Positions 1-50,605 of a DNA stretch of 50,605 nt are shown piece by piece (position 1 is the stretch's first letter; each line of letters starts with the position of its first letter). The notes under the pieces are model-generated. The model was not told the DNA's origin and did no database searches. It saw nothing but the letters and a program-made list of their open reading frames with translations. The stretch is from positions 1-50,605 of the forward strand of contig QHSA01000139.1 of NCBI GenBank assembly GCA_003220315.1, given 5' to 3'. A program made the position numbers and the translations under genes. This DNA comes from Candidatus Rokuibacteriota bacterium. Its GTDB lineage: Bacteria; Methylomirabilota; Methylomirabilia; Rokubacteriales; CSP1-6.

Positions 1-2
1 CG

Positions 3-596
3 ATGCGTCCCGCCCACTGGCTCCCCCCGGTGCTCTGGATGGGTGTCATCATGCTTCTGTCGACCGACACCGGCAGCGCGGCGCACACGGGCGAGCTCCT
101 CCTGCCCCTGCTCCACTGGCTCCTGCCCTGGGCATCGCCCGGCGACCTCGCCGCCATCCACGGACTCGTGCGCAAGGGGGCGCACCTCACCGAGTACGCG
201 ATCCTCGCCGCGCTCTGGTACCGCGCGTTCACGCGGGGCCGTCGGCTCACCCCGCCGACCGCCGGCTGGCTCGCGTTCGGGATCAGCCTGGCCTGGGCGA
301 CCCTCGACGAGTGGCATCAGGCGTTCCTGCCCTCCCGGACCAGCAGCGCGACGGACGTCGGGATCGACGGCGCGGGTGCCGCGGTCGCCCTCATCGTGGC
401 CTGCCGAGGCTGGCGCGCGGCCCTTGACGGCGCGACGATCGCCGTCCTGTGGCTCGCGTCGGCAGGTGGGGCCGTCGCGATCGCGATCAACGCCTGGGCG
501 GGCGTGCCCTCCGGCCCGCTCTGGGTCACCACGCCCGCCGCCGCGGTCGTGATGCTCGTGCGCCGTCGACTCCGCCGCCGCAAGCCCGGCGCGTAG
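3..596 (+). CDS. VanZ-like family membrane protein
   Basis: The 197-residue protein starts at the ATG two bases into the window. It has several hydrophobic segments and the VanZ-family pattern: a basic/His motif RKGAHLTEYAIL near residue 57 and DEWHQAFLPSRTSS followed by DVGIDGAGA near residues 101-125. VanZ-like proteins are small integral membrane proteins; the family is named after a teicoplanin-resistance protein, but the biochemical role of most members is unknown. The C-terminus ends in an arginine-rich tail (RRRLRRRK), probably cytoplasmic. A further upstream start cannot be excluded because the window begins here. The next gene is on the opposite strand and convergent, with 122 bases between them and no clear terminator. 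Confidence 0.85.
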   Translation: MRPAHWLPPVLWMGVIMLLSTDTGSAAHTGELLLPLLHWLLPWASPGDLAAIHGLVRKGAHLTEYAILAALWYRAFTRGRRLTPPTAGWLAFGISLAWATLDEWHQAFLPSRTSSATDVGIDGAGAAVALIVACRGWRAALDGATIAVLWLASAGGAVAIAINAWAGVPSGPLWVTTPAAAVVMLVRRRLRRRKPGA

Positions 597-718
597 GGCG
601 AGCGCGGGGCGGTATCTTCTGGGCGTTATCTCGACGCTGACCGGACGGACCGAGCTCGCGCTGAGAGTGGTAGCGTGGTCGAGGGCGCCCTCCCGCCCCG
701 GCCCGCTCGCGGCGCGCG

Positions 719-1621
719 TCAGACCTTGAGGCGCGGGTCGAGCGTGTCGCGCAGTCCGTCGCCGAACAGGTTGATCCCGAGCACCGTCACGAGAATGGCC
801 AGCCCGGGGAAGGTCGCGAGCCACCACGCCGTCGAGATGTAGACGCGCCCGTCCGCAAGCATCCCGCCCCAGGTCGGCGTCGGAGGCTGCACCCCGAGCC
901 CGAGAAAGGAGAGCGCCGACTCGATCACGATGACGCGCGCCATGTCGAGCGTGGCGACGACGAGCCACGGGGTGAACGCGTTGGGCAGGATGTGACGCAG
1001 GAGGATCCGGCCATCGCGACTCCCGAGGGCCTGCGCCGCCTGCACGAACTCCCGCTCGCGCAGCGAGAGGACCGCGCCGCGCACGACGCGGGCGTACACG
1101 ACCCAGCTCGAGACTCCGATGACGACGATGATGACGGGCAGGCTCGGTCCCAGGACACCGATCACGGCGATCGCCAGTAGGATGAACGGGAACGCGAGCT
1201 GGATGTCCGCGAGCCGCATGAGGACGTCGTCGGTGCGGCCGCCGAAGTAACCCGAGACGAGCCCGACGAGCATCCCGATGACCCCCGAGATCGCCACCGC
1301 CGCGACGCCGACCAGCAGGGCGGGGCGCGCGCCGAAGATCACGCGCGCCAGGAGGTCGCGCCCGAGGTGGTCTGTGCCGAGTACGTGCACGCGACCCGAC
1401 GGGTCCGGCGACCCCGGCGGCTTGAGGCGGTTGGTGATGTCCTGCTCGATCGGGTCCCAGGGGCTGAGCCATGGAGCCCCGAGCGCGGCGGCGAACACGA
1501 GCGCGACGACGACGAGACCGAACAGCGCCGTCCGGCGTCGGGCGAGCCGTCGGAAGAGCGTCAGCCACTCGCTCCGCGCGGCGCCCCGCTCGGCGGGGAT
1601 CGCGATCGTCGTAGCGGTCAT
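719..1621 (-). CDS. ABC transporter permease, DppC/OppC type
   Basis: The 300-residue protein has an N-terminal cytoplasmic stretch, a first membrane helix at about residues 33-50, the OppC-type N-terminal region, and a binding-protein-dependent permease domain. The loop reading EFVQAAQALGSRDGRILLRHILPN is the EAA motif that contacts the ATPase. GTDHLGRDLLARVIFGAR and SFLGLGVQPPTPTWG are typical of dipeptide/oligopeptide/nickel permeases. It should pair with the DppB-type permease just upstream in the same transcript. No binding protein or ATPase lies beside it. A 186-base gap holding a tandem repeat separates the two permease genes. The substrate cannot be read from the sequence. Confidence 0.93.
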   Translation of the reverse strand: MTATTIAIPAERGAARSEWLTLFRRLARRRTALFGLVVVALVFAAALGAPWLSPWDPIEQDITNRLKPPGSPDPSGRVHVLGTDHLGRDLLARVIFGARPALLVGVAAVAISGVIGMLVGLVSGYFGGRTDDVLMRLADIQLAFPFILLAIAVIGVLGPSLPVIIVVIGVSSWVVYARVVRGAVLSLREREFVQAAQALGSRDGRILLRHILPNAFTPWLVVATLDMARVIVIESALSFLGLGVQPPTPTWGGMLADGRVYISTAWWLATFPGLAILVTVLGINLFGDGLRDTLDPRLKV

Positions 1622-1626
1622 TGTAA

Positions 1627-1800
1627 CGAGGGCCGCGAGACCGGCGCCATCGGTGGGTGGCCTGCGACGAGGGGCGCCCCGGCTCCGGTCCCCATGTCGC
1701 TTCTCATTCCACCCGAGGGCCGCGAGACCGGCGCCATCGGTGGGTGGCCTGCGACGAGGGGCGCCCCGGCTCCGGTCTCTACGCCGCTTCTCACGCCAGC
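1627..1800 (+). repeat. Tandem repeat locus A, two units of 87 bp
   Basis: Two direct units begin at 1627 and 1714. Their first 64 bases (1627-1690 and 1714-1777) look identical; the remaining 23 differ at a few places. Each unit opens with CGAGGGCCGCGAGACCGG, carries the core GGTGGGTGGCCTG and contains the palindrome GGGGCGCCCC. The first unit ends in a segment reading CGCTTCTCATTCCACC. The core and the end segment recur at 18446-18662, and a shortened form recurs inside rlmD at 3662-3805. The locus fills almost all of the gap between the two permease genes. Near-inverted arms GACCGGCGCC and GGCTCCGGTC flank each core, so the unit could fold. No spacers are present, so it is not a CRISPR. 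Confidence 0.9.
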
Positions 1801-1807
1801 GGCGGCT

Positions 1808-2725
1808 TCATCGCAGACGGATCCGAGGGTCGAGGTACGTGTACAGCACGTCCACCGCCAGGTTCACGAGCACGAAGGTGCTGGAGAGCAAGAATACCGC
1901 CGCCTGCACCACGGGGTAATCGCGGTTGTAGATCGCCTGCACCGACAGGCGCCCGACGCCCGGCCACGCGAAGATCGTCTCGGTGATGACCGAGCCGCCG
2001 AGCAGCGTCCCGAGCTCGATGCCGACGATCGTCACGATCGGGATCGCCGCGTTCTTGAGGGCATGCTTCCAGACGACCGGGGGGTCGCCCACGCCCTTGG
2101 CCCGTGCCGTCCGGATGTAGTCCTGGCTCAGCACCTCGAGCATCCCCGACCGCGTGAGCCGCGTGATGCGGGCGGTCGTGAAGAGGCCAAGCGTGATCGC
2201 GGGCAGGATCAGGTGCCCGAGCCCGCCCCGCCCGGACGATGGCAGCAGGTTGAACTGCACCGAGAAGACGAGGATGAGCATGATCCCCAGCCAGAAGGTC
2301 GGCATCGATTGGCCGAGCAGGGCGACGACCGTGGAGATGTAGTCGAGCATCGTGTTGCGCCGGACAGCCGAGACGATGCCCGCCGGGATCGCGAGGACCA
2401 GCGCGACCACCAGGGCGGCGCCCGCCAGCTCGAACGTGGCCGGCATCCGCTCGACGACGAGGGTGAACGCGGACTCGCCGTGACGCACCGATTGGCCGAA
2501 ATCGCCGCGCAGCGCACCCGAGAGGAAGCGCCCGTACTGGACGACGAACGGATCGTTGAACCCCATCACCTGGCGGAAGCGCTGCACGTCCTCGGCCGAC
2601 GCGTCCGGCGGCAAGAGGACGAGCGCCGGGTCGCCGGTGAGGTGGAGGATGAAGAAGACGACGAACGAGACGCCGAAGAGGACGAGCAGCGACTGCAGGA
2701 GCCGGCGGGTGACGTACGTCTTCAT
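1808..2725 (-). CDS. ABC transporter permease, DppB/OppB type
   Basis: The 305-residue protein starts MKTYVTRRLLQSLLVLFGVS, the usual beginning of DppB-family permeases (an N-terminal helix after a short basic tail). It continues with GDPALVLLPPDAS, a family hallmark, and the EAA loop QDYIRTARAKGVGDPPVVWKHALKN. The end DVLYTYLDPRIRL is also typical. About six membrane helices are expected. The start is fixed by a 4-base overlap: the ATG at 2725-2723 overlaps the TGA of rlmD (ATGA), so translation is probably coupled to rlmD. Its partner is the DppC-type permease downstream. Confidence 0.93.
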   Translation of the reverse strand: MKTYVTRRLLQSLLVLFGVSFVVFFILHLTGDPALVLLPPDASAEDVQRFRQVMGFNDPFVVQYGRFLSGALRGDFGQSVRHGESAFTLVVERMPATFELAGAALVVALVLAIPAGIVSAVRRNTMLDYISTVVALLGQSMPTFWLGIMLILVFSVQFNLLPSSGRGGLGHLILPAITLGLFTTARITRLTRSGMLEVLSQDYIRTARAKGVGDPPVVWKHALKNAAIPIVTIVGIELGTLLGGSVITETIFAWPGVGRLSVQAIYNRDYPVVQAAVFLLSSTFVLVNLAVDVLYTYLDPRIRLR

Positions 2726-4233
2726 GGAGCCCGTCGGAGACGGGCCACCGCCTCGATGTGCGGCGTCTGGGGGAACATGTCCACCGGCTGCACCCACTCG
2801 AGCCGATAGCCCCCGGCGACGAGGGCGCCGAGGTCGCGGGCGAGCGTCGCGGGGTTGCACGAGACGTAGACGAGCCGGTCCGGCCCGAGCGCGGCGAGGG
2901 CGTGGAGGGCCTTCGGATGGAATCCGGCGCGCGGCGGGTCGGCGACGACGACCTCCGCCCGGACGCCGTCGCGCATCAGCGACGGAAGCACGTGGCGCAC
3001 CTCCCCCGCCAGAAAGGTGCAGTTCGCGATCCCGTTCGTCCGAGCGTTCCGCACGGCGTCGGCGACCGCCGCCGCCGCCACCTCGATCCCGTAGACCCGC
3101 CGACAGCGGCGCGCGAGCAGAAGACTGATCGCGCCCGTGCCGGCGTAGAGATCCAGCACGGTCTCGTCGCCCGAGAGGCTGCAGGCGCCCTCGACGACGG
3201 CGAAGAGTCGCTCGGCCTGGGCCGCGTTGGTCTGGAAGAACGAGTTGGCCGATACCTGGAAGCTGAGCCCCCCGAGCGACGCCCGGATGTGGTCCCGCCC
3301 GAGGAGCAGGTGCTCCTCCGTACCGACCGCCACGCTCGCCTTCTTGGCGTTCACGTTCAGCACGATGCTCGCCGTCGCGGGCACGCGGCGCGCGAGCTCG
3401 GCGGCCAGGGGAGCGAGCGCCTCCACGTCGGGCGTCGTCGCCACGATGTTCACCATCGCCTCGCCGGTGCGATGGCCCTCGCGCAAGGACACGAAGCGCA
3501 GGAGCCCCGCGTCCGCCTCGTAGACGGAGAGCGCGCGCGCCCGGATCTCGCGTCGGAACGCGTCGAGCAGAGCGTTCATCGCCTCCGACTGCAGCAGGCA
3601 CCGCTCGATGTCCAGGACGACGTCGTAACGGTCGGCCTGGTGCAGACCGACGACTGTTGGAGCGGGGTCCGCGAGGCCGCGACCCCCGTGGGTGGCCTGA
3701 GACAGGTGCGCGGGGTCCGCGAGGCCGCGACCCCCGTGGGTGGCCTGAGACAGGTGCGCGGGGTCCGCGAGGCCGCGACCCCCGTGGGTGGCCTGAGACA
3801 GGTGCGCGGGGCCGGCGCGGGACGTGATCGTGAACTCCATCTTGTTGCGGTACCCGTACGGCTCCGGAGCCGGAAGGATCGGTCGGAGCTCGAACGCCCC
3901 GAGACCGCCGATCCGCTCGAGGCAGTCGCGCACCTGCTTCTCCTTGAAGGCAAGCTGCGCAGGATAGGCGACGTGCTGGAGTCGACATCCGCCGCAGCGT
4001 CCGAAGTACGGGCAGGGCGGCTCGACCCGGTCGGGCGACGGCGTCTCGATCGACTCGATGACGGCGCGGCCGAACCGCGAGCGCGCGTCCACCAGCGTGG
4101 CGCGGACGCGGTCGCCGGGTACGGCGCCGCGCACGAATACGACGTAGCCGCTCACGCGCCCGACGCCCTCGCCACCGAACGCGAGGTCGTCGATGACGAG
4201 CTCCAGGATGTCTCCGCGCCGAGGTTTCGTCAT
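2722..4233 (-). CDS. rlmD: 23S rRNA (uracil-5-)-methyltransferase, RlmD/RumA type, with in-frame repeat insertion
   Basis: The 503-residue protein should methylate a uridine at C5 in 23S rRNA (U1939 in E. coli) using SAM. A TRAM RNA-binding domain spans residues 1-60. A 4Fe-4S site is built from C74, C80, C83 and C212. A Rossmann-type methyltransferase domain follows, with LDLYAGTGAISLL, a DPPRAGFHP motif and the catalytic cysteine in YVSCNPATLARDL. Residues 140-191 are three near-identical 16-residue repeats (ADPAHLSQATHGGRGL). From memory, E. coli RumA uses C74, C80, C83 and C162; here the first three match exactly and the fourth is 50 residues later, as expected for an added loop. The TRAM/RlmD subfamily is clear, but the exact target uridine is inferred. 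Confidence 0.92.
   Translation of the reverse strand: MTKPRRGDILELVIDDLAFGGEGVGRVSGYVVFVRGAVPGDRVRATLVDARSRFGRAVIESIETPSPDRVEPPCPYFGRCGGCRLQHVAYPAQLAFKEKQVRDCLERIGGLGAFELRPILPAPEPYGYRNKMEFTITSRAGPAHLSQATHGGRGLADPAHLSQATHGGRGLADPAHLSQATHGGRGLADPAPTVVGLHQADRYDVVLDIERCLLQSEAMNALLDAFRREIRARALSVYEADAGLLRFVSLREGHRTGEAMVNIVATTPDVEALAPLAAELARRVPATASIVLNVNAKKASVAVGTEEHLLLGRDHIRASLGGLSFQVSANSFFQTNAAQAERLFAVVEGACSLSGDETVLDLYAGTGAISLLLARRCRRVYGIEVAAAAVADAVRNARTNGIANCTFLAGEVRHVLPSLMRDGVRAEVVVADPPRAGFHPKALHALAALGPDRLVYVSCNPATLARDLGALVAGGYRLEWVQPVDMFPQTPHIEAVARLRRAP
3662..3805 (+). repeat. Tandem repeat locus B, three units of 48 bp inside rlmD
   Basis: Three direct units of 48 bp start at 3662, 3710 and 3758; a degenerate fourth start follows at 3806. 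Each begins GCGGGGTCCGCGAGG and carries GTGGGTGGCCTGAGACAGG. The same core occurs at 1627-1800 and 18446-18662, so B is a shortened version: 84-bp units minus a 36-bp module. The units lie antisense to rlmD, keep its frame and encode no stop in that frame. As read here they are nearly or fully identical to each other, suggesting recent duplication or ongoing homogenisation. Confidence 0.93.
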
Positions 4234-4243
4234 GACCGACGCC

Positions 4244-4249
4244 ACTATA
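4244..4249 (-). promoter_or_regulatory. Candidate -10 box for rlmD operon
   Basis: Read on the minus strand, TATAGT lies 10 bases before the rlmD ATG (4233). Transcription would start about 4 bases before the ATG, giving an almost leaderless message. No convincing -35 hexamer is visible. Confidence 0.4.
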
Positions 4250-4283
4250 GCACCTCGACCTCGCGGCTCTCGCGCCGACGGGG

Positions 4284-4289
4284 TATGAT
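4284..4289 (+). promoter_or_regulatory. Candidate -10 box for the DciA-like gene
   Basis: TATGAT lies 8 bases before the ATG at 4298, so the transcript would begin at or next to the start codon. No Shine-Dalgarno sequence precedes the ATG, which fits a leaderless message. The -35 region is poor. Confidence 0.4.
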
Positions 4290-4297
4290 ACTGATGC

Positions 4298-4768
4298 ATG
4301 AGAGTCGGAGCGCCGCGCGCCGTCGCAGATCTGCTCGTGACCGCCGTCCCCGAGCTCCGAGACCGCCTCGCCGAGCACCACGTCAGGCGCGCGTGGACCG
4401 CCCTCGTCGGCACCGACGTGGCGCGGCGGGCCCAGCCCAAGGGGCTCGTCGACGGCTGCCTCACGGTGGTCGTCGACAACTCCCCGTGGCTCCACGAGCT
4501 CACGCTCCGCGTCGAAGAGCTGACGGCGCGCCTCCACGAGCGGTTCCCCGCCGTCCGCGCGCTCCGCTTCACTCTCGGCAGTCTCGAGCCGGCGGCCCCC
4601 CCGGCGCCGCCGCCGCACGCGCGCTCCGCGACCCCGCTTCCGGCCGCCGACCGGCACGCGATCGACGCGGCGACCTCCGTGATCCCCGACCCGACCCTCG
4701 CCGCGGTCGCGCGGCGCCTGCTCACGAAGGCCTGGCAGGCCTCCGCGGAACGAGGGGCCGAGCGGTGA
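4298..4768 (+). CDS. DUF721 / DciA-like protein
   Basis: The 156-residue protein matches the DUF721 pattern at its N-terminal half: VRRAWTALVGTDVARRAQPKGLVDGCLTV and DNSPWLHELTLRVEELTARL near residues 29-90. DciA proteins of this family load or operate the replicative helicase DnaB in bacteria lacking DnaC/DnaI. The second half is Pro/Ala-rich and probably flexible, with a short helical end. The start ATG has no ribosome-binding site but sits just after a -10-like box. The TGA at 4766-4768 overlaps the GTG of the next gene (GTGA), so the two are translationally coupled. The family is well supported; the helicase role is inferred from the family. Confidence 0.8.
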   Translation: MRVGAPRAVADLLVTAVPELRDRLAEHHVRRAWTALVGTDVARRAQPKGLVDGCLTVVVDNSPWLHELTLRVEELTARLHERFPAVRALRFTLGSLEPAAPPAPPPHARSATPLPAADRHAIDAATSVIPDPTLAAVARRLLTKAWQASAERGAER

Positions 4769-6510
4769 CCCGTCGGCTGCTCGCCCGAACCGCAGTCCTC
4801 CTGGTCGGCGCGACGCTGGCCGCGTGCGCGGGGGCGGGCGTGACGCCCTCCGGCGTCTCGTCGCGGCGCGCGCCGCCGACGCAGGACAAGCGCGCCGAGG
4901 CGTACCACGAGTACGCGGTCGCCCAGATGGCCGCGCAGTCGGGGCGGTTCACCGAGGCGATCCCCGCGCTGCGCGAGGCCCTCAAGCGCGACCCGAGCTC
5001 GGCCTACCTCTGGATGATGCTCGCGCAGTGGCTCGGGCGCACCGACGCGGCCGACGAGGCGCTCGCCGCGGCGCGGCGCGCGGTCGAGATCGCGCCCGAC
5101 GACGTCCTCACCCACACGACGCTCGCCGAGCTCCTCCGCACACAAAACAAGTGGGCCGAGGCCCGGGCGGAGCTCGAGAGGGTCATCGCGCTGAACCCGG
5201 ATGCGGAGGAACCCTACCTCACGCTCGCGCGCTACGAGGTTGAGCAGAAGGCGTACGATCGCGCACGCGGCGTGCTGCTCCGTCTGATCGCGAAGTCCCC
5301 CCGGCTCCCGCAGGCCCACTTCCTGCTCGGGCGGCTCGCCATCGAGACGGAGGCGTGGGACGACGCGATCGCCGAGCTCCAGAAGGCCGTCGAGCTCGAT
5401 CCCGACCACGATGGCGCGTGGACCGCCCTCGGCTATGTCTACGAGACGCACCGTAAGCCCGACGAGGCGGTCGAGGTCTACCGGCACGCCGCCAAGGCGA
5501 ACCCCGACAACCCCGCGTTCGTCGAGCGGCTCGGCGACCTGCTGATCCGGCTCGGTCGCTTCCAGGAGGCGCAGACGGAGATCGAGGCGCTCGCCGAGGT
5601 CGCGCCGCGGGACGCGCGCGTCTGGATGAAGCTCGGCGCGGTCTTCTACGAGCAGAAGCAGTGGGACCAGGCGGCCGACGCCTTCCGGCGCGCCGTCACC
5701 CTCGAGCCGACGAACCTCCGCGCGCGGTACTTCCTCGCCACCACGTATATGGACGCGGGGAAGGACACCGAGGCCCGCGCCGAGCTCGAGCGCATCCTCC
5801 GGGTCGATCCGCGCTCGATCGACGCCCGCGTCCAGCTCGGGTTCCTGTACGGGCGCGCCAAGCGGTATGACGAGGCGATCGCGGTTCTCCGCGACGCCGT
5901 CAACCTCGAGCCGAAGCGGTCCGAGCTCTTCCTCTATCTCGGCACCGCGTACTTTCGCGGCAAGCAGTACGACCGCGCCATCGAGACCCTCCAGGAGGGC
6001 CTCGGCCTCGACGAGAAGAACAAGGACCTCCACTTCCAGCTCGGGGTCGTCTTGGAGAAGCAGGCGAAGTTCGACGACGCCGTCCGCGCGTTCCGGCAGG
6101 TGATCGCGCTCGACCCCAAGCACGCCGAGGCGTACAACTACGTCGGCTACATGTACGCCGAGCGGGGGCAGAACCTCGACGAAGCGATCCAGCTCATCAA
6201 CCAGGCGCTCGCGATCGAGCCGGAGAACGGCTACTTCATCGACAGCCTCGGTTGGGCGTACTACCAGAAGGGGCGTTATCTCGAGGCCCTGAAGGAGCTC
6301 AAGCGCGCCGTTGAGAAGGCGAAGGAGCCCGACCCCGTGATCTACGATCACCTCGGCGACGCGTATCTGAAAAACGGCCTCGAGGCCGAGGCGCTCGCCG
6401 CGTGGGAGAAGGCCCTGCAGCTCGACCCGGCCGCCGAAGGGGTCAAGAAGAAGATCGACGACCTCAAGGGCGGGCGCCGGGCCAAGAGTGGCTCGAAGGC
6501 GTCTCAGTAG
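4765..6510 (+). CDS. TPR-repeat lipoprotein
   Basis: The start is the GTG at 4765, inside the stop of the previous gene, with GAGGGG upstream. The 581-residue product begins with a signal peptide ending in the lipobox LAAC (Cys about residue 21), so it is probably a lipoprotein facing the periplasm. The rest, from about residue 40 to 560, is an almost unbroken array of tetratricopeptide repeats (for example PDEAVEVYRHAAKANPDNPAF and KRYDEAIAVLRDAVNLEPKR), roughly 14 units. It ends in a Lys-rich tail. Such proteins are protein-interaction scaffolds; partners are not known. The next lipoprotein gene overlaps its end by 23 bases. Confidence 0.9.
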   Translation: MTRRLLARTAVLLVGATLAACAGAGVTPSGVSSRRAPPTQDKRAEAYHEYAVAQMAAQSGRFTEAIPALREALKRDPSSAYLWMMLAQWLGRTDAADEALAAARRAVEIAPDDVLTHTTLAELLRTQNKWAEARAELERVIALNPDAEEPYLTLARYEVEQKAYDRARGVLLRLIAKSPRLPQAHFLLGRLAIETEAWDDAIAELQKAVELDPDHDGAWTALGYVYETHRKPDEAVEVYRHAAKANPDNPAFVERLGDLLIRLGRFQEAQTEIEALAEVAPRDARVWMKLGAVFYEQKQWDQAADAFRRAVTLEPTNLRARYFLATTYMDAGKDTEARAELERILRVDPRSIDARVQLGFLYGRAKRYDEAIAVLRDAVNLEPKRSELFLYLGTAYFRGKQYDRAIETLQEGLGLDEKNKDLHFQLGVVLEKQAKFDDAVRAFRQVIALDPKHAEAYNYVGYMYAERGQNLDEAIQLINQALAIEPENGYFIDSLGWAYYQKGRYLEALKELKRAVEKAKEPDPVIYDHLGDAYLKNGLEAEALAAWEKALQLDPAAEGVKKKIDDLKGGRRAKSGSKASQ

Positions 6511-7243
6511 CCTCCTCTGTCTGCTGGTGCTCTACGGCGGGTGCGCGACGGCGCCCGCGCGCCAGCCCGTCCCGGACGACGCGCGCCGCGCGCTCGAGCT
6601 CCTCGACGCGCGCTGGCACGACTTCACCGACCTCCGCACCCTCGCCGACATCGTCCTCACGCGCGGCCGGGAGAGCCACCAACTCACCGGCGCCCTCCTC
6701 GTCAAGGGCCCGGACTCGGTGCGCTTCGAGGCCCTGTCGCCGCTCGGTCAGCCCCTCCTCCTCGTCACCGTCCACGAGGGCCGTCTCACCGCGTACGACG
6801 TGGTGAAGAACGAGGTGCTCACTGGACCGGCCACGGCGGCGACGATCGTCCGCGTCCTCGGCCTGCCACTCGATGCCGACTCGCTCGTCGCAGTGCTCGC
6901 CGGGCGCCCCATGCCGCCGAGGGACCTGCGCGCGGCCGAGCTCGAGCCTGCCGACGGCCTCGGCCCTTCGCTGACCCTCGTCGGCGCTGACGGGCGCCAG
7001 CGCGTCTGGCTGGACCTCGACACCGGCGAGGTTCAGCAACTCCAAGTCGATGGCGGGCGCTTCCCGGTCACGATCACCTTCCGGACCGACGGGGAGGCGC
7101 CGGCAGGATTCGACCTCCGGTCCGAGGCCGCCCGCGTGACCGGATCAGTGACCTACCGAAACCAGGTCGTCGGGAGCGGGATCGACCCCGAGCGGTTCAC
7201 GCTTACGCTCCCCAAAGGGGCGAAAACAAAGACCATCCGTTGA
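6488..7243 (+). CDS. LolB/DUF4292-like outer-membrane lipoprotein
   Basis: The 251-residue protein starts at a GTG overlapping the end of the TPR gene. A signal peptide ends in the lipobox YGGC (Cys about residue 19). After a linker, the fold signature is that of the LolB/LppX-type half-barrel seen in DUF4292: LRTLADIVLTRGRESHQLTGALLVKGPDSVRFEALSPLGQPLL-like alternating strands at residues 48-95. LolB receives lipoproteins at the outer membrane, but DUF4292 proteins are distant and their role is not proven. The position between a TPR lipoprotein and ispE is an arrangement I associate with Deltaproteobacteria-like and NC10 genomes. Confidence 0.72.
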   Translation: MARRRLSSLLCLLVLYGGCATAPARQPVPDDARRALELLDARWHDFTDLRTLADIVLTRGRESHQLTGALLVKGPDSVRFEALSPLGQPLLLVTVHEGRLTAYDVVKNEVLTGPATAATIVRVLGLPLDADSLVAVLAGRPMPPRDLRAAELEPADGLGPSLTLVGADGRQRVWLDLDTGEVQQLQVDGGRFPVTITFRTDGEAPAGFDLRSEAARVTGSVTYRNQVVGSGIDPERFTLTLPKGAKTKTIR

Positions 7244-7258
7244 AATCCTGTTGGGCAC

Positions 7259-8176
7259 GTGCTACGCTTCGGTGCCTTGTCGAAGCGGTCGGGGGTCACC
7301 CGTCGGCTCGTGCTCAGCGCCTCGGCCAAGATCAATCTGGCTCTGGAGGTTCTGGGCAAGCGGGACGACGGTTATCACGAAGTCGCCACGGTCATGCAGG
7401 CTGTGGACCTCTCCGACCGGCTGGTGATCGAGGACTCCGAGATCTTGGAAGTGCGCACCAGCGCGCCCGACGTTCCGAGCGATGGAAGCAATCTGGTCGC
7501 GCGGGCGGCGCACGCGTTGCGGGAAGCGGCGGCGGTGAGCCGGGGGGCCCGAATCAGGCTCGACAAGCGGATCCCGGTGGCGGCCGGGCTCGGCGGCGGC
7601 TCGGCGGACGCCGCCGCGACGCTCGTGGGCTTGAGCCGTCTCTGGGGGCTCCGCTGGTCGGTGGCCCGGCTCGACGAGCTCGCCGTGACGCTCGGCACGG
7701 ACGTGCCGTTCTTCCTCCGTGGCGGCGCCGTGCTCGGGACCGGACGCGGCGAGCGCATCGAGCCCGTCGTGGGCATGGCCCTGCCGCTCGTGCTGGTCAA
7801 CCCGGGGGTGGGCGCGAGCACGCCCGCGATCTATGGGGGCGTGACCCCTGCGATGTATTCTGACGGCAGCCACGTCCGTCAGATGGTGGCGGCGCTCCGG
7901 AGCCGCCGCCCGGCCCGGGTCGCCGCGAGCCTCTACAACGCGCTCGAGCGCGTCGCGGCCGCGGCGCACGGGCAGGTGGCGCAGATGGAGGCCGCGCTCC
8001 TGGCGGCGGGCGCGCTCGGCGCGGCCATGTCGGGCAGCGGGCTCACCGTGTTCGGCGTCGCCCGCTCGTTCGACCACGCGCGGCAGATCCGCGCGCGGGT
8101 CGCACGGCGCTCCTGGAGGTGCTGGGCGGTCCGCGCGATTCGAGGTCCGGCGATCCGGATGCGACGGGAACGCTGA
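7259..8176 (+). CDS. ispE: 4-diphosphocytidyl-2-C-methyl-D-erythritol kinase
   Basis: The 305-residue GHMP kinase phosphorylates CDP-methylerythritol in the MEP pathway of isoprenoid synthesis. Visible marks are ASAKINLALEVLGKRDDGYHE near the N-terminus (substrate-binding Lys), the ATP-binding glycine motif PVAAGLGGGSADAA near residue 110, the GTDVPFFLRGG catalytic Asp near residue 150, and a C-terminal GAAMSGSGLTVFG. The GTG at 7259 is used as the start; an inner GTG just before LSASAKI would shorten it by about 15 residues. It follows the lipoprotein gene by 15 bases and precedes tRNA-Gln and prs. Confidence 0.93.
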   Translation: MLRFGALSKRSGVTRRLVLSASAKINLALEVLGKRDDGYHEVATVMQAVDLSDRLVIEDSEILEVRTSAPDVPSDGSNLVARAAHALREAAAVSRGARIRLDKRIPVAAGLGGGSADAAATLVGLSRLWGLRWSVARLDELAVTLGTDVPFFLRGGAVLGTGRGERIEPVVGMALPLVLVNPGVGASTPAIYGGVTPAMYSDGSHVRQMVAALRSRRPARVAASLYNALERVAAAAHGQVAQMEAALLAAGALGAAMSGSGLTVFGVARSFDHARQIRARVARRSWRCWAVRAIRGPAIRMRRER

Positions 8177-8190
8177 GGAGCAACGAACGA

Positions 8191-8265
8191 TGGGGCGTGG
8201 CCAAGTGGCAAGGCGCGGGACTTTGGATCCCGTATTCGGAGGTTCGAATCCTCCCGCCCCAACCA
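8191..8265 (+). tRNA. tRNA-Gln (anticodon TTG)
   Basis: The cloverleaf can be drawn by hand: acceptor TGGGGCG/CGCCCCA, anticodon stem CGGGA/TCCCG with loop CTTTGGA (anticodon TTG), T stem GGAGG/CCTCC with loop TTCGAAT. The genomic CCA at 8263-8265 is encoded. The gene sits between ispE and prs. Confidence 0.96.
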
Positions 8266-8284
8266 CACCTGGAGCGAGGCGCCG

Positions 8285-9223
8285 ATGGCCTACGAGCTGA
8301 AGCTCTTGACGGGGACCGCGAACCGGCCGCTCGCCGAGGAGATCGGGCAGTACCTGCGGCTGCCGCTGGCGGACGCGGAGGTATCACGCTTCTCGGACGG
8401 CGAGGTGTACGTGCAGATCAACGAGAACGTCCGCGGCGCGGACGTGTTCGTGATCCAGCCGACGTGCCCGCCCGTGAACGACACGCTCATGGAGCTGCTC
8501 ATCATGATCGACGCGCTGAAGCGCGCCTCGGCCCGCCGCATCACGGCGGTCCTGCCCTACTATGGCTACGCGCGCCAGGACCGCAAGGTCCAGCCGAGGG
8601 TCCCGATCTCGGCGAAGCTGGTCGCCGACCTGCTCGAGGCGGCCGGAATCGATCGCGTGCTGGCGCTCGACCTCCACGCGGGACAGATCCAGGGCTTCTT
8701 CCGGGTCCCGGTGGACCACCTCTTCGCCGCGCCGGTCATCATCGACTATCTCGGCAAAAAGGAGCTGCGGGAGCCCGTCATCGTCGCGCCCGATGCGGGC
8801 GGCGTCGAGCGCGCCCGCGCGATCGCCAAGCGTCTCACGGCCAGCCTCGCGATCATCGACAAGCGGCGCGAGGGTCCGAACTCGGCGGTGGCGATGCACC
8901 TGATCGGCGACGTCCGCGGCCGGGACGCCGTCGTGATCGACGACATGATCGACACCGCCGGCACACTCATCCAGGCCGTGAGCGCGCTCGCCCGCGAGGG
9001 CGCGCGGCGCATCCTCGCCTGCGGCGTCCACCCGGTCCTGTCTGGTCCAGCGGTCGACCGCATCATCAAGTCCCCGCTGGAAGAGGTCGTCGTCACCAAC
9101 TCGATCCCGGTAGCCTCCGACAAACGCGCCGCGCACGTCACCGTGCTGACCGTGGCGCCGCTGCTGGGCGAGGCGATCCGCCGCATCCACGACGAAGAGT
9201 CCGTCTCGACGCTGTTCGTGTGA
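8285..9223 (+). CDS. prs: Ribose-phosphate pyrophosphokinase
   Basis: The 312-residue enzyme makes PRPP from ribose 5-phosphate and ATP, feeding nucleotide, histidine and tryptophan synthesis. It is full length for class I Prs. Seen in order: LKLLTGTANRPLAEEI at the N-terminus, RFSDGEVYVQINENVRG near residue 37, the flexible-loop region YARQDRKVQPRVPIS near residue 97, the divalent-metal motif DLHAGQIQGFF near residue 130, and the PRPP-binding loop VVIDDMIDTAGT near residue 218. A strong GGAGCGAGG precedes the ATG. The prs-rplY-pth order is a widely conserved bacterial block. Confidence 0.97.
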   Translation: MAYELKLLTGTANRPLAEEIGQYLRLPLADAEVSRFSDGEVYVQINENVRGADVFVIQPTCPPVNDTLMELLIMIDALKRASARRITAVLPYYGYARQDRKVQPRVPISAKLVADLLEAAGIDRVLALDLHAGQIQGFFRVPVDHLFAAPVIIDYLGKKELREPVIVAPDAGGVERARAIAKRLTASLAIIDKRREGPNSAVAMHLIGDVRGRDAVVIDDMIDTAGTLIQAVSALAREGARRILACGVHPVLSGPAVDRIIKSPLEEVVVTNSIPVASDKRAAHVTVLTVAPLLGEAIRRIHDEESVSTLFV

Positions 9224-9245
9224 TCTTCCCGGAGGGAGTCTGACG

Positions 9246-9962
9246 ATGGAGATGCAAGAGCTGACGATCAAGCGACGCGAGGCGACCGGCAAAGCGGTCG
9301 CCAAGCGTCTGCGCCGCGCGGGAGAGGTGCCCGCGATCCTCTACGGCGGCGCCAAGCCCGAGCCGGTCCTGGTGGACCCCAAGGCCGTGCTCAAGATGAT
9401 TCACGGGCGCGAGGGCACGACCCAGCTTCTCACGCTCAAGTTCGACGGCGAGGCGGGCGGCGGCAGGCGGATGGCGATCATCCGCGACTTACAATTCGAC
9501 CCGGTGACCGAGCACCTGCTCCACGTGGACCTGCAAGAAGTGTCCGGAGACCGCACGATCACGGTGCGCGTCGCGGTCCGTCCGGTGGGCGAGCCCGCGG
9601 GCGTCAAGGAGCAGAAGGGCATCCTCAACATCGTGGTCCACGAGCTCGAGGTCTCGTGCCTGCCGACGGCGATCCCCGAGCGGATCGACGCCGACGTCTC
9701 GGCCCTGATGATCGGCGACGTGCTGACCGTCGCGCAGCTCCAGGCGCCCCAGGGCGTCCGGATCCTGACCCAGCCGGGGCAGGCGGTCGCCACCGTCGTG
9801 CCGCCGATGGCCGAGGAGGCGCCCGTGGCGGCGGCCCCCGCGGCGGCGGTGGTCACCGAGCCGGAGGTGCTCACGGAGCGCAAGCCGAAGGAAGTGGAGG
9901 CCCCGGCGCCCGAAGAAGGCAAGAAGCCGAAGAAGCCAGAGAAGGCGGAGAAAGAGAAGTAG
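9246..9962 (+). CDS. rplY: 50S ribosomal protein L25 (general stress form Ctc/TL5)
   Basis: The 238-residue protein has the long form of L25: an N-terminal 5S-rRNA-binding barrel (KRLRRAGEVPAILYGGAKP near residues 19-38) followed by the Ctc C-terminal domain, and a Lys/Pro/Glu-rich tail from about residue 195 that looks disordered. Short L25 proteins have only the first domain. GGAGGGAG lies before the ATG. It sits between prs and pth as in many bacteria. Confidence 0.95.
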   Translation: MEMQELTIKRREATGKAVAKRLRRAGEVPAILYGGAKPEPVLVDPKAVLKMIHGREGTTQLLTLKFDGEAGGGRRMAIIRDLQFDPVTEHLLHVDLQEVSGDRTITVRVAVRPVGEPAGVKEQKGILNIVVHELEVSCLPTAIPERIDADVSALMIGDVLTVAQLQAPQGVRILTQPGQAVATVVPPMAEEAPVAAAPAAAVVTEPEVLTERKPKEVEAPAPEEGKKPKKPEKAEKEK

Positions 9963-9977
9963 CGGAGCCGGACCCGC

Positions 9978-10502
9978 GTGGCCCACGCCGTGGTGGGGCT
10001 CGGGAATCCCGGAGCGGAGTACCGGGACACCCGCCACAACGTGGGCCAGCGGGTCCTCGATCTCCTCGCCCAGATGCTCAAGCGCCCCTGGCACCGCGAG
10101 GGCCAGGCCCTCACGGCCCACGGCCAGTGGCGGGGCGAGACGGTCCACCTCGTGAAGCCCCTCGCGTTCATGAACGTGTGCGGTCCCGTCGTCGCCCGAG
10201 CGCTCCGGCACCTCGGCGTCGGACCGGCCGACCTCGTCCTGGTCTACGACGACATCGACCTCCCCCTCGGCGCGGTCCGCACGCGCATGAAGGGGAGCCA
10301 CGGCGGTCACAACGGCGTGCGCTCGGTCATCGAGGCGCTCGGCACCTCGGAGATCCGGCGCGTCAAGGTGGGTATCGGGCGTCCCGACCGGAAGGAGGAC
10401 GTCGTCGACCACGTGCTCACCGGGTTCGAGCAGGACGAGCTCCCCGTGATCGACGCCGCCGTCGCCGAGGCGGCGGAGCGCGTGCTCGCCCTCCTCGGAT
10501 AG
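9978..10502 (+). CDS. pth: Peptidyl-tRNA hydrolase
   Basis: The 174-residue enzyme frees tRNA from peptidyl-tRNA released by stalled ribosomes. It starts at GTG with AVVGLGNPGAEYRDTRHNVG, which holds the conserved Asn and the catalytic His; FMNVCGPVV near residue 57 and DDIDLPLGAVR near residue 91 carry the other active-site Asn and Asp, and KGSHGGHNGVRS follows. It is slightly shorter than typical (about 190) because the C-terminal tail is trimmed. A gap of 15 bases separates it from rplY. Confidence 0.95.
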   Translation: MAHAVVGLGNPGAEYRDTRHNVGQRVLDLLAQMLKRPWHREGQALTAHGQWRGETVHLVKPLAFMNVCGPVVARALRHLGVGPADLVLVYDDIDLPLGAVRTRMKGSHGGHNGVRSVIEALGTSEIRRVKVGIGRPDRKEDVVDHVLTGFEQDELPVIDAAVAEAAERVLALLG

Positions 10503-10521
10503 CACGCCCGGGCGCGCGGCG

Positions 10522-11766
10522 CTAACGAAAGAAGATCAGCGTCACCACGGCGAAGAGCGGCAGGAGCACCACGCCGCTGTAGAGCATGTACCCGAAGAAG
10601 CTCGGCATCCTCACGCCCTGCTCCTCGGCGATCGACTTCACCATGAAGTTGGGCGCGTTGCCGATGTACGAGTTGGCGCCCATCGCGACCGCGCCCACGC
10701 TGATCGCCGCCAGGATCGTGTGGGGAACGTCCACCACCTCGCGCGCGAGGCCCAGGCCCTGACCCAGCGCGAGGAACGTCAGGTAGGTCGGGGCGTTGTC
10801 GAGAAAGGACGAGAGCGCGCCGGTCGCCCAGAAGAACTGCCACGGCGCGCGCACGCCGAGCTCGCCACCCCGGAGCCGCAGGAGCTCGAGCGCGGGGATC
10901 ATCGTGAGGAAGATGCCGAAGAAGACAACGGCGACCTCCACGATCGGGGAGGCCGTGAAGCCGTTCGCGCGCCGGATCTCGCGCGGCGTCCGCCAGAGCG
11001 AGGCGGCCGCCAGCGCCACCAAGACGGCTTCCCGCGCGGGCGCGCCGAGGAACGCGACCGCGAGCACCACGCCGGCGAGGCCGAGGCCGTTCAGCGCGCC
11101 GCGCACCCGGAGCGGCTCGACCCGCGCCCGGTCGCGGCGGAGCGCCGCCAGGGGCTCGCGCGTGTAGAGGAGCGTGTCCCACACGAAGTACGTCACGAGC
11201 AGCACGCCGACCATCAGGAGCCAGTGCGGCCAGAGCCGGAAGGTCCAGCCGAAGGGCACGCCCTGCAGGTAGCCGAGGAACAGCGGTGGATCGCCGAGCG
11301 GTGTCAGCATGCCACCGATGTTCGAGACGAGGAAGATGAAGAAGATGACCGTGTGCGTGACGCGCGCGCGCTCGCGATTGGTCTGCAGGAGTGCGCGGAC
11401 CAGGAGCATCGAGGCGCCGGTCGTGCCGATGAAGGACGCGAGCACGGAGCCGATCGCGAGGAACGTGGAGTTCACCCGCGGCGTCGCGAGGAGGTCGCCG
11501 CGCATGAGGATCCCGCCGGAGATCACGTAGAGGGCGGCGAGGAGGACGATGAACGAGGCGTACTCCTCCGCCATGTGGACGAGGGCCGACGGCTCGCGGA
11601 CGAGATACAGGACGAGCACCGGCAGCCCGAGCACGATCGAGACCAGGAGCTTGTTGCGGTTCGACTCCCACCAGCGCGGCGCGGCGAGGGGAAGGACGGC
11701 GATACCGAGAAGGATGACGACGAACGGGACGACGGTGTAGACGGGCAAGAGGGCGGCGGTCGTCAC
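10522..11766 (-). CDS. Na+/H+ antiporter-like membrane protein (NhaD/ArsB type)
   Basis: The 414-residue protein has about ten membrane segments. Two motifs place it in the ion-transporter superfamily with NhaD, ArsB and citrate carriers: NIGGMLTPLGDPPLFLGYLQ near residue 150 and SSFLDNAPTYLTFLALGQG near residue 320, the two symmetric re-entrant signatures. MGANSYIGNAPNFMVKSIAEE near residue 370 is also family-like. It probably exchanges Na+ for H+; the substrate is inferred. It is convergent with pth (19 bases apart) and divergent from rpsU. Confidence 0.85.
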   Translation of the reverse strand: MTTAALLPVYTVVPFVVILLGIAVLPLAAPRWWESNRNKLLVSIVLGLPVLVLYLVREPSALVHMAEEYASFIVLLAALYVISGGILMRGDLLATPRVNSTFLAIGSVLASFIGTTGASMLLVRALLQTNRERARVTHTVIFFIFLVSNIGGMLTPLGDPPLFLGYLQGVPFGWTFRLWPHWLLMVGVLLVTYFVWDTLLYTREPLAALRRDRARVEPLRVRGALNGLGLAGVVLAVAFLGAPAREAVLVALAAASLWRTPREIRRANGFTASPIVEVAVVFFGIFLTMIPALELLRLRGGELGVRAPWQFFWATGALSSFLDNAPTYLTFLALGQGLGLAREVVDVPHTILAAISVGAVAMGANSYIGNAPNFMVKSIAEEQGVRMPSFFGYMLYSGVVLLPLFAVVTLIFFR

Positions 11767-11825
11767 GGCCTGGCGTCTCCCCGGACGGGATTGTCAGCCC
11801 GCCCAGTGTAGCAGCCGCCGCTCGA

Positions 11826-11854
11826 TTGCTGGGCGGTGGGGCGCATGATATATA
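11826..11854 (+). promoter_or_regulatory. Sigma-70-type promoter of the rpsU operon
   Basis: TTGCTG at 11826-11831 and TATATA at 11849-11854 are separated by exactly 17 bases, with TGA just before the -10. This gives a leader of about 36 bases to the rpsU GTG. It is one of the best-looking promoters in the window and heads the macromolecular-synthesis operon. Confidence 0.65.
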
Positions 11855-11896
11855 GTTGATGTTTATCCGGTGCGGGTGTCTGGAGGGGGGAGCGGA

Positions 11897-12091
11897 GTGA
11901 CCAAGGTCATCATAGAGCCCGACGAGTCCTTCGAGAGCGCGCTCAAGCGGTTCAAGAAGCAGTGCGAGAAGGCCGGGCTCCTGTCGGAGTTCAAGAAGCG
12001 ACAGCACTACGAGAAGCCCAGCGTCCGGCGCAAGCGGAAGGCCCTCGCCGCCCGCAAGAAAGCCAAGCGTCGAGAACGGATGGCCGATTAG
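11897..12091 (+). CDS. rpsU: 30S ribosomal protein S21
   Basis: The 64-residue protein matches bS21: it begins [21 protein letters not shown], contains [20 protein letters not shown], and ends in a Lys/Arg-rich tail ([17 protein letters not shown]). The GTG at 11897 is chosen over an upstream in-frame GTG (11870) because the strong GGAGGGGGGAG lies right before it and the protein then has the normal length. S21 helps the 30S subunit bind messages at initiation. It is the first gene of a rpsU-mutS2-dnaG-rpoD unit. Confidence 0.95.
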
Positions 12092-12210
12092 CCGTAACAC
12101 TCCTGGACGTACCGCCGGCGCTCCCGTCACCCCGGACGGGAGCGAATGAAGCCACGCGCCTCTCTCGCAGGCCACCGACGATGTGCGGCGGGCTCGCGGA
12201 CCCCGGTACG

Positions 12211-14622
12211 ATGAGGCGATCGGTGGAGGCAGGACACACCTGGGAGCGGTCCACCGAATGGAACGCGGTGCGCGCGCTCCTGGCGCATGAAGCGCAGACC
12301 GAAATGGGTCGTGAGCTGGTGGCGACGGCCGAGCCGCTCACCGATCCCCGCACGGTCCACACCGAGCTCCGACTGACGCGCCAGGCGCGTCTGGCGCGCG
12401 CGACGTCCGGTCCCCTGCCGCTCGACAGCTTCCCTGACGTCCGGCAAGTGCTCGATCGCTGCCGGACGGTCGGGAGCGTCCTCGACGGCGCCGAGCTGGC
12501 CGGGCTGGTGCCGGCCCTTCTGGCAACCCCCAGGCTCGCCGCGTATGGTAAATCGATCGGGACCGTTGCGGCCGAAGTGGCGGCGATCATCGGCTCGCTC
12601 CCGCGCTTCCCCGAGCTCGCCGACCGACTCGGCCAGTCCCTCGACGCCGACGGCGCGGTCACCGACGACGCCAGTCCCCGGATCCGTCATCTTCGCCGCG
12701 AGATCCGCGAGCGGCGGCGCCGGGTCGCCGCCGAGCTCGAGCGCGCCTTCCAGGAGGGAGACGCCGAGCGGCTCTTCGCTGACCGGTACGTCACGATCCG
12801 CCACGGGCGGTACGTCCTCCCCGTCCGGGCGGAGGCGCGCGGTCGCGTGCGGGGCATCGTCCACGACCGCTCGCAGAGCGGCCAGACCCTCTTCGTCGAA
12901 CCCGAGGCCGTCGTCGAGGCCAACAACGACCTCGTCCAGGCGGTCGGCGAGGAAGAGCACGAGACCGCCCGCATCCTGGCCGAGCTGACCGACGCGGTCC
13001 GCGACCGGATCGACGACCTCGAGCTCCTGGTCACGCGCGTCGGCCGCCTCGACTGGATCTTCGCCCGGGGAGGGATCGCGGATCGGATGGAGGCGATCGA
13101 GCCCGAGATCGACCCGGGGCGCACCCTGTCGCTCAAGAGCGCCCGCCATCCCCTACTCCTCGCCCAGAGCTGGACGGACCCCGAGCGCCCGGTCGTGCCG
13201 GTCGACATCGAGCTCTCCGCCGAGCGCCCCCTGCTCCTGATCACGGGCCCGAACGCGGGCGGCAAGACGATCGCGCTGAAGACGGCGGCGCTGCTCGCGC
13301 TGATGGCCCAGACGGGCTGCCACATCCCCGCCGCGGAGGGCTCGCGGCTGCCGATCGTCGCCGATCTGCACGCCATCGTCGGCGATGACCAGTCGGTCGC
13401 GGAGAACCTCTCGACCTTCTCGGCGTTCGTGCAGCAGATCCGCCGCGTGCTCGACCGGGCGGGCGAGCGCTCGCTCGTGCTCCTCGACGAGCTGGGCGCG
13501 GGGACCGACCCCGATGAGGGAGCCGCGCTCGCCCAGGCGATTGTCGAGGAGCTCGCCGAGCGGGGAGCGCTCGTGATCGCGACGACCCACCTCGAGCCGC
13601 TCAAGGTCTTCGCCTCCACGCACCCCCGCGCGCGCAACGCCTCGGTCGAGTTCGACACGACGACGCTCGCCCCGACCTTCCGCCTCCGCTACGATCAGCC
13701 CGGCCAGAGCTACGCGCTCACCATCGCGGCGCGGCTCGGCCTCGCACCCGAGCTGATCGCGCGGGCCCAGGCGCATCGCTCCGAGCACGCCGCGCGGCTC
13801 TCGGACCTCCTGACGGCGCTCGACGCCCACGCACGCACCGAGGCCGAGCGCGCGCGCGAGATCGAGCGGGCCCGGACGGACGCCGCCGTGCAGCTCGCCA
13901 AGGCGCGCGAGACTGCAAAGACGGCCGAGGGGAAGGCGAAGACGATCGTCGAGCGGGCGAAGGCGGAGGCGATGGCGCTCCTGACCGACGTTCGCCGAAC
14001 CGTCGCCGCCGAGTGGGATCGGCTCAAGCGCTCCGAGCGCACGCGCCGCACGCTCGAGGAAGGCCGCCAGCGCCTGCATGAGGCCGCGGCTCGCGTCGAG
14101 GCGGTCGCCGCAGCCCCGGCCCAGGCGCCCGCCGAGGGCCCGGTGGCGCTCGAGCCGGGCCAGACGGTGGCGGCGGAGCACCTCGGGATCCGGGGAGAGC
14201 TGCTGACCATCGTCGGGAGCACCGCGACGGTCAGGTCCGGTTCGCTGACAGTCCGCGTGCCCCTTCAGTCGCTCCGCCCAGTAGGAGGTGACGGCGAGAG
14301 TGAGCGGGGGGCGGGGGCGCCCTCCGTGCGAGTGTCGTTCCGAGCAAAGGAGCCTGCCCCGCCCCCCCGCGAAATCGTCCCCGAGCTGCTGCTGCTGGGG
14401 CGAACGACCGACGAGGCCCGCGACGCCGTCGAGAAGTACCTCGACGACGCGTTCCTCGCGGGCCTGCCGAGCGTTCGACTGATCCACGGCAAGGGCTCGG
14501 GCGCCCTTCGCAAGGCGGTGCGCGACCTCCTCACCGCCCACCCGCTCGTCGACTCCTTTCGGGACGGTGAGTCGGGCGAAGGCGGCACCGGGGCCACCGT
14601 GGCCGCGTTGAAGGTGAGCTGA
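12211..14622 (+). CDS. mutS2: Endonuclease MutS2 (MutS-type ATPase with Smr domain)
   Basis: The product is 803 residues from the ATG at 12211 (an in-frame ATG at 12181 adds ten). It lacks the MutS mismatch-recognition N-domain. In order: a core/clamp region to about 330, the Walker A GPNAGGKT (about 345), Walker B LVLLDELGAGTDP (about 421), a coiled-coil rich in Ala/Glu/Arg at 510-640, a KOW-like region, and a C-terminal Smr nuclease domain with LIHGKGSG (about 760). The usual LDLRG-type Smr motif reads LLLLGRTTDEA here. MutS2 proteins suppress recombination or rescue collided ribosomes, depending on species. The dnaG ATG follows its stop by two bases. Confidence 0.93.
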   Translation: MRRSVEAGHTWERSTEWNAVRALLAHEAQTEMGRELVATAEPLTDPRTVHTELRLTRQARLARATSGPLPLDSFPDVRQVLDRCRTVGSVLDGAELAGLVPALLATPRLAAYGKSIGTVAAEVAAIIGSLPRFPELADRLGQSLDADGAVTDDASPRIRHLRREIRERRRRVAAELERAFQEGDAERLFADRYVTIRHGRYVLPVRAEARGRVRGIVHDRSQSGQTLFVEPEAVVEANNDLVQAVGEEEHETARILAELTDAVRDRIDDLELLVTRVGRLDWIFARGGIADRMEAIEPEIDPGRTLSLKSARHPLLLAQSWTDPERPVVPVDIELSAERPLLLITGPNAGGKTIALKTAALLALMAQTGCHIPAAEGSRLPIVADLHAIVGDDQSVAENLSTFSAFVQQIRRVLDRAGERSLVLLDELGAGTDPDEGAALAQAIVEELAERGALVIATTHLEPLKVFASTHPRARNASVEFDTTTLAPTFRLRYDQPGQSYALTIAARLGLAPELIARAQAHRSEHAARLSDLLTALDAHARTEAERAREIERARTDAAVQLAKARETAKTAEGKAKTIVERAKAEAMALLTDVRRTVAAEWDRLKRSERTRRTLEEGRQRLHEAAARVEAVAAAPAQAPAEGPVALEPGQTVAAEHLGIRGELLTIVGSTATVRSGSLTVRVPLQSLRPVGGDGESERGAGAPSVRVSFRAKEPAPPPREIVPELLLLGRTTDEARDAVEKYLDDAFLAGLPSVRLIHGKGSGALRKAVRDLLTAHPLVDSFRDGESGEGGTGATVAALKVS

Positions 14623-14624
14623 GC

Positions 14625-16499
14625 ATGGCATCGTATCCGCAGTCGGTGCTCGACGAGATCCGCGCGGCGGTCGACATCGTCGACGTCGTGAATCGGTTTG
14701 TGAATCTGAAGAAGGCCGGCCAGAACTGGAAGGGCCTCTGCCCGTTCCACACGGAGAAGACCCCCTCCTTCATGGTCAATGAGAAGAAGGGGATCTTCCA
14801 CTGCTTCGGCTGCGGCGTCGGCGGCGACGCGTTTGGCTTCCTGATGCGTCAGGACAAGCTCTCGTTCCCCGAGGCGGTGCGCGCCCTCGCCAAGCAGGCG
14901 GGCGTGGCGCTCCCCGAGGAGCGCGGCCCCGCGGTCGACCACGGCCGCGAGGACCTCTTCCGGACGATGGAGCTCGCGTGGCGCTTCTACGTGGACCAGC
15001 TCTGGAAGCCCGCGGGCGACCGGGCACAGCAGTACCTGGCTGAGCGCGGCATCGACCCCGAGGTGGCACGCCGCTTCGGCCTGGGGCTGGCCCCGGAGGG
15101 TTGGGACGCGCTCTCGAGCTTCATGAGGTCCGAGAAGGTCACGGACGACGCCCTCGTCGCCGCAGGGCTCGCGATCCCGCGCGAGGGTCGGTCGGGTGTC
15201 TACGATCGCTTCCGCGGCCGCCTCCTCTTCGCGATCCGCGACCTCCAGGGTCGCGTCGTCGCGTTCGGCGGCCGAGCCTTCGGCGACGAGCAGCCCAAGT
15301 ACCTCAACTCCCCCGAGACGCCGCTCTACGTCAAGGGCAACCTGCTCTACGCCGCCGACCTCGCGCGCGCCGCGATCCAGGCGAAGAACCGCGCGGTGCT
15401 GGTCGAGGGCTACGTGGACTGCCTCATGGCCCACCAGCACGGCTTCACCGAGACGGTCGCGGCGCTGGGCACGGCCTTCACCCCCGCGCAGCTCGGCCTC
15501 CTCAGGCGCTACTGCGACGACGCGGTCCTGTTCTTCGACGCCGACGCCGCCGGACGCAAGGCCGCCGAGCGCGCCGAGGAGCTGCTCGAGCCCACGGGCG
15601 CGAGCATGGCGTGGGCCGTCAATCGCACGGGCGCCCTCGAGTCCTCGGGCGCGCTGCGGTTGCGCGTCGCGCTCCTGCCGGTGGGCCACGACCCTGACAC
15701 GTTCCTGCGAACGACCGGCGCCGCCGCCTTCGAGGAGCGGATCGGGGCGGCGCGGAGCCTCCTCTCCTACGCTCTCGACCGCACCATCGCCGACCCGGAA
15801 GGCGCCACGGGTCCACGCGCGCGGACCAACGCGTTCGCGCGCGCGGCGTTGATGCTGGCGAAGGTCGGCGACGCCCAGGAAGCCGCGCAGCTCTCGCGCG
15901 AGGCCGCCCAGAAGCTCGGCGTGGACGCGACGCAGCTCTGGATCGAGGCCCAGCGCCTGCAGACGGCGCTGCGCCGCCCCGTCACGGCGCACCCGGCGAC
16001 GCCGGCGACGACGCCACCGCCCGTCGAGCGCGACCTGGTCGCGCTCCTGCTGCACTCGACCGAGGCCCGAGAGGCGCTCCTGCCCATGGTCGTGGAGGCC
16101 GAGGACCTCGCCCACGCCCCCTTCCGGACGATCGTCGCGGCCCTCCGCCTCCGGCTCTCGGCGCCGGCGGAGAGCCTGATGACCGACCTCGTTACCGACG
16201 AGGCACGGAGCGTCCTGGCCGCCCTCCTCGTCGAAGAGCGCGCGGAGCTTGACGTTCGGGTTAGCATTGAACAGTTCAGGAGACGCCTCGAGCGCAGCCA
16301 GCGGCTCCGGCGCGCGCGTGAGGTGAGTCAATCCATCGCCGACGTCCAGGCCAAGACCGGCGCAGCGGCGCCCCCGCTGCACGAAGAGCTGCGCATGCTC
16401 CACCAGGAGACCGCCGTGATCTACGAGATCACCGGGGGTGTCGCTCAGTCGCTCGAACCGAGGGCCCCAGGGTCCGAAGGAGCTGAGACGCATGAGTGA
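14625..16499 (+). CDS. dnaG: DNA primase
   Basis: The 624-residue primase makes RNA primers at the replication fork. An N-terminal zinc finger uses C39, H42, C60 and C63 ([11 protein letters not shown] and HCFGCGVGG). The RNA-polymerase core contains the Toprim motifs [11 protein letters not shown] near residue 260 and [14 protein letters not shown] near residue 302. The region after about 450 is the variable C-terminal domain that binds the DnaB helicase. The stop at 16497-16499 overlaps the rpoD start by eight bases. Confidence 0.97.
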
Positions 16500-18342
16500 A
16501 GAGCCCAAGCTGGAGGAGCTGGACCGGCTGATCACGAGGGGGAAGCAGAAGGGCTTCCTCACCTACGACGAGGTCAACGACGCGCTACCGTCGGACATCG
16601 TCTCGCTCGATCAGCTCGACGACATCATGATGATGTTCGGCGCGATGGACATCGAGGTCGTCGACTCCGCGAAGGCGGGACGGCTCCCCTCAGAGGTCGG
16701 GCGCGAGCGCCAGCCGGCGCCGGCCGAGGAGGCCGACGACGACGGCCCGGCCGACTCGATCGACCTGACGCCCGGTCCCGTCGGCCGCACCGAGGATCCG
16801 GTCCGCCTCTATCTGCGCGAGATGGGCCGCGTCGCCCTCCTGACGCGCGAAGGCGAGATCGCACTCGCCAAGCGGATCGAGGAGGGCAAGAACCAGGTCA
16901 CCGCCGCCATCCTCTCGACCAACCTCGCCCTCGAGCGCTTCCGCGAGCTGCGCGAGCAGCTCAAGGGCAGCGAGATCTCCATCAAGGAAGTCGTGGACGT
17001 CAACGAGGAGGAGTTCACCGAGGAGAAGGAGGATGAGCTCCGGCGGCAGGTGATCGCGGCCTTCGGCACGGTGGATCGGCTCCTCCGCGACCGCGATCGG
17101 CTCGTCGCCCAGGCCAAGAAACTCCGGCTCAAGGCCGGTGGCCGGAAGAAGACGAAGAAGGGCAAGGAGCCCGCGTGGCGGCGCCTCGAGATCCAGGCCC
17201 ACCGGTACCAGGAGAAGGTGCTCGACAACCTCCGCAAGCTCAACATCGGCAACCAGATCATCGACCGCGAGGACGGAGACCCCGGCCGCCGCGGGCTCGT
17301 GCAGCGGCTCCGCGACCTCCTCGACGACATCGAGCGCGCCGAGCGTGTGATCAAGCTCTGGACCAACGGTCGACGCCCCTCGCCCGAGGAGGTCCAGAAC
17401 CTCATCTACGTCTCGTTCCGCGACCCGGGCGTGGGCGCCATCAATGGCCAGGTCGGCGACCTCCACCTCAGGGCCGCCAAGAAGTTCCAGTCGCCCAAGG
17501 CGCAGCAGATCTGGGTCGCACAGCAGGAGATCAAGCTCGCCGAGCAGCGCGCCAACGCCAAGGCCGACGAGATCAAGCGCGTGATGACCATCATCCGGCA
17601 GGGCCAGGTCAAGGCGGCGCAGGCGAAGAAGGAGATGGTGGAGGCGAACCTGCGCCTCGTCATCTCCATCGCCAAGAAGTACACGAACCGCGGGCTGCAG
17701 TTCCTCGACCTCATCCAGGAAGGCAACATCGGCCTCATGAAGGCGGTCGATAAGTTCGAATATCGGCGTGGGTACAAGTTTTCAACCTACGCGACCTGGT
17801 GGATCCGGCAGGCGATCACGCGCGCCATCGCCGACCAGGCGCGCACGATCCGGATCCCCGTGCACATGATCGAGACGATCAACAAGCTCATCCGGACCTC
17901 GCGGCAGCTCGTGCAGGAGCTCGGCCGCGAGCCCACCCCGGAGGAGATCGCGGCGAAGATGGACGTCCCCGTGGACAAGGTGCGAAAAGTCCTGAAGATC
18001 GCGCAAGAGCCGATTTCACTCGAAACACCGATCGGAGAAGAAGAAGACAGCCACCTGGGCGATTTCATAGAGGACAAGCAGGTCGTCTCGCCCGTCGAAT
18101 CGATCATCGGCCTCTCGCTCCGGGAGCAGACGAACAAGGTCCTCAACACGCTCACCCCGCGCGAGGAGAAGGTGCTGCGGCTCCGCTTCGGCCTCTCCGA
18201 CGGTTGCGAGCACACGCTGGAGGAGGTCGGGCAGGACTTCGCGGTCACCCGCGAGCGCATCAGACAAATCGAGGCCAAGGCGCTGCGCAAGCTCCGGCAC
18301 CCATCGCGCTCGAAGAAGCTCCGGAGCTTTCTCGAGACGTGA
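16492..18342 (+). CDS. rpoD: RNA polymerase primary sigma factor, sigma-70
   Basis: The 616-residue protein is the housekeeping sigma factor. Region 1.1 starts at the ATG ([20 protein letters not shown]), region 1.2 is [21 protein letters not shown] near residue 103, a non-conserved region runs to about 380, and regions 2.1-2.4 are canonical ([39 protein letters not shown]). Region 4.2 has a helix-turn-helix ([21 protein letters not shown]). The ATG at 16492 has GAAGGAG upstream; an earlier in-frame start exists but lies within dnaG and has no such site. Together with rpsU and dnaG this forms a macromolecular-synthesis operon. Confidence 0.97.
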
Positions 18343-18361
18343 CCGGGTATGATGGCGCCGA

Positions 18362-18433
18362 GGGCCCATAGCTCAATGGCAGAGCAGCCGGCTCATAACC
18401 GGTTAGATCTTGGTTCGAGTCCAGGTGGGCCCA
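18362..18433 (+). tRNA. tRNA with CAT anticodon (elongator Met, or Ile2)
   Basis: The cloverleaf closes with acceptor GGGCCCA/TGGGCCC and discriminator A, anticodon arm GCCGG-CTCATAA-CCGGT and T arm CTTGG/CCAGG. The G1-C72 pair argues against initiator tRNA. A CAT anticodon can also be the isoleucine tRNA modified by TilS (lysidine); the sequence alone does not separate these. CCA is not fully encoded (CCG follows the discriminator). Confidence 0.92.
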
Positions 18434-18445
18434 CCGTTGTAGCGG

Positions 18446-18662
18446 GGGCCGCGAGTCCGGCCCACTCGGTGGGTGGCCTGAGGCAAGGTGCGGTCTGGCT
18501 CCGTCCAGCACGTCGCTTCTCATTCCACCGGGCCGCGAGTCCGGCCCACTCGGTGGGTGGCCTAAGGCGAGGTGCGGCCTGGCTCCGTCCAGCACGTCGC
18601 TTCTCATTCCACCGGGCCGCGAGGCCGGCCGCCTCGGTGGGTGGCCTGAGGCGAGGTGCGGT
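18446..18662 (+). repeat. Tandem repeat locus C, about 2.6 units of 84 bp
   Basis: Units begin at 18446, 18530 and 18614; the third is cut short near 18662. Each starts GGGCCGCGAG and contains the core TCGGTGGGTGGCCTGAGGC, then a module TGGCTCCGTCCAGCACGTCG followed by CTTCTCATTCCACC. The end module and the core match locus A (1627-1800); the core matches locus B (3662-3805). The array sits 12 bases after a tRNA and before the zinc-ribbon gene. CCCAC-TCG-GTGGG forms a perfect small hairpin in units 1 and 2. Confidence 0.92.
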
Positions 18663-18701
18663 CTCTCGGGTGGCTCCGGTCCGCGGACAGTCGGAGGGGG
18701 T

Positions 18702-19415
18702 GTGGATTCACAGCTCCTTACGCTGATCGATCTGCAGTCACTCGACACACGGATCGCCGCGTTCGAGGCCGAAGCCGCCCGCCTGCCGAAACAGATCGAC
18801 GCGATCCACGCCGCCCTCGCCGAAGCGAAGAAGACCGTCGAGACCCTGCGCGCGAAGGCGGATACCGCCAAGAAGGATCTACGCACGAAGGAGAAGGACT
18901 TCGAGGTCATCACGGCCAAGCGGACCCGTGCCGAGGCGCGGCTCTGGGAAGTGAAGAACAACACCGAGTACTCCGCGGTGCTCGCCGAGATCGAGGCGAT
19001 CAAGCAGGAGAAGGCGAAGGCCGAGGAGGAGATCCTCGCCATCATGGAGCTCCAGGAGCGCCTCGCCGTGGACATCCGCGACGCCGAGGCGCAGCTCAAG
19101 CGGAGCGAGGCCGAGGCGCGGCAAGACGAGGCGGTCGTCCGGAAGAAGCTCGCGGCGGTGGAGCACGAGCTGGCCGCCGTGCGTGGTGAGCGCGAGTCCC
19201 GCGCGCGCGAGCTGCCGAAGTCGCTCCTCGCTGACTACGAGAAGATCCTCCGGGCGCGCGGCGGCGTCGCCGTCGCCGCCGTGACGACCTCCGCCATCTG
19301 CGGCGGCTGCCGGGTCGCGATCCGCCCGCAGGCGATCCAGGAACTGAAGGCCGCGAGCGGGCTCATGGTCTGCGAGAGCTGCGGCCGCTACCTCTACTGG
19401 CAGGAATCGGCCTGA
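18702..19415 (+). CDS. Coiled-coil protein with C4 zinc-ribbon (DUF164 type)
   Basis: The 237-residue protein is a long charged coiled coil (residues about 10-170, rich in Ala/Glu/Lys/Arg) followed by a zinc ribbon with C200-x2-C203 in ICGGCRVAIRP and a second pair in VCESCGRYLYW near residue 227. This is the architecture of the DUF164/CT398-like family, with proposed roles in ribosome, flagellar or nucleic-acid metabolism that are not settled. The start is GTG with GGAGGGGG upstream. Its TGA overlaps the probable start of RNase HI (CTGA). Confidence 0.88.
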   Translation: MDSQLLTLIDLQSLDTRIAAFEAEAARLPKQIDAIHAALAEAKKTVETLRAKADTAKKDLRTKEKDFEVITAKRTRAEARLWEVKNNTEYSAVLAEIEAIKQEKAKAEEEILAIMELQERLAVDIRDAEAQLKRSEAEARQDEAVVRKKLAAVEHELAAVRGERESRARELPKSLLADYEKILRARGGVAVAAVTTSAICGGCRVAIRPQAIQELKAASGLMVCESCGRYLYWQESA

Positions 19416-19876
19416 CCGCTCCTCCGGCCAGGCGAGCGTCCCCTCCCGACGTCATCCTCTATACCGACGGCGCCTGTACCGGCAACCCGGGGCCCGGCGG
19501 CTGGGCGGCGATCATCCTCGACGCCGGCAAGGAGCGCGTCGTCAGCGGTGCCGAGCCGCACACGACGAATCAGCGCATGGAGCTCACGGCCGCCGTCGAG
19601 GGGCTCGCCGCGATCCCGGGCCAGCGGCGCGTCCACCTCCACTCGGACAGCGCCTACATCGTGAACTGCTTTCGTGAGCGCTGGTGGGAGCGCTGGGAGA
19701 AGACCGGCTGGAAGAACCGGCAGAAGCAGCCGGTCGCCAATCGCGATCTCTGGGAGCGGCTGCTCGCCGAGAGCCGGCGCCACGAGGTCGTCTGGCACAA
19801 GGTGCGTGGCCACAGCGGCGACCCGTTGAACGAGCGAGCGGACCAGCTCGCGCGCGAAGCGATCGAGACGCTCTGA
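19412..19876 (+). CDS. rnhA: Ribonuclease HI with probable CTG start
   Basis: RNase HI cuts the RNA strand of RNA-DNA hybrids. All four acidic catalytic residues are present: D19 (YTDGACTGNPG), E57 (QRMELTA), D79 (HSDSAYIV) and D144 (NERADQLA), plus H134. The first ATG in frame (19577) would lose D19, so the start must be upstream. The only near-cognate codon before the first strand is CTG at 19412, in a CTGA overlap with the previous stop and with AGGA six bases upstream. The result, 154 residues, matches the E. coli enzyme (155). No ATG, GTG or TTG lies near in this frame. Confidence 0.88.
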   Translation: MTAPPARRASPPDVILYTDGACTGNPGPGGWAAIILDAGKERVVSGAEPHTTNQRMELTAAVEGLAAIPGQRRVHLHSDSAYIVNCFRERWWERWEKTGWKNRQKQPVANRDLWERLLAESRRHEVVWHKVRGHSGDPLNERADQLAREAIETL

Positions 19877-19887
19877 GCGGGCGCGCG

Positions 19888-20832
19888 GTGCTGCACGTCC
19901 TGAACGGCGACGCGACGCACAGAGTCTTCGAGCAGACTCATCTGACGGGCGACGTGCTCGTCTGGCGCGACATCCTCGTCGAAGGCCCCGCCGCGTCTCC
20001 CGACGCGCGGGCTCCGTGGCTCGCCGCGCACCTCGGCATCGACGCGGAGGAGTACGTGCGAGGCCGCCGGGAGGAGGCGGCGGCGCTCGCGGCGACCGCC
20101 CGCCACGACGAGGTCGTCCTCTGGTTCGAGCACGACCTCTTCTGCGCCGTGAATCTCTGGTTCCTTCTCGACCGGTTCTCCGCGCGCGGGAGGACGCCGC
20201 CGCGGCTCTCGCTGGTCTGTCCGAGCCACGTCGACGGATTCCGGGGGCTCGGCACGCTCGACGCCGGGAGCCTCAGGTCACTCTTCGAGCGCCGCGCGCC
20301 GGTGACCAGCGCGATGCTCGCCCTCGGACGCGCCGCCTTCAGGGCGTATGCGAGCCCCGACCCCCAGGCGCTCGAGACTCTCCTCGCCCGCGGCGGCGCC
20401 GCGCTTCCCTTCCTCGCGGCGGCGGTCCGCTGCCACCTCGGGCGCTTCCCGTCGGTGGCGAGCGGCGTCGACGAGGTCGAAGCGGAGACGCTCTCTGCGC
20501 TCGAGGGCGGGCCGGTCGACTTCTCTCGGCTCTTCGCCACGGTGGGAGCCCGCGAGCCCGTCCGTCCCCACGGCATGGGCGACCTCCAGTTCGCGGCGCG
20601 GCTTCGCGAGCTGAGCCGGGGCCCACACCCGCTCGTCACGCTCGACGCGGACGAGCGCGCCCCGCGAGCGTGGACGCTCTCACTCACGCCGCTCGGGCGC
20701 GACGTCGTCGCCGGGCGCGCCGACTGGCTCGCGCACCACCCGCTCGACCGCTGGCTAGGCGGAGTCCATCTGCATAGTCCTCGGCCCTCGTGGCGCTGGG
20801 ACGGCAGTGCGCGCCGCCTCGTCCTAGGCTGA
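19888..20832 (+). CDS. DUF1835 domain-containing protein
   Basis: The 314-residue protein starts at GTG (LHVLNGDATHRVFEQTHLTGD) and matches the DUF1835 pattern: LHVLNGD at the N-terminus, the DILVEGP turn near residue 34, and WFEHDLFCAVNLWFLLDRF near residue 79. The end carries HPLDRWLGGVHLH and a conserved Trp-rich strand. The function is unknown. It follows RNase HI by 11 bases; a CTG in the CTGA overlap at 19873 is an alternative start in frame. A rnpB promoter follows 49 bases later. Confidence 0.8.
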   Translation: MLHVLNGDATHRVFEQTHLTGDVLVWRDILVEGPAASPDARAPWLAAHLGIDAEEYVRGRREEAAALAATARHDEVVLWFEHDLFCAVNLWFLLDRFSARGRTPPRLSLVCPSHVDGFRGLGTLDAGSLRSLFERRAPVTSAMLALGRAAFRAYASPDPQALETLLARGGAALPFLAAAVRCHLGRFPSVASGVDEVEAETLSALEGGPVDFSRLFATVGAREPVRPHGMGDLQFAARLRELSRGPHPLVTLDADERAPRAWTLSLTPLGRDVVAGRADWLAHHPLDRWLGGVHLHSPRPSWRWDGSARRLVLG

Positions 20833-20881
20833 AGTCGGCGCGCCAGCGCCGAACCGCCGCATGAAAGCCGCTTCCGCGCGG

Positions 20882-20887
20882 TATACT
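20882..20887 (+). promoter_or_regulatory. Candidate -10 box of rnpB
   Basis: TATACT ends seven bases before the G at 20894, which is where the P1 stem of RNase P RNA begins. The spacing to the expected first base is ideal. No good -35 hexamer is seen. Confidence 0.6.
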
Positions 20888-20893
20888 CGTCAT

Positions 20894-21268
20894 GCGCCAG
20901 AGAAGGCTGGACGGTCGCCGGTCGCGGCAACGCGGCGGGAGGAAAGTCCGGGCTCCACAGGGCAGGGTGCTGGGTAACACCCAGGGGGGGAAACCCCACG
21001 GACCAGTGCCACAGAAAGCAGACCGCCGTCCGCAAGGGCGGTAAGGGTGAAACGGTGAGGTAAGAGCTCACCAGCGGCGCGGGTGACCGCGTCGGCTCGG
21101 CAAACCCCACCCGGAGCAAGGCCGAATAGGAGAGCTATCGGGTTGCCCGCCCGCGCTCTCGGGTTAGGCCGCTGGAGGCGCCGGGTAACCGGCGCCCTAG
21201 AGAAATGACCGCCGCCCTGGGCGAATCGCTCGGGGAACAGAACCCGGCTTATAGGCCTTCTCTGGCGC
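20894..21268 (+). ncRNA. rnpB: RNase P RNA, class A
   Basis: This catalytic RNA removes the 5' leader from tRNA precursors. The ends pair perfectly: GCGCCAGAGAAGGC at 20894-20907 and GCCTTCTCTGGCGC at 21255-21268 (P1). Inside are the conserved GAGGAAAGTCCGGGCTCC, the CAGAAAGCAGACCGCC, GGTGAAACGGTG, GAGAAATGACCGCC and the final ACAGAACCCGGCTTATAG blocks. At 375 bases it has the usual length of bacterial type A RNA. Confidence 0.97.
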
Positions 21269-21662
21269 TTTCTGCGGACCTGTAACGCGAAAGCACCTTC
21301 ACGGCCTCTGCGAGACCACGGCGGGAGCGCGGGCGCCAGCTTCGCCCGTCACGTTGTCCGCTCTGGCGTGGGACCAAATCCGGTGGGCATATCTTCGACT
21401 TCTCGTCGCCCGAGTGGTACCCGCCTCATCCGCGCTATCTTTGGGGTGCCGCCACCTCTTTGCGCTCAATGGGCCACGGCCCGTCGCGCGCTGGGAAGCG
21501 GGGATGCGGCGGATCCCCGAGCTTGCGGCGCGCCTCGTCGCGCGACTCGACCAGGACGAGGAGGAGGCGCTGAGACGGAAGCCATGGGCAACGAGGTGTG
21601 GCGACGCGTGCCGAGAACACACCCGCCACGTGGCCCATCACCCAATCGTGAAGGAGAGTGCG
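21269..21662. other. Region without a convincing gene, after rnpB
   Basis: No well-supported gene is seen. One open frame runs from ATG 21504 (preceded by GGAAGCGGGG) straight into the truncated recombinase, reading PELAARLVARLDQDEEE, an acidic helix-like stretch with no match I recognise. The patch seems less GC-rich than the flanking housekeeping genes, and may be the debris of an integrated element. Confidence 0.5.
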
Positions 21663-21791
21663 ATGAGCGAGAGCAGTGTCGCCCGCCGACGCGCCGCCCT
21701 CTACGCCCGTGTGTCGACCAGCTTGGGTAGCCCGGTGCATCTCGCGCGGGCGCTCCGAGCGCCGTGCGCGGCGATGGTAAAGGGCCTGTGA
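21663..21791 (+). pseudogene. Truncated serine recombinase N-terminus
   Basis: ATG at 21663, preceded by AAGGAGAG, encodes SVARRRAALYARVST, the hallmark start of resolvase/invertase-type serine recombinases (the catalytic Ser is the S of RVST). The match ends at VST; the next residues are unrelated and a stop comes after 42 codons. The frame was therefore cut after its first strand. The GTG of the GIY-YIG gene overlaps this stop. Confidence 0.6.
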
Positions 21792-22042
21792 CGCACTTCG
21801 TCTACATGCTCCGGTGCGCCGACAGCTCGCTCTATACGGGGGTCGCGAAAGACTGGCGGGACCGACTGGAGCTACACATGAACGGGCGCGCGGCCAAGTA
21901 CACGCGGAGCCGCCGGCCGGTTCGGCTCGTGCGGCTTGAGACGCACGCGTCGAAGTCAGCGGCGCTGAAGGCCGAGGCGGCGATCAAACGGCTGCCGAAA
22001 CAGGAGAAGGAACACTACGTGCTCGCGGGAAGGTCGCGATGA
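21788..22042 (+). CDS. GIY-YIG nuclease family protein (YhbQ/UPF0213-like)
   Basis: The 84-residue protein starts at GTG in a GTGA overlap with the recombinase remnant. The GIY and YIG motifs read FVYMLRC and LYTGVAKD; further marks are an Arg in WRDRL, HMNGRAAKYTRSRRPVRLV near residue 35 and a Glu in KAEAAIKRLPKQEK near residue 61. It is a single-domain form of about the usual length (about 90). Functions are mostly unknown; some have weak DNA-cleaving activity. An earlier start at 21764 is possible. Confidence 0.85.
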   Translation: MTHFVYMLRCADSSLYTGVAKDWRDRLELHMNGRAAKYTRSRRPVRLVRLETHASKSAALKAEAAIKRLPKQEKEHYVLAGRSR

Positions 22043-22070
22043 CGCGCCGGGCGCGGGTCCTCGTTGGCGA

Positions 22071-22559
22071 ATGAACCCGAGGCTAAATCGCGTCCTCGCA
22101 GTCGGCCTCGCCTTGCTGTTCGGCGGGTGTGTTTCCACGCCTTCGCTGACGAGGCCGGTGAGCCAGGTGCCAGATCTCAGGGGAACCTGGACGGGGACCT
22201 GGGGCGGTACTCCCCTGACCCTTGTCGTCGTTACGCAAGAGGAGACTCCTACCTCCGGGGTCTACGTCGGCCCCTGGCTGCTGTTCGGACAACAGTTGCC
22301 CGGCGTCTCGGGCGTCCTGACTTTCACGGTCGGGAATGAGGCCATCTCAGTCAATGTCCGGGGGCGGCTCGGGGACTCGAACGGGAGGCTCACGCTCGTC
22401 CTCGATCCGCTGACGGTGAACGGTGAGCAGATCACACTGACGCACGTGGACGAGCACCGCTTGGCAGGGGTTGGAACATCGCGCTTGAGCTGGGAGCCAC
22501 AGGGTCCCGTGGAACTGGCGCGCCAAGCAGCCGATGGCCCAAGTGGTGTTCGTCCCTGA
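22071..22559 (+). CDS. Predicted lipoprotein of unknown function
   Basis: The 162-residue protein has a signal peptide with the lipobox LFGGC (Cys about residue 20). The mature part begins LRGTWTGTWGG and is rich in beta-strand-type sequence (short alternating hydrophobic runs to residue 140), as in small lipocalin- or beta-barrel-like periplasmic proteins. I do not recognise a family. It follows the GIY-YIG gene and precedes another lipoprotein; neighbouring genes give no clue to its task. Confidence 0.65.
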   Translation: MNPRLNRVLAVGLALLFGGCVSTPSLTRPVSQVPDLRGTWTGTWGGTPLTLVVVTQEETPTSGVYVGPWLLFGQQLPGVSGVLTFTVGNEAISVNVRGRLGDSNGRLTLVLDPLTVNGEQITLTHVDEHRLAGVGTSRLSWEPQGPVELARQAADGPSGVRP

Positions 22560-22631
22560 CTCTGGGGTGCCCCGGCCCTTGGCGGGAACTTTCGAATGGG
22601 GTGATCGGTTATGCTTCGAGGAGGCTCCGCT

Positions 22632-23051
22632 ATGACCCTGGTGCCAAGATTGATCGCGGCGGCTCGACTCGGACTGACGGCTGTCATAATCGCAGCGTGC
22701 GGCACCAGCAGTAGTTACCTGTCCTCAACGGGATCGACCGTCACCCTGATGGCTGGCTGGGAGCAGCATTTCACACTGGAATGGACGGCTGAGCCGGAAT
22801 CGGAAGGCGCTCGACGGGTCAGTGGCTACGTCTACAACCGTCACGGCGAGTACGCCCTGAACGTCCGTCTTCTGGCACAGGCGCTGGACCCTGCGGGCGC
22901 TGTGGTCGGTCAGCGCATCGCGTGGGTGCCCGGAGGCGTGAATGGCTTCGGGCGCGCTTACTTCACGGTCGCGCATTTGCCGGCGGCCGACAAGTACAGC
23001 GTGACGGTCTGGGACTACACCTGGCTCCAGAGTGACGACAGCCGGCGGTGA
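22632..23051 (+). CDS. Predicted lipoprotein, FxLYD-like
   Basis: The start at 22632 is preferred because GAGGAGG lies upstream; an earlier ATG at 22611 would add seven residues. The 139-residue product has a signal peptide ending in the lipobox IAAC (Cys about residue 23). Residues 60-130 resemble FxLYD/CARDB-like immunoglobulin folds (VSGYVYNRHGEYALNVRLL, then an Ala-rich strand and VNGFGRAYF). Its function is unknown; the domain type is a tentative reading. Confidence 0.6.
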   Translation: MTLVPRLIAAARLGLTAVIIAACGTSSSYLSSTGSTVTLMAGWEQHFTLEWTAEPESEGARRVSGYVYNRHGEYALNVRLLAQALDPAGAVVGQRIAWVPGGVNGFGRAYFTVAHLPAADKYSVTVWDYTWLQSDDSRR

Positions 23052-23196
23052 TCGCCGCTGAGCGAGCCAGCGAGGCGCGGATGATGTCGAGCGACTCACG
23101 CCCACCTGTCACGTTTCGGGGGTGTGTGTTCCTGCTTTCTCTCTCATTCACGGGCGAAGGTCGCCCCGGGCCGGAGTCCAACTCAGCGCGGCGGGA

Positions 23197-24381
23197 TCAG
23201 ATCACCCGCCTGGCCCGCAGCCCGGCGATCGCTCCCGGCCCATACCCGAGCTCCGCCAGGATCTCGTCCGTGTGCTCGCCAAGAGTGGGCGCGTGGTGAC
23301 GGAGGCGCCCCGGAGTCTCTGAGAGGTCGACCGGCGTCGGAGCCAGCGGTGCGGGCCGTGGCAGCCCCGGATACTCCATGTCGGCCACCAGCCCGGCTGC
23401 CCGAATGTGCGGGTCGTCCAGCGCCTGCTGGGGCGAATAGAGCGGCCCGGCTGGGATGCGCGCCGCCTCGAGCTGGGCGAGCGCTTCGGCGGTCGTGCGC
23501 TCGGCCGTCCAGGCCGCCATTCGCTTGGAGATGATCTCGCCGTGATCACCCCGCGCCCGGTCGTCCTTGAACCGCGGATCGCTCAGCCAGTGCTCCTCAC
23601 CCATCAGCCGTGCCCATCGCGTGAACATCGGGTTGCCGATCGCGTAGGCGATGATCCATCCGTCCTTAGTGCGGAAGAGGTCCGAAGGCGCCGACGTCTG
23701 CCCGCGGTTCATCGTGGCCAGGCGGTTGGGTCGGATCACCTGTTGCTCGACGAGCGTCGGATTGTTGAAGGCTACCGCCGTCCGCAGCAGCGCGCCCTCC
23801 ACCTTCTGGCCGCGCCCGCTCTTCTCGCGCGCCATGAGCGCCGCCAGCGTGCCGAACGCCGCCAGGGCGGCCGTCCCGCAGTCGACCCACGCCACCGCCG
23901 CACGCATGGGCTGCTCTGGCGTGCCCGTGAGGTACGCCGAGCCGCACATCACCTGGCCGATCCCGTCGAAGCCGTGCTTGCCACTCCACGGCCCGCCGGC
24001 GCCGAAGGCGGTGACGGTCGTGAGGATGACGTCCGGCTTGACGCGGCGCAGGCTGTCGAGGTCGAGCGCGAGCGACCGCAGCACGTCGGGCGGTAGATTG
24101 GCAACCACGACGTCGGCGGTGCCAACGAGCCTCCGCACGATCTCACGCCCCTCCGGGCAGGCTGGGTCGAGCGTCATCCCACGCTTGTTGCGGTTCATCA
24201 CCACGTACACTGCGCCCGCTCCGTCCGCGCCCACCGGCGCCACCCACCGGTCCTCGCCACCACCCCGCCGCTCGATGCGGATCACGTCGGCGCCGAGATC
24301 CGCCAACAGCGCCGCACAGTACGGCCCGGCGATGTACCGCCCGAAGTCGAGAACCCGGACCCCGGCGAGAACGTCGCGCAT
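23197..24381 (-). CDS. CoA transferase, CaiB/BaiF (class III) family
   Basis: The 394-residue protein moves CoA between carboxylic acids by a covalent mechanism. It starts MRDVLAGVRVLDFGRYIAGPYC, typical of the family. The catalytic Asp is D167 in AVAWVDCGTAA, matching D169 of formyl-CoA transferase. GRGQKVEGALLRTAVAF and a C-terminal LRHHAPTLGEHTDEILAELGY are also class III marks. The ATG at 24381 has GTGAGGGA before it; the longer frame to 24429 lacks one. The substrate is unknown. No operon partner is adjacent. Confidence 0.92.
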   Translation of the reverse strand: MRDVLAGVRVLDFGRYIAGPYCAALLADLGADVIRIERRGGGEDRWVAPVGADGAGAVYVVMNRNKRGMTLDPACPEGREIVRRLVGTADVVVANLPPDVLRSLALDLDSLRRVKPDVILTTVTAFGAGGPWSGKHGFDGIGQVMCGSAYLTGTPEQPMRAAVAWVDCGTAALAAFGTLAALMAREKSGRGQKVEGALLRTAVAFNNPTLVEQQVIRPNRLATMNRGQTSAPSDLFRTKDGWIIAYAIGNPMFTRWARLMGEEHWLSDPRFKDDRARGDHGEIISKRMAAWTAERTTAEALAQLEAARIPAGPLYSPQQALDDPHIRAAGLVADMEYPGLPRPAPLAPTPVDLSETPGRLRHHAPTLGEHTDEILAELGYGPGAIAGLRARRVI

Positions 24382-24753
24382 CGGTCCCTCACTCTGGCTC
24401 ACGGGGCACCTCTTCGCTGCGTCGCGCACGGCACCGGGCGCCGCGCGATGGGATTCTTGAGCGGCCGCGCGCCCGCGTCAAGCGCCGCGTATCTTGACCG
24501 CCAGCTCGCGAAAGATCACCACCGGCTGTGCCTCAGAAAAAGCGATGACGAACGCAGACGGCAACCTACTGTGGAGAGAGACGGCTTGCGATTTCAGCTC
24601 GCGCCGGGAAGGGTGAAACCAACACGTTTCTTCCCGTTCGGACGTCGTCCACGAAGGCGCAGAGAGAGATTCTCCTGGGGTTCGTCAACGCGGTCGGCGA
24701 CCTCGCGAGGCGGAGAGCCGAGAAGGCTATGGCAACGCGCACCTCCGGGAACG
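24382..24753. other. Intergenic region with no visible gene
   Basis: I see no ORF with a convincing family match on either strand; the long plus-strand frame covering it is an antisense shadow of the Tim44 gene. Composition looks more A/T-rich around 24530-24650 than the flanks. This may be a decayed gene. Confidence 0.5.
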
Positions 24754-25707
24754 TTACGAGGTCTGGATCGCCGAGAGCCGCCAGGGCTTGGGCCCGACGG
24801 GTCGCGTGAAGGTCCAGTACTCCTCAATGTCCTGTGGTGTCTTCGAGCCCTCCACGACGGCGCCGGTCAGGTCATCGACCGTGAAGTCGACCAGCGATGC
24901 CGCGAAGTACACGGTCACCCAGTCCTGGCCGCCCTCCTGCCACGCCTCGCTGACTTCCGCGCTCGCGATCTGGATCTGCTCGACGCGGCTCGTCCGCCGC
25001 GCGCCCCGGAGCTGGTCGCACTGGGCCTGGAGGCGGGCGTACTCCTGCGGCGTGAGCCGATCGTTCATCCCGCTCATGTCCCGCCGCGTGATGCCACCCT
25101 GGACGTCGGTGAAGACCGTCTTGGCCCAGCCGGCGAACGCGACTGGATCGAAGCTCGGATCCGTCTGGCGGATGGACCCGAGCCCGCGCTCGAGATCGGA
25201 CGGACCCGCCGGCGCCTCGACCGTCGCGCCCCTGCCGCCCGCCGACCAGCTTTCGCTCTTCGCGCCGTAGGCGCTGGCGCCGCCTGCGCCGGCGTACGCG
25301 GGCTCAGGCTGGGTCGCCTGGCGTCCGCGGAGCAGCCTGAACAGGAAAAAGGTGGCGCCGCCGATCAGCAGGAGTTCGAGGAGGCCGATACCTCCGCCGA
25401 AGCCGCCCCCCATCCCGCCGAACAGCATCGAGCCCAGGAGCCCGCCGAGCGCGAACCCGGCGATCCCGCCCATGAGGCCGCCGAAGAAGCTCGGCCGCTG
25501 CAGCGACGGGGACGGCTGGGTCAGCGCGGGCGAAGGGCTCGAAGGCGTGGTCGGGCTCGCCGGAGATGAGGGCCGCGCCGGCGTCGAGTACGAGCGGGAG
25601 CCGCGGCTGCCGCCGCTGCCGGCGCGCGCCAACACGCTCGCCGTGTCCGTCAGCAGCAACGAAACGAGCGCCACTCCGACCAGGATCAAACGGGCTCGAG
25701 ATGTCAT
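24754..25707 (-). CDS. Tim44-like domain membrane protein
   Basis: The 317-residue protein starts at ATG 25707 with GGAGG seven bases upstream. A signal sequence covers residues 1-27. A Ser/Pro-rich linker (about 30-68) leads to a Gly-rich transmembrane stretch (FGGLMGGIAGFALGGLLGSM and LLELLLIGGATFFLFRLLRG, about 75-130). The second half (about residues 160-317) is a Tim44-like domain with DPVAFAGWAKTVFTDVQGGI and VTVYFAASLVDFTVDD. The closely related bacterial proteins are not proven protein-import factors; the Tim44 domain marks a NTF2-like fold. Confidence 0.82.
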   Translation of the reverse strand: MTSRARLILVGVALVSLLLTDTASVLARAGSGGSRGSRSYSTPARPSSPASPTTPSSPSPALTQPSPSLQRPSFFGGLMGGIAGFALGGLLGSMLFGGMGGGFGGGIGLLELLLIGGATFFLFRLLRGRQATQPEPAYAGAGGASAYGAKSESWSAGGRGATVEAPAGPSDLERGLGSIRQTDPSFDPVAFAGWAKTVFTDVQGGITRRDMSGMNDRLTPQEYARLQAQCDQLRGARRTSRVEQIQIASAEVSEAWQEGGQDWVTVYFAASLVDFTVDDLTGAVVEGSKTPQDIEEYWTFTRPVGPKPWRLSAIQTS

Positions 25708-25755
25708 AGGCCACGCCTCCAACCGTATTCTACGCTACGAGAGCACCTCCCCGTC

Positions 25756-25784
25756 TTGACAATGCAGGGAGGGCAGCCCACACT
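25756..25784 (+). promoter_or_regulatory. Candidate promoter of the sugar ABC importer
   Basis: A perfect -35 TTGACA at 25756-25761 is followed after 17 bases by CACACT (three of six matches to -10). The start would give a leader of about 70 bases to the ATG at 25862. Confidence 0.4.
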
Positions 25785-25861
25785 CTCGCCGACTCGGCGG
25801 CCGAGCGGCCGACCCCGCGAGGCTGGAGCCTTCCTCGCGCAGAAGTAAGGGAGGACTTGAG

Positions 25862-27160
25862 ATGAGACGGCGGACCTTCCTCAAGACCGTGGGCGGTGGG
25901 AGCCTGGCGCTCGGCGCGAGTCGCGCGGTGCCCGCAACCGCCCAGCAGGTGGAGCTCAAGGTCGGGTACATGCCGCACCCCATCCACGAGAACTCGATCA
26001 AGTGGATGAAGGTGTGGGCGGCCGAGCGCAAGGTCACGTTGACGCTCGTGCCGATCTCCTACGAGGTGTACGTCGAGAAGATGACGGCGAACCTCACATC
26101 GCGCGGCGGCCAGTACGACGTCATCTGGCACAACGACGACTGGGGCCAGCTGTGGGGCCGCTACCTCGAGCCCGTGGACGACGTACCTGCCCTCAAGAAG
26201 TTGAGCCGCTTCATCATGGAGCCCTACTTCCAGTGGGAAGGCCACGACACGGCCGTGCCGTTCGTGGAGACGATCGGGACGTTCTTCTACCGCGCGGACC
26301 TCCTGAAGGACACCGAAGTCCCGCGCACGTGGGACGAGCTCATCAAGACCTCCCAGCGGTTGCAGAAGGACGGCAAGGTCAAGTGGGGGTTCGTCGGCGG
26401 CATGAAGTATCCGCACGGGTGGTTCACGTTCTTCTGGTCGATCTGGGCGAACGGCGGCGACCTGATGCTGCCCGTCCACGAGCGGCGCAACGCGGAGCTG
26501 GCGAAGAACGGCTGGAAGTCGGGCCTCGCCCAGCCCGAGGCGGTCCAGGCGGTCGAGTTCTGGTGGGACAACATCCACACGCACAAGATCGCCCCTCCCG
26601 GGCAACCGGGCTATTCGCGCGATGACGCCAACGCGATCTTCATGGCGGGCGACTCGGCCATGACGATGGCGGACACGACGCTCTACGGGAAGTTCAACGA
26701 CCCCAAGCAGTCCAAGGTGGCGGGCAAGATCAGCGTCACGCAGTTCATCATCGGCCCGCGGGCGAAGTTCAAGTCGATCGCGTGGCGCGATCCGTGGGCC
26801 TGGGCGATCCCGATCCACGTCGACGCCGCCAAGAAGAAGGCCGCCAAGGAGCTCCTGAGCTGGCTGAACCTGACGCACGATGTCCAGCTCGACCTGTGGA
26901 AGGCGACCGGCGGCTTCCCACCCAACGAGGACGTCCAGCGCGAGCTGGTCAAGACCGATCCCGTGTTCAGAAAGTTCCGCGCGGTGACCGTCGAGTCGGA
27001 GAAGCTCATCCACGGGGCCTTCTACTTCGCACGCTGGCCGGAGTTCTTCGCGACCGCCATCGACTACCTGGTCCGGGCGGTCACGGGGCCGCGCGAGAAC
27101 ATCAAGGCGACGCTGGAGGAGGGCGCCAAGCACACGAGCGAGATCGCGGCGCGGACCTGA
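25862..27160 (+). CDS. ABC transporter substrate-binding protein, family 1 (sugar type), Tat-exported
   Basis: The 432-residue protein carries a twin-arginine signal (RRRTFLKTVGGGSLALGAS) followed by an Ala-x-Ala-type cleavage site near residue 28. The mature part has the family 1 extracellular binding fold: YDVIWHNDDWGQLWGRYLEP near residue 82, RTWDELIKTSQRLQKDGKVK near residue 157, and AIPIHVDAAKKKAAKELLSWL near residue 315. It delivers ligand to the two permeases downstream. GGGAGG precedes the ATG. The sugar is not identified. Confidence 0.93.
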   Translation: MRRRTFLKTVGGGSLALGASRAVPATAQQVELKVGYMPHPIHENSIKWMKVWAAERKVTLTLVPISYEVYVEKMTANLTSRGGQYDVIWHNDDWGQLWGRYLEPVDDVPALKKLSRFIMEPYFQWEGHDTAVPFVETIGTFFYRADLLKDTEVPRTWDELIKTSQRLQKDGKVKWGFVGGMKYPHGWFTFFWSIWANGGDLMLPVHERRNAELAKNGWKSGLAQPEAVQAVEFWWDNIHTHKIAPPGQPGYSRDDANAIFMAGDSAMTMADTTLYGKFNDPKQSKVAGKISVTQFIIGPRAKFKSIAWRDPWAWAIPIHVDAAKKKAAKELLSWLNLTHDVQLDLWKATGGFPPNEDVQRELVKTDPVFRKFRAVTVESEKLIHGAFYFARWPEFFATAIDYLVRAVTGPRENIKATLEEGAKHTSEIAART

Positions 27161-27183
27161 GCCGCCGCCCCCGCCCGACGAGC

Positions 27184-28080
27184 ATGAAGGGCTCCCGACG
27201 GAGGTTCGGCGCGCGCGAGCGCTTCATGCTCGTGCTCATCCTGCCCGCGTTCGCGATCCTGGTTGCGTTCCAGATTGTCCCCATCCTGATCGGCGCCAAC
27301 GCGAGCTTCCGGAGCTGGAGCCTCTTCGACCCACAAAAGACCTTCGTCGGGCTCGCGAACTACCGCCGCATCCTCGCCGACCCGATCTTTTACGGGACCG
27401 TGCTCCCGAACACGCTCGTCTTCATGGTTGGCTCCGTGACGGGCGGTCTCGTCGCTGGACTCGGCCTCGCCACCATGCTGAACCGGAAGTTTCCCGGCGC
27501 GCGGCTCGTGCGCGTCGGGATCCTCCTGCCGCTGATGGTGCCACCCGTTGTCGCCGCAATCATGATCACCTGGATGTTCAACGACCAGTTCGGCGTCGTG
27601 AACGCGCTGCTCGGCACCCTCGGGCTCGAGCCGGTGCCCTGGCTGGTCTACCGCTGGACGAGCTTCGCCATCGTCGTGATGACGGACGTCTGGCTGTGGA
27701 CGCCGTGGTTCACCGTGCTGATCCTGGCGGCACTGCAGTCGCTTCCGCTGGAGCCCCACGAGGCGGCGCGCATCGACGGCGCCGGCCCGTGGCAGGTCTT
27801 CCGAAACATCACGCTCCCGCTGCTCAGGCCGGTGCTGATGGTGTGCATCGTCGTCCGTGCGATCGACGCGTTCCGGGTTTTCGACATCGTCTGGACGATC
27901 ACGAAGGGTGGGCCGGCGCGCTCGACCGAGGTCTTCTCGATCTACGCCTACAAGCAGGCGTTCGTGTACCTGAACTTCGACCTCGGCACCGCTGCCTCGC
28001 TGATCGGCGCCGCGATCATCATGGTCGTGGGCGGGGTCCTGTACAAGACCCTCAGCTACGTCGTGGAGGTGTCGCGGTGA
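27184..28080 (+). CDS. Sugar ABC transporter permease, MalF type
   Basis: The 298-residue permease starts at ATG 27184, 23 bases after the binding protein. About six helices are visible, the first at residues 15-35. The EAA loop reads EAARIDGAGPWQVFRNITLPLL, near residue 197. FVGLANYRRILADPIFYGTVL near residue 53 is the usual MalF-type lead. Its stop overlaps the GTG of the next permease (GTGA), so the pair is coupled. No ATPase gene is in the window; an MsmK/UgpC-type shared ATPase elsewhere is likely. Confidence 0.94.
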   Translation: MKGSRRRFGARERFMLVLILPAFAILVAFQIVPILIGANASFRSWSLFDPQKTFVGLANYRRILADPIFYGTVLPNTLVFMVGSVTGGLVAGLGLATMLNRKFPGARLVRVGILLPLMVPPVVAAIMITWMFNDQFGVVNALLGTLGLEPVPWLVYRWTSFAIVVMTDVWLWTPWFTVLILAALQSLPLEPHEAARIDGAGPWQVFRNITLPLLRPVLMVCIVVRAIDAFRVFDIVWTITKGGPARSTEVFSIYAYKQAFVYLNFDLGTAASLIGAAIIMVVGGVLYKTLSYVVEVSR

Positions 28081-28901
28081 GCCGCGGAGGGTCAGGCGTC
28101 CTGGCGCCGGGGTGGGGTCGGGCGTTCTTCGGCTTGGCGATCACCGCGATCACGCTCCTGATGATCTTCCCGGTGGCATGGATGGTCCTGACGGCATTCC
28201 GGCCCGCCTCGGGCGTCTTCTACGTCCACCGTGGCATCGAGTTCACGCTGGGCAATTTCGCCGAAGCGCTCGCGAAACCGGAGATGCAGGCGTCGTTCGT
28301 CAATAGCGGGGTCATCGCGACGCTCGCGACGGTCTTCTCACTCGCGGTCACGATCACCTCGGGCTACATGCTCTCGCGCTTCCGGGGCGCCGCGAGCAGC
28401 GTCTGGTTCGGCTTGATCTATCTCTTCCGATGCATCCCCTACATCACGTGGGTGATCCCGCTCTATTTGCTCACACAGTGGATGGGGATCCTCGACACCT
28501 ACCTCGGCCTGCTCCTGCCGCACATCTCGATCCACATCTGCTTCTTCTCGTGGATCATGAAGGGGTTCTTCGACGGGATCTCACCGGAAATGGAGTACGC
28601 CGCGTACATTGACGGCTGCTCGCATTGGGGCGCGTTCTTCCGTGTGGCCCTGCCGCTCGCGGTGCCGGGAATCGTCGCGCTCTTCATCCTGTCCTGGCTC
28701 TATACCTGGAACGAGTTCCTCTTCGCCCTGATCCTCACGGGGAGCCGCACCCCGATGCTCACCGTGCGCATGGCCCAGTTCGTCAACGAGACGGGGATCG
28801 AGTGGCACCTGATGGCCGCCACGGCCGTGATGGCAATCGGGCCGGCGCTCGTCGTGACGATTTTTGCCCAGGAGTACGTGGTGAAGGGACTCCGACTCTA
28901 G
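28077..28901 (+). CDS. Sugar ABC transporter permease, MalG type
   Basis: The 274-residue partner permease starts at GTG 28077 in a 4-base overlap. It shows MalG-family features: helix 1 (FFGLAITAITLLMIFPVAWM), the lead FRPASGVFYVHRG, TSGYMLSRFRG near residue 100, the EAA loop EYAAYIDGCSHWGAFFRVALPL near residue 174, and an end with AQEYVVKGLRL. The EAA loop has Tyr/Ala/Cys at spots where Ala/Ala/Gly are usual. Confidence 0.94.
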   Translation: MSRGGSGVLAPGWGRAFFGLAITAITLLMIFPVAWMVLTAFRPASGVFYVHRGIEFTLGNFAEALAKPEMQASFVNSGVIATLATVFSLAVTITSGYMLSRFRGAASSVWFGLIYLFRCIPYITWVIPLYLLTQWMGILDTYLGLLLPHISIHICFFSWIMKGFFDGISPEMEYAAYIDGCSHWGAFFRVALPLAVPGIVALFILSWLYTWNEFLFALILTGSRTPMLTVRMAQFVNETGIEWHLMAATAVMAIGPALVVTIFAQEYVVKGLRL

Positions 28902-29035
28902 GGAGCCTTTGCCGATTTGGCGTCAGTCGCGTGACTCGCGCGTTCCGAAGCCGGACACTCTCCCCGCTGTCGGCCTCGGGGTTCCACCTGACGCCCCCTC
29001 CGGAAAGGCGCGGAACTCCGGCGTTGGCAGGCACG

Positions 29036-29063
29036 TTGCTCCACTGCGCGCGCGAGATAGGAT
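29036..29063 (+). promoter_or_regulatory. Candidate promoter of the first universal stress protein
   Basis: TTGCTC at 29036-29041 and TAGGAT at 29058-29063 are 16 bases apart, 25 bases before the ATG at 29088. Matches are partial. Confidence 0.4.
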
Positions 29064-29087
29064 CCTGAGCCTCGGGGAGAGAAAATC

Positions 29088-29519
29088 ATGGCGAAGCGAA
29101 TTCTCGTGCCGCTCGATCGAACGTCGACCAGTGAGGCGGTGCTGCCTTTCGTCTCCGACCTCGCGCACGGTGCCGGATCGACCGTGCGACTGCTCCGAGT
29201 CGAACCGGTCCCGAACAACGTCGTGAGCGATTCGGGGCGCGTCGTTGCCTACACCGACCAGGAAATGGCGAGGCTGGAAGCGGAAGGGTTGGCCCATCTG
29301 GACGCGATCGCGACGCTGCTCCAGGGTGTCCCGGTGGAGCGCGTCGTACGGTTCGGTGATCCGGCGTCCGAGATTCTCACCGAGGCCGATACGTTCGGCG
29401 CGGATGTCATCGCGCTGACGACGCGCGGTCGCAGCTGGCTGCGACACACGCTGTCTCGCGGCATCGTGGCGCAGGTCTTCCGAAAGTCGAGGGTCCCGGT
29501 CCTCCTTCTTCGGCAGTAA
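29088..29519 (+). CDS. Universal stress protein, UspA family (copy 1)
   Basis: The 143-residue protein is a single UspA domain: MAKRILVPLDRTSTSEAVLP at the start, AYTDQEMARLEAEGL near residue 54, VVRFGDPASEIL near residue 84, and an end TTRGRSWLRHTLSRGIVAQ that resembles the ATP-binding loop (G-x2-G-x9-G) imperfectly. It has the same length and about the same motifs as the second copy at 33111-33542, so these are paralogs. A GGGGAG-type ribosome site precedes the ATG. Convergent with the monooxygenase gene. Confidence 0.92.
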   Translation: MAKRILVPLDRTSTSEAVLPFVSDLAHGAGSTVRLLRVEPVPNNVVSDSGRVVAYTDQEMARLEAEGLAHLDAIATLLQGVPVERVVRFGDPASEILTEADTFGADVIALTTRGRSWLRHTLSRGIVAQVFRKSRVPVLLLRQ

Positions 29520-29534
29520 CCCCGGTGTCGCCCG

Positions 29535-30773
29535 TCAATCGCGGAGGCCGACCGCGACAGCGGGCGTCGCCACGTGCTCGGGGCGGATGCCGACGCCGAT
29601 CAATCGGGCGGGGAGGCGGCGCAGGACCGGGAAGCGGGCGAAGAGCCGGAGGAGCAGCGGCGGCGCCAGCTGATCCGCGCCGCCGAGGACCCGCGTGATG
29701 ACCCGTCGCTGAATCAGCACCTGGAGCCCCTGGGTGACGCGCGTGGGGAGCTCGCGCCGCCGCTGGACCAGGCGCAGGTGGTCCGTGGTGAGCCGCCCCA
29801 GGCGCAGGGGTTCGGCGAGCAGGTTCGCCGCGGCGACCGCGTCCTGGATCGCGAGGTTGATGCCGACGCCGCCGATCGGGGACATCGCGTGGGCGGCGTC
29901 CCCGATGCAGAGCAGGCCCGGCCGGTACCACCGGCGCAGGCGGTCGACACGGACCGTGAGCAGCTTCGCGTCCTCCCAATCGCGGATCTCTCGCTCACGA
30001 CTGGCGGCGAACGGCGCGAGCCTCACCACATCGCTGCGGAATGTCTCGAGCCCACGCTGGCGGATCTGCTCGACTGAGCCCTTCGGGATCACATAGCCGC
30101 ACTGCCAGTACTCACCACGGTTGATCATGATGAAGATCCGGCCGACATCGAAGCGCCCCATCGTCTGCTGGGGGTCGTCGGGCCCCCGGGAGAGGCGGAA
30201 CCACAGAACGTCCATGGGCGCGCCCAACTCCTGGACACGAAGCCCGGCCTTCTCCCGAACCACCGAGGCCCGGCCGTCGGCGGCCACGACCAGGTCCGCA
30301 CGGACCTCCAGCGGACCGTCCGGCCTCGTCGCGTGGACGCCGACCACGCGCCCTCGCTCGTCGATCAATCCGGTCACCTCGGCCCGCATCACCAGCTGAA
30401 AGGTCGAGTAGGGGGCCGCCTGCGCGGCGAGAAAGCGCAGGAAGTCCCATTGCGGCATCAACGCGATGAACTTGCAGCGGGTCGGGAGGTGACGGAAGTC
30501 CGCGAACGGCAGCGAGCGATCGCCGATCTGCGCCCTGAGCTCAGGCACCTCCTGGTGGGGCAGCTTCAGGAACGTCTCGAGCACGCCGAGCTCGGCCATG
30601 AGCTCGAGCGTGGAGGGGTGGATCGTGTCGCCACGGAAATCTCGGAGAAAGTCGCCATGCTTTTCGAGGACCACGGTCGGGACACCCGCGCGCGCCAACA
30701 GCAGCCCCAGCATCATTCCGGCCGGGCCGCCACCGGCGACGCAACAACGCACCGACTTCGTCTCCCCAGCCAC
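29535..30773 (-). CDS. FAD-dependent monooxygenase (PHBH/UbiH fold)
   Basis: The 412-residue flavoprotein shows the FAD-binding GxGxxG (AGGGPAGMML at residues 13-22), DFRGDTIHPSTLELMAELG near residue 43 and the second FAD motif CIGDAAHAMSPIGGVGIN near residue 290. These define the aromatic-hydroxylase/UbiH-type family. The GTG at 30773 is chosen because GGGAG lies six bases before it; another GTG is at 30785 and a third at 30752. The substrate is unknown. Confidence 0.88.
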   Translation of the reverse strand: MAGETKSVRCCVAGGGPAGMMLGLLLARAGVPTVVLEKHGDFLRDFRGDTIHPSTLELMAELGVLETFLKLPHQEVPELRAQIGDRSLPFADFRHLPTRCKFIALMPQWDFLRFLAAQAAPYSTFQLVMRAEVTGLIDERGRVVGVHATRPDGPLEVRADLVVAADGRASVVREKAGLRVQELGAPMDVLWFRLSRGPDDPQQTMGRFDVGRIFIMINRGEYWQCGYVIPKGSVEQIRQRGLETFRSDVVRLAPFAASREREIRDWEDAKLLTVRVDRLRRWYRPGLLCIGDAAHAMSPIGGVGINLAIQDAVAAANLLAEPLRLGRLTTDHLRLVQRRRELPTRVTQGLQVLIQRRVITRVLGGADQLAPPLLLRLFARFPVLRRLPARLIGVGIRPEHVATPAVAVGLRD

Positions 30774-31004
30774 GCGAGCTCCCACTCGGGTCAGCGGAGA
30801 AGGTGAATCGCGGCTCGTGGTGGGCGATGGAGGCCCCGCATCATGCGCACCGTGATTCTACGCCGCCCTGGACGCCAGGGCGTTGCGCCCGGGCACCCCC
30901 GCCGTCGGCCCCGACCACGTCGCGTGGCGTGCCAAGGTGACAGCGCGTTCTCAACAGTTCGGGTCAGCCTGGGCCATCGCCTGCGTTTTATCCACGCGCG
31001 GCTA

Positions 31005-31169
31005 ATGCGATTCGTGCGTGGCATGCGTCATGCCCGTCTCACCTGGCAGGAGTGGGTCACAAGACCAGTGATTCTCGCGAGCGCCGTGCGCTGGGCCGGG
31101 CTGGTGACCGTGGTGGTGCTCTGGGGACTGATGCTGGGGTGGCTCTTCTGGCAGCTCACCGGGGACTAA
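31005..31169 (+). CDS. Small single-pass membrane protein, hypothetical
   Basis: A 54-residue frame from ATG 31005 ends in one hydrophobic helix (WAGLVTVVVLWGLMLGWLFW) after a basic N-terminus, so it would insert with the C-terminus outside. The frame is open to 30843, but the Arg/Pro-rich lead is probably not coding. No ribosome site is clear and no family is recognised. It sits alone in the gap between two minus-strand genes. Confidence 0.35.
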   Translation: MRFVRGMRHARLTWQEWVTRPVILASAVRWAGLVTVVVLWGLMLGWLFWQLTGD

Positions 31170-31289
31170 CGGCTCTCGCCTTCGTACCGTCAGGTGTCCG
31201 TCCCGACTTCTCGCCGCCGAACCGCGGCGACTGCTTCACAAACGCGGAAGACTCGTGAGGCTCTGTCACTACTGGGACAGCGACGACGG

Positions 31290-31323
31290 GTCTCGTTCCG
31301 AGACTCAGCGGGTCCGACCCGCT
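31290..31323. other. Two adjacent hairpins at the end of the oligopeptide-type binding protein gene
   Basis: GTCTCG-TTC-CGAGAC at 31290-31304 and AGCGGGT-CCG-ACCCGCT at 31307-31323 are perfect stems. The second overlaps the TAG of the 31322 gene. No T-run follows, so an intrinsic terminator is not certain. Confidence 0.4.
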
Positions 31324-32980
31324 ACCTGTCCAGCCACGCCACCATGAGACGCCCGCCGTAGTCGTGGCCCAGATTCGGCGCGTAGTTTTTCACGTACGGC
31401 TCCCAGGCGGCCACCGTGCTGACCGACGGATCGTAGTGGTAGTACACCTGCTCGGCCAGGTAGCGTTGGATGTCGTAGACGATCTCGCGGCGCTTCACGG
31501 GGTCGAGCATCCGGCGCTGAAGGCGGATCATGTCGGTCAGCTTGGGGTCGTCGACGCCCGAGGAATTCAGGGCCTCCCCGGGCACGTGGAAGTTGTAGAG
31601 GCTGAGGTCGGCGATCGGCGTGCCGCCGCGAAGGCTGTGGGCCAGCTTCTCGAATTTCCCGTAGATGGCGCTCGCCATGAAGGCGCCGAACTCCTTGCCC
31701 CGGAGCTCGGTCTCGATCCCGGCCTCCTTCCAGTTCCGCATCACCACCTGTAGAAGGTCGACATAATCGGGGCTCCACCCAAGGGTCGCATCGAGCGGGA
31801 CCTTGAGCCCCGTCGGAAAGCCCGCCTGGGCCAGGAGCCGCTTGGCCTCCGAGAGGTCCTGGTCGTAGAGCCGTCGGCCCTCCGGGGTGAGCTGGGTGAT
31901 CGGGATCGTCCACTCCCGCAGCGCCGCCGGGATCGTCGGATTCGGAGCGCCGTTCCCGAGGGACCAGGCGTTGGTCTCGAGGCCCTCCTTCCAGTTGGAC
32001 GCCAGCGCCAGGGCGCGACGGACCCTCACGTCTCGAAACGGCTCACGGTCGAGCTTCATCATCGTGATGCCGCCGAAGAGCACGATGAAGTCCTGGGTCT
32101 TGAGAGCGGGCTTGCGTCGCCGGGCGACGTCCAGGTCCAGACGCCTCACGCACTGGCCGTACTCGGGGGCGAAGTCGTACCTCCCGGCGAGCCAGGCGGC
32201 GAGCCGCGAGGAGGGATCCTCGTCGATCGTCACCTCGATCCCGTCGGTGTACGGGAGCCCGGGGAGGAAGTAGTTCGGGTTCCGGACGAAGGTGAGCCGC
32301 ACGTTCGGCTCGTACCGCTCGAGCATCCACGGCCCGGTGCCGATGCAGGCCTCCGCGCGCCGGAGGTCCCCGAACCGCTCCACCGCCTCGGGGGCGACGA
32401 CCCACATCACCGTCGTCGCGAGGTAGTCGAGGAACCAGCCGAAGGGCTCACTGAGCGCGAACCGAACGGTGTAGCGGTCGAGGGCGTCGATCTTCTCGAC
32501 GAGCCCGAGCATCGAGCGACTCGGGTTCCCCTTGACGGTCAGGAAGCGCTCGTACGTGTACTTCACGTCGTCCGCGGTCAGCTCCCGGCCGTTCACCGGA
32601 GCCTTCGAATGCCAGCGAACGCCCTTTCGAAGCTTGAAGACGTACGTCCGGTCGCTGGGCTGGATCCAGGACTCGGCGAGGTCCGGCTCGATCGGCAAGG
32701 TGCCCGGCACCACCGAGGCGCCGGCCCTGACCTTCACGAGCCGACTGTGGGTAAACGAAAGGTTCGTGGCGATCCGGTGGTGGTTCGCGGAGAGATGCGG
32801 GTCGAAGCCGGTCGTGGCGTCCTCGCCCCGGATCCGAAAGATCCCGCCTCGCTTCGGCGTCTGGGCCTCGGCGGCCCCGCAGTCGAGAAGTGGCAGGACG
32901 GCTTCGGCGGCGACCGCCGCGCCGCCGAGCTTGAGCAGATCGCGACGCGTGACGGTGGTCGGAGCCGCGCGGTCGGCCAT
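31322..32980 (-). CDS. ABC transporter substrate-binding protein, family 5 (peptide type)
   Basis: The 552-residue protein has a twin-arginine-like signal (TRRDLLKLGGAAVAAEAVLP). The mature region shows the family 5 pattern: WIQPSDRTYVFKLRKGVRWH near residue 100, ELTADDVKYTYERFL near residue 126, and the end VAAWEPYVKNYAPNLGHDYGG. These proteins bind peptides, nickel or other solutes for a DppBC importer. No permease is next to it; the DppB/DppC pair at 719-2725 lacks a binding protein but is 29 kb away. The start ATG has GGAGAGGG upstream; an earlier frame start is ignored. Confidence 0.92.
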   Translation of the reverse strand: MADRAAPTTVTRRDLLKLGGAAVAAEAVLPLLDCGAAEAQTPKRGGIFRIRGEDATTGFDPHLSANHHRIATNLSFTHSRLVKVRAGASVVPGTLPIEPDLAESWIQPSDRTYVFKLRKGVRWHSKAPVNGRELTADDVKYTYERFLTVKGNPSRSMLGLVEKIDALDRYTVRFALSEPFGWFLDYLATTVMWVVAPEAVERFGDLRRAEACIGTGPWMLERYEPNVRLTFVRNPNYFLPGLPYTDGIEVTIDEDPSSRLAAWLAGRYDFAPEYGQCVRRLDLDVARRRKPALKTQDFIVLFGGITMMKLDREPFRDVRVRRALALASNWKEGLETNAWSLGNGAPNPTIPAALREWTIPITQLTPEGRRLYDQDLSEAKRLLAQAGFPTGLKVPLDATLGWSPDYVDLLQVVMRNWKEAGIETELRGKEFGAFMASAIYGKFEKLAHSLRGGTPIADLSLYNFHVPGEALNSSGVDDPKLTDMIRLQRRMLDPVKRREIVYDIQRYLAEQVYYHYDPSVSTVAAWEPYVKNYAPNLGHDYGGRLMVAWLDR

Positions 32981-33110
32981 GGTTCCCTCTCCTGGAAGGG
33001 CACCCGGTGGCCGCCCTGAAGGTCGCGCTTCCGGCCGGACTCTACGCCGACTGCCGCGGTAGATCAAGGCCGGCGCCGCCCGCGCGGCGGCACCCGCTCA
33101 TCGGCGGCGT

Positions 33111-33542
33111 TTACGCGTGAAGCACGAGCGTGGGCACCGTCGCCTTGGCGGCCGCCCGGCCGGCCACGCCGCGCGAGAATGCCCGCCGCAGGCGCCCGCG
33201 GGCGGAGGTCGCCAGCGCGAGGAGATCGGCGTCGAAGGCCTCGGCCTCCAGGAGGATCTCCTCCACCGGGTCGCCGAAGCGAACGACGCTCTCCACGGGA
33301 ATCCCGTGCAGCTCGGCCTCGAGCCGACGCAGGTCGTCGAGCCCCTCGGCCGTCAGACGCGCCATTTCCTGATCGGTGTACGCGATGGTCTGTCCGCGCG
33401 GACCGACCACGCGCTCGGGGACCGGGAAGACCCGGAGGAGGCGAACGGTCGCTCCGCCGCCATGTGCGAGGGCCGCGACGAGCGGCACGATCGTCTCGCT
33501 ACGCGCTCGCGCACTAATTGGTGCCAAGATCCGCTTCGCCAT
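33111..33542 (-). CDS. Universal stress protein, UspA family (copy 2)
   Basis: The 143-residue protein matches copy 1 in length and in several blocks: MAKRILAPISARARSETIVP, AYTDQEMARLTAEGL, VVRFGDPVEEILLEAEAFDAD. The C-terminal loop reads TSARGRLRRAFSRGVAGRAAAKATVPTLVL. The start ATG at 33542 is preceded by GAGAGGAG; the longer frame upstream is not used. It lies 129 bases beyond the binding-protein gene in the same direction. Confidence 0.92.
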   Translation of the reverse strand: MAKRILAPISARARSETIVPLVAALAHGGGATVRLLRVFPVPERVVGPRGQTIAYTDQEMARLTAEGLDDLRRLEAELHGIPVESVVRFGDPVEEILLEAEAFDADLLALATSARGRLRRAFSRGVAGRAAAKATVPTLVLHA

Positions 33543-33776
33543 TGTGAGTCTCCTCTCGTTTTGCGATGCCGCCGCGGGCTCCGTGGATTCGCACGGACGC
33601 GGGACGGGAATCCTGTCGACGCAGCCGCGCATCAAAAGAAAAAGTGCTCGGACCGGAACGGCCCTGCCGTTCGCGACACCGCCGCCGCGGAACACGACGG
33701 TGACATCGGGCGAGGGCCGACCGCAAAACCGCGGTAGAGTCCTCCTTGACCGAGAGGTACCCCGGGAGGTCGGGCG

Positions 33777-35369
33777 ATGACCGGAGCCGAGCTGTTGGTC
33801 CGCTGTCTGGAGCGTGAAGGCGTGCGGTACGTGTTCGGCGTCCCCGGCGAGGAGACGCTCGACGTCAACGAGGCGCTCGCCCACTCATCGATCCGCTTCG
33901 TTCCGGTCCGGCACGAGCAGGCGGCGGCATTCATGGCGGACGTCTGGGGCCGGCTGACGGGTCACGCCGGCGTGTGCCTGGCCACCCTCGGGCCGGGCGC
34001 CACGAACCTCGCCACCGGCGTGGCCGACGCGAACCTGGACCGCGCCCCGGTCGTGGCGATCACGGGCCAGCTCGCCCGGCACCTGCTCCATAAAGAATCG
34101 CACCAGTACGTCGACATCGTCGATGTGTTCCGGCCGTTCACGAAGTGGAATGCCCGCATCGAGACCGGCGCGGTGGTCGCCGAAGCCGTGCGCAAGGCGT
34201 TCAAGCGCGCCCAGGAAGAGAAGCCCGGCGCCTGCCACCTCGAGCTCCCCGAGGATGTCGCGCGGGAGCCCGCCGAGGGCGAGCCGCTCGTCGCGGACCG
34301 CCCACGCCGGCCCTCGCCCGATCGGCCGTCGCTCGCGCGGGCGGCCGACATCATCAATCGCGCCGAGCGGCCGCTGGTCCTCGCGGGGAACGGTGTCATC
34401 CGCGGCCACGCGTCCAAGGAGCTGACGTCGCTCGCCGAGCGGGCGCAGATTCCGGTGGTCACCACGTTCATGGCCAAGGGCGCGATCGCGGTGGATCATC
34501 CGCTCGCGCGGACCACGGTCGGTCTCGCGTCGGACGACCCCGCCCGCGTCGGCTTCACGAGCGCGGACGTGGTGATCGCGGTCGGCTACGACCCGGTCGA
34601 GTACAGCGCGGCCCAGTGGAATCCGTCGGGCCGGCTCCGCATCGTCCACATCGACTTCACGGCGGCCGAGGTCGACGCGCGTTACCAGCCCGCGGTCGAG
34701 GTCGTGGCCGACGTCCGCGAGGCCCTCGAGCTCCTGGCACCGCTGGTGGCAGCCCGCCCGGAGCGGATCCCGCCGGGTCGCCTGCCCCACGACCCGCGTC
34801 GTCTCGACGACGGGTTCCCGCTCCTCCCCCAGCGCATCATCTCGGATCTCGAGTCCGCCTTGAAGCCCGACGATCTGGTGATCTCGGACGTCGGCGCGCA
34901 CAAGCTCTGGGTGGCGAAGCGCTTTCGCGCCCACCTGCCGAACACGGTCATCATCTCCAACGGGTTCGCGGCCATGGGCATCGGGCTGCCCGGCGCGATC
35001 GCGGCGAAGCTGGCTCAGCCCGAGCGCCGCGTCGTGGCCGTCACCGGCGACGGGGGCCTCCTGATGAACATTCAGGAGCTCGAGACCGCGGTCCGGCTGG
35101 GACTCGGCTTCGTGGTTCTGATCTTCCGCGACGACGGGTATGGCGTGATCCGCTGGAAGCAGGAGCGGCAGTTCGGGCACACGGCGGGCGTCGACTTCGG
35201 CAACCCGGACTTCGTCGCGCTCGCCCGCGCGTTCGGCTGCGCGGGCGCGCGGGTCAACGCGGCCAAGGAGCTCGCGCCCGCCCTCGCGGACGCGCTCCGG
35301 GCGACGGTGCCCGTGCTGATCGACTGTCCGGTCGATTACCGCGAGAACGACCGCCTCGCCGAATACTAG
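33777..35369 (+). CDS. Acetolactate synthase-like thiamine-diphosphate enzyme
   Basis: The 530-residue protein has the three-domain ThDP fold. E47 in RHEQAAAFMADVWGRLTG activates the cofactor; the central domain carries NRAERPLVLAGNGVI; the ThDP/Mg motif is GDGGLLMNIQELETAVRLGL from residue 424. The order resembles the IlvB large subunit, but at 530 residues it is shorter than many IlvB proteins and has no small subunit next to it. Other family members (for example glyoxylate carboligase or oxalyl-CoA decarboxylase) are possible. GGGAGG precedes the ATG. The amidase follows by six bases. Confidence 0.85.
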   Translation: MTGAELLVRCLEREGVRYVFGVPGEETLDVNEALAHSSIRFVPVRHEQAAAFMADVWGRLTGHAGVCLATLGPGATNLATGVADANLDRAPVVAITGQLARHLLHKESHQYVDIVDVFRPFTKWNARIETGAVVAEAVRKAFKRAQEEKPGACHLELPEDVAREPAEGEPLVADRPRRPSPDRPSLARAADIINRAERPLVLAGNGVIRGHASKELTSLAERAQIPVVTTFMAKGAIAVDHPLARTTVGLASDDPARVGFTSADVVIAVGYDPVEYSAAQWNPSGRLRIVHIDFTAAEVDARYQPAVEVVADVREALELLAPLVAARPERIPPGRLPHDPRRLDDGFPLLPQRIISDLESALKPDDLVISDVGAHKLWVAKRFRAHLPNTVIISNGFAAMGIGLPGAIAAKLAQPERRVVAVTGDGGLLMNIQELETAVRLGLGFVVLIFRDDGYGVIRWKQERQFGHTAGVDFGNPDFVALARAFGCAGARVNAAKELAPALADALRATVPVLIDCPVDYRENDRLAEY

Positions 35370-35375
35370 CTCGGC

Positions 35376-36818
35376 GTGGTTCACGAGGCGACGATCCAGG
35401 AGCTTCAGGCGGCGCTCGACGACGGCCGCCTGACCTCGATGCGGCTGACGCGCCACTTTCTCGAGCGCATCGAGGCCTACGATCGCCGCGGGCCCCACCT
35501 CAACGCGGTGCTCGAGGTGAATCCCGAGGCGCTCGAGATCGCAGAGGCCCTCGATCGCGAGCGCGCCTCGACCGGGTCCCGCGGTCCGCTCCACGGGATC
35601 CCCGTCCTGCTCAAGGACAACATCGCCACCGCTGATCGCCTTCACACGAGCGCCGGCTCGCTCGCGCTCGGCGAGTGCGTTGCTCCCCGCGACGCGTTCC
35701 TCGTGACGCGGCTGCGGGAGGCCGGCGCGGTGATCCTGGGCAAGACCAACATGACGGAGTGGGCCAACTTCATGACGACCGGGATGCCCGCGGGCTACAG
35801 CTCGCGCGGCGGCCAGGTGGTGAACCCGTACGAGGCGGCGCTGAGCCCGGGCGGCTCCAGCAGCGGCTCGGCCGTTGCCGTCACGGCCGACCTGTGCACC
35901 GTGGCCGTCGGCACCGAGACCTCGGGCTCGATCCTGAGTCCGGCCAACCAGAACTCGGTCGTCGGCATCAAGCCGACCGTGGGGCTCGTCTCGCGCTCCG
36001 GGATCGTGCCCATCGCGGCGAGCCAGGACACGGCCGGACCACTCGCGCGCACGGTCGCCGACGCGGCGGCGCTTCTCGGCGTCCTGGCCGGGGCCGATCC
36101 GGGCGATCGCGCGACACGCGCCAGCCGGGCGCACGCGCGCCCCGACTACACGGCGTCCCTCGATCCGCGCGGGCTCGAGGGCGCCCGGGTAGGAGTGCCG
36201 CGGGCCGTGTTCTTCGAGCGCCTGAGCGCGGCCGAGATGCCCGTCGTCGCCGCCGCCCTCCGGGCGCTCCGCGACGCCGGCGCGACCCTGGTCGATCCCG
36301 CCGACATCCCGACGGCGCGCGCGGTGACCGATTTCCGCTCCGACGTCATGCTCTACGAGTTCAAGCGCGGCCTGAACCGCTACCTGACGGGGTTGGGCGC
36401 GGCGTCGCCCGTCAAGTCCCTGCGCGATCTGATCCGCTTCAACGAGGCCCGCCCGCGCGAGACGTTGCGCTTTGGCCAGGTGCTCCTCCTCGCCGCCCAG
36501 TCAACAAGCGGGCTCGGGGCGCCGACCTACCGCGTGAGCCGCGCCGAGGACCTCCGGCTCTCGAGGACCGAGGGGCTCGACCCCCTGATGGAACGCGAGC
36601 GCCTCGACGCGCTCGTTTTTCCCGGGTGGACCGGCGCGGCGATCGGCGCCAAGGCAGGCTACCCCAGCATCATCGTGCCCGCGGGCTACACGGCCGACGG
36701 AGCGCCCCTCGGCCTGACGTTGCTGGGCCGTGCGTGGAGCGAGCCGTCGCTGATTCGCCTCGCCTACGCGTTCGAGCACGCCACCCGTCACCGGCGGCCG
36801 CCCACGAGCGTCGCGTGA
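35376..36818 (+). CDS. Amidase (amidase-signature family)
   Basis: The 480-residue hydrolase has the Ser-cisSer-Lys triad: K80 in [13 protein letters not shown], the serine-rich loop [13 protein letters not shown] (residues 157-169), and the nucleophile S185 in [16 protein letters not shown]. It hydrolyses amides to carboxylate plus ammonia; family relatives include aryl-acylamidases and 6-aminohexanoate hydrolases, and the substrate is not known. The start is GTG, six bases after the ThDP enzyme, so the two are probably co-transcribed. Confidence 0.93.
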
Positions 36819-36847
36819 GCCCGCCGCCGGGGACGGCGCCCTTTCGA

Positions 36848-36853
36848 TATAAT
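36848..36853 (+). promoter_or_regulatory. Perfect TATAAT -10 box
   Basis: TATAAT lies 26 bases before the ATG at 36880, in a GC-rich setting. No -35 match is seen 17 bases upstream. It suggests that the diiron-type oxidase gene has its own promoter separate from the amidase. Confidence 0.5.
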
Positions 36854-36879
36854 CCGGCCGGCGAAACGGAGGACGAGGC

Positions 36880-37590
36880 ATGACGACCGAGGACTGGTTC
36901 GACGCGCTGACGGCGGAGCTCCTCGCGCAGAGCCCCTTCCGGCGCTCGGAATACTTCAGGCGGTTCGCCGCGGGCGCGCTGAGCCGTGCCGACGTGTGGG
37001 GGCACATCTCCCAGCACTCCCTGCTGATCGCCGCGTTCCCCCGCATCTTCAGCGGCATTCACACGCGCTGCGAGGACTTCGAGGTCCGCAAGGACTGCGC
37101 GCGCCATCTGCTCGTCGAGGACCTCGGCTACTTCGACGGCCGGGTGGGCGGCACGCCGGACCACGACGAGCTCTTTCGCCGGATCGGCGACGACCTCGGC
37201 TACCCGCGCGAGGCGTACGAGCGGATCGCGCCCGTCCCGGAGATGGCGGCGATCATCGCGTTCTTCCGCCGGCTGGCTCACGAAATCCCGTGGAGCGCCG
37301 CGCTCTGCGCGACGGCGCTCCTCGAAGAGGAAGTTGTCGAGATCGCGCAGACCGTCGGTCGGGCCCTCGTCCAGCACTACGGGGTCCGCCCCGAGTGGGG
37401 CGGCATGAACTACACGGTGCACGAGGCGATCGAGAAGGAGGAGTCGGGCGAGACGAAGCGGACGATCCTCAAGCACCTGCGCGCGCCCGACGACCGACGG
37501 GCGGCCGAAGCGGCGATGCGGGAGATGCACCGGCTGCTCGAGGCCTACGCCGAGGGTCTCGCCCGCCGACACATCTCCCGCTGCGCTTGA
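36880..37590 (+). CDS. Heme-oxygenase-like putative diiron oxidase (TenA/PqqC-like fold)
   Basis: The 236-residue all-helical protein resembles the iron-containing redox family with the heme-oxygenase fold. Candidate metal ligands are E80 (HLLVEDLGYFDG), E149-E151 (LLEEEVVEIAQ), and H181/E185/E188 in the run VHEAIEKEESGE. The relation to PqqC and CADD-like oxidases is a family reading, not proof of diiron chemistry. GGAGG lies upstream of the ATG. It may act on a small metabolite in the ThDP-amidase cluster; that link is inference. Confidence 0.75.
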   Translation: MTTEDWFDALTAELLAQSPFRRSEYFRRFAAGALSRADVWGHISQHSLLIAAFPRIFSGIHTRCEDFEVRKDCARHLLVEDLGYFDGRVGGTPDHDELFRRIGDDLGYPREAYERIAPVPEMAAIIAFFRRLAHEIPWSAALCATALLEEEVVEIAQTVGRALVQHYGVRPEWGGMNYTVHEAIEKEESGETKRTILKHLRAPDDRRAAEAAMREMHRLLEAYAEGLARRHISRCA

Positions 37591-37613
37591 ACGGCGGTCA
37601 GTCCGACCCGCGC

Positions 37614-38204
37614 CTAGCCGCCGTAGCCGCGGGCGCGCATGCAGAGGGCGTAGGCGTCGCGGTACCGCTCGTCTTGCTTCTTCGCCTCGTTGAGGCCGTA
37701 GAGCGTGCCTCCACCCGCGCCCAGCACGCCCCCGATCGCGGCGCCCTTGCCCGCGCCCTTGCCACCGCCCGCGATCGCGCCGCCGGCGGCGCCGACGGCC
37801 GCGCCCGCCACCGCGCCGATCACGGCGTCCTTCGCGACCTGCATCGCCTTGTCCTGCTGCCCCGCCTGCTCGGCCGCGTACCGGTTGCAGGCGTCGATCG
37901 CCTCTTGCGTCGGCACGCGCGGCGCGGGCTGCGGAGTCACCGCGGGCTGGGGACTCACGGCCGGCTGCGGCTTGGCCGCGACCTGTCGGGGCACTGTTGA
38001 CGCGCGGCTCTGGGGCGCGGGTGCGGTCGGCTGTCGGCTCGGGGCTTGCGGCGGCGCCGGCGGTGAGGACACGGCGGCTTGCTTGAGCCCGCGCTCCGGC
38101 GCGCTTCCCGACCAGTACGCGACGACGAGGCCGGTCACCACGGCCGTCGCCGTCACCAGGACCATCGCAATGGCTGTCAGCTTCCAGAGATTCCAACCGC
38201 CCAT
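37614..38204 (-). CDS. Membrane-anchored protein with Pro-rich linker and glycine zipper
   Basis: The 196-residue protein has an N-terminal helix (WKLTAIAMVLVTATAVVTGLV, residues 7-27), a Pro/Ala/Gln-rich linker (about 40-98), one short helical part with Cys (EAIDACNRYAAEQAGQ) and a strongly repeated Gly/Ala zipper (about residues 128-165, GAVAGAAVGAAGGAIAGG). A final ALCMRARGYGG resembles the end of YMGG-type lipoproteins. A role in the envelope is likely; the function is unknown. GGGAGGAG precedes the ATG. Confidence 0.75.
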   Translation of the reverse strand: MGGWNLWKLTAIAMVLVTATAVVTGLVVAYWSGSAPERGLKQAAVSSPPAPPQAPSRQPTAPAPQSRASTVPRQVAAKPQPAVSPQPAVTPQPAPRVPTQEAIDACNRYAAEQAGQQDKAMQVAKDAVIGAVAGAAVGAAGGAIAGGGKGAGKGAAIGGVLGAGGGTLYGLNEAKKQDERYRDAYALCMRARGYGG

Positions 38205-38347
38205 GTGTCTCCTCCCGTCTCATGTCGCTCGCGTGTCTGCGGGGTCGCCCAGCGGGATGTCGATCATCATCCCACCCTTCGGGCGGACCGCCAAGCGGCA
38301 CACGCGAACGACGACGTCGGGGTGTATCATCGCCCCTGGAGGGGGCT

Positions 38348-38728
38348 ATGAAGAAGCTGCTGGCGATCGCGACGCTCGGAGGGGTCCTCGTTGGCTTGCT
38401 CCCGATGCCCGCCCTCGCGGGCGCGGCGACAGACGCCGCCCTGGGCCTCGGCGCGTTCGCCGTCTTCAACCAGCTCGTCGGCTGGCACCGCGATCGCGTG
38501 ATCTACGTTCAGCCCTCGTACTACGCGCCGTACCCGGTGGTCTACGCGGCTCCGCCCGTGGTTTATGCCCAGCCCCAGGTCGTCTACGCGCCAGTCGCGC
38601 CCGCTATCCAGCGGGAGGTCGTCTTTCCCCACGGCCGTTACCTCTTGCAGGGTGACGGTGTGACGGTGGCCTATCGCTGGGTGTGGGTCCCCAACCCGCC
38701 CCCACCGCCTCCGCCGCCCAGTCACTGA
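38348..38728 (+). CDS. Secreted Tyr/Pro-rich repeat protein
   Basis: The 126-residue protein has a clear signal peptide (KKLLAIATLGGVLVGLLP with ALA at about residue 24). The mature part has a run of short Tyr/Pro/Val repeats (YAPYPVVYAAPPVVYAQP) and ends in a Pro tract (about residue 117). It resembles YXWGXW-type periplasmic or YxxP proteins of unknown role. GGAGGGGG precedes the ATG. Confidence 0.7.
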   Translation: MKKLLAIATLGGVLVGLLPMPALAGAATDAALGLGAFAVFNQLVGWHRDRVIYVQPSYYAPYPVVYAAPPVVYAQPQVVYAPVAPAIQREVVFPHGRYLLQGDGVTVAYRWVWVPNPPPPPPPPSH

Positions 38729-38751
38729 GCGCATCGTCCCGCGAACCGGAC

Positions 38752-39570
38752 GTGACGCTCGGGGAGCGGCTGCGCGCCATCTACCCGGGCACGCCCGGCC
38801 GCCGGCTCAAGCAGTGGCTCGCGGGCGCACGCGTTCGCGTCAACGGCGCCGTCGTGTTCCGCGGCGACGTCACGGTGGGACCGGACGACCGCGTCGAGCT
38901 CGGCTCACCGCCGCCCGCCGGCTTCCCCGCGCCGCTCCGCCTCGTGCACGAGGACGACCACCTCGTCGTCGTCGACAAGCCCGCAGGGCTCCTGACGATC
39001 GCGACCGAAACCGAGCGTGAGCGCACCGCGTACCGCCTGCTCGGCGACTGGGTGCGGGCACGGGGAGGCGGGCGGATCTTCGTCGTCCATCGGCTCGACC
39101 GTGAGACCTCCGGTCTGCTCGTCTTCGCCAGGTCGCTCGCGGTGAAGCAGGCGCTCCAGGCGCAGTTTCGCGGGCGCACGCCCGAGCGTGTCTACGTGGC
39201 CCGCGTGGAGGGCGTCGTCCGCGGCCCGGAGGGCACGCTGACCGGGTCCCTCGTCGAGGACCGCGCCCTGCGCGTTCGGCTCGCGCGCGACGGAGGCCGC
39301 GGCAAGGAAGCGATCACCCGCTACCGCGTGCTCGAGCGCGCCCGGGGCGCGACGGTGCTCGAGCTTGTGCTCGTGACGGGGCGGCGGGGTCAGCTCCGCG
39401 CCCAGCTCGCGGCGCTCGGGCATCCGATCGTCGGCGACCGCGCGTACGGGAGCCGGCGCGACCCGTTGCGACGCGTCTGCCTGCACGCCACGCGACTCGG
39501 CTTCGTCCACCCGAGCGGCCGGCGGGTCGTCTTCGAGAGCCCGCCGCCCGCCGGCTTCCGGCGGGCGTAG
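38752..39570 (+). CDS. RluA-family pseudouridine synthase
   Basis: The 272-residue enzyme converts uridine to pseudouridine in rRNA or tRNA. An N-terminal S4 RNA-binding domain (LKQWLAGARVRVNGAVVFRG) is followed by the catalytic domain; the catalytic Asp is in FVVHRLDRETSGLLVFA near residue 122. The end HPIVGDRAYGSRRDP matches RluC/RluD-type proteins. The GTG at 38752 is a tentative start: an upstream in-frame GTG (38683) would overlap the previous gene. Which uridine is modified cannot be read. Confidence 0.9.
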   Translation: MTLGERLRAIYPGTPGRRLKQWLAGARVRVNGAVVFRGDVTVGPDDRVELGSPPPAGFPAPLRLVHEDDHLVVVDKPAGLLTIATETERERTAYRLLGDWVRARGGGRIFVVHRLDRETSGLLVFARSLAVKQALQAQFRGRTPERVYVARVEGVVRGPEGTLTGSLVEDRALRVRLARDGGRGKEAITRYRVLERARGATVLELVLVTGRRGQLRAQLAALGHPIVGDRAYGSRRDPLRRVCLHATRLGFVHPSGRRVVFESPPPAGFRRA

Positions 39571-39585
39571 AGAGGAGAGCGATCC

Positions 39586-40524
39586 ATGGCCGACACCGTG
39601 CGCGAGATGGGAGCGAAGTGCCGCAACTGGTCCAGGTGGGGGCCGAACGACGAGCTCGGGACGCTGAACTACATCGCGCCCGAGACGATCGTGAGGGCGA
39701 CGCGCGCGGTGCGACGCGGGGTGACCTTCTCCCTGGCGATCCCGTTCGACAACACGGGCCCGCAGATCAACCAGCCGCGCCGCTTCAACCCCATCCACCG
39801 CATGATCCTCACCGGCCCCGACTTCACGACGGGCGCCTTCAAGCGCCCCGGCGGCGTCGGCTTCGCCGACGACATGGTGATCATGGCGCTCCAGTGCGGG
39901 ACCCAGTGGGACGCGCTCTCGCACTGCTTCCTCGACGGCCGGCTCTACAACGGCTACGACGCCAACCTCGTCTCGAGCGAGGGCGCCAAGAAGAACGGTA
40001 TGGAGAAGATGGCGCGCTTCGTCGCGACGCGCGGCGTGCTGCTCGACCTGCCGCGCGTGAAGGGCGTCGACTGGCTCGAGCCGGGCTACGCGATCACGGT
40101 GGACGATCTGGAGGCGGCGACGAGCGCGCACTCCGTCGCGATCGAGACGGGCGACGCGCTGCTGGTCCGCACGGGGCAGATGGCGATGTGCCGCGCCCGC
40201 GGGGGGTGGGGGGACTATGCGGGCGGCGACGCGCCCGGGCTCTCCTTCTGGACCGCGGAGTGGATCCACCGGCGGGAGCTCGCCGCGCTGGCGACCGACA
40301 CGTGGGGGATGGAGGTCCGGCCCAACGAGATCCCCGACACCTACCAGCCGCTCCACCAGGTGCTCATCCCGAACATGGGGCTCCTCGTGGGCGAGATCTT
40401 CGACCTCGACGCTCTCGCCGCCGACTGCGCGAGGGACAGGGTCTACGAGTTCCTGTTCGTCGCGCCGCCGCTGCCGATCACGGGCGCGGTCGGCTCACCG
40501 GTGAACCCGCTCGCGATCAAATAA
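39586..40524 (+). CDS. Cyclase-family metal-dependent hydrolase (copy 1)
   Basis: The 312-residue protein belongs to the cyclase/kynurenine formamidase-like superfamily. Its metal motif is GTQWDALSHCF near residue 106, where the first His of the HxDxxxH pattern is Gln. NWSRWGPNDELGTLNYI near residue 14 and FVAPPLPITGAVGSPVNP at the end are typical of the subgroup. The family opens or hydrolyses cyclic or acylated substrates. The second copy (44850-45782) has the same lead and tail. GGAGAG precedes the ATG; the SDR gene follows by 10 bases. Confidence 0.88.
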   Translation: MADTVREMGAKCRNWSRWGPNDELGTLNYIAPETIVRATRAVRRGVTFSLAIPFDNTGPQINQPRRFNPIHRMILTGPDFTTGAFKRPGGVGFADDMVIMALQCGTQWDALSHCFLDGRLYNGYDANLVSSEGAKKNGMEKMARFVATRGVLLDLPRVKGVDWLEPGYAITVDDLEAATSAHSVAIETGDALLVRTGQMAMCRARGGWGDYAGGDAPGLSFWTAEWIHRRELAALATDTWGMEVRPNEIPDTYQPLHQVLIPNMGLLVGEIFDLDALAADCARDRVYEFLFVAPPLPITGAVGSPVNPLAIK

Positions 40525-40534
40525 GGAGCCACGC

Positions 40535-41428
40535 ATGGGATTGCTCGACGGGAAGGTCGCGGTCGTGACCGGCGCCGGCAACGGCATCGGGCGCGGGGTC
40601 GCCCTCGGGCTCGCCCACGCGGGCGCCCGGGTCGTCGTCAACGATTTCGGCGTGACGGTCGACGGGCGTGACCCGTCGAGCGCGGCCGCACAGGCCGTGG
40701 TCAAGGAGATCGAGGCCCTCGGGGGCGAGGCGATCGGGAACGCCGAGAGCGTCGCGACGATGGCCGGTGGCCAGTCGATCGTCGACGCGGCGCTCGCCCG
40801 CTTCGGCGACCTCCACATCGTGGTCTGCTGCGCCGGCATCCTGCGCGAGCGCATGATCTTCAACATGACCGAGGAGGAGTGGGACGCGGTCGTCGCCGTG
40901 CACCTGAAGGGCCACTTCACCGTCATGCGCCCCGCGACACGCCACATGCGCGAGAAGCGGCGCGGCCGCATCGTCACGTTCACCTCGACGGCGGGGCTCG
41001 AGGGGAGCCCGGGGCAGCCGAACTACTCGGCGGCGAAGGAAGGCGTCGTCGGCCTGACGCGCTCGACGGCGCTGGCGATGGCCCGGTACGGCGTCACCGT
41101 GAACTGCATCTCACCGTCGGCCGAGACGCGGATGACCGAGCGACTCCCCGACGGCCGCCGGGCGCAGGCGGCGGCGCCGCCCGAGGCGGTGGCGCCCGTC
41201 GTGACGTTCCTCGCGAGCGATCGCGCGGCCCACGTCACGGGCCAGGTCATCCACGTGCGCGGCCACCAGGTCTCCCTCTGGTCGCATCCGGCCCCGCTCC
41301 GCGCGATCACGAGCCGCGAGGGCTGGACGCCCGAGGCGCTGGCCGAGGTCTACGACCAGGCGCTCGGTCAGGATCGACTGCGCCGGCTGGACGCGCTCGG
41401 GATCCCCTGGCCGCCGAAGGCGGAGTAG
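40535..41428 (+). CDS. Short-chain dehydrogenase/reductase
   Basis: The 297-residue enzyme has the NAD(P) motif TGAGNGIG (residues 12-19), the CCAG (98-101) and the catalytic set S151, Y164 and K168 in STAGLEGSPGQPNYSAAKEG. A hydroxyacyl-CoA or alcohol dehydrogenase role is likely; the preceding Asp in VNDFGVTVDGRD resembles MFE-2-type members. The last 60 residues extend beyond the usual 250-residue core. It is convergent with the amidohydrolase gene without any base between stops. Confidence 0.9.
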   Translation: MGLLDGKVAVVTGAGNGIGRGVALGLAHAGARVVVNDFGVTVDGRDPSSAAAQAVVKEIEALGGEAIGNAESVATMAGGQSIVDAALARFGDLHIVVCCAGILRERMIFNMTEEEWDAVVAVHLKGHFTVMRPATRHMREKRRGRIVTFTSTAGLEGSPGQPNYSAAKEGVVGLTRSTALAMARYGVTVNCISPSAETRMTERLPDGRRAQAAAPPEAVAPVVTFLASDRAAHVTGQVIHVRGHQVSLWSHPAPLRAITSREGWTPEALAEVYDQALGQDRLRRLDALGIPWPPKAE

Positions 41429-42562
41429 TCAGAGCCCGTAGAGTCCCCGCGCGTTGTCGCACAGGATGCGCCGGCGCGCCGCGGCGGCGACGCTCTTGAA
41501 ATTCTCCTCGATCGCCCGCGCGGACTCGGGCCACGTGCTGTCGGCGTGCGGGTAGTCGGACGCCCACATGACCCGATCGTCGCCGAGAGCGTCCACGACG
41601 CGCAGACCGAGGTGATCCGTCTGGAAGGTCGCCCAGACTTGCCGGCGAAAATACTCGCTGGGCGGCATGGTCAGCTGGAGCCCGCCGTGCGTCCGCCAGA
41701 ACTCCTCGGCGTCGAGGAACTTCCGATAGGTGTCGTCCATCCGCTCGAGCATGTAGGGCAGCCAGCCGATCCCGGTCTCCGCGAGGACGATCTTCACCCG
41801 CCGGTGACGCTCGAGCGCCCCGGCGAAGATCACGGCGACGAGCGGCTCGTCCATCTGGAGCGTGGAGCAGGCGACCCGGACGCCCATGTTCCCGGCCTGG
41901 GTCGCCTTCGGACCGCTGAACGCCACCGTCCGCAGGCCTCCGCCCAGATGAAAGCCGATGGGCAGCCCCGTCTCGGCGGCGGCTTCCCACAAGGGCTCCC
42001 ACGCCTCGTCCCAGAGCGGGAGCTCGACTCGGGCGGCCAGGAACATCCCCGTCCGGAGACCGATCTGCTCGAGGTAGCGAACCTCGTCGGCCGCGGTCTT
42101 GGGGTCGTCGATCGGAATCAGCCCGGCGCCGACGAGCCGATCCGGCGCGCTCGCGCAGAACTCGGCCAGCCACTCGTTGTAGGCGCGGTAGCAGACCCGC
42201 CGCAGCTCCGGGTCCTGGATCAAGAGCGGCACGATCGGCCCGTACATGACCGTCGCGTCGATCCCGTCACGGTCCATGTCCTCGAGCCGGAGCTCGGTCG
42301 TCGTGGGCCGCAGGACGCCGGGCTCGAGCACGCCGCCCCGCTCGAGCGCCGTGCGCCGGCCGCCCTGCGCGCCGGCGGCGCCCCTGCGGCCGCCCCAGGA
42401 GTCCCAGCGATCATCGCCGCAGACCCAGTACGGCCCCTCGGGAGTCTCGACGACCTTCGGCGCGCGCGCGCGCCAGGACGCGGAGACCCTCTTCTGCCAG
42501 AGATCCTTCGGCAGCCACTGGAGGTCGATGTGATCGTCGGCGGAGATGATCCGGTAGTTCAT
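41429..42562 (-). CDS. Amidohydrolase family protein (ACMSD-like)
   Basis: The 377-residue protein has the TIM-barrel pattern of the amidohydrolase 2 family: N-terminal ISADDHIDL (a lone His rather than HxH), a central FHLGG, and VMWASDYPHADSTWPES near residue 334, which holds the conserved Asp and the neighbouring acid. The family includes aminocarboxymuconate semialdehyde decarboxylase and related ring-cleavage enzymes. The ATG overlaps the stop of the molybdenum-hydroxylase gene (ATGA). Confidence 0.88.
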   Translation of the reverse strand: MNYRIISADDHIDLQWLPKDLWQKRVSASWRARAPKVVETPEGPYWVCGDDRWDSWGGRRGAAGAQGGRRTALERGGVLEPGVLRPTTTELRLEDMDRDGIDATVMYGPIVPLLIQDPELRRVCYRAYNEWLAEFCASAPDRLVGAGLIPIDDPKTAADEVRYLEQIGLRTGMFLAARVELPLWDEAWEPLWEAAAETGLPIGFHLGGGLRTVAFSGPKATQAGNMGVRVACSTLQMDEPLVAVIFAGALERHRRVKIVLAETGIGWLPYMLERMDDTYRKFLDAEEFWRTHGGLQLTMPPSEYFRRQVWATFQTDHLGLRVVDALGDDRVMWASDYPHADSTWPESARAIEENFKSVAAAARRRILCDNARGLYGL

Positions 42563-44850
42563 CGCGGCCTCCCGAGCGCCGCCCAGAGTCGCGCGGGCGT
42601 GAGCGGCATGTCCAGATGCGTGACGCCGAGGGGCGCCAGCGCGTCCACGGCGGCGTTCACGACGGCCGGCGGAATGGCGATGCACCCGGCCTCGCCCAGC
42701 CCCTTGGCGCCCAGCGGATTGCGGGGCGAGGGCGTGTGCATCTTCTCGAGCGTGACGGGCGGCACGTCGTCGGCGCGCGGGATCGCGTAGTCCATCAAGG
42801 TGCCGGTGAGGAGCTGCCCGTCGCGATCGTAGACGATCGCCTCGAGCAGGGTTTGGCCGAGCCCCTGCGCGAGCGCGCCGTGGAGCTGGCCCTCGGCGAG
42901 GAGCGGGTTGATCACCGTGCCGGCGTCATCCACCCACACGAGCCGCTCGATGACGAGCACGCCGGATTCGCGGTCGATCCTCACCGCCGAGACGACGGCG
43001 CCGAAGCTCCACACCTCGCCCTCCGGCTGGAAGTACGTGCTCGACTCGAGCCCGGGCGTCTCGCCGGCGGGCAACGCGTGGCCTCCTGCGTAGGCGGCGC
43101 CGGCGACGTCCTTCCACGTCACGCGCCGTTGCGGCACGCCGACCACGTGGAAGCCGCCGGGCACGTTGACCACGTCTTGGGCCGCCGCCTCGAGCAGCTT
43201 CGCGGCGATCCGCCGCCCCTTCTCGCGCACGTCGACGGCCACGCGCGCGAGGGCACCGCCGCCCAGCGCGACGCTCCGGCTGCCGAAGGTGCCGAAGCCC
43301 TCGGGCCCCGAGCGCGTGTCGCCGTGGACCACGACCACCTCTTCCGGCGAGACGCCCAGGTGGTCGGCCACGATTTGCGCGAAGGTCGTCTCGTGCCCCT
43401 GGCCGTGGGCGCTCGACCCGGTGATCGCCGTCACGCGCCCGGAGCGCTCGACCTTGATGCTGCCGCTCTCCCAGCCGAGCGCGGCGGGCTCGATGTACGA
43501 GGCGACGCCGATCCCGACGATCTCGCCCTGGGCGCGGCGCTCCGCCTGCTCCCGTTTGAGCCGTGTGTAGTCGGCCGCGGCGAGCGCGAGCTCGAGCGCC
43601 TTGCCGTAGTCGCCCGAGTCGTAGACCTGGCCCGTCACCGTCCGGAACGGGAAGCGGTCGGGCGGGACGAAGTTGCGCCGGCGGATCTCGGCGGGCTCGA
43701 GGCCGAGCGCCCGCGCCGCCGTGTCCATCAGCCGTTCGATGAAGAAGCACGCCTCCGGGCGGCCCGCGCCGCGATAGGCCGCCACCGGCGTGGTCGTCGT
43801 CAGGGCGCCGGTCACGGTGATGTCGCACGCCGGCACGACGTACGCGCCCGGCAGGAGGCGCGCGTGGTTCCACGGCGGTCCCGCGGCCGCGTTCATCAGG
43901 CAGGCGCCGAGCGGCGCGACGATGCGCGCGCGGAGCGCGGTGATGCGCCCCTCGGCGTCGAGCCCGAGCTCGCCCTCCGAGACCGCGCCGCGCGAGTGGT
44001 TCGTGGTGATCTGATCCTCGCTCCGCGTCGCCACCCACTTGAGCGGCCGCGTGAGCCGCAGGGCGAGCCAGGCCAGCAGGACCTCCTCGCGATACGGGCC
44101 GCTCTTCACGCCGAAGCCGCCGCCGACGTCGGGCGCGATCACGCGGACACGCGACTCGGGAAGCCCAAGGAGCCGCGCGACCTCGGCGCGGATGCGGAAC
44201 GGCGCCTGGCAGGAGACCCAGAGCGTCAGCTCCTCGGTGGAGGGATCGAACACGGCGAGGACGGCGCGGGGCTCGAGCGGCACGCCGGCCAGGCGCTGCT
44301 GGACCACGCGCAGCGAGACGACGCGCGCGGCCGTCCCCATCGCTGCCGCCGCATCGCCCTCACGCAGCGTGCGCGTGAAGGACCGGTTCCGCTCGATGTC
44401 GGCGAACAGGACGGGCGCGTCGGCGGCGACCGCGGCCTCGGGCTCCGGCAGCGCCGCGAGGGGCTCGTACGTCAGGTCGACGAGTTCGACGGCGTCGCGT
44501 GCACGGTACGGGTCCTCGGCGACGATCGCGGCGACGGGGGTGCCCGCGGTCCGAACGTGGGTGTCCGCGATGATCGGATGGGGTGGCACCCGCATGTCCG
44601 GCACGAGCCGGTTCACCGGCATCGGCCCGAGGTGGCGCACCTCGGCGCCGGTGACGACGGCCACCACGCCCGGCGCGCGCCGCGCGCGCGCGACGTCGAG
44701 CCGCGTGATACGCGCGTGGGCGTGCGGCGAGCGCAGCAGGACCACGTGCACGCACCCCGGCGGCCTCAGGTCGTCCACGAAGCGTCCCGCCCCGGTGAGG
44801 AGCCGGGGGTCTTCACGTCGCTTGAGGGGCTGGCCGATCCAGCCGTCCAT
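42559..44850 (-). CDS. Xanthine dehydrogenase-family molybdopterin-binding subunit
   Basis: The 763-residue large subunit matches CoxL/XdhB-type enzymes. PLKRREDPRLLTGAGRFVDD begins the hammerhead domain, VAPDVGGGFGVKSGPYREEV-like sequence (IAPDVGGGFG) marks the Mo domain, and AYRGAGR near residue 355 is the form-II-type active loop (CO dehydrogenase proper has AYxCSFR). The catalytic Glu lies in GLGEAGC near residue 720. These enzymes need a FeS and usually a FAD subunit; neither is nearby. It is probably a hydroxylase for an aromatic or heterocyclic substrate. The ATG and the preceding TGA share one base. Confidence 0.92.
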   Translation of the reverse strand: MDGWIGQPLKRREDPRLLTGAGRFVDDLRPPGCVHVVLLRSPHAHARITRLDVARARRAPGVVAVVTGAEVRHLGPMPVNRLVPDMRVPPHPIIADTHVRTAGTPVAAIVAEDPYRARDAVELVDLTYEPLAALPEPEAAVAADAPVLFADIERNRSFTRTLREGDAAAAMGTAARVVSLRVVQQRLAGVPLEPRAVLAVFDPSTEELTLWVSCQAPFRIRAEVARLLGLPESRVRVIAPDVGGGFGVKSGPYREEVLLAWLALRLTRPLKWVATRSEDQITTNHSRGAVSEGELGLDAEGRITALRARIVAPLGACLMNAAAGPPWNHARLLPGAYVVPACDITVTGALTTTTPVAAYRGAGRPEACFFIERLMDTAARALGLEPAEIRRRNFVPPDRFPFRTVTGQVYDSGDYGKALELALAAADYTRLKREQAERRAQGEIVGIGVASYIEPAALGWESGSIKVERSGRVTAITGSSAHGQGHETTFAQIVADHLGVSPEEVVVVHGDTRSGPEGFGTFGSRSVALGGGALARVAVDVREKGRRIAAKLLEAAAQDVVNVPGGFHVVGVPQRRVTWKDVAGAAYAGGHALPAGETPGLESSTYFQPEGEVWSFGAVVSAVRIDRESGVLVIERLVWVDDAGTVINPLLAEGQLHGALAQGLGQTLLEAIVYDRDGQLLTGTLMDYAIPRADDVPPVTLEKMHTPSPRNPLGAKGLGEAGCIAIPPAVVNAAVDALAPLGVTHLDMPLTPARLWAALGRPR

Positions 44851-45782
44851 CAGAACACCACGATCGGGTTGGCCGGCGAGCCCGTGCCGCCCACGACCGG
44901 GAGGGGCGCGATGACCAGCATGAACTCGTCACGCCGCTCGTCGGCGCACGCCCGCGCGAGAGGCTCGAGGAGCGCGTTGTCGAGCAGGGCCACCCCGTAG
45001 GCGAAGAGCGCCGCGTGCACGGCCCACGGGATGTCGTAGCCGATCGGCAGGTGATCGAGCATGTCCCAGACGAGCACGCTCACGTCGTGGTCGCGCAGGA
45101 ACGGCAGACACGAGACGTGCAGCCCCGGCCGCTCGATCGGTCCGGGCCCGAAGGGACGGCTGTAGGGTCGGTCGGGGTTCTCCGCCTGCCACGCCTCCCG
45201 CCCGCAGGAGACGCAGACCGCGTCCCCGGGCTCGAGCGTGATCCCGCGCTTGGTCAGGATGTCCTCCAGCTCCCACCCGTGCACGGGCGTCTCCTGCGTC
45301 ACGCACGGAACCCCGCGATGGCGCGGCACGTCGAGCATCACCCCCCGTGTGAGGATGCCATCGGCCCAGTGCTCGATCGCGCCGAAGGTCGCGCCGTCGA
45401 ACGTGATCTCCTTCCGGGGGTCGCGCCCGTTCCACATCGCCTCATCGTCCCAGGTGTGGCAGAGCGCGTCGATGTGCGTCGAGGCGACGCCGTGATAAAA
45501 GATGCCGTAGTAGTCCGCCGCGAAGCCGCCCCTGCCGCGCGGGAGCGTCCGCATGTAGTGCTGTGCGGGAAACGCGTTGTTGGGGCCCGGCTCCTTGGGG
45601 AACGGCCGGCTCAGCGAGACCGCGCGGCCGCTCCGGACCAGGCGCGCCGCCGCCGCGCGCTTGGCGGGCGTGACGAGATTGAGCGCGCCCACCTGGTCGT
45701 CCTTGCCCCACCGCCCCCAGTTCCGGCGGTCACGGATGTACGCGCGCACGTCCTTCTCTGTCGGTAATGGCCGTTCGGGCAT
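44850..45782 (-). CDS. Cyclase-family metal-dependent hydrolase (copy 2)
   Basis: The 310-residue protein shows NWGRWGKDDQVGALNLV near residue 16, THIDALCHTWDD with an intact HxDxxxH metal motif near residue 112, and ends IAPLPVVGGTGSPANPIVV. It is a paralog of copy 1 at 39586-40524, where the first His is Gln. It leads a tight three-gene unit (cyclase, molybdenum hydroxylase, amidohydrolase). GGAGGAGG lies before the ATG. Confidence 0.9.
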   Translation of the reverse strand: MPERPLPTEKDVRAYIRDRRNWGRWGKDDQVGALNLVTPAKRAAAARLVRSGRAVSLSRPFPKEPGPNNAFPAQHYMRTLPRGRGGFAADYYGIFYHGVASTHIDALCHTWDDEAMWNGRDPRKEITFDGATFGAIEHWADGILTRGVMLDVPRHRGVPCVTQETPVHGWELEDILTKRGITLEPGDAVCVSCGREAWQAENPDRPYSRPFGPGPIERPGLHVSCLPFLRDHDVSVLVWDMLDHLPIGYDIPWAVHAALFAYGVALLDNALLEPLARACADERRDEFMLVIAPLPVVGGTGSPANPIVVF

Positions 45783-45939
45783 GTCCTCCTCCGAGCCGGC
45801 GGGACGGGCCGCCGCATCGATCGTACTGAGCGGGCATAGTAACAGGCCGCGGCGCTGCCGGGGCGAGTCGCCACGCTCCTGGGGTTCGGTGCCCGCCGGG
45901 TCGGTGAAGACCGAGTCGTACGAGTCTGCGAACCCAGGC

Positions 45940-46620
45940 TCACGCGATGATCGGATGCTCCTTCGTGATGATGAACGGCGGATCGGGCGTGATGAAGTTG
46001 GCCTCGTCTGCCCGCACGCGCGCGTACTCCGGCGTGGCGGCCGACACGCGCATCGCCTGGGTGTCGTCGAACCACGTGATGGCGACGCCGTCGTAGCCGG
46101 GCGCCCGCCCCGCCTCGTAGGCCGCGCGCCGTGTGTGGCTCTGCACGTAGCGCCGCACCACGGGGATGCGCGCCGCCAGGGGCCCGTGGACCCGGTACCA
46201 GTACTGCTGGAAGCGGTCGACCTCCATCCCGGGCTTGCGGGTCACGAATTCGACGTTCTTCACGCCGTCCGCCGGCACGGCGCCGTCCTTGACGACGTGC
46301 TCCTCGGTGATGATCAGGCCCATGGTCGAGCGTTCGATGAACCGCGCCTCGTCCGCCTGGACCGTCGCGTATGCCGCGGTCCCGGCCAGGGCACGCATCG
46401 CGCCGGTGTCGTCGAACCAGAGTTCCGCGATCCCGTCGTAGACGGGCTCGCCCTTGCGATACGCGGACGGCAAGGTGTGCGACTGGACGTACCGGCGAAT
46501 GCCCGGCAGCTTGACGACGACCTCAGGATGGGCGGTCCGCCAGTAGGCCTGGAAGGCGTCGACGGACATCCCCGCCTTGCGCTTGAAGAACGAAACGGCC
46601 TTGACCATCCCGGAGATCAT
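45940..46620 (-). CDS. EthD-like protein with two fused domains
   Basis: The 226-residue protein is two EthD/YciI-type domains in tandem: KAVSFFKRKAGMSVDAFQAY (about 7-26) and KNVEFVTRKPGMEVDRFQQYW (about 120-140) match each other, each followed by RRYVQSHT, YDGVA/YDGIA, and DEANFI/DEARFI. Single-domain relatives are dimeric ferredoxin-like folds in ring-cleaving and ether-degrading pathways. AGGAGG eight bases before the ATG fixes the start. It is upstream of the cyclase unit with 157 bases between. Confidence 0.88.
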   Translation of the reverse strand: MISGMVKAVSFFKRKAGMSVDAFQAYWRTAHPEVVVKLPGIRRYVQSHTLPSAYRKGEPVYDGIAELWFDDTGAMRALAGTAAYATVQADEARFIERSTMGLIITEEHVVKDGAVPADGVKNVEFVTRKPGMEVDRFQQYWYRVHGPLAARIPVVRRYVQSHTRRAAYEAGRAPGYDGVAITWFDDTQAMRVSAATPEYARVRADEANFITPDPPFIITKEHPIIA

Positions 46621-46765
46621 ACCGCGGGCCTCCTAGTCACCTCGTTCCGGTAACTGCCCGGTCCTACACCAGGACTTTTACGTTTCGAATTCGATGGTTC
46701 TCCTAATTTCCGGAACGCTGGATCGGGCCTAGCCTTGCGTCATCTGACTCCGACGGAGGCAGTAG

Positions 46766-46990
46766 GTGACCTGGCTGGTCCTCATCGTCTCGCGCATGGA
46801 GCCTACCCGATACACTTACCTCAAGCATGCATTCGCCAACGACGTCATCGACGTGGTCTTCGACCGGCGCGTTGCGGACCGGCGCCGGCACCAGGAGTCA
46901 ATCGCAGTCGAGAAGCGCCACAGGGAGCGGCGCCAACGAGACATCACCAGGGATCTCAAGGAGCTCGGCTGGGCTCTCGTGAGGCGATAG
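46766..46990 (+). CDS. Small arginine-rich protein (DRR-type domain)
   Basis: The 74-residue protein has GTG at 46766 and GGAGG at 46755-46759 upstream. It begins TWLVLIVSRMEPTRYTYLKH and continues with an unusual charged section: FDRRVADRRR, then RHRERRQRD, then LKELGWALVRR. The same order and spacing occur in the C-terminal 75 residues of the next gene (LVIAAPDRQELYEYFKRKL, RERRAADRR, RRRQNRR, FGFAIV), so it is a separate domain. The family is not one I can name. Confidence 0.65.
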   Translation: MTWLVLIVSRMEPTRYTYLKHAFANDVIDVVFDRRVADRRRHQESIAVEKRHRERRQRDITRDLKELGWALVRR

Positions 46991-47136
46991 GCGCGAACGA
47001 TCCTTGGTCAGAAACGCTGGGTTGAAAATGATCGTCCGGCCAGAAACTCACCAGGCTCCCTCCTGGTCGAATCACAGAAGTCATTGATCTTTCTGGAAAT
47101 CCCATTCCGGTATCAGATTTGCCCCAGCGTCTTGCC

Positions 47137-47748
47137 ATGGATGGCTCCGCGCCCCGCGATGTCGGGCGTCCGTCTAAGATGGTGCCGTACGCGCCTCAGG
47201 TTGCAGAGTGGCTCCGCGAGGATCCCACCCTCTCGGGCGCCAAGATCCTGCAGCGTATCCGGCGCGCCGGCTATCGCGGCGGCAAGAGCGCGCTCTACGA
47301 GTTCGTGAGGCGGCTGAGGGTGCCTGGGTCAGGATATCGACGCTGCCCGGGGTGCCGTGCCTTGCTCCGGGACAGCACCGGGACCTGCCCGCACTGTGGA
47401 CTGAGCTTGCGCTCCACATCGTCTTCTCCGGCCCTGCTCCCGGCCGATGCCCCTGGGGGGAGTCGCGAGGAGAGAGGGGCAATGGCCGGCCCCCATGCGT
47501 CCGCCGTACCCGCCGGCGAGCGGTACCTGGTCATCGCCGCCCCAGACCGTCAGGAGCTCTACGAGTACTTCAAGCGGAAGTTGGGCCGCGCCGCTGGCAT
47601 CGAGATCGTACGCGAGCGGCGCGCGGCCGACCGGCGCACGCCCGCGACCACGCCGCCGCTCGACCGCCGGCGCCAGAACCGGCGGGCTCGGCCCGGGCTC
47701 GACGCCGAGCTGCGGGCCTTCGGCTTCGCGATCGTAATCCGAGACTGA
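47137..47748 (+). CDS. IS21-like HTH, zinc ribbon and DRR-domain fusion protein
   Basis: The 203-residue protein from ATG 47137 (a TTG at 47119 is possible; no ribosome site decides) has three parts. Residues 8-62 (GRPSKMVPYAPQVAEWLRED, then GAKILQRIRRAGYRGGKSALYEFVRRLR) resemble the DNA-binding part of IS21-type transposase IstA. Residues 68-88 are a C4 zinc ribbon (CPGCRALL and CPHCGLSL). Residues 125-203 match the small protein upstream. No transposase catalytic core follows. It may be a domesticated regulator or a decayed insertion fused to a local gene. Confidence 0.6.
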   Translation: MDGSAPRDVGRPSKMVPYAPQVAEWLREDPTLSGAKILQRIRRAGYRGGKSALYEFVRRLRVPGSGYRRCPGCRALLRDSTGTCPHCGLSLRSTSSSPALLPADAPGGSREERGAMAGPHASAVPAGERYLVIAAPDRQELYEYFKRKLGRAAGIEIVRERRAADRRTPATTPPLDRRRQNRRARPGLDAELRAFGFAIVIRD

Positions 47749-47755
47749 TCCCGCT

Positions 47756-48388
47756 TCAGTTCCCCTTCGGGCCACTCCGAGACGCTGGGACGTCGATAGT
47801 GAAGTGCGCTTCGGTTGTCCGGCCCAGGCGGCCGTTGATCGGCAGAATATCTTGCGGGCAGGCGGAGAAGGCGATCACGAGGTCCATCTCCGCGTGAAGC
47901 ACCGCGTAGCTGCCGGGCGGGGACACCGGTTCGCCCCACGCCAGGCGCCCGTCCGGCGTCCACGGAATGTTCATGAACAGGTTGAGCGACGGCGGAGTCG
48001 CCGGGATCGCGAGGCCGAGAGCGGCGAGCGCGGCGTGCAGGTTGTCCTGGCAGTTGTCGTGATGGCCTTCGACGCCCAGCAGGCCGTAGCGCTGCACGTC
48101 ACAGGGCGCCATCAGCGTGTCGTGAGCGCACCCCGACGTGTCCTCGACCAGCGTCAGGATCGGGCGCCGCCGGTTCGTGACGAACGTGTCGCCGACGGCG
48201 GCCGCCAGCTTCATGAACCACGCGCGGCTCGCCTCCATCGACATCCACTCGGTCAGGTCGCGCGCGTTGAACGCCCAGGCGTCGACCACCTGGGTGCCGT
48301 GGGTGTTCACGACCCTGATGCGCTGCCCGGCGCCGACGCGCGCCGCCTTGCCCCGGCGGGCGGGGATCGTCACGAGCTCAGGGCTCAC
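47756..48388 (-). CDS. DUF1989 (urea carboxylase-associated) protein, short form
   Basis: The 210-residue protein from GTG 48388 (GGGAGG upstream) shows the DUF1989 features: GKAARVGAGQRIRVVNTHGTQVVDAWAF near residue 10-40, GCAHDTLMAPCD near residue 86, GHHDNCQDNL near residue 107, and SLNLFMNIPW near residue 133. DUF1989 proteins are found beside urea carboxylase/allophanate hydrolase and aminomethyl-transfer-like enzymes, but none of those genes lies here. It belongs with the second copy immediately upstream. Confidence 0.88.
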   Translation of the reverse strand: MSPELVTIPARRGKAARVGAGQRIRVVNTHGTQVVDAWAFNARDLTEWMSMEASRAWFMKLAAAVGDTFVTNRRRPILTLVEDTSGCAHDTLMAPCDVQRYGLLGVEGHHDNCQDNLHAALAALGLAIPATPPSLNLFMNIPWTPDGRLAWGEPVSPPGSYAVLHAEMDLVIAFSACPQDILPINGRLGRTTEAHFTIDVPASRSGPKGN

Positions 48389-48478
48389 CGGCCCTCCCTT
48401 TTTTCGGCGCTCGAGCGCCGGCTTTGCCGGCGCAACCCGATTCTGGGGGTGGCTCGGAGGGGGCCATCTAGGCCCCCT
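48389..48478. other. Three inverted repeats between the two DUF1989 genes
   Basis: CGGCGCTCGAGCGCCG at 48405-48420 is a perfect palindrome. GCGCCGGC-TTT-GCCGGCGC at 48415-48433 is a perfect hairpin overlapping it, so the two are alternative structures. AGGGGGCC-ATCTA-GGCCCCCT at 48458-48478 is a third stem overlapping the stop of the upstream gene. They could stabilise or attenuate the message; no T-run is present in the direction of transcription. Confidence 0.45.
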
Positions 48479-49304
48479 TCGAAGTAAACCCGTGCCCCCC
48501 GCGGTAGTCCGAGGGCTGCGGCGGGACCCAGCCGGTGCGGAGTTGCGGGCTCGGCTCCCAGATCTCCACGGTGAGGGGGCGGCAGGTCGCGAGGGGATCG
48601 CCCGCGTCGGGCCCCCACACCTGCACCGAAAGGTCGCCGTGGGGGCACACCGAGATGGCGCAGAGGACGTCGATCTCCGCGAAGAACTCGATGAAGTCCC
48701 CCGCCTTCGCCGGGCTCGGCTTGACCCAGTAGCGGCCGTCGGCGGTGAGGCCCGTGACCTGGAAGACGTTGAGCACGTCGTGCACGTCGAGCTCGGTAAG
48801 GTGGTACGGAGCGACCGCGCGCACGAGGTTACTGTGGCAGCAGAGGTCGAACTCCTCCCCGTGGTTGAGGAGCTTGTGCACGTAGGGATCGCAGCGGGTG
48901 CCGAGCAGGTCGTGGCAGCCACCGCCGTCGGCATCGCGGCCGTACTGGATGCTGTCGCGCGTGATCGTCAGCATCGGCCGGAGGTACGGCAGGCACGACC
49001 AGAGCCGGTCGAAGGTCGTGAGATGCGACCGGTGGAGCTGGCGCGTGCGCGCGGCCCAGAAGCGCTCTCTCGGATTGTCGAGGTTCCAGACGTTGAGGTC
49101 CGCCACCTGCGGCCCCTCGGCGGCCACGATGCGGAAGAGCTGTCCGGCCCGCACGGGCCACGCCCGGCCCGAGCGCCTGGGGACGACGAACCGCTCGACG
49201 AGCGAGCGCGTGCCGGCCTCGCCCGCGAGGCGCTCGTAGAGCGCGCGGTCGACGTCCAGCGGTGAGCCCGGCTTCGCTTCGTAGATCACGCGCGGTCGCG
49301 TCAT
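48468..49304 (-). CDS. DUF1989 (urea carboxylase-associated) protein, long form
   Basis: The 278-residue protein has an N-terminal extension of about 45 residues, then DUF1989 features: SGRAWPVRAGQLFRIVAAEG, PQVADLNVWNLD near residue 66, GGGCHDLLGTRCDPY near residue 126, CHSNLVRAV and DVLNVFQVTGL near residue 185. It also has ISVCPHGDLSVQVWGPD. It pairs with the short form downstream, probably as one transcript. The start ATG follows GGTGAGGTGG. Function is not established. Confidence 0.88.
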   Translation of the reverse strand: MTRPRVIYEAKPGSPLDVDRALYERLAGEAGTRSLVERFVVPRRSGRAWPVRAGQLFRIVAAEGPQVADLNVWNLDNPRERFWAARTRQLHRSHLTTFDRLWSCLPYLRPMLTITRDSIQYGRDADGGGCHDLLGTRCDPYVHKLLNHGEEFDLCCHSNLVRAVAPYHLTELDVHDVLNVFQVTGLTADGRYWVKPSPAKAGDFIEFFAEIDVLCAISVCPHGDLSVQVWGPDAGDPLATCRPLTVEIWEPSPQLRTGWVPPQPSDYRGGHGFTSKGA

Positions 49305-49412
49305 CGGCCCACCTCACCGCACCACCGTTGACAACGGAGAAGGCTCATAGTCTCATACCGGCCAACCCGGATGAGGGCCAGCATCATAGCGCCGATCAGG
49401 GAGGATGAGCCC

Positions 49413-50605
49413 ATGAGACTGTGGCGGATCACGGCCGTCGTCGTCGCGCTTCTCGGTGTCGCCGTCTTCCTCGCCGATGCCGACGCCCAGCAGTGCCCGA
49501 AGGGCAAGCTCCGGCTCTACACCTCGTGGCCGATGCAGGGGGCGATGATCCCCGAGGGCACGGGCATGAAGAACGGCGTCGACCTCGCGGTGTCCGAGGT
49601 CGACGGCGTGGTGGCGGGCCACTGTCTCGAGGTCGTCAACCTGGACGACGCCTCGCCGCAGACGGGCAAGTGGGACGGCGCGGTCGAGGCCGAGAACGCG
49701 AACAAGGCCGTCGGCGACCCGCTGGCGATCGTCTACATCGGCACCTACAACTCGGGCGCCGCCAAGGTTTCGATCCCCATCACCAACCGCGCCCACATGG
49801 CCCAGGTCACGCCGGCCAACACCTACCCCGGACTGACCAAGAAGCGCGGGGCCGCCCCCGGCGAGCCGGAGATCTACCGTCCGGGCGGGTTCGCGAACTA
49901 CTTCCGCCCGATCCCGGCCGACGACATCCAGGGCGCGGTGGGCGCGAAGTGGGCCAAGCGTCTCGGCGTCAAGAAGGTCTACATCCTCAACGACCAGGAG
50001 CTCTACGGCAAAGGGATCGCCGACGTCTTCGAGGCGACCGCCAAGAAGATCGGACTGCCGGTCGTCGCCAACGAGGGCATCGACTGGAAGCAGCCCGACC
50101 AGAAGCCGGTGCTGACGAAGGTCCGCGCGTCGGGCGCCGACCTCGTCTATCTGGGCGGCGTCATCGAGACGGGCGCCCAGGTCGTCATCAGACAGATGAA
50201 GGAGGTCGGCCTCGTCTCGCCGCGGACCCGCTTCCTGGGACCGGACGGGCTCCTCGAGGAGGAGCTGCTGAAAGGCGCCACGTGCGACGCCGCCCTCAGC
50301 ACGGACATGCGGATCACGTTCGCCGGCTTGCCGTTCGAGAAGATGCGGGGCGTCGGCGCCAAGACGTACGAAGCGTACAAGGCGAAGTTCGGCAAGGAGC
50401 CGACCTCGTACGCGCTCTACGCGGCCGAGGGCACCCGGGTCATCATCGACGCGATCCGCCGGACCGCGCCGCAGCTGGAGCGCGCGAAGGACGTCACCGA
50501 GAAGCGCGAGGCCCTGCGCAAAGCGATCGCGTCCACGAAGCACTTCGAGGGCATCAACGGCAAGTGGAGCTTCGACGAGAACGGTGACGTCGATTACGAC
50601 ACGAT
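49413..50605 (+). CDS. ABC substrate-binding protein, branched-chain amino acid type (partial, runs off the window)
   Basis: The frame is open from ATG 49413 (GGGAGGATGAGCCC upstream) to the window end, 397 residues so far. It starts with a signal peptide (RITAVVVALLGVAVFLADA). The mature part matches the LivJ-type periplasmic fold: KLRLYTSWPMQGAMIPEGTG, IGTYNSGAAKVSIPITNRAHM near residue 108, GVKKVYILNDQELYGKGIAD near residue 185 and ALYAAEGTRVIIDAIRRT near residue 333. It is divergent from the DUF1989 pair and may bind a nitrogen compound; this is inference. The permease and ATPase genes would follow outside the window. Confidence 0.93.
   Translation, partial: MRLWRITAVVVALLGVAVFLADADAQQCPKGKLRLYTSWPMQGAMIPEGTGMKNGVDLAVSEVDGVVAGHCLEVVNLDDASPQTGKWDGAVEAENANKAVGDPLAIVYIGTYNSGAAKVSIPITNRAHMAQVTPANTYPGLTKKRGAAPGEPEIYRPGGFANYFRPIPADDIQGAVGAKWAKRLGVKKVYILNDQELYGKGIADVFEATAKKIGLPVVANEGIDWKQPDQKPVLTKVRASGADLVYLGGVIETGAQVVIRQMKEVGLVSPRTRFLGPDGLLEEELLKGATCDAALSTDMRITFAGLPFEKMRGVGAKTYEAYKAKFGKEPTSYALYAAEGTRVIIDAIRRTAPQLERAKDVTEKREALRKAIASTKHFEGINGKWSFDENGDVDYDT

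Follow-up and report, generated by a model that had tools for sequence, protein, structure and literature searches.

Why does the gene for a conserved rRNA methyltransferase carry a perfect tandem repeat in frame, and where did the repeat come from? The window, by which we mean the whole stretch of 50,605 nucleotides that was analysed, comes from a soil organism within Candidatus Rokubacteria (genome G000); all assemblies used here are metagenomic. The host gene and its array are as follows.

2722 to 4233, minus strand: RlmD gene (23S rRNA m5U1939 methyltransferase), the array host, an ORF of 503 amino acids
3657 to 3811, plus strand: intragenic array in RlmD, three 48-bp units (TRF, and profile matches at 3657-3710, 3711-3758 and 3759-3806)

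The TRF run on the window returned 3662-3811 with a period of 48, 3.1 copies, 100% matches and zero indels. The RlmD ORF is open through the whole array and reads ...TSRAGPAHLSQATHGGRGLADPAHLSQATHGGRGLADPAHLSQATHGGRGLADPAPTV..., with the first copy starting AGP instead of ADP; the insert amounts to 48 residues. The identity of the host is given by NCBIfam model TIGR00479 (score 390.8 versus a cut-off of 183.6) and by PDB matches to spRlmCD and RumA in both sequence and fold, and the TRAM domain, the four Fe-S cysteines and the methyltransferase core are all present. Cys74, 80, 83 and 212 are invariant in an alignment of 31 RlmD proteins. The AlphaFold2 model built from that alignment has a mean pLDDT of 87.6, and residues 141-189, flanked by strands at 131-138 and 193-198, are the sole stretch with pLDDT below 50. 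The insert is therefore predicted to be a disordered loop between two conserved strands that leaves the fold intact. These results bear out a sequence-only reading of this DNA, which had described three in-frame units gained between two conserved strands with the frame kept (48 bp being a multiple of three) and the Fe-S cysteines untouched, and had expected a structure prediction to place the repeat as a loop. Its label of "essential-type" for the enzyme was too strong, since rlmD/rumA is dispensable in E. coli.

Searches of the 4.26 Mb genome showed that the unit is one of a family of dispersed repeats. With no more than one mismatch allowed, the core GGTGGGTGGCCTG finds 161 genome matches, compared with 18 for a reversed-pattern control, and the core GTGGGTGGCCTGAG has 138, compared with 2. 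The family thus comprises about 140-160 core matches, with an element of roughly 65-100 bp. A 98-position profile found 150 copies forming 88 arrays of one to five units in 443 kb, which consist of the window and stretches of its own genome around pattern hits and were selected by those hits, so that densities in them are not genome averages. Read along the genes, the unit is TGA-AGAGCGACATGCGGAACGGAGCC...CAGGCCACCCACCG...CCCCGCTACAA-TGA. The plus strand of the RlmD array is antisense to RlmD, the same relation to the gene as in intercistronic copies. Besides the RlmD array, three further arrays of the family lie in the window and are listed here with the genes they adjoin.

719 to 1621, minus strand: downstream permease gene of Opp/Dpp C type, starting at the ATG of the element end
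1618 to 1798, plus strand: intercistronic array, a pair of 87-bp units flanked by ABC permease genes, whose end supplies the downstream ATG at 1619-1621
1808 to 2725, minus strand: upstream permease gene of Opp2B/NikB type, whose start overlaps the RlmD end by 4 nt
12145 to 12214, minus strand: single copy at the mutS2 start, whose end supplies the start codon (12211)
12211 to 14622, plus strand: mutS2, started by the element (TIGR01069, 751.7 bits)
18435 to 18682, plus strand: three-unit array adjoining tRNA-Met (TRF and profile)

At the permease junction the coupling chain is complete: the TGA of the upstream permease gene overlaps the ATG of a 7-codon frame, the TGA of this frame overlaps the GTG of a frame running through both 87-bp units, and the TGA of the two-unit frame overlaps the downstream permease ATG (1619-1621). 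The array at 18435-18682 abuts the 3' end of the tRNA-Met gene (18362-18435) and starts no protein, a non-coding exception to the rule described next.

Junctions were examined over all arrays, with genes called by a home-made hexamer-based caller. The family lies mostly between co-directional genes and in one orientation: among 78 arrays outside genes, 63 are antisense to both neighbours, 9 are sense and 6 are of other or undetermined type (p = 4e-11 for 63 versus 9). Read along the genes, the last unit ends CCCCGCTACAATGA. The array end coincides with NTGA in 39 of the 88 arrays and is without it in the other 49; in 38 of those 39 an ORF of 80 codons or more begins at the start codon. Ten downstream proteins were tested (SecF, RuvA, PheT, Era, GatC, L23, PurD, NuoM, NuoH and MutS2), and in most of them the model match begins at or near the first residue, which indicates that the gene has its start codon in the element end. 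At these arrays the downstream gene takes its start codon from the element, within an NTGA stop/start overlap (-4 nt). The frame that ends at the TGA is depleted of stops, with 8 over the 39 arrays versus 26 and 54 in the other two frames and about 29 in shuffled sequences. This coupled frame is stop-free in 32 of the 39 arrays versus 19.9 expected, some excess of open frames being expected from base composition alone. The upstream stop is TGA in 35 of the 39, versus 70% of genes in general (p = 0.004). Since the -4 overlap is the commonest co-directional spacing here (57 of 294), targets for such an arrangement abound. We also considered whether the terminal TACAAT of the element is a -10 box, and dropped this reading as a promoter because the sequence overlaps the start codon itself.

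The strong orientation bias, together with a GC-rich and partly self-complementary sequence, would also suit regulatory RNA structures (attenuators, terminators or processing sites) to which the overlap with start codons is incidental. We regard this as unlikely. RNAalifold over 68 copies gave just a 3-bp consensus stem, and an Rfam search of window positions 1-20000 returned only tRNAs and sub-threshold hits; furthermore, neither the precise NTGA overlap nor the depletion of stops in one frame fits such a role.

We consider it probable, at roughly 0.8, that the RlmD array is a copy, inside a gene and in frame, of a small interspersed repeat that is non-autonomous and normally occupies the NTGA overlap of translationally coupled operon genes. 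At such a junction one end of the element would preserve the upstream stop. At the other end, the last A of the element and the TGA after it would make ATGA and restart the downstream gene, and the short open frame inside the element would pass ribosomes along. Copies at coupled junctions would then cost little. They would occasionally be tolerated as in-frame protein loops as well, because the GC-rich units have few stops. On this reading ribosomes would couple through the element.

Filled and empty sites in relatives are consistent with insertion at these overlaps. The same-genus genomes are G001 (13_2_20CM_69_15_1), G002 (AR20) and G003 (AR15). Between secD and secF the element is present in G000 (3 hits) and G002 (2 hits), and in most other relatives the two genes overlap by 4 nt or lie a few bases apart. 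Between ruvC and ruvA it is present in G000 and G003, while a -4 NTGA overlap is found in G001, G002 and nearly all other relatives. Because most relatives have the bare 4-nt overlap, the copies at both junctions look like insertions flanked by TGA. The permease junction is empty in G027 (CAGATGAGCGTC) and filled in its congener G006, where it reads CGATGA-(element)-CAATGAGCG. A 4-bp ATGA target duplication was dropped in favour of TGA, as many empty ruvA sites are GTGA and filled 3' ends are ATGA. The simplest reading would be TGA on both sides with the A added by the element, in which a 3-bp duplication and microhomology look alike. The element probably spreads by transposition with TGA as a target. 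Unit number differs between orthologous arrays, at secF as in RlmD. In G003 a few extra bases lie between the secD stop and ATGATC (L307), perhaps left behind by an element that was lost; G006 likewise has a short gap there.

A short, dispersed and often clustered repeat of this kind, with GTAG beside a GC-rich and partly palindromic stretch at one end, recalls REP/BIME elements, and the family might accordingly be a palindromic element moved by a Y1 (RAYT) transposase. We find this very unlikely: PF01797 has no match in G000-G003, although the same search finds it in relatives and controls, the 68 copies share almost no consensus stem-loop, and the GTAG is merely the complement of the CTAC that precedes the start codon ATG. 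The likeness to REP/BIME and RAYT systems is limited to short, often clustered repeats dispersed outside genes; the lack of a conserved stem-loop and of a Y1 match in the genus, and the location at start codons, set the family apart. We found no mobilising enzyme for it.

How did a repeat of gene junctions come to lie inside RlmD? Its copy there is without NTGA ends, without the 5' part of the unit and away from any start codon. The stretch from NKMEFT to RYD has 75 residues in the RlmD of the window. Outside the genus nearly all relatives have 22-29; longer stretches occur in GWC2_70_16 (L158; 36), AR4 (L163; 52) and GWA2_70_23 (G011/L160; 99) alone. In AR4 and GWC2_70_16 the same loop has inserts of about 27 and 12 residues. 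Within the genus the loop holds three units in G000, four in G002 and one diverged unit each in G001 and G003; among the other genera examined, none carries this repeat family there. Orthologs with other unit counts or none had been named beforehand as a check on recent insertion, and both kinds are found. In a tree of RlmD built without the loop, the four genus members group together (support 0.987) and G000 pairs with G002 (0.995). Taken with the unit counts, this would place about 15 codons of the element in the genus ancestor and the growth of the array in the G000/G002 line. The three units of G000 are identical and carry variants absent from G002, which points to recent homogenisation of the array in G000. 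The orthologs compared show a history in which one partial unit would have been present by the genus ancestor, followed by 48-bp tandem amplification and homogenisation. The in-frame gain proposed in the sequence-only reading thus stands, while entry of the whole array at once does not.

Retention of the insert in all four genus members and its amplification in the G000/G002 clade could mean that the loop was an adaptive gain for RlmD and persists because of its function, such as the binding of RNA or protein by the repeat. This seems very unlikely for a stretch that is predicted to be disordered, that varies freely from one species to another in sequence, length and unit number, and whose units also occur between genes and in unrelated proteins. 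In addition, the same loop holds one unrelated insert in G011 and another in AR4, which indicates that the place is permissive. The loop is probably close to neutral. That the array is a local minisatellite, born by slippage in a GC-rich loop and related to nothing else, would agree with identical units that vary in number between species, but is extremely unlikely given single diverged units in G001 and G003 and about 150 other copies in the genome, one of them at a distance of 2 kb, between the following pair of genes in the cluster. These genome-wide copies refute slippage as the origin of the RlmD unit; it is the likely cause of the later amplification of the array.

RlmD is among about nine in-frame intragenic copies. 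The other eight Pfam-matched ORFs that span a copy are those of HolB, an EamA transporter, an acyltransferase, PrpF, GlnE, hydantoinase A, a HemN-like protein and a GAF protein; in-frame insertion was checked against orthologs for RlmD and HolB, and the other seven are Pfam-matched spanning ORFs only. The insert in HolB (DNA polymerase III delta-prime) is found in G000 and G002 and is absent at that place in most other aligned genomes. Unrelated extra residues lie nearby in the HolB of G017, G019 and some distant genomes. Intragenic copies use both orientations and several frames. We found no support for a special design of the unit for insertion into proteins: its openness in six frames is not above that of shuffled sequences (3.9 versus 4.2 open frames), and a shortage of stops is seen just in the frame coupled at NTGA junctions. 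Tolerance inside proteins is thus explained by base composition.

Two known systems come close to this family. Mycobacterial MIRUs, which are apparently mobile, insert at start codons, with an internal ORF coupled at -4 nt (PMC12548453); they measure 40-100 bp and occupy 41 locations in M. tuberculosis H37Rv (PMC2734929). The Rokubacteria family resembles them in consisting of short dispersed units, often in tandem and in variable number, that lie in operons, are oriented with the genes, have an internal ORF at -4 nt to the downstream gene and are apparently mobile (PMC12548453, PMC2734929). It differs in having more copies than 41 loci, in its non-mycobacterial host, in also entering conserved proteins in frame, and in being one of several unrelated families within one bacterial family. 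Insertion at DTGA sites was reportedly proposed in the original MIRU paper. RPEs of Rickettsia are in-frame inserts in conserved protein genes whose protein is retained (PMC10969869), a likeness already raised in the sequence-only reading. It holds for dispersed repeats lying in frame inside conserved genes with the protein retained; it fails for the palindrome, since the Rokubacteria family has no conserved one, and MIRUs are as near a precedent. Further differences from RPEs are its main niche at NTGA overlaps, its tandem amplification, and the several frames and both orientations of its copies in proteins. By architecture, then, the family resembles MIRUs with an RPE-like side habit, a likeness that implies no descent from either. 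In the literature we found nothing on such repeats in Rokubacteria and no paper using the term "MIRU-like".

The same habit was seen in families of unrelated sequence. G011 has a family of 62-66 bp with the core GGGCGAAGAGGCCCAACC (87 matches versus 2 for the control), copies of which (L365-L394; for example L371, G011:C49, about 23992-24075) often end in NTGA at the starts of long ORFs. Two units of it fill the permease junction in G011, and the insert in the RlmD loop of G011 (L370) is made partly of one unit. A third unrelated family, GAGCGGGCGGGCGCTCGAGCGCCCGGGCGCCCGCGAGTCCAAATGA, is found in G009 (L395-L411; 17 matches versus 2), and many of its copies end exactly at the downstream ATGA start of long ORFs. 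The G011 and G009 families were judged on the listed loci and are less fully tested than the first. Three NTGA families have thus been seen, and two of them have entered the same RlmD loop. We consider it an evenly balanced question whether Rokubacteria hold several sequence-unrelated, TGA-flanked families that share one trick (NTGA insertion, a new start codon, an open frame and sometimes in-frame protein loops) and either evolved independently or are served by one mobilising enzyme. MIRUs underlie strain typing in tuberculosis, yet neither their mode of movement nor their restriction to mycobacteria is settled. The repeats described here are a second and larger set of MIRU type, found in an uncultured phylum, in which occupied and unoccupied sites can be read off from one species to another and unrelated families seem to have a target in common. 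With such a set, comparison of genomes can put to the test the target rule and the direction of insertion and can guide the search for a mobilising enzyme. The set is also an example of how elements of this kind spill over into proteins as in-frame loops, DNA polymerase III delta-prime included.

Core matches of the first family number 41-54 in the same-genus genomes, 94 in G006, 29 in G010, 13 in G018 and 11 in G013, and are near background in the rest of the family. G006, which belongs to another genus (g4), nearly matches the genome of the window in copies, and G027, of the same genus as G006, has no element at the permease junction; such a patchy distribution could reflect recent spread or transfer.
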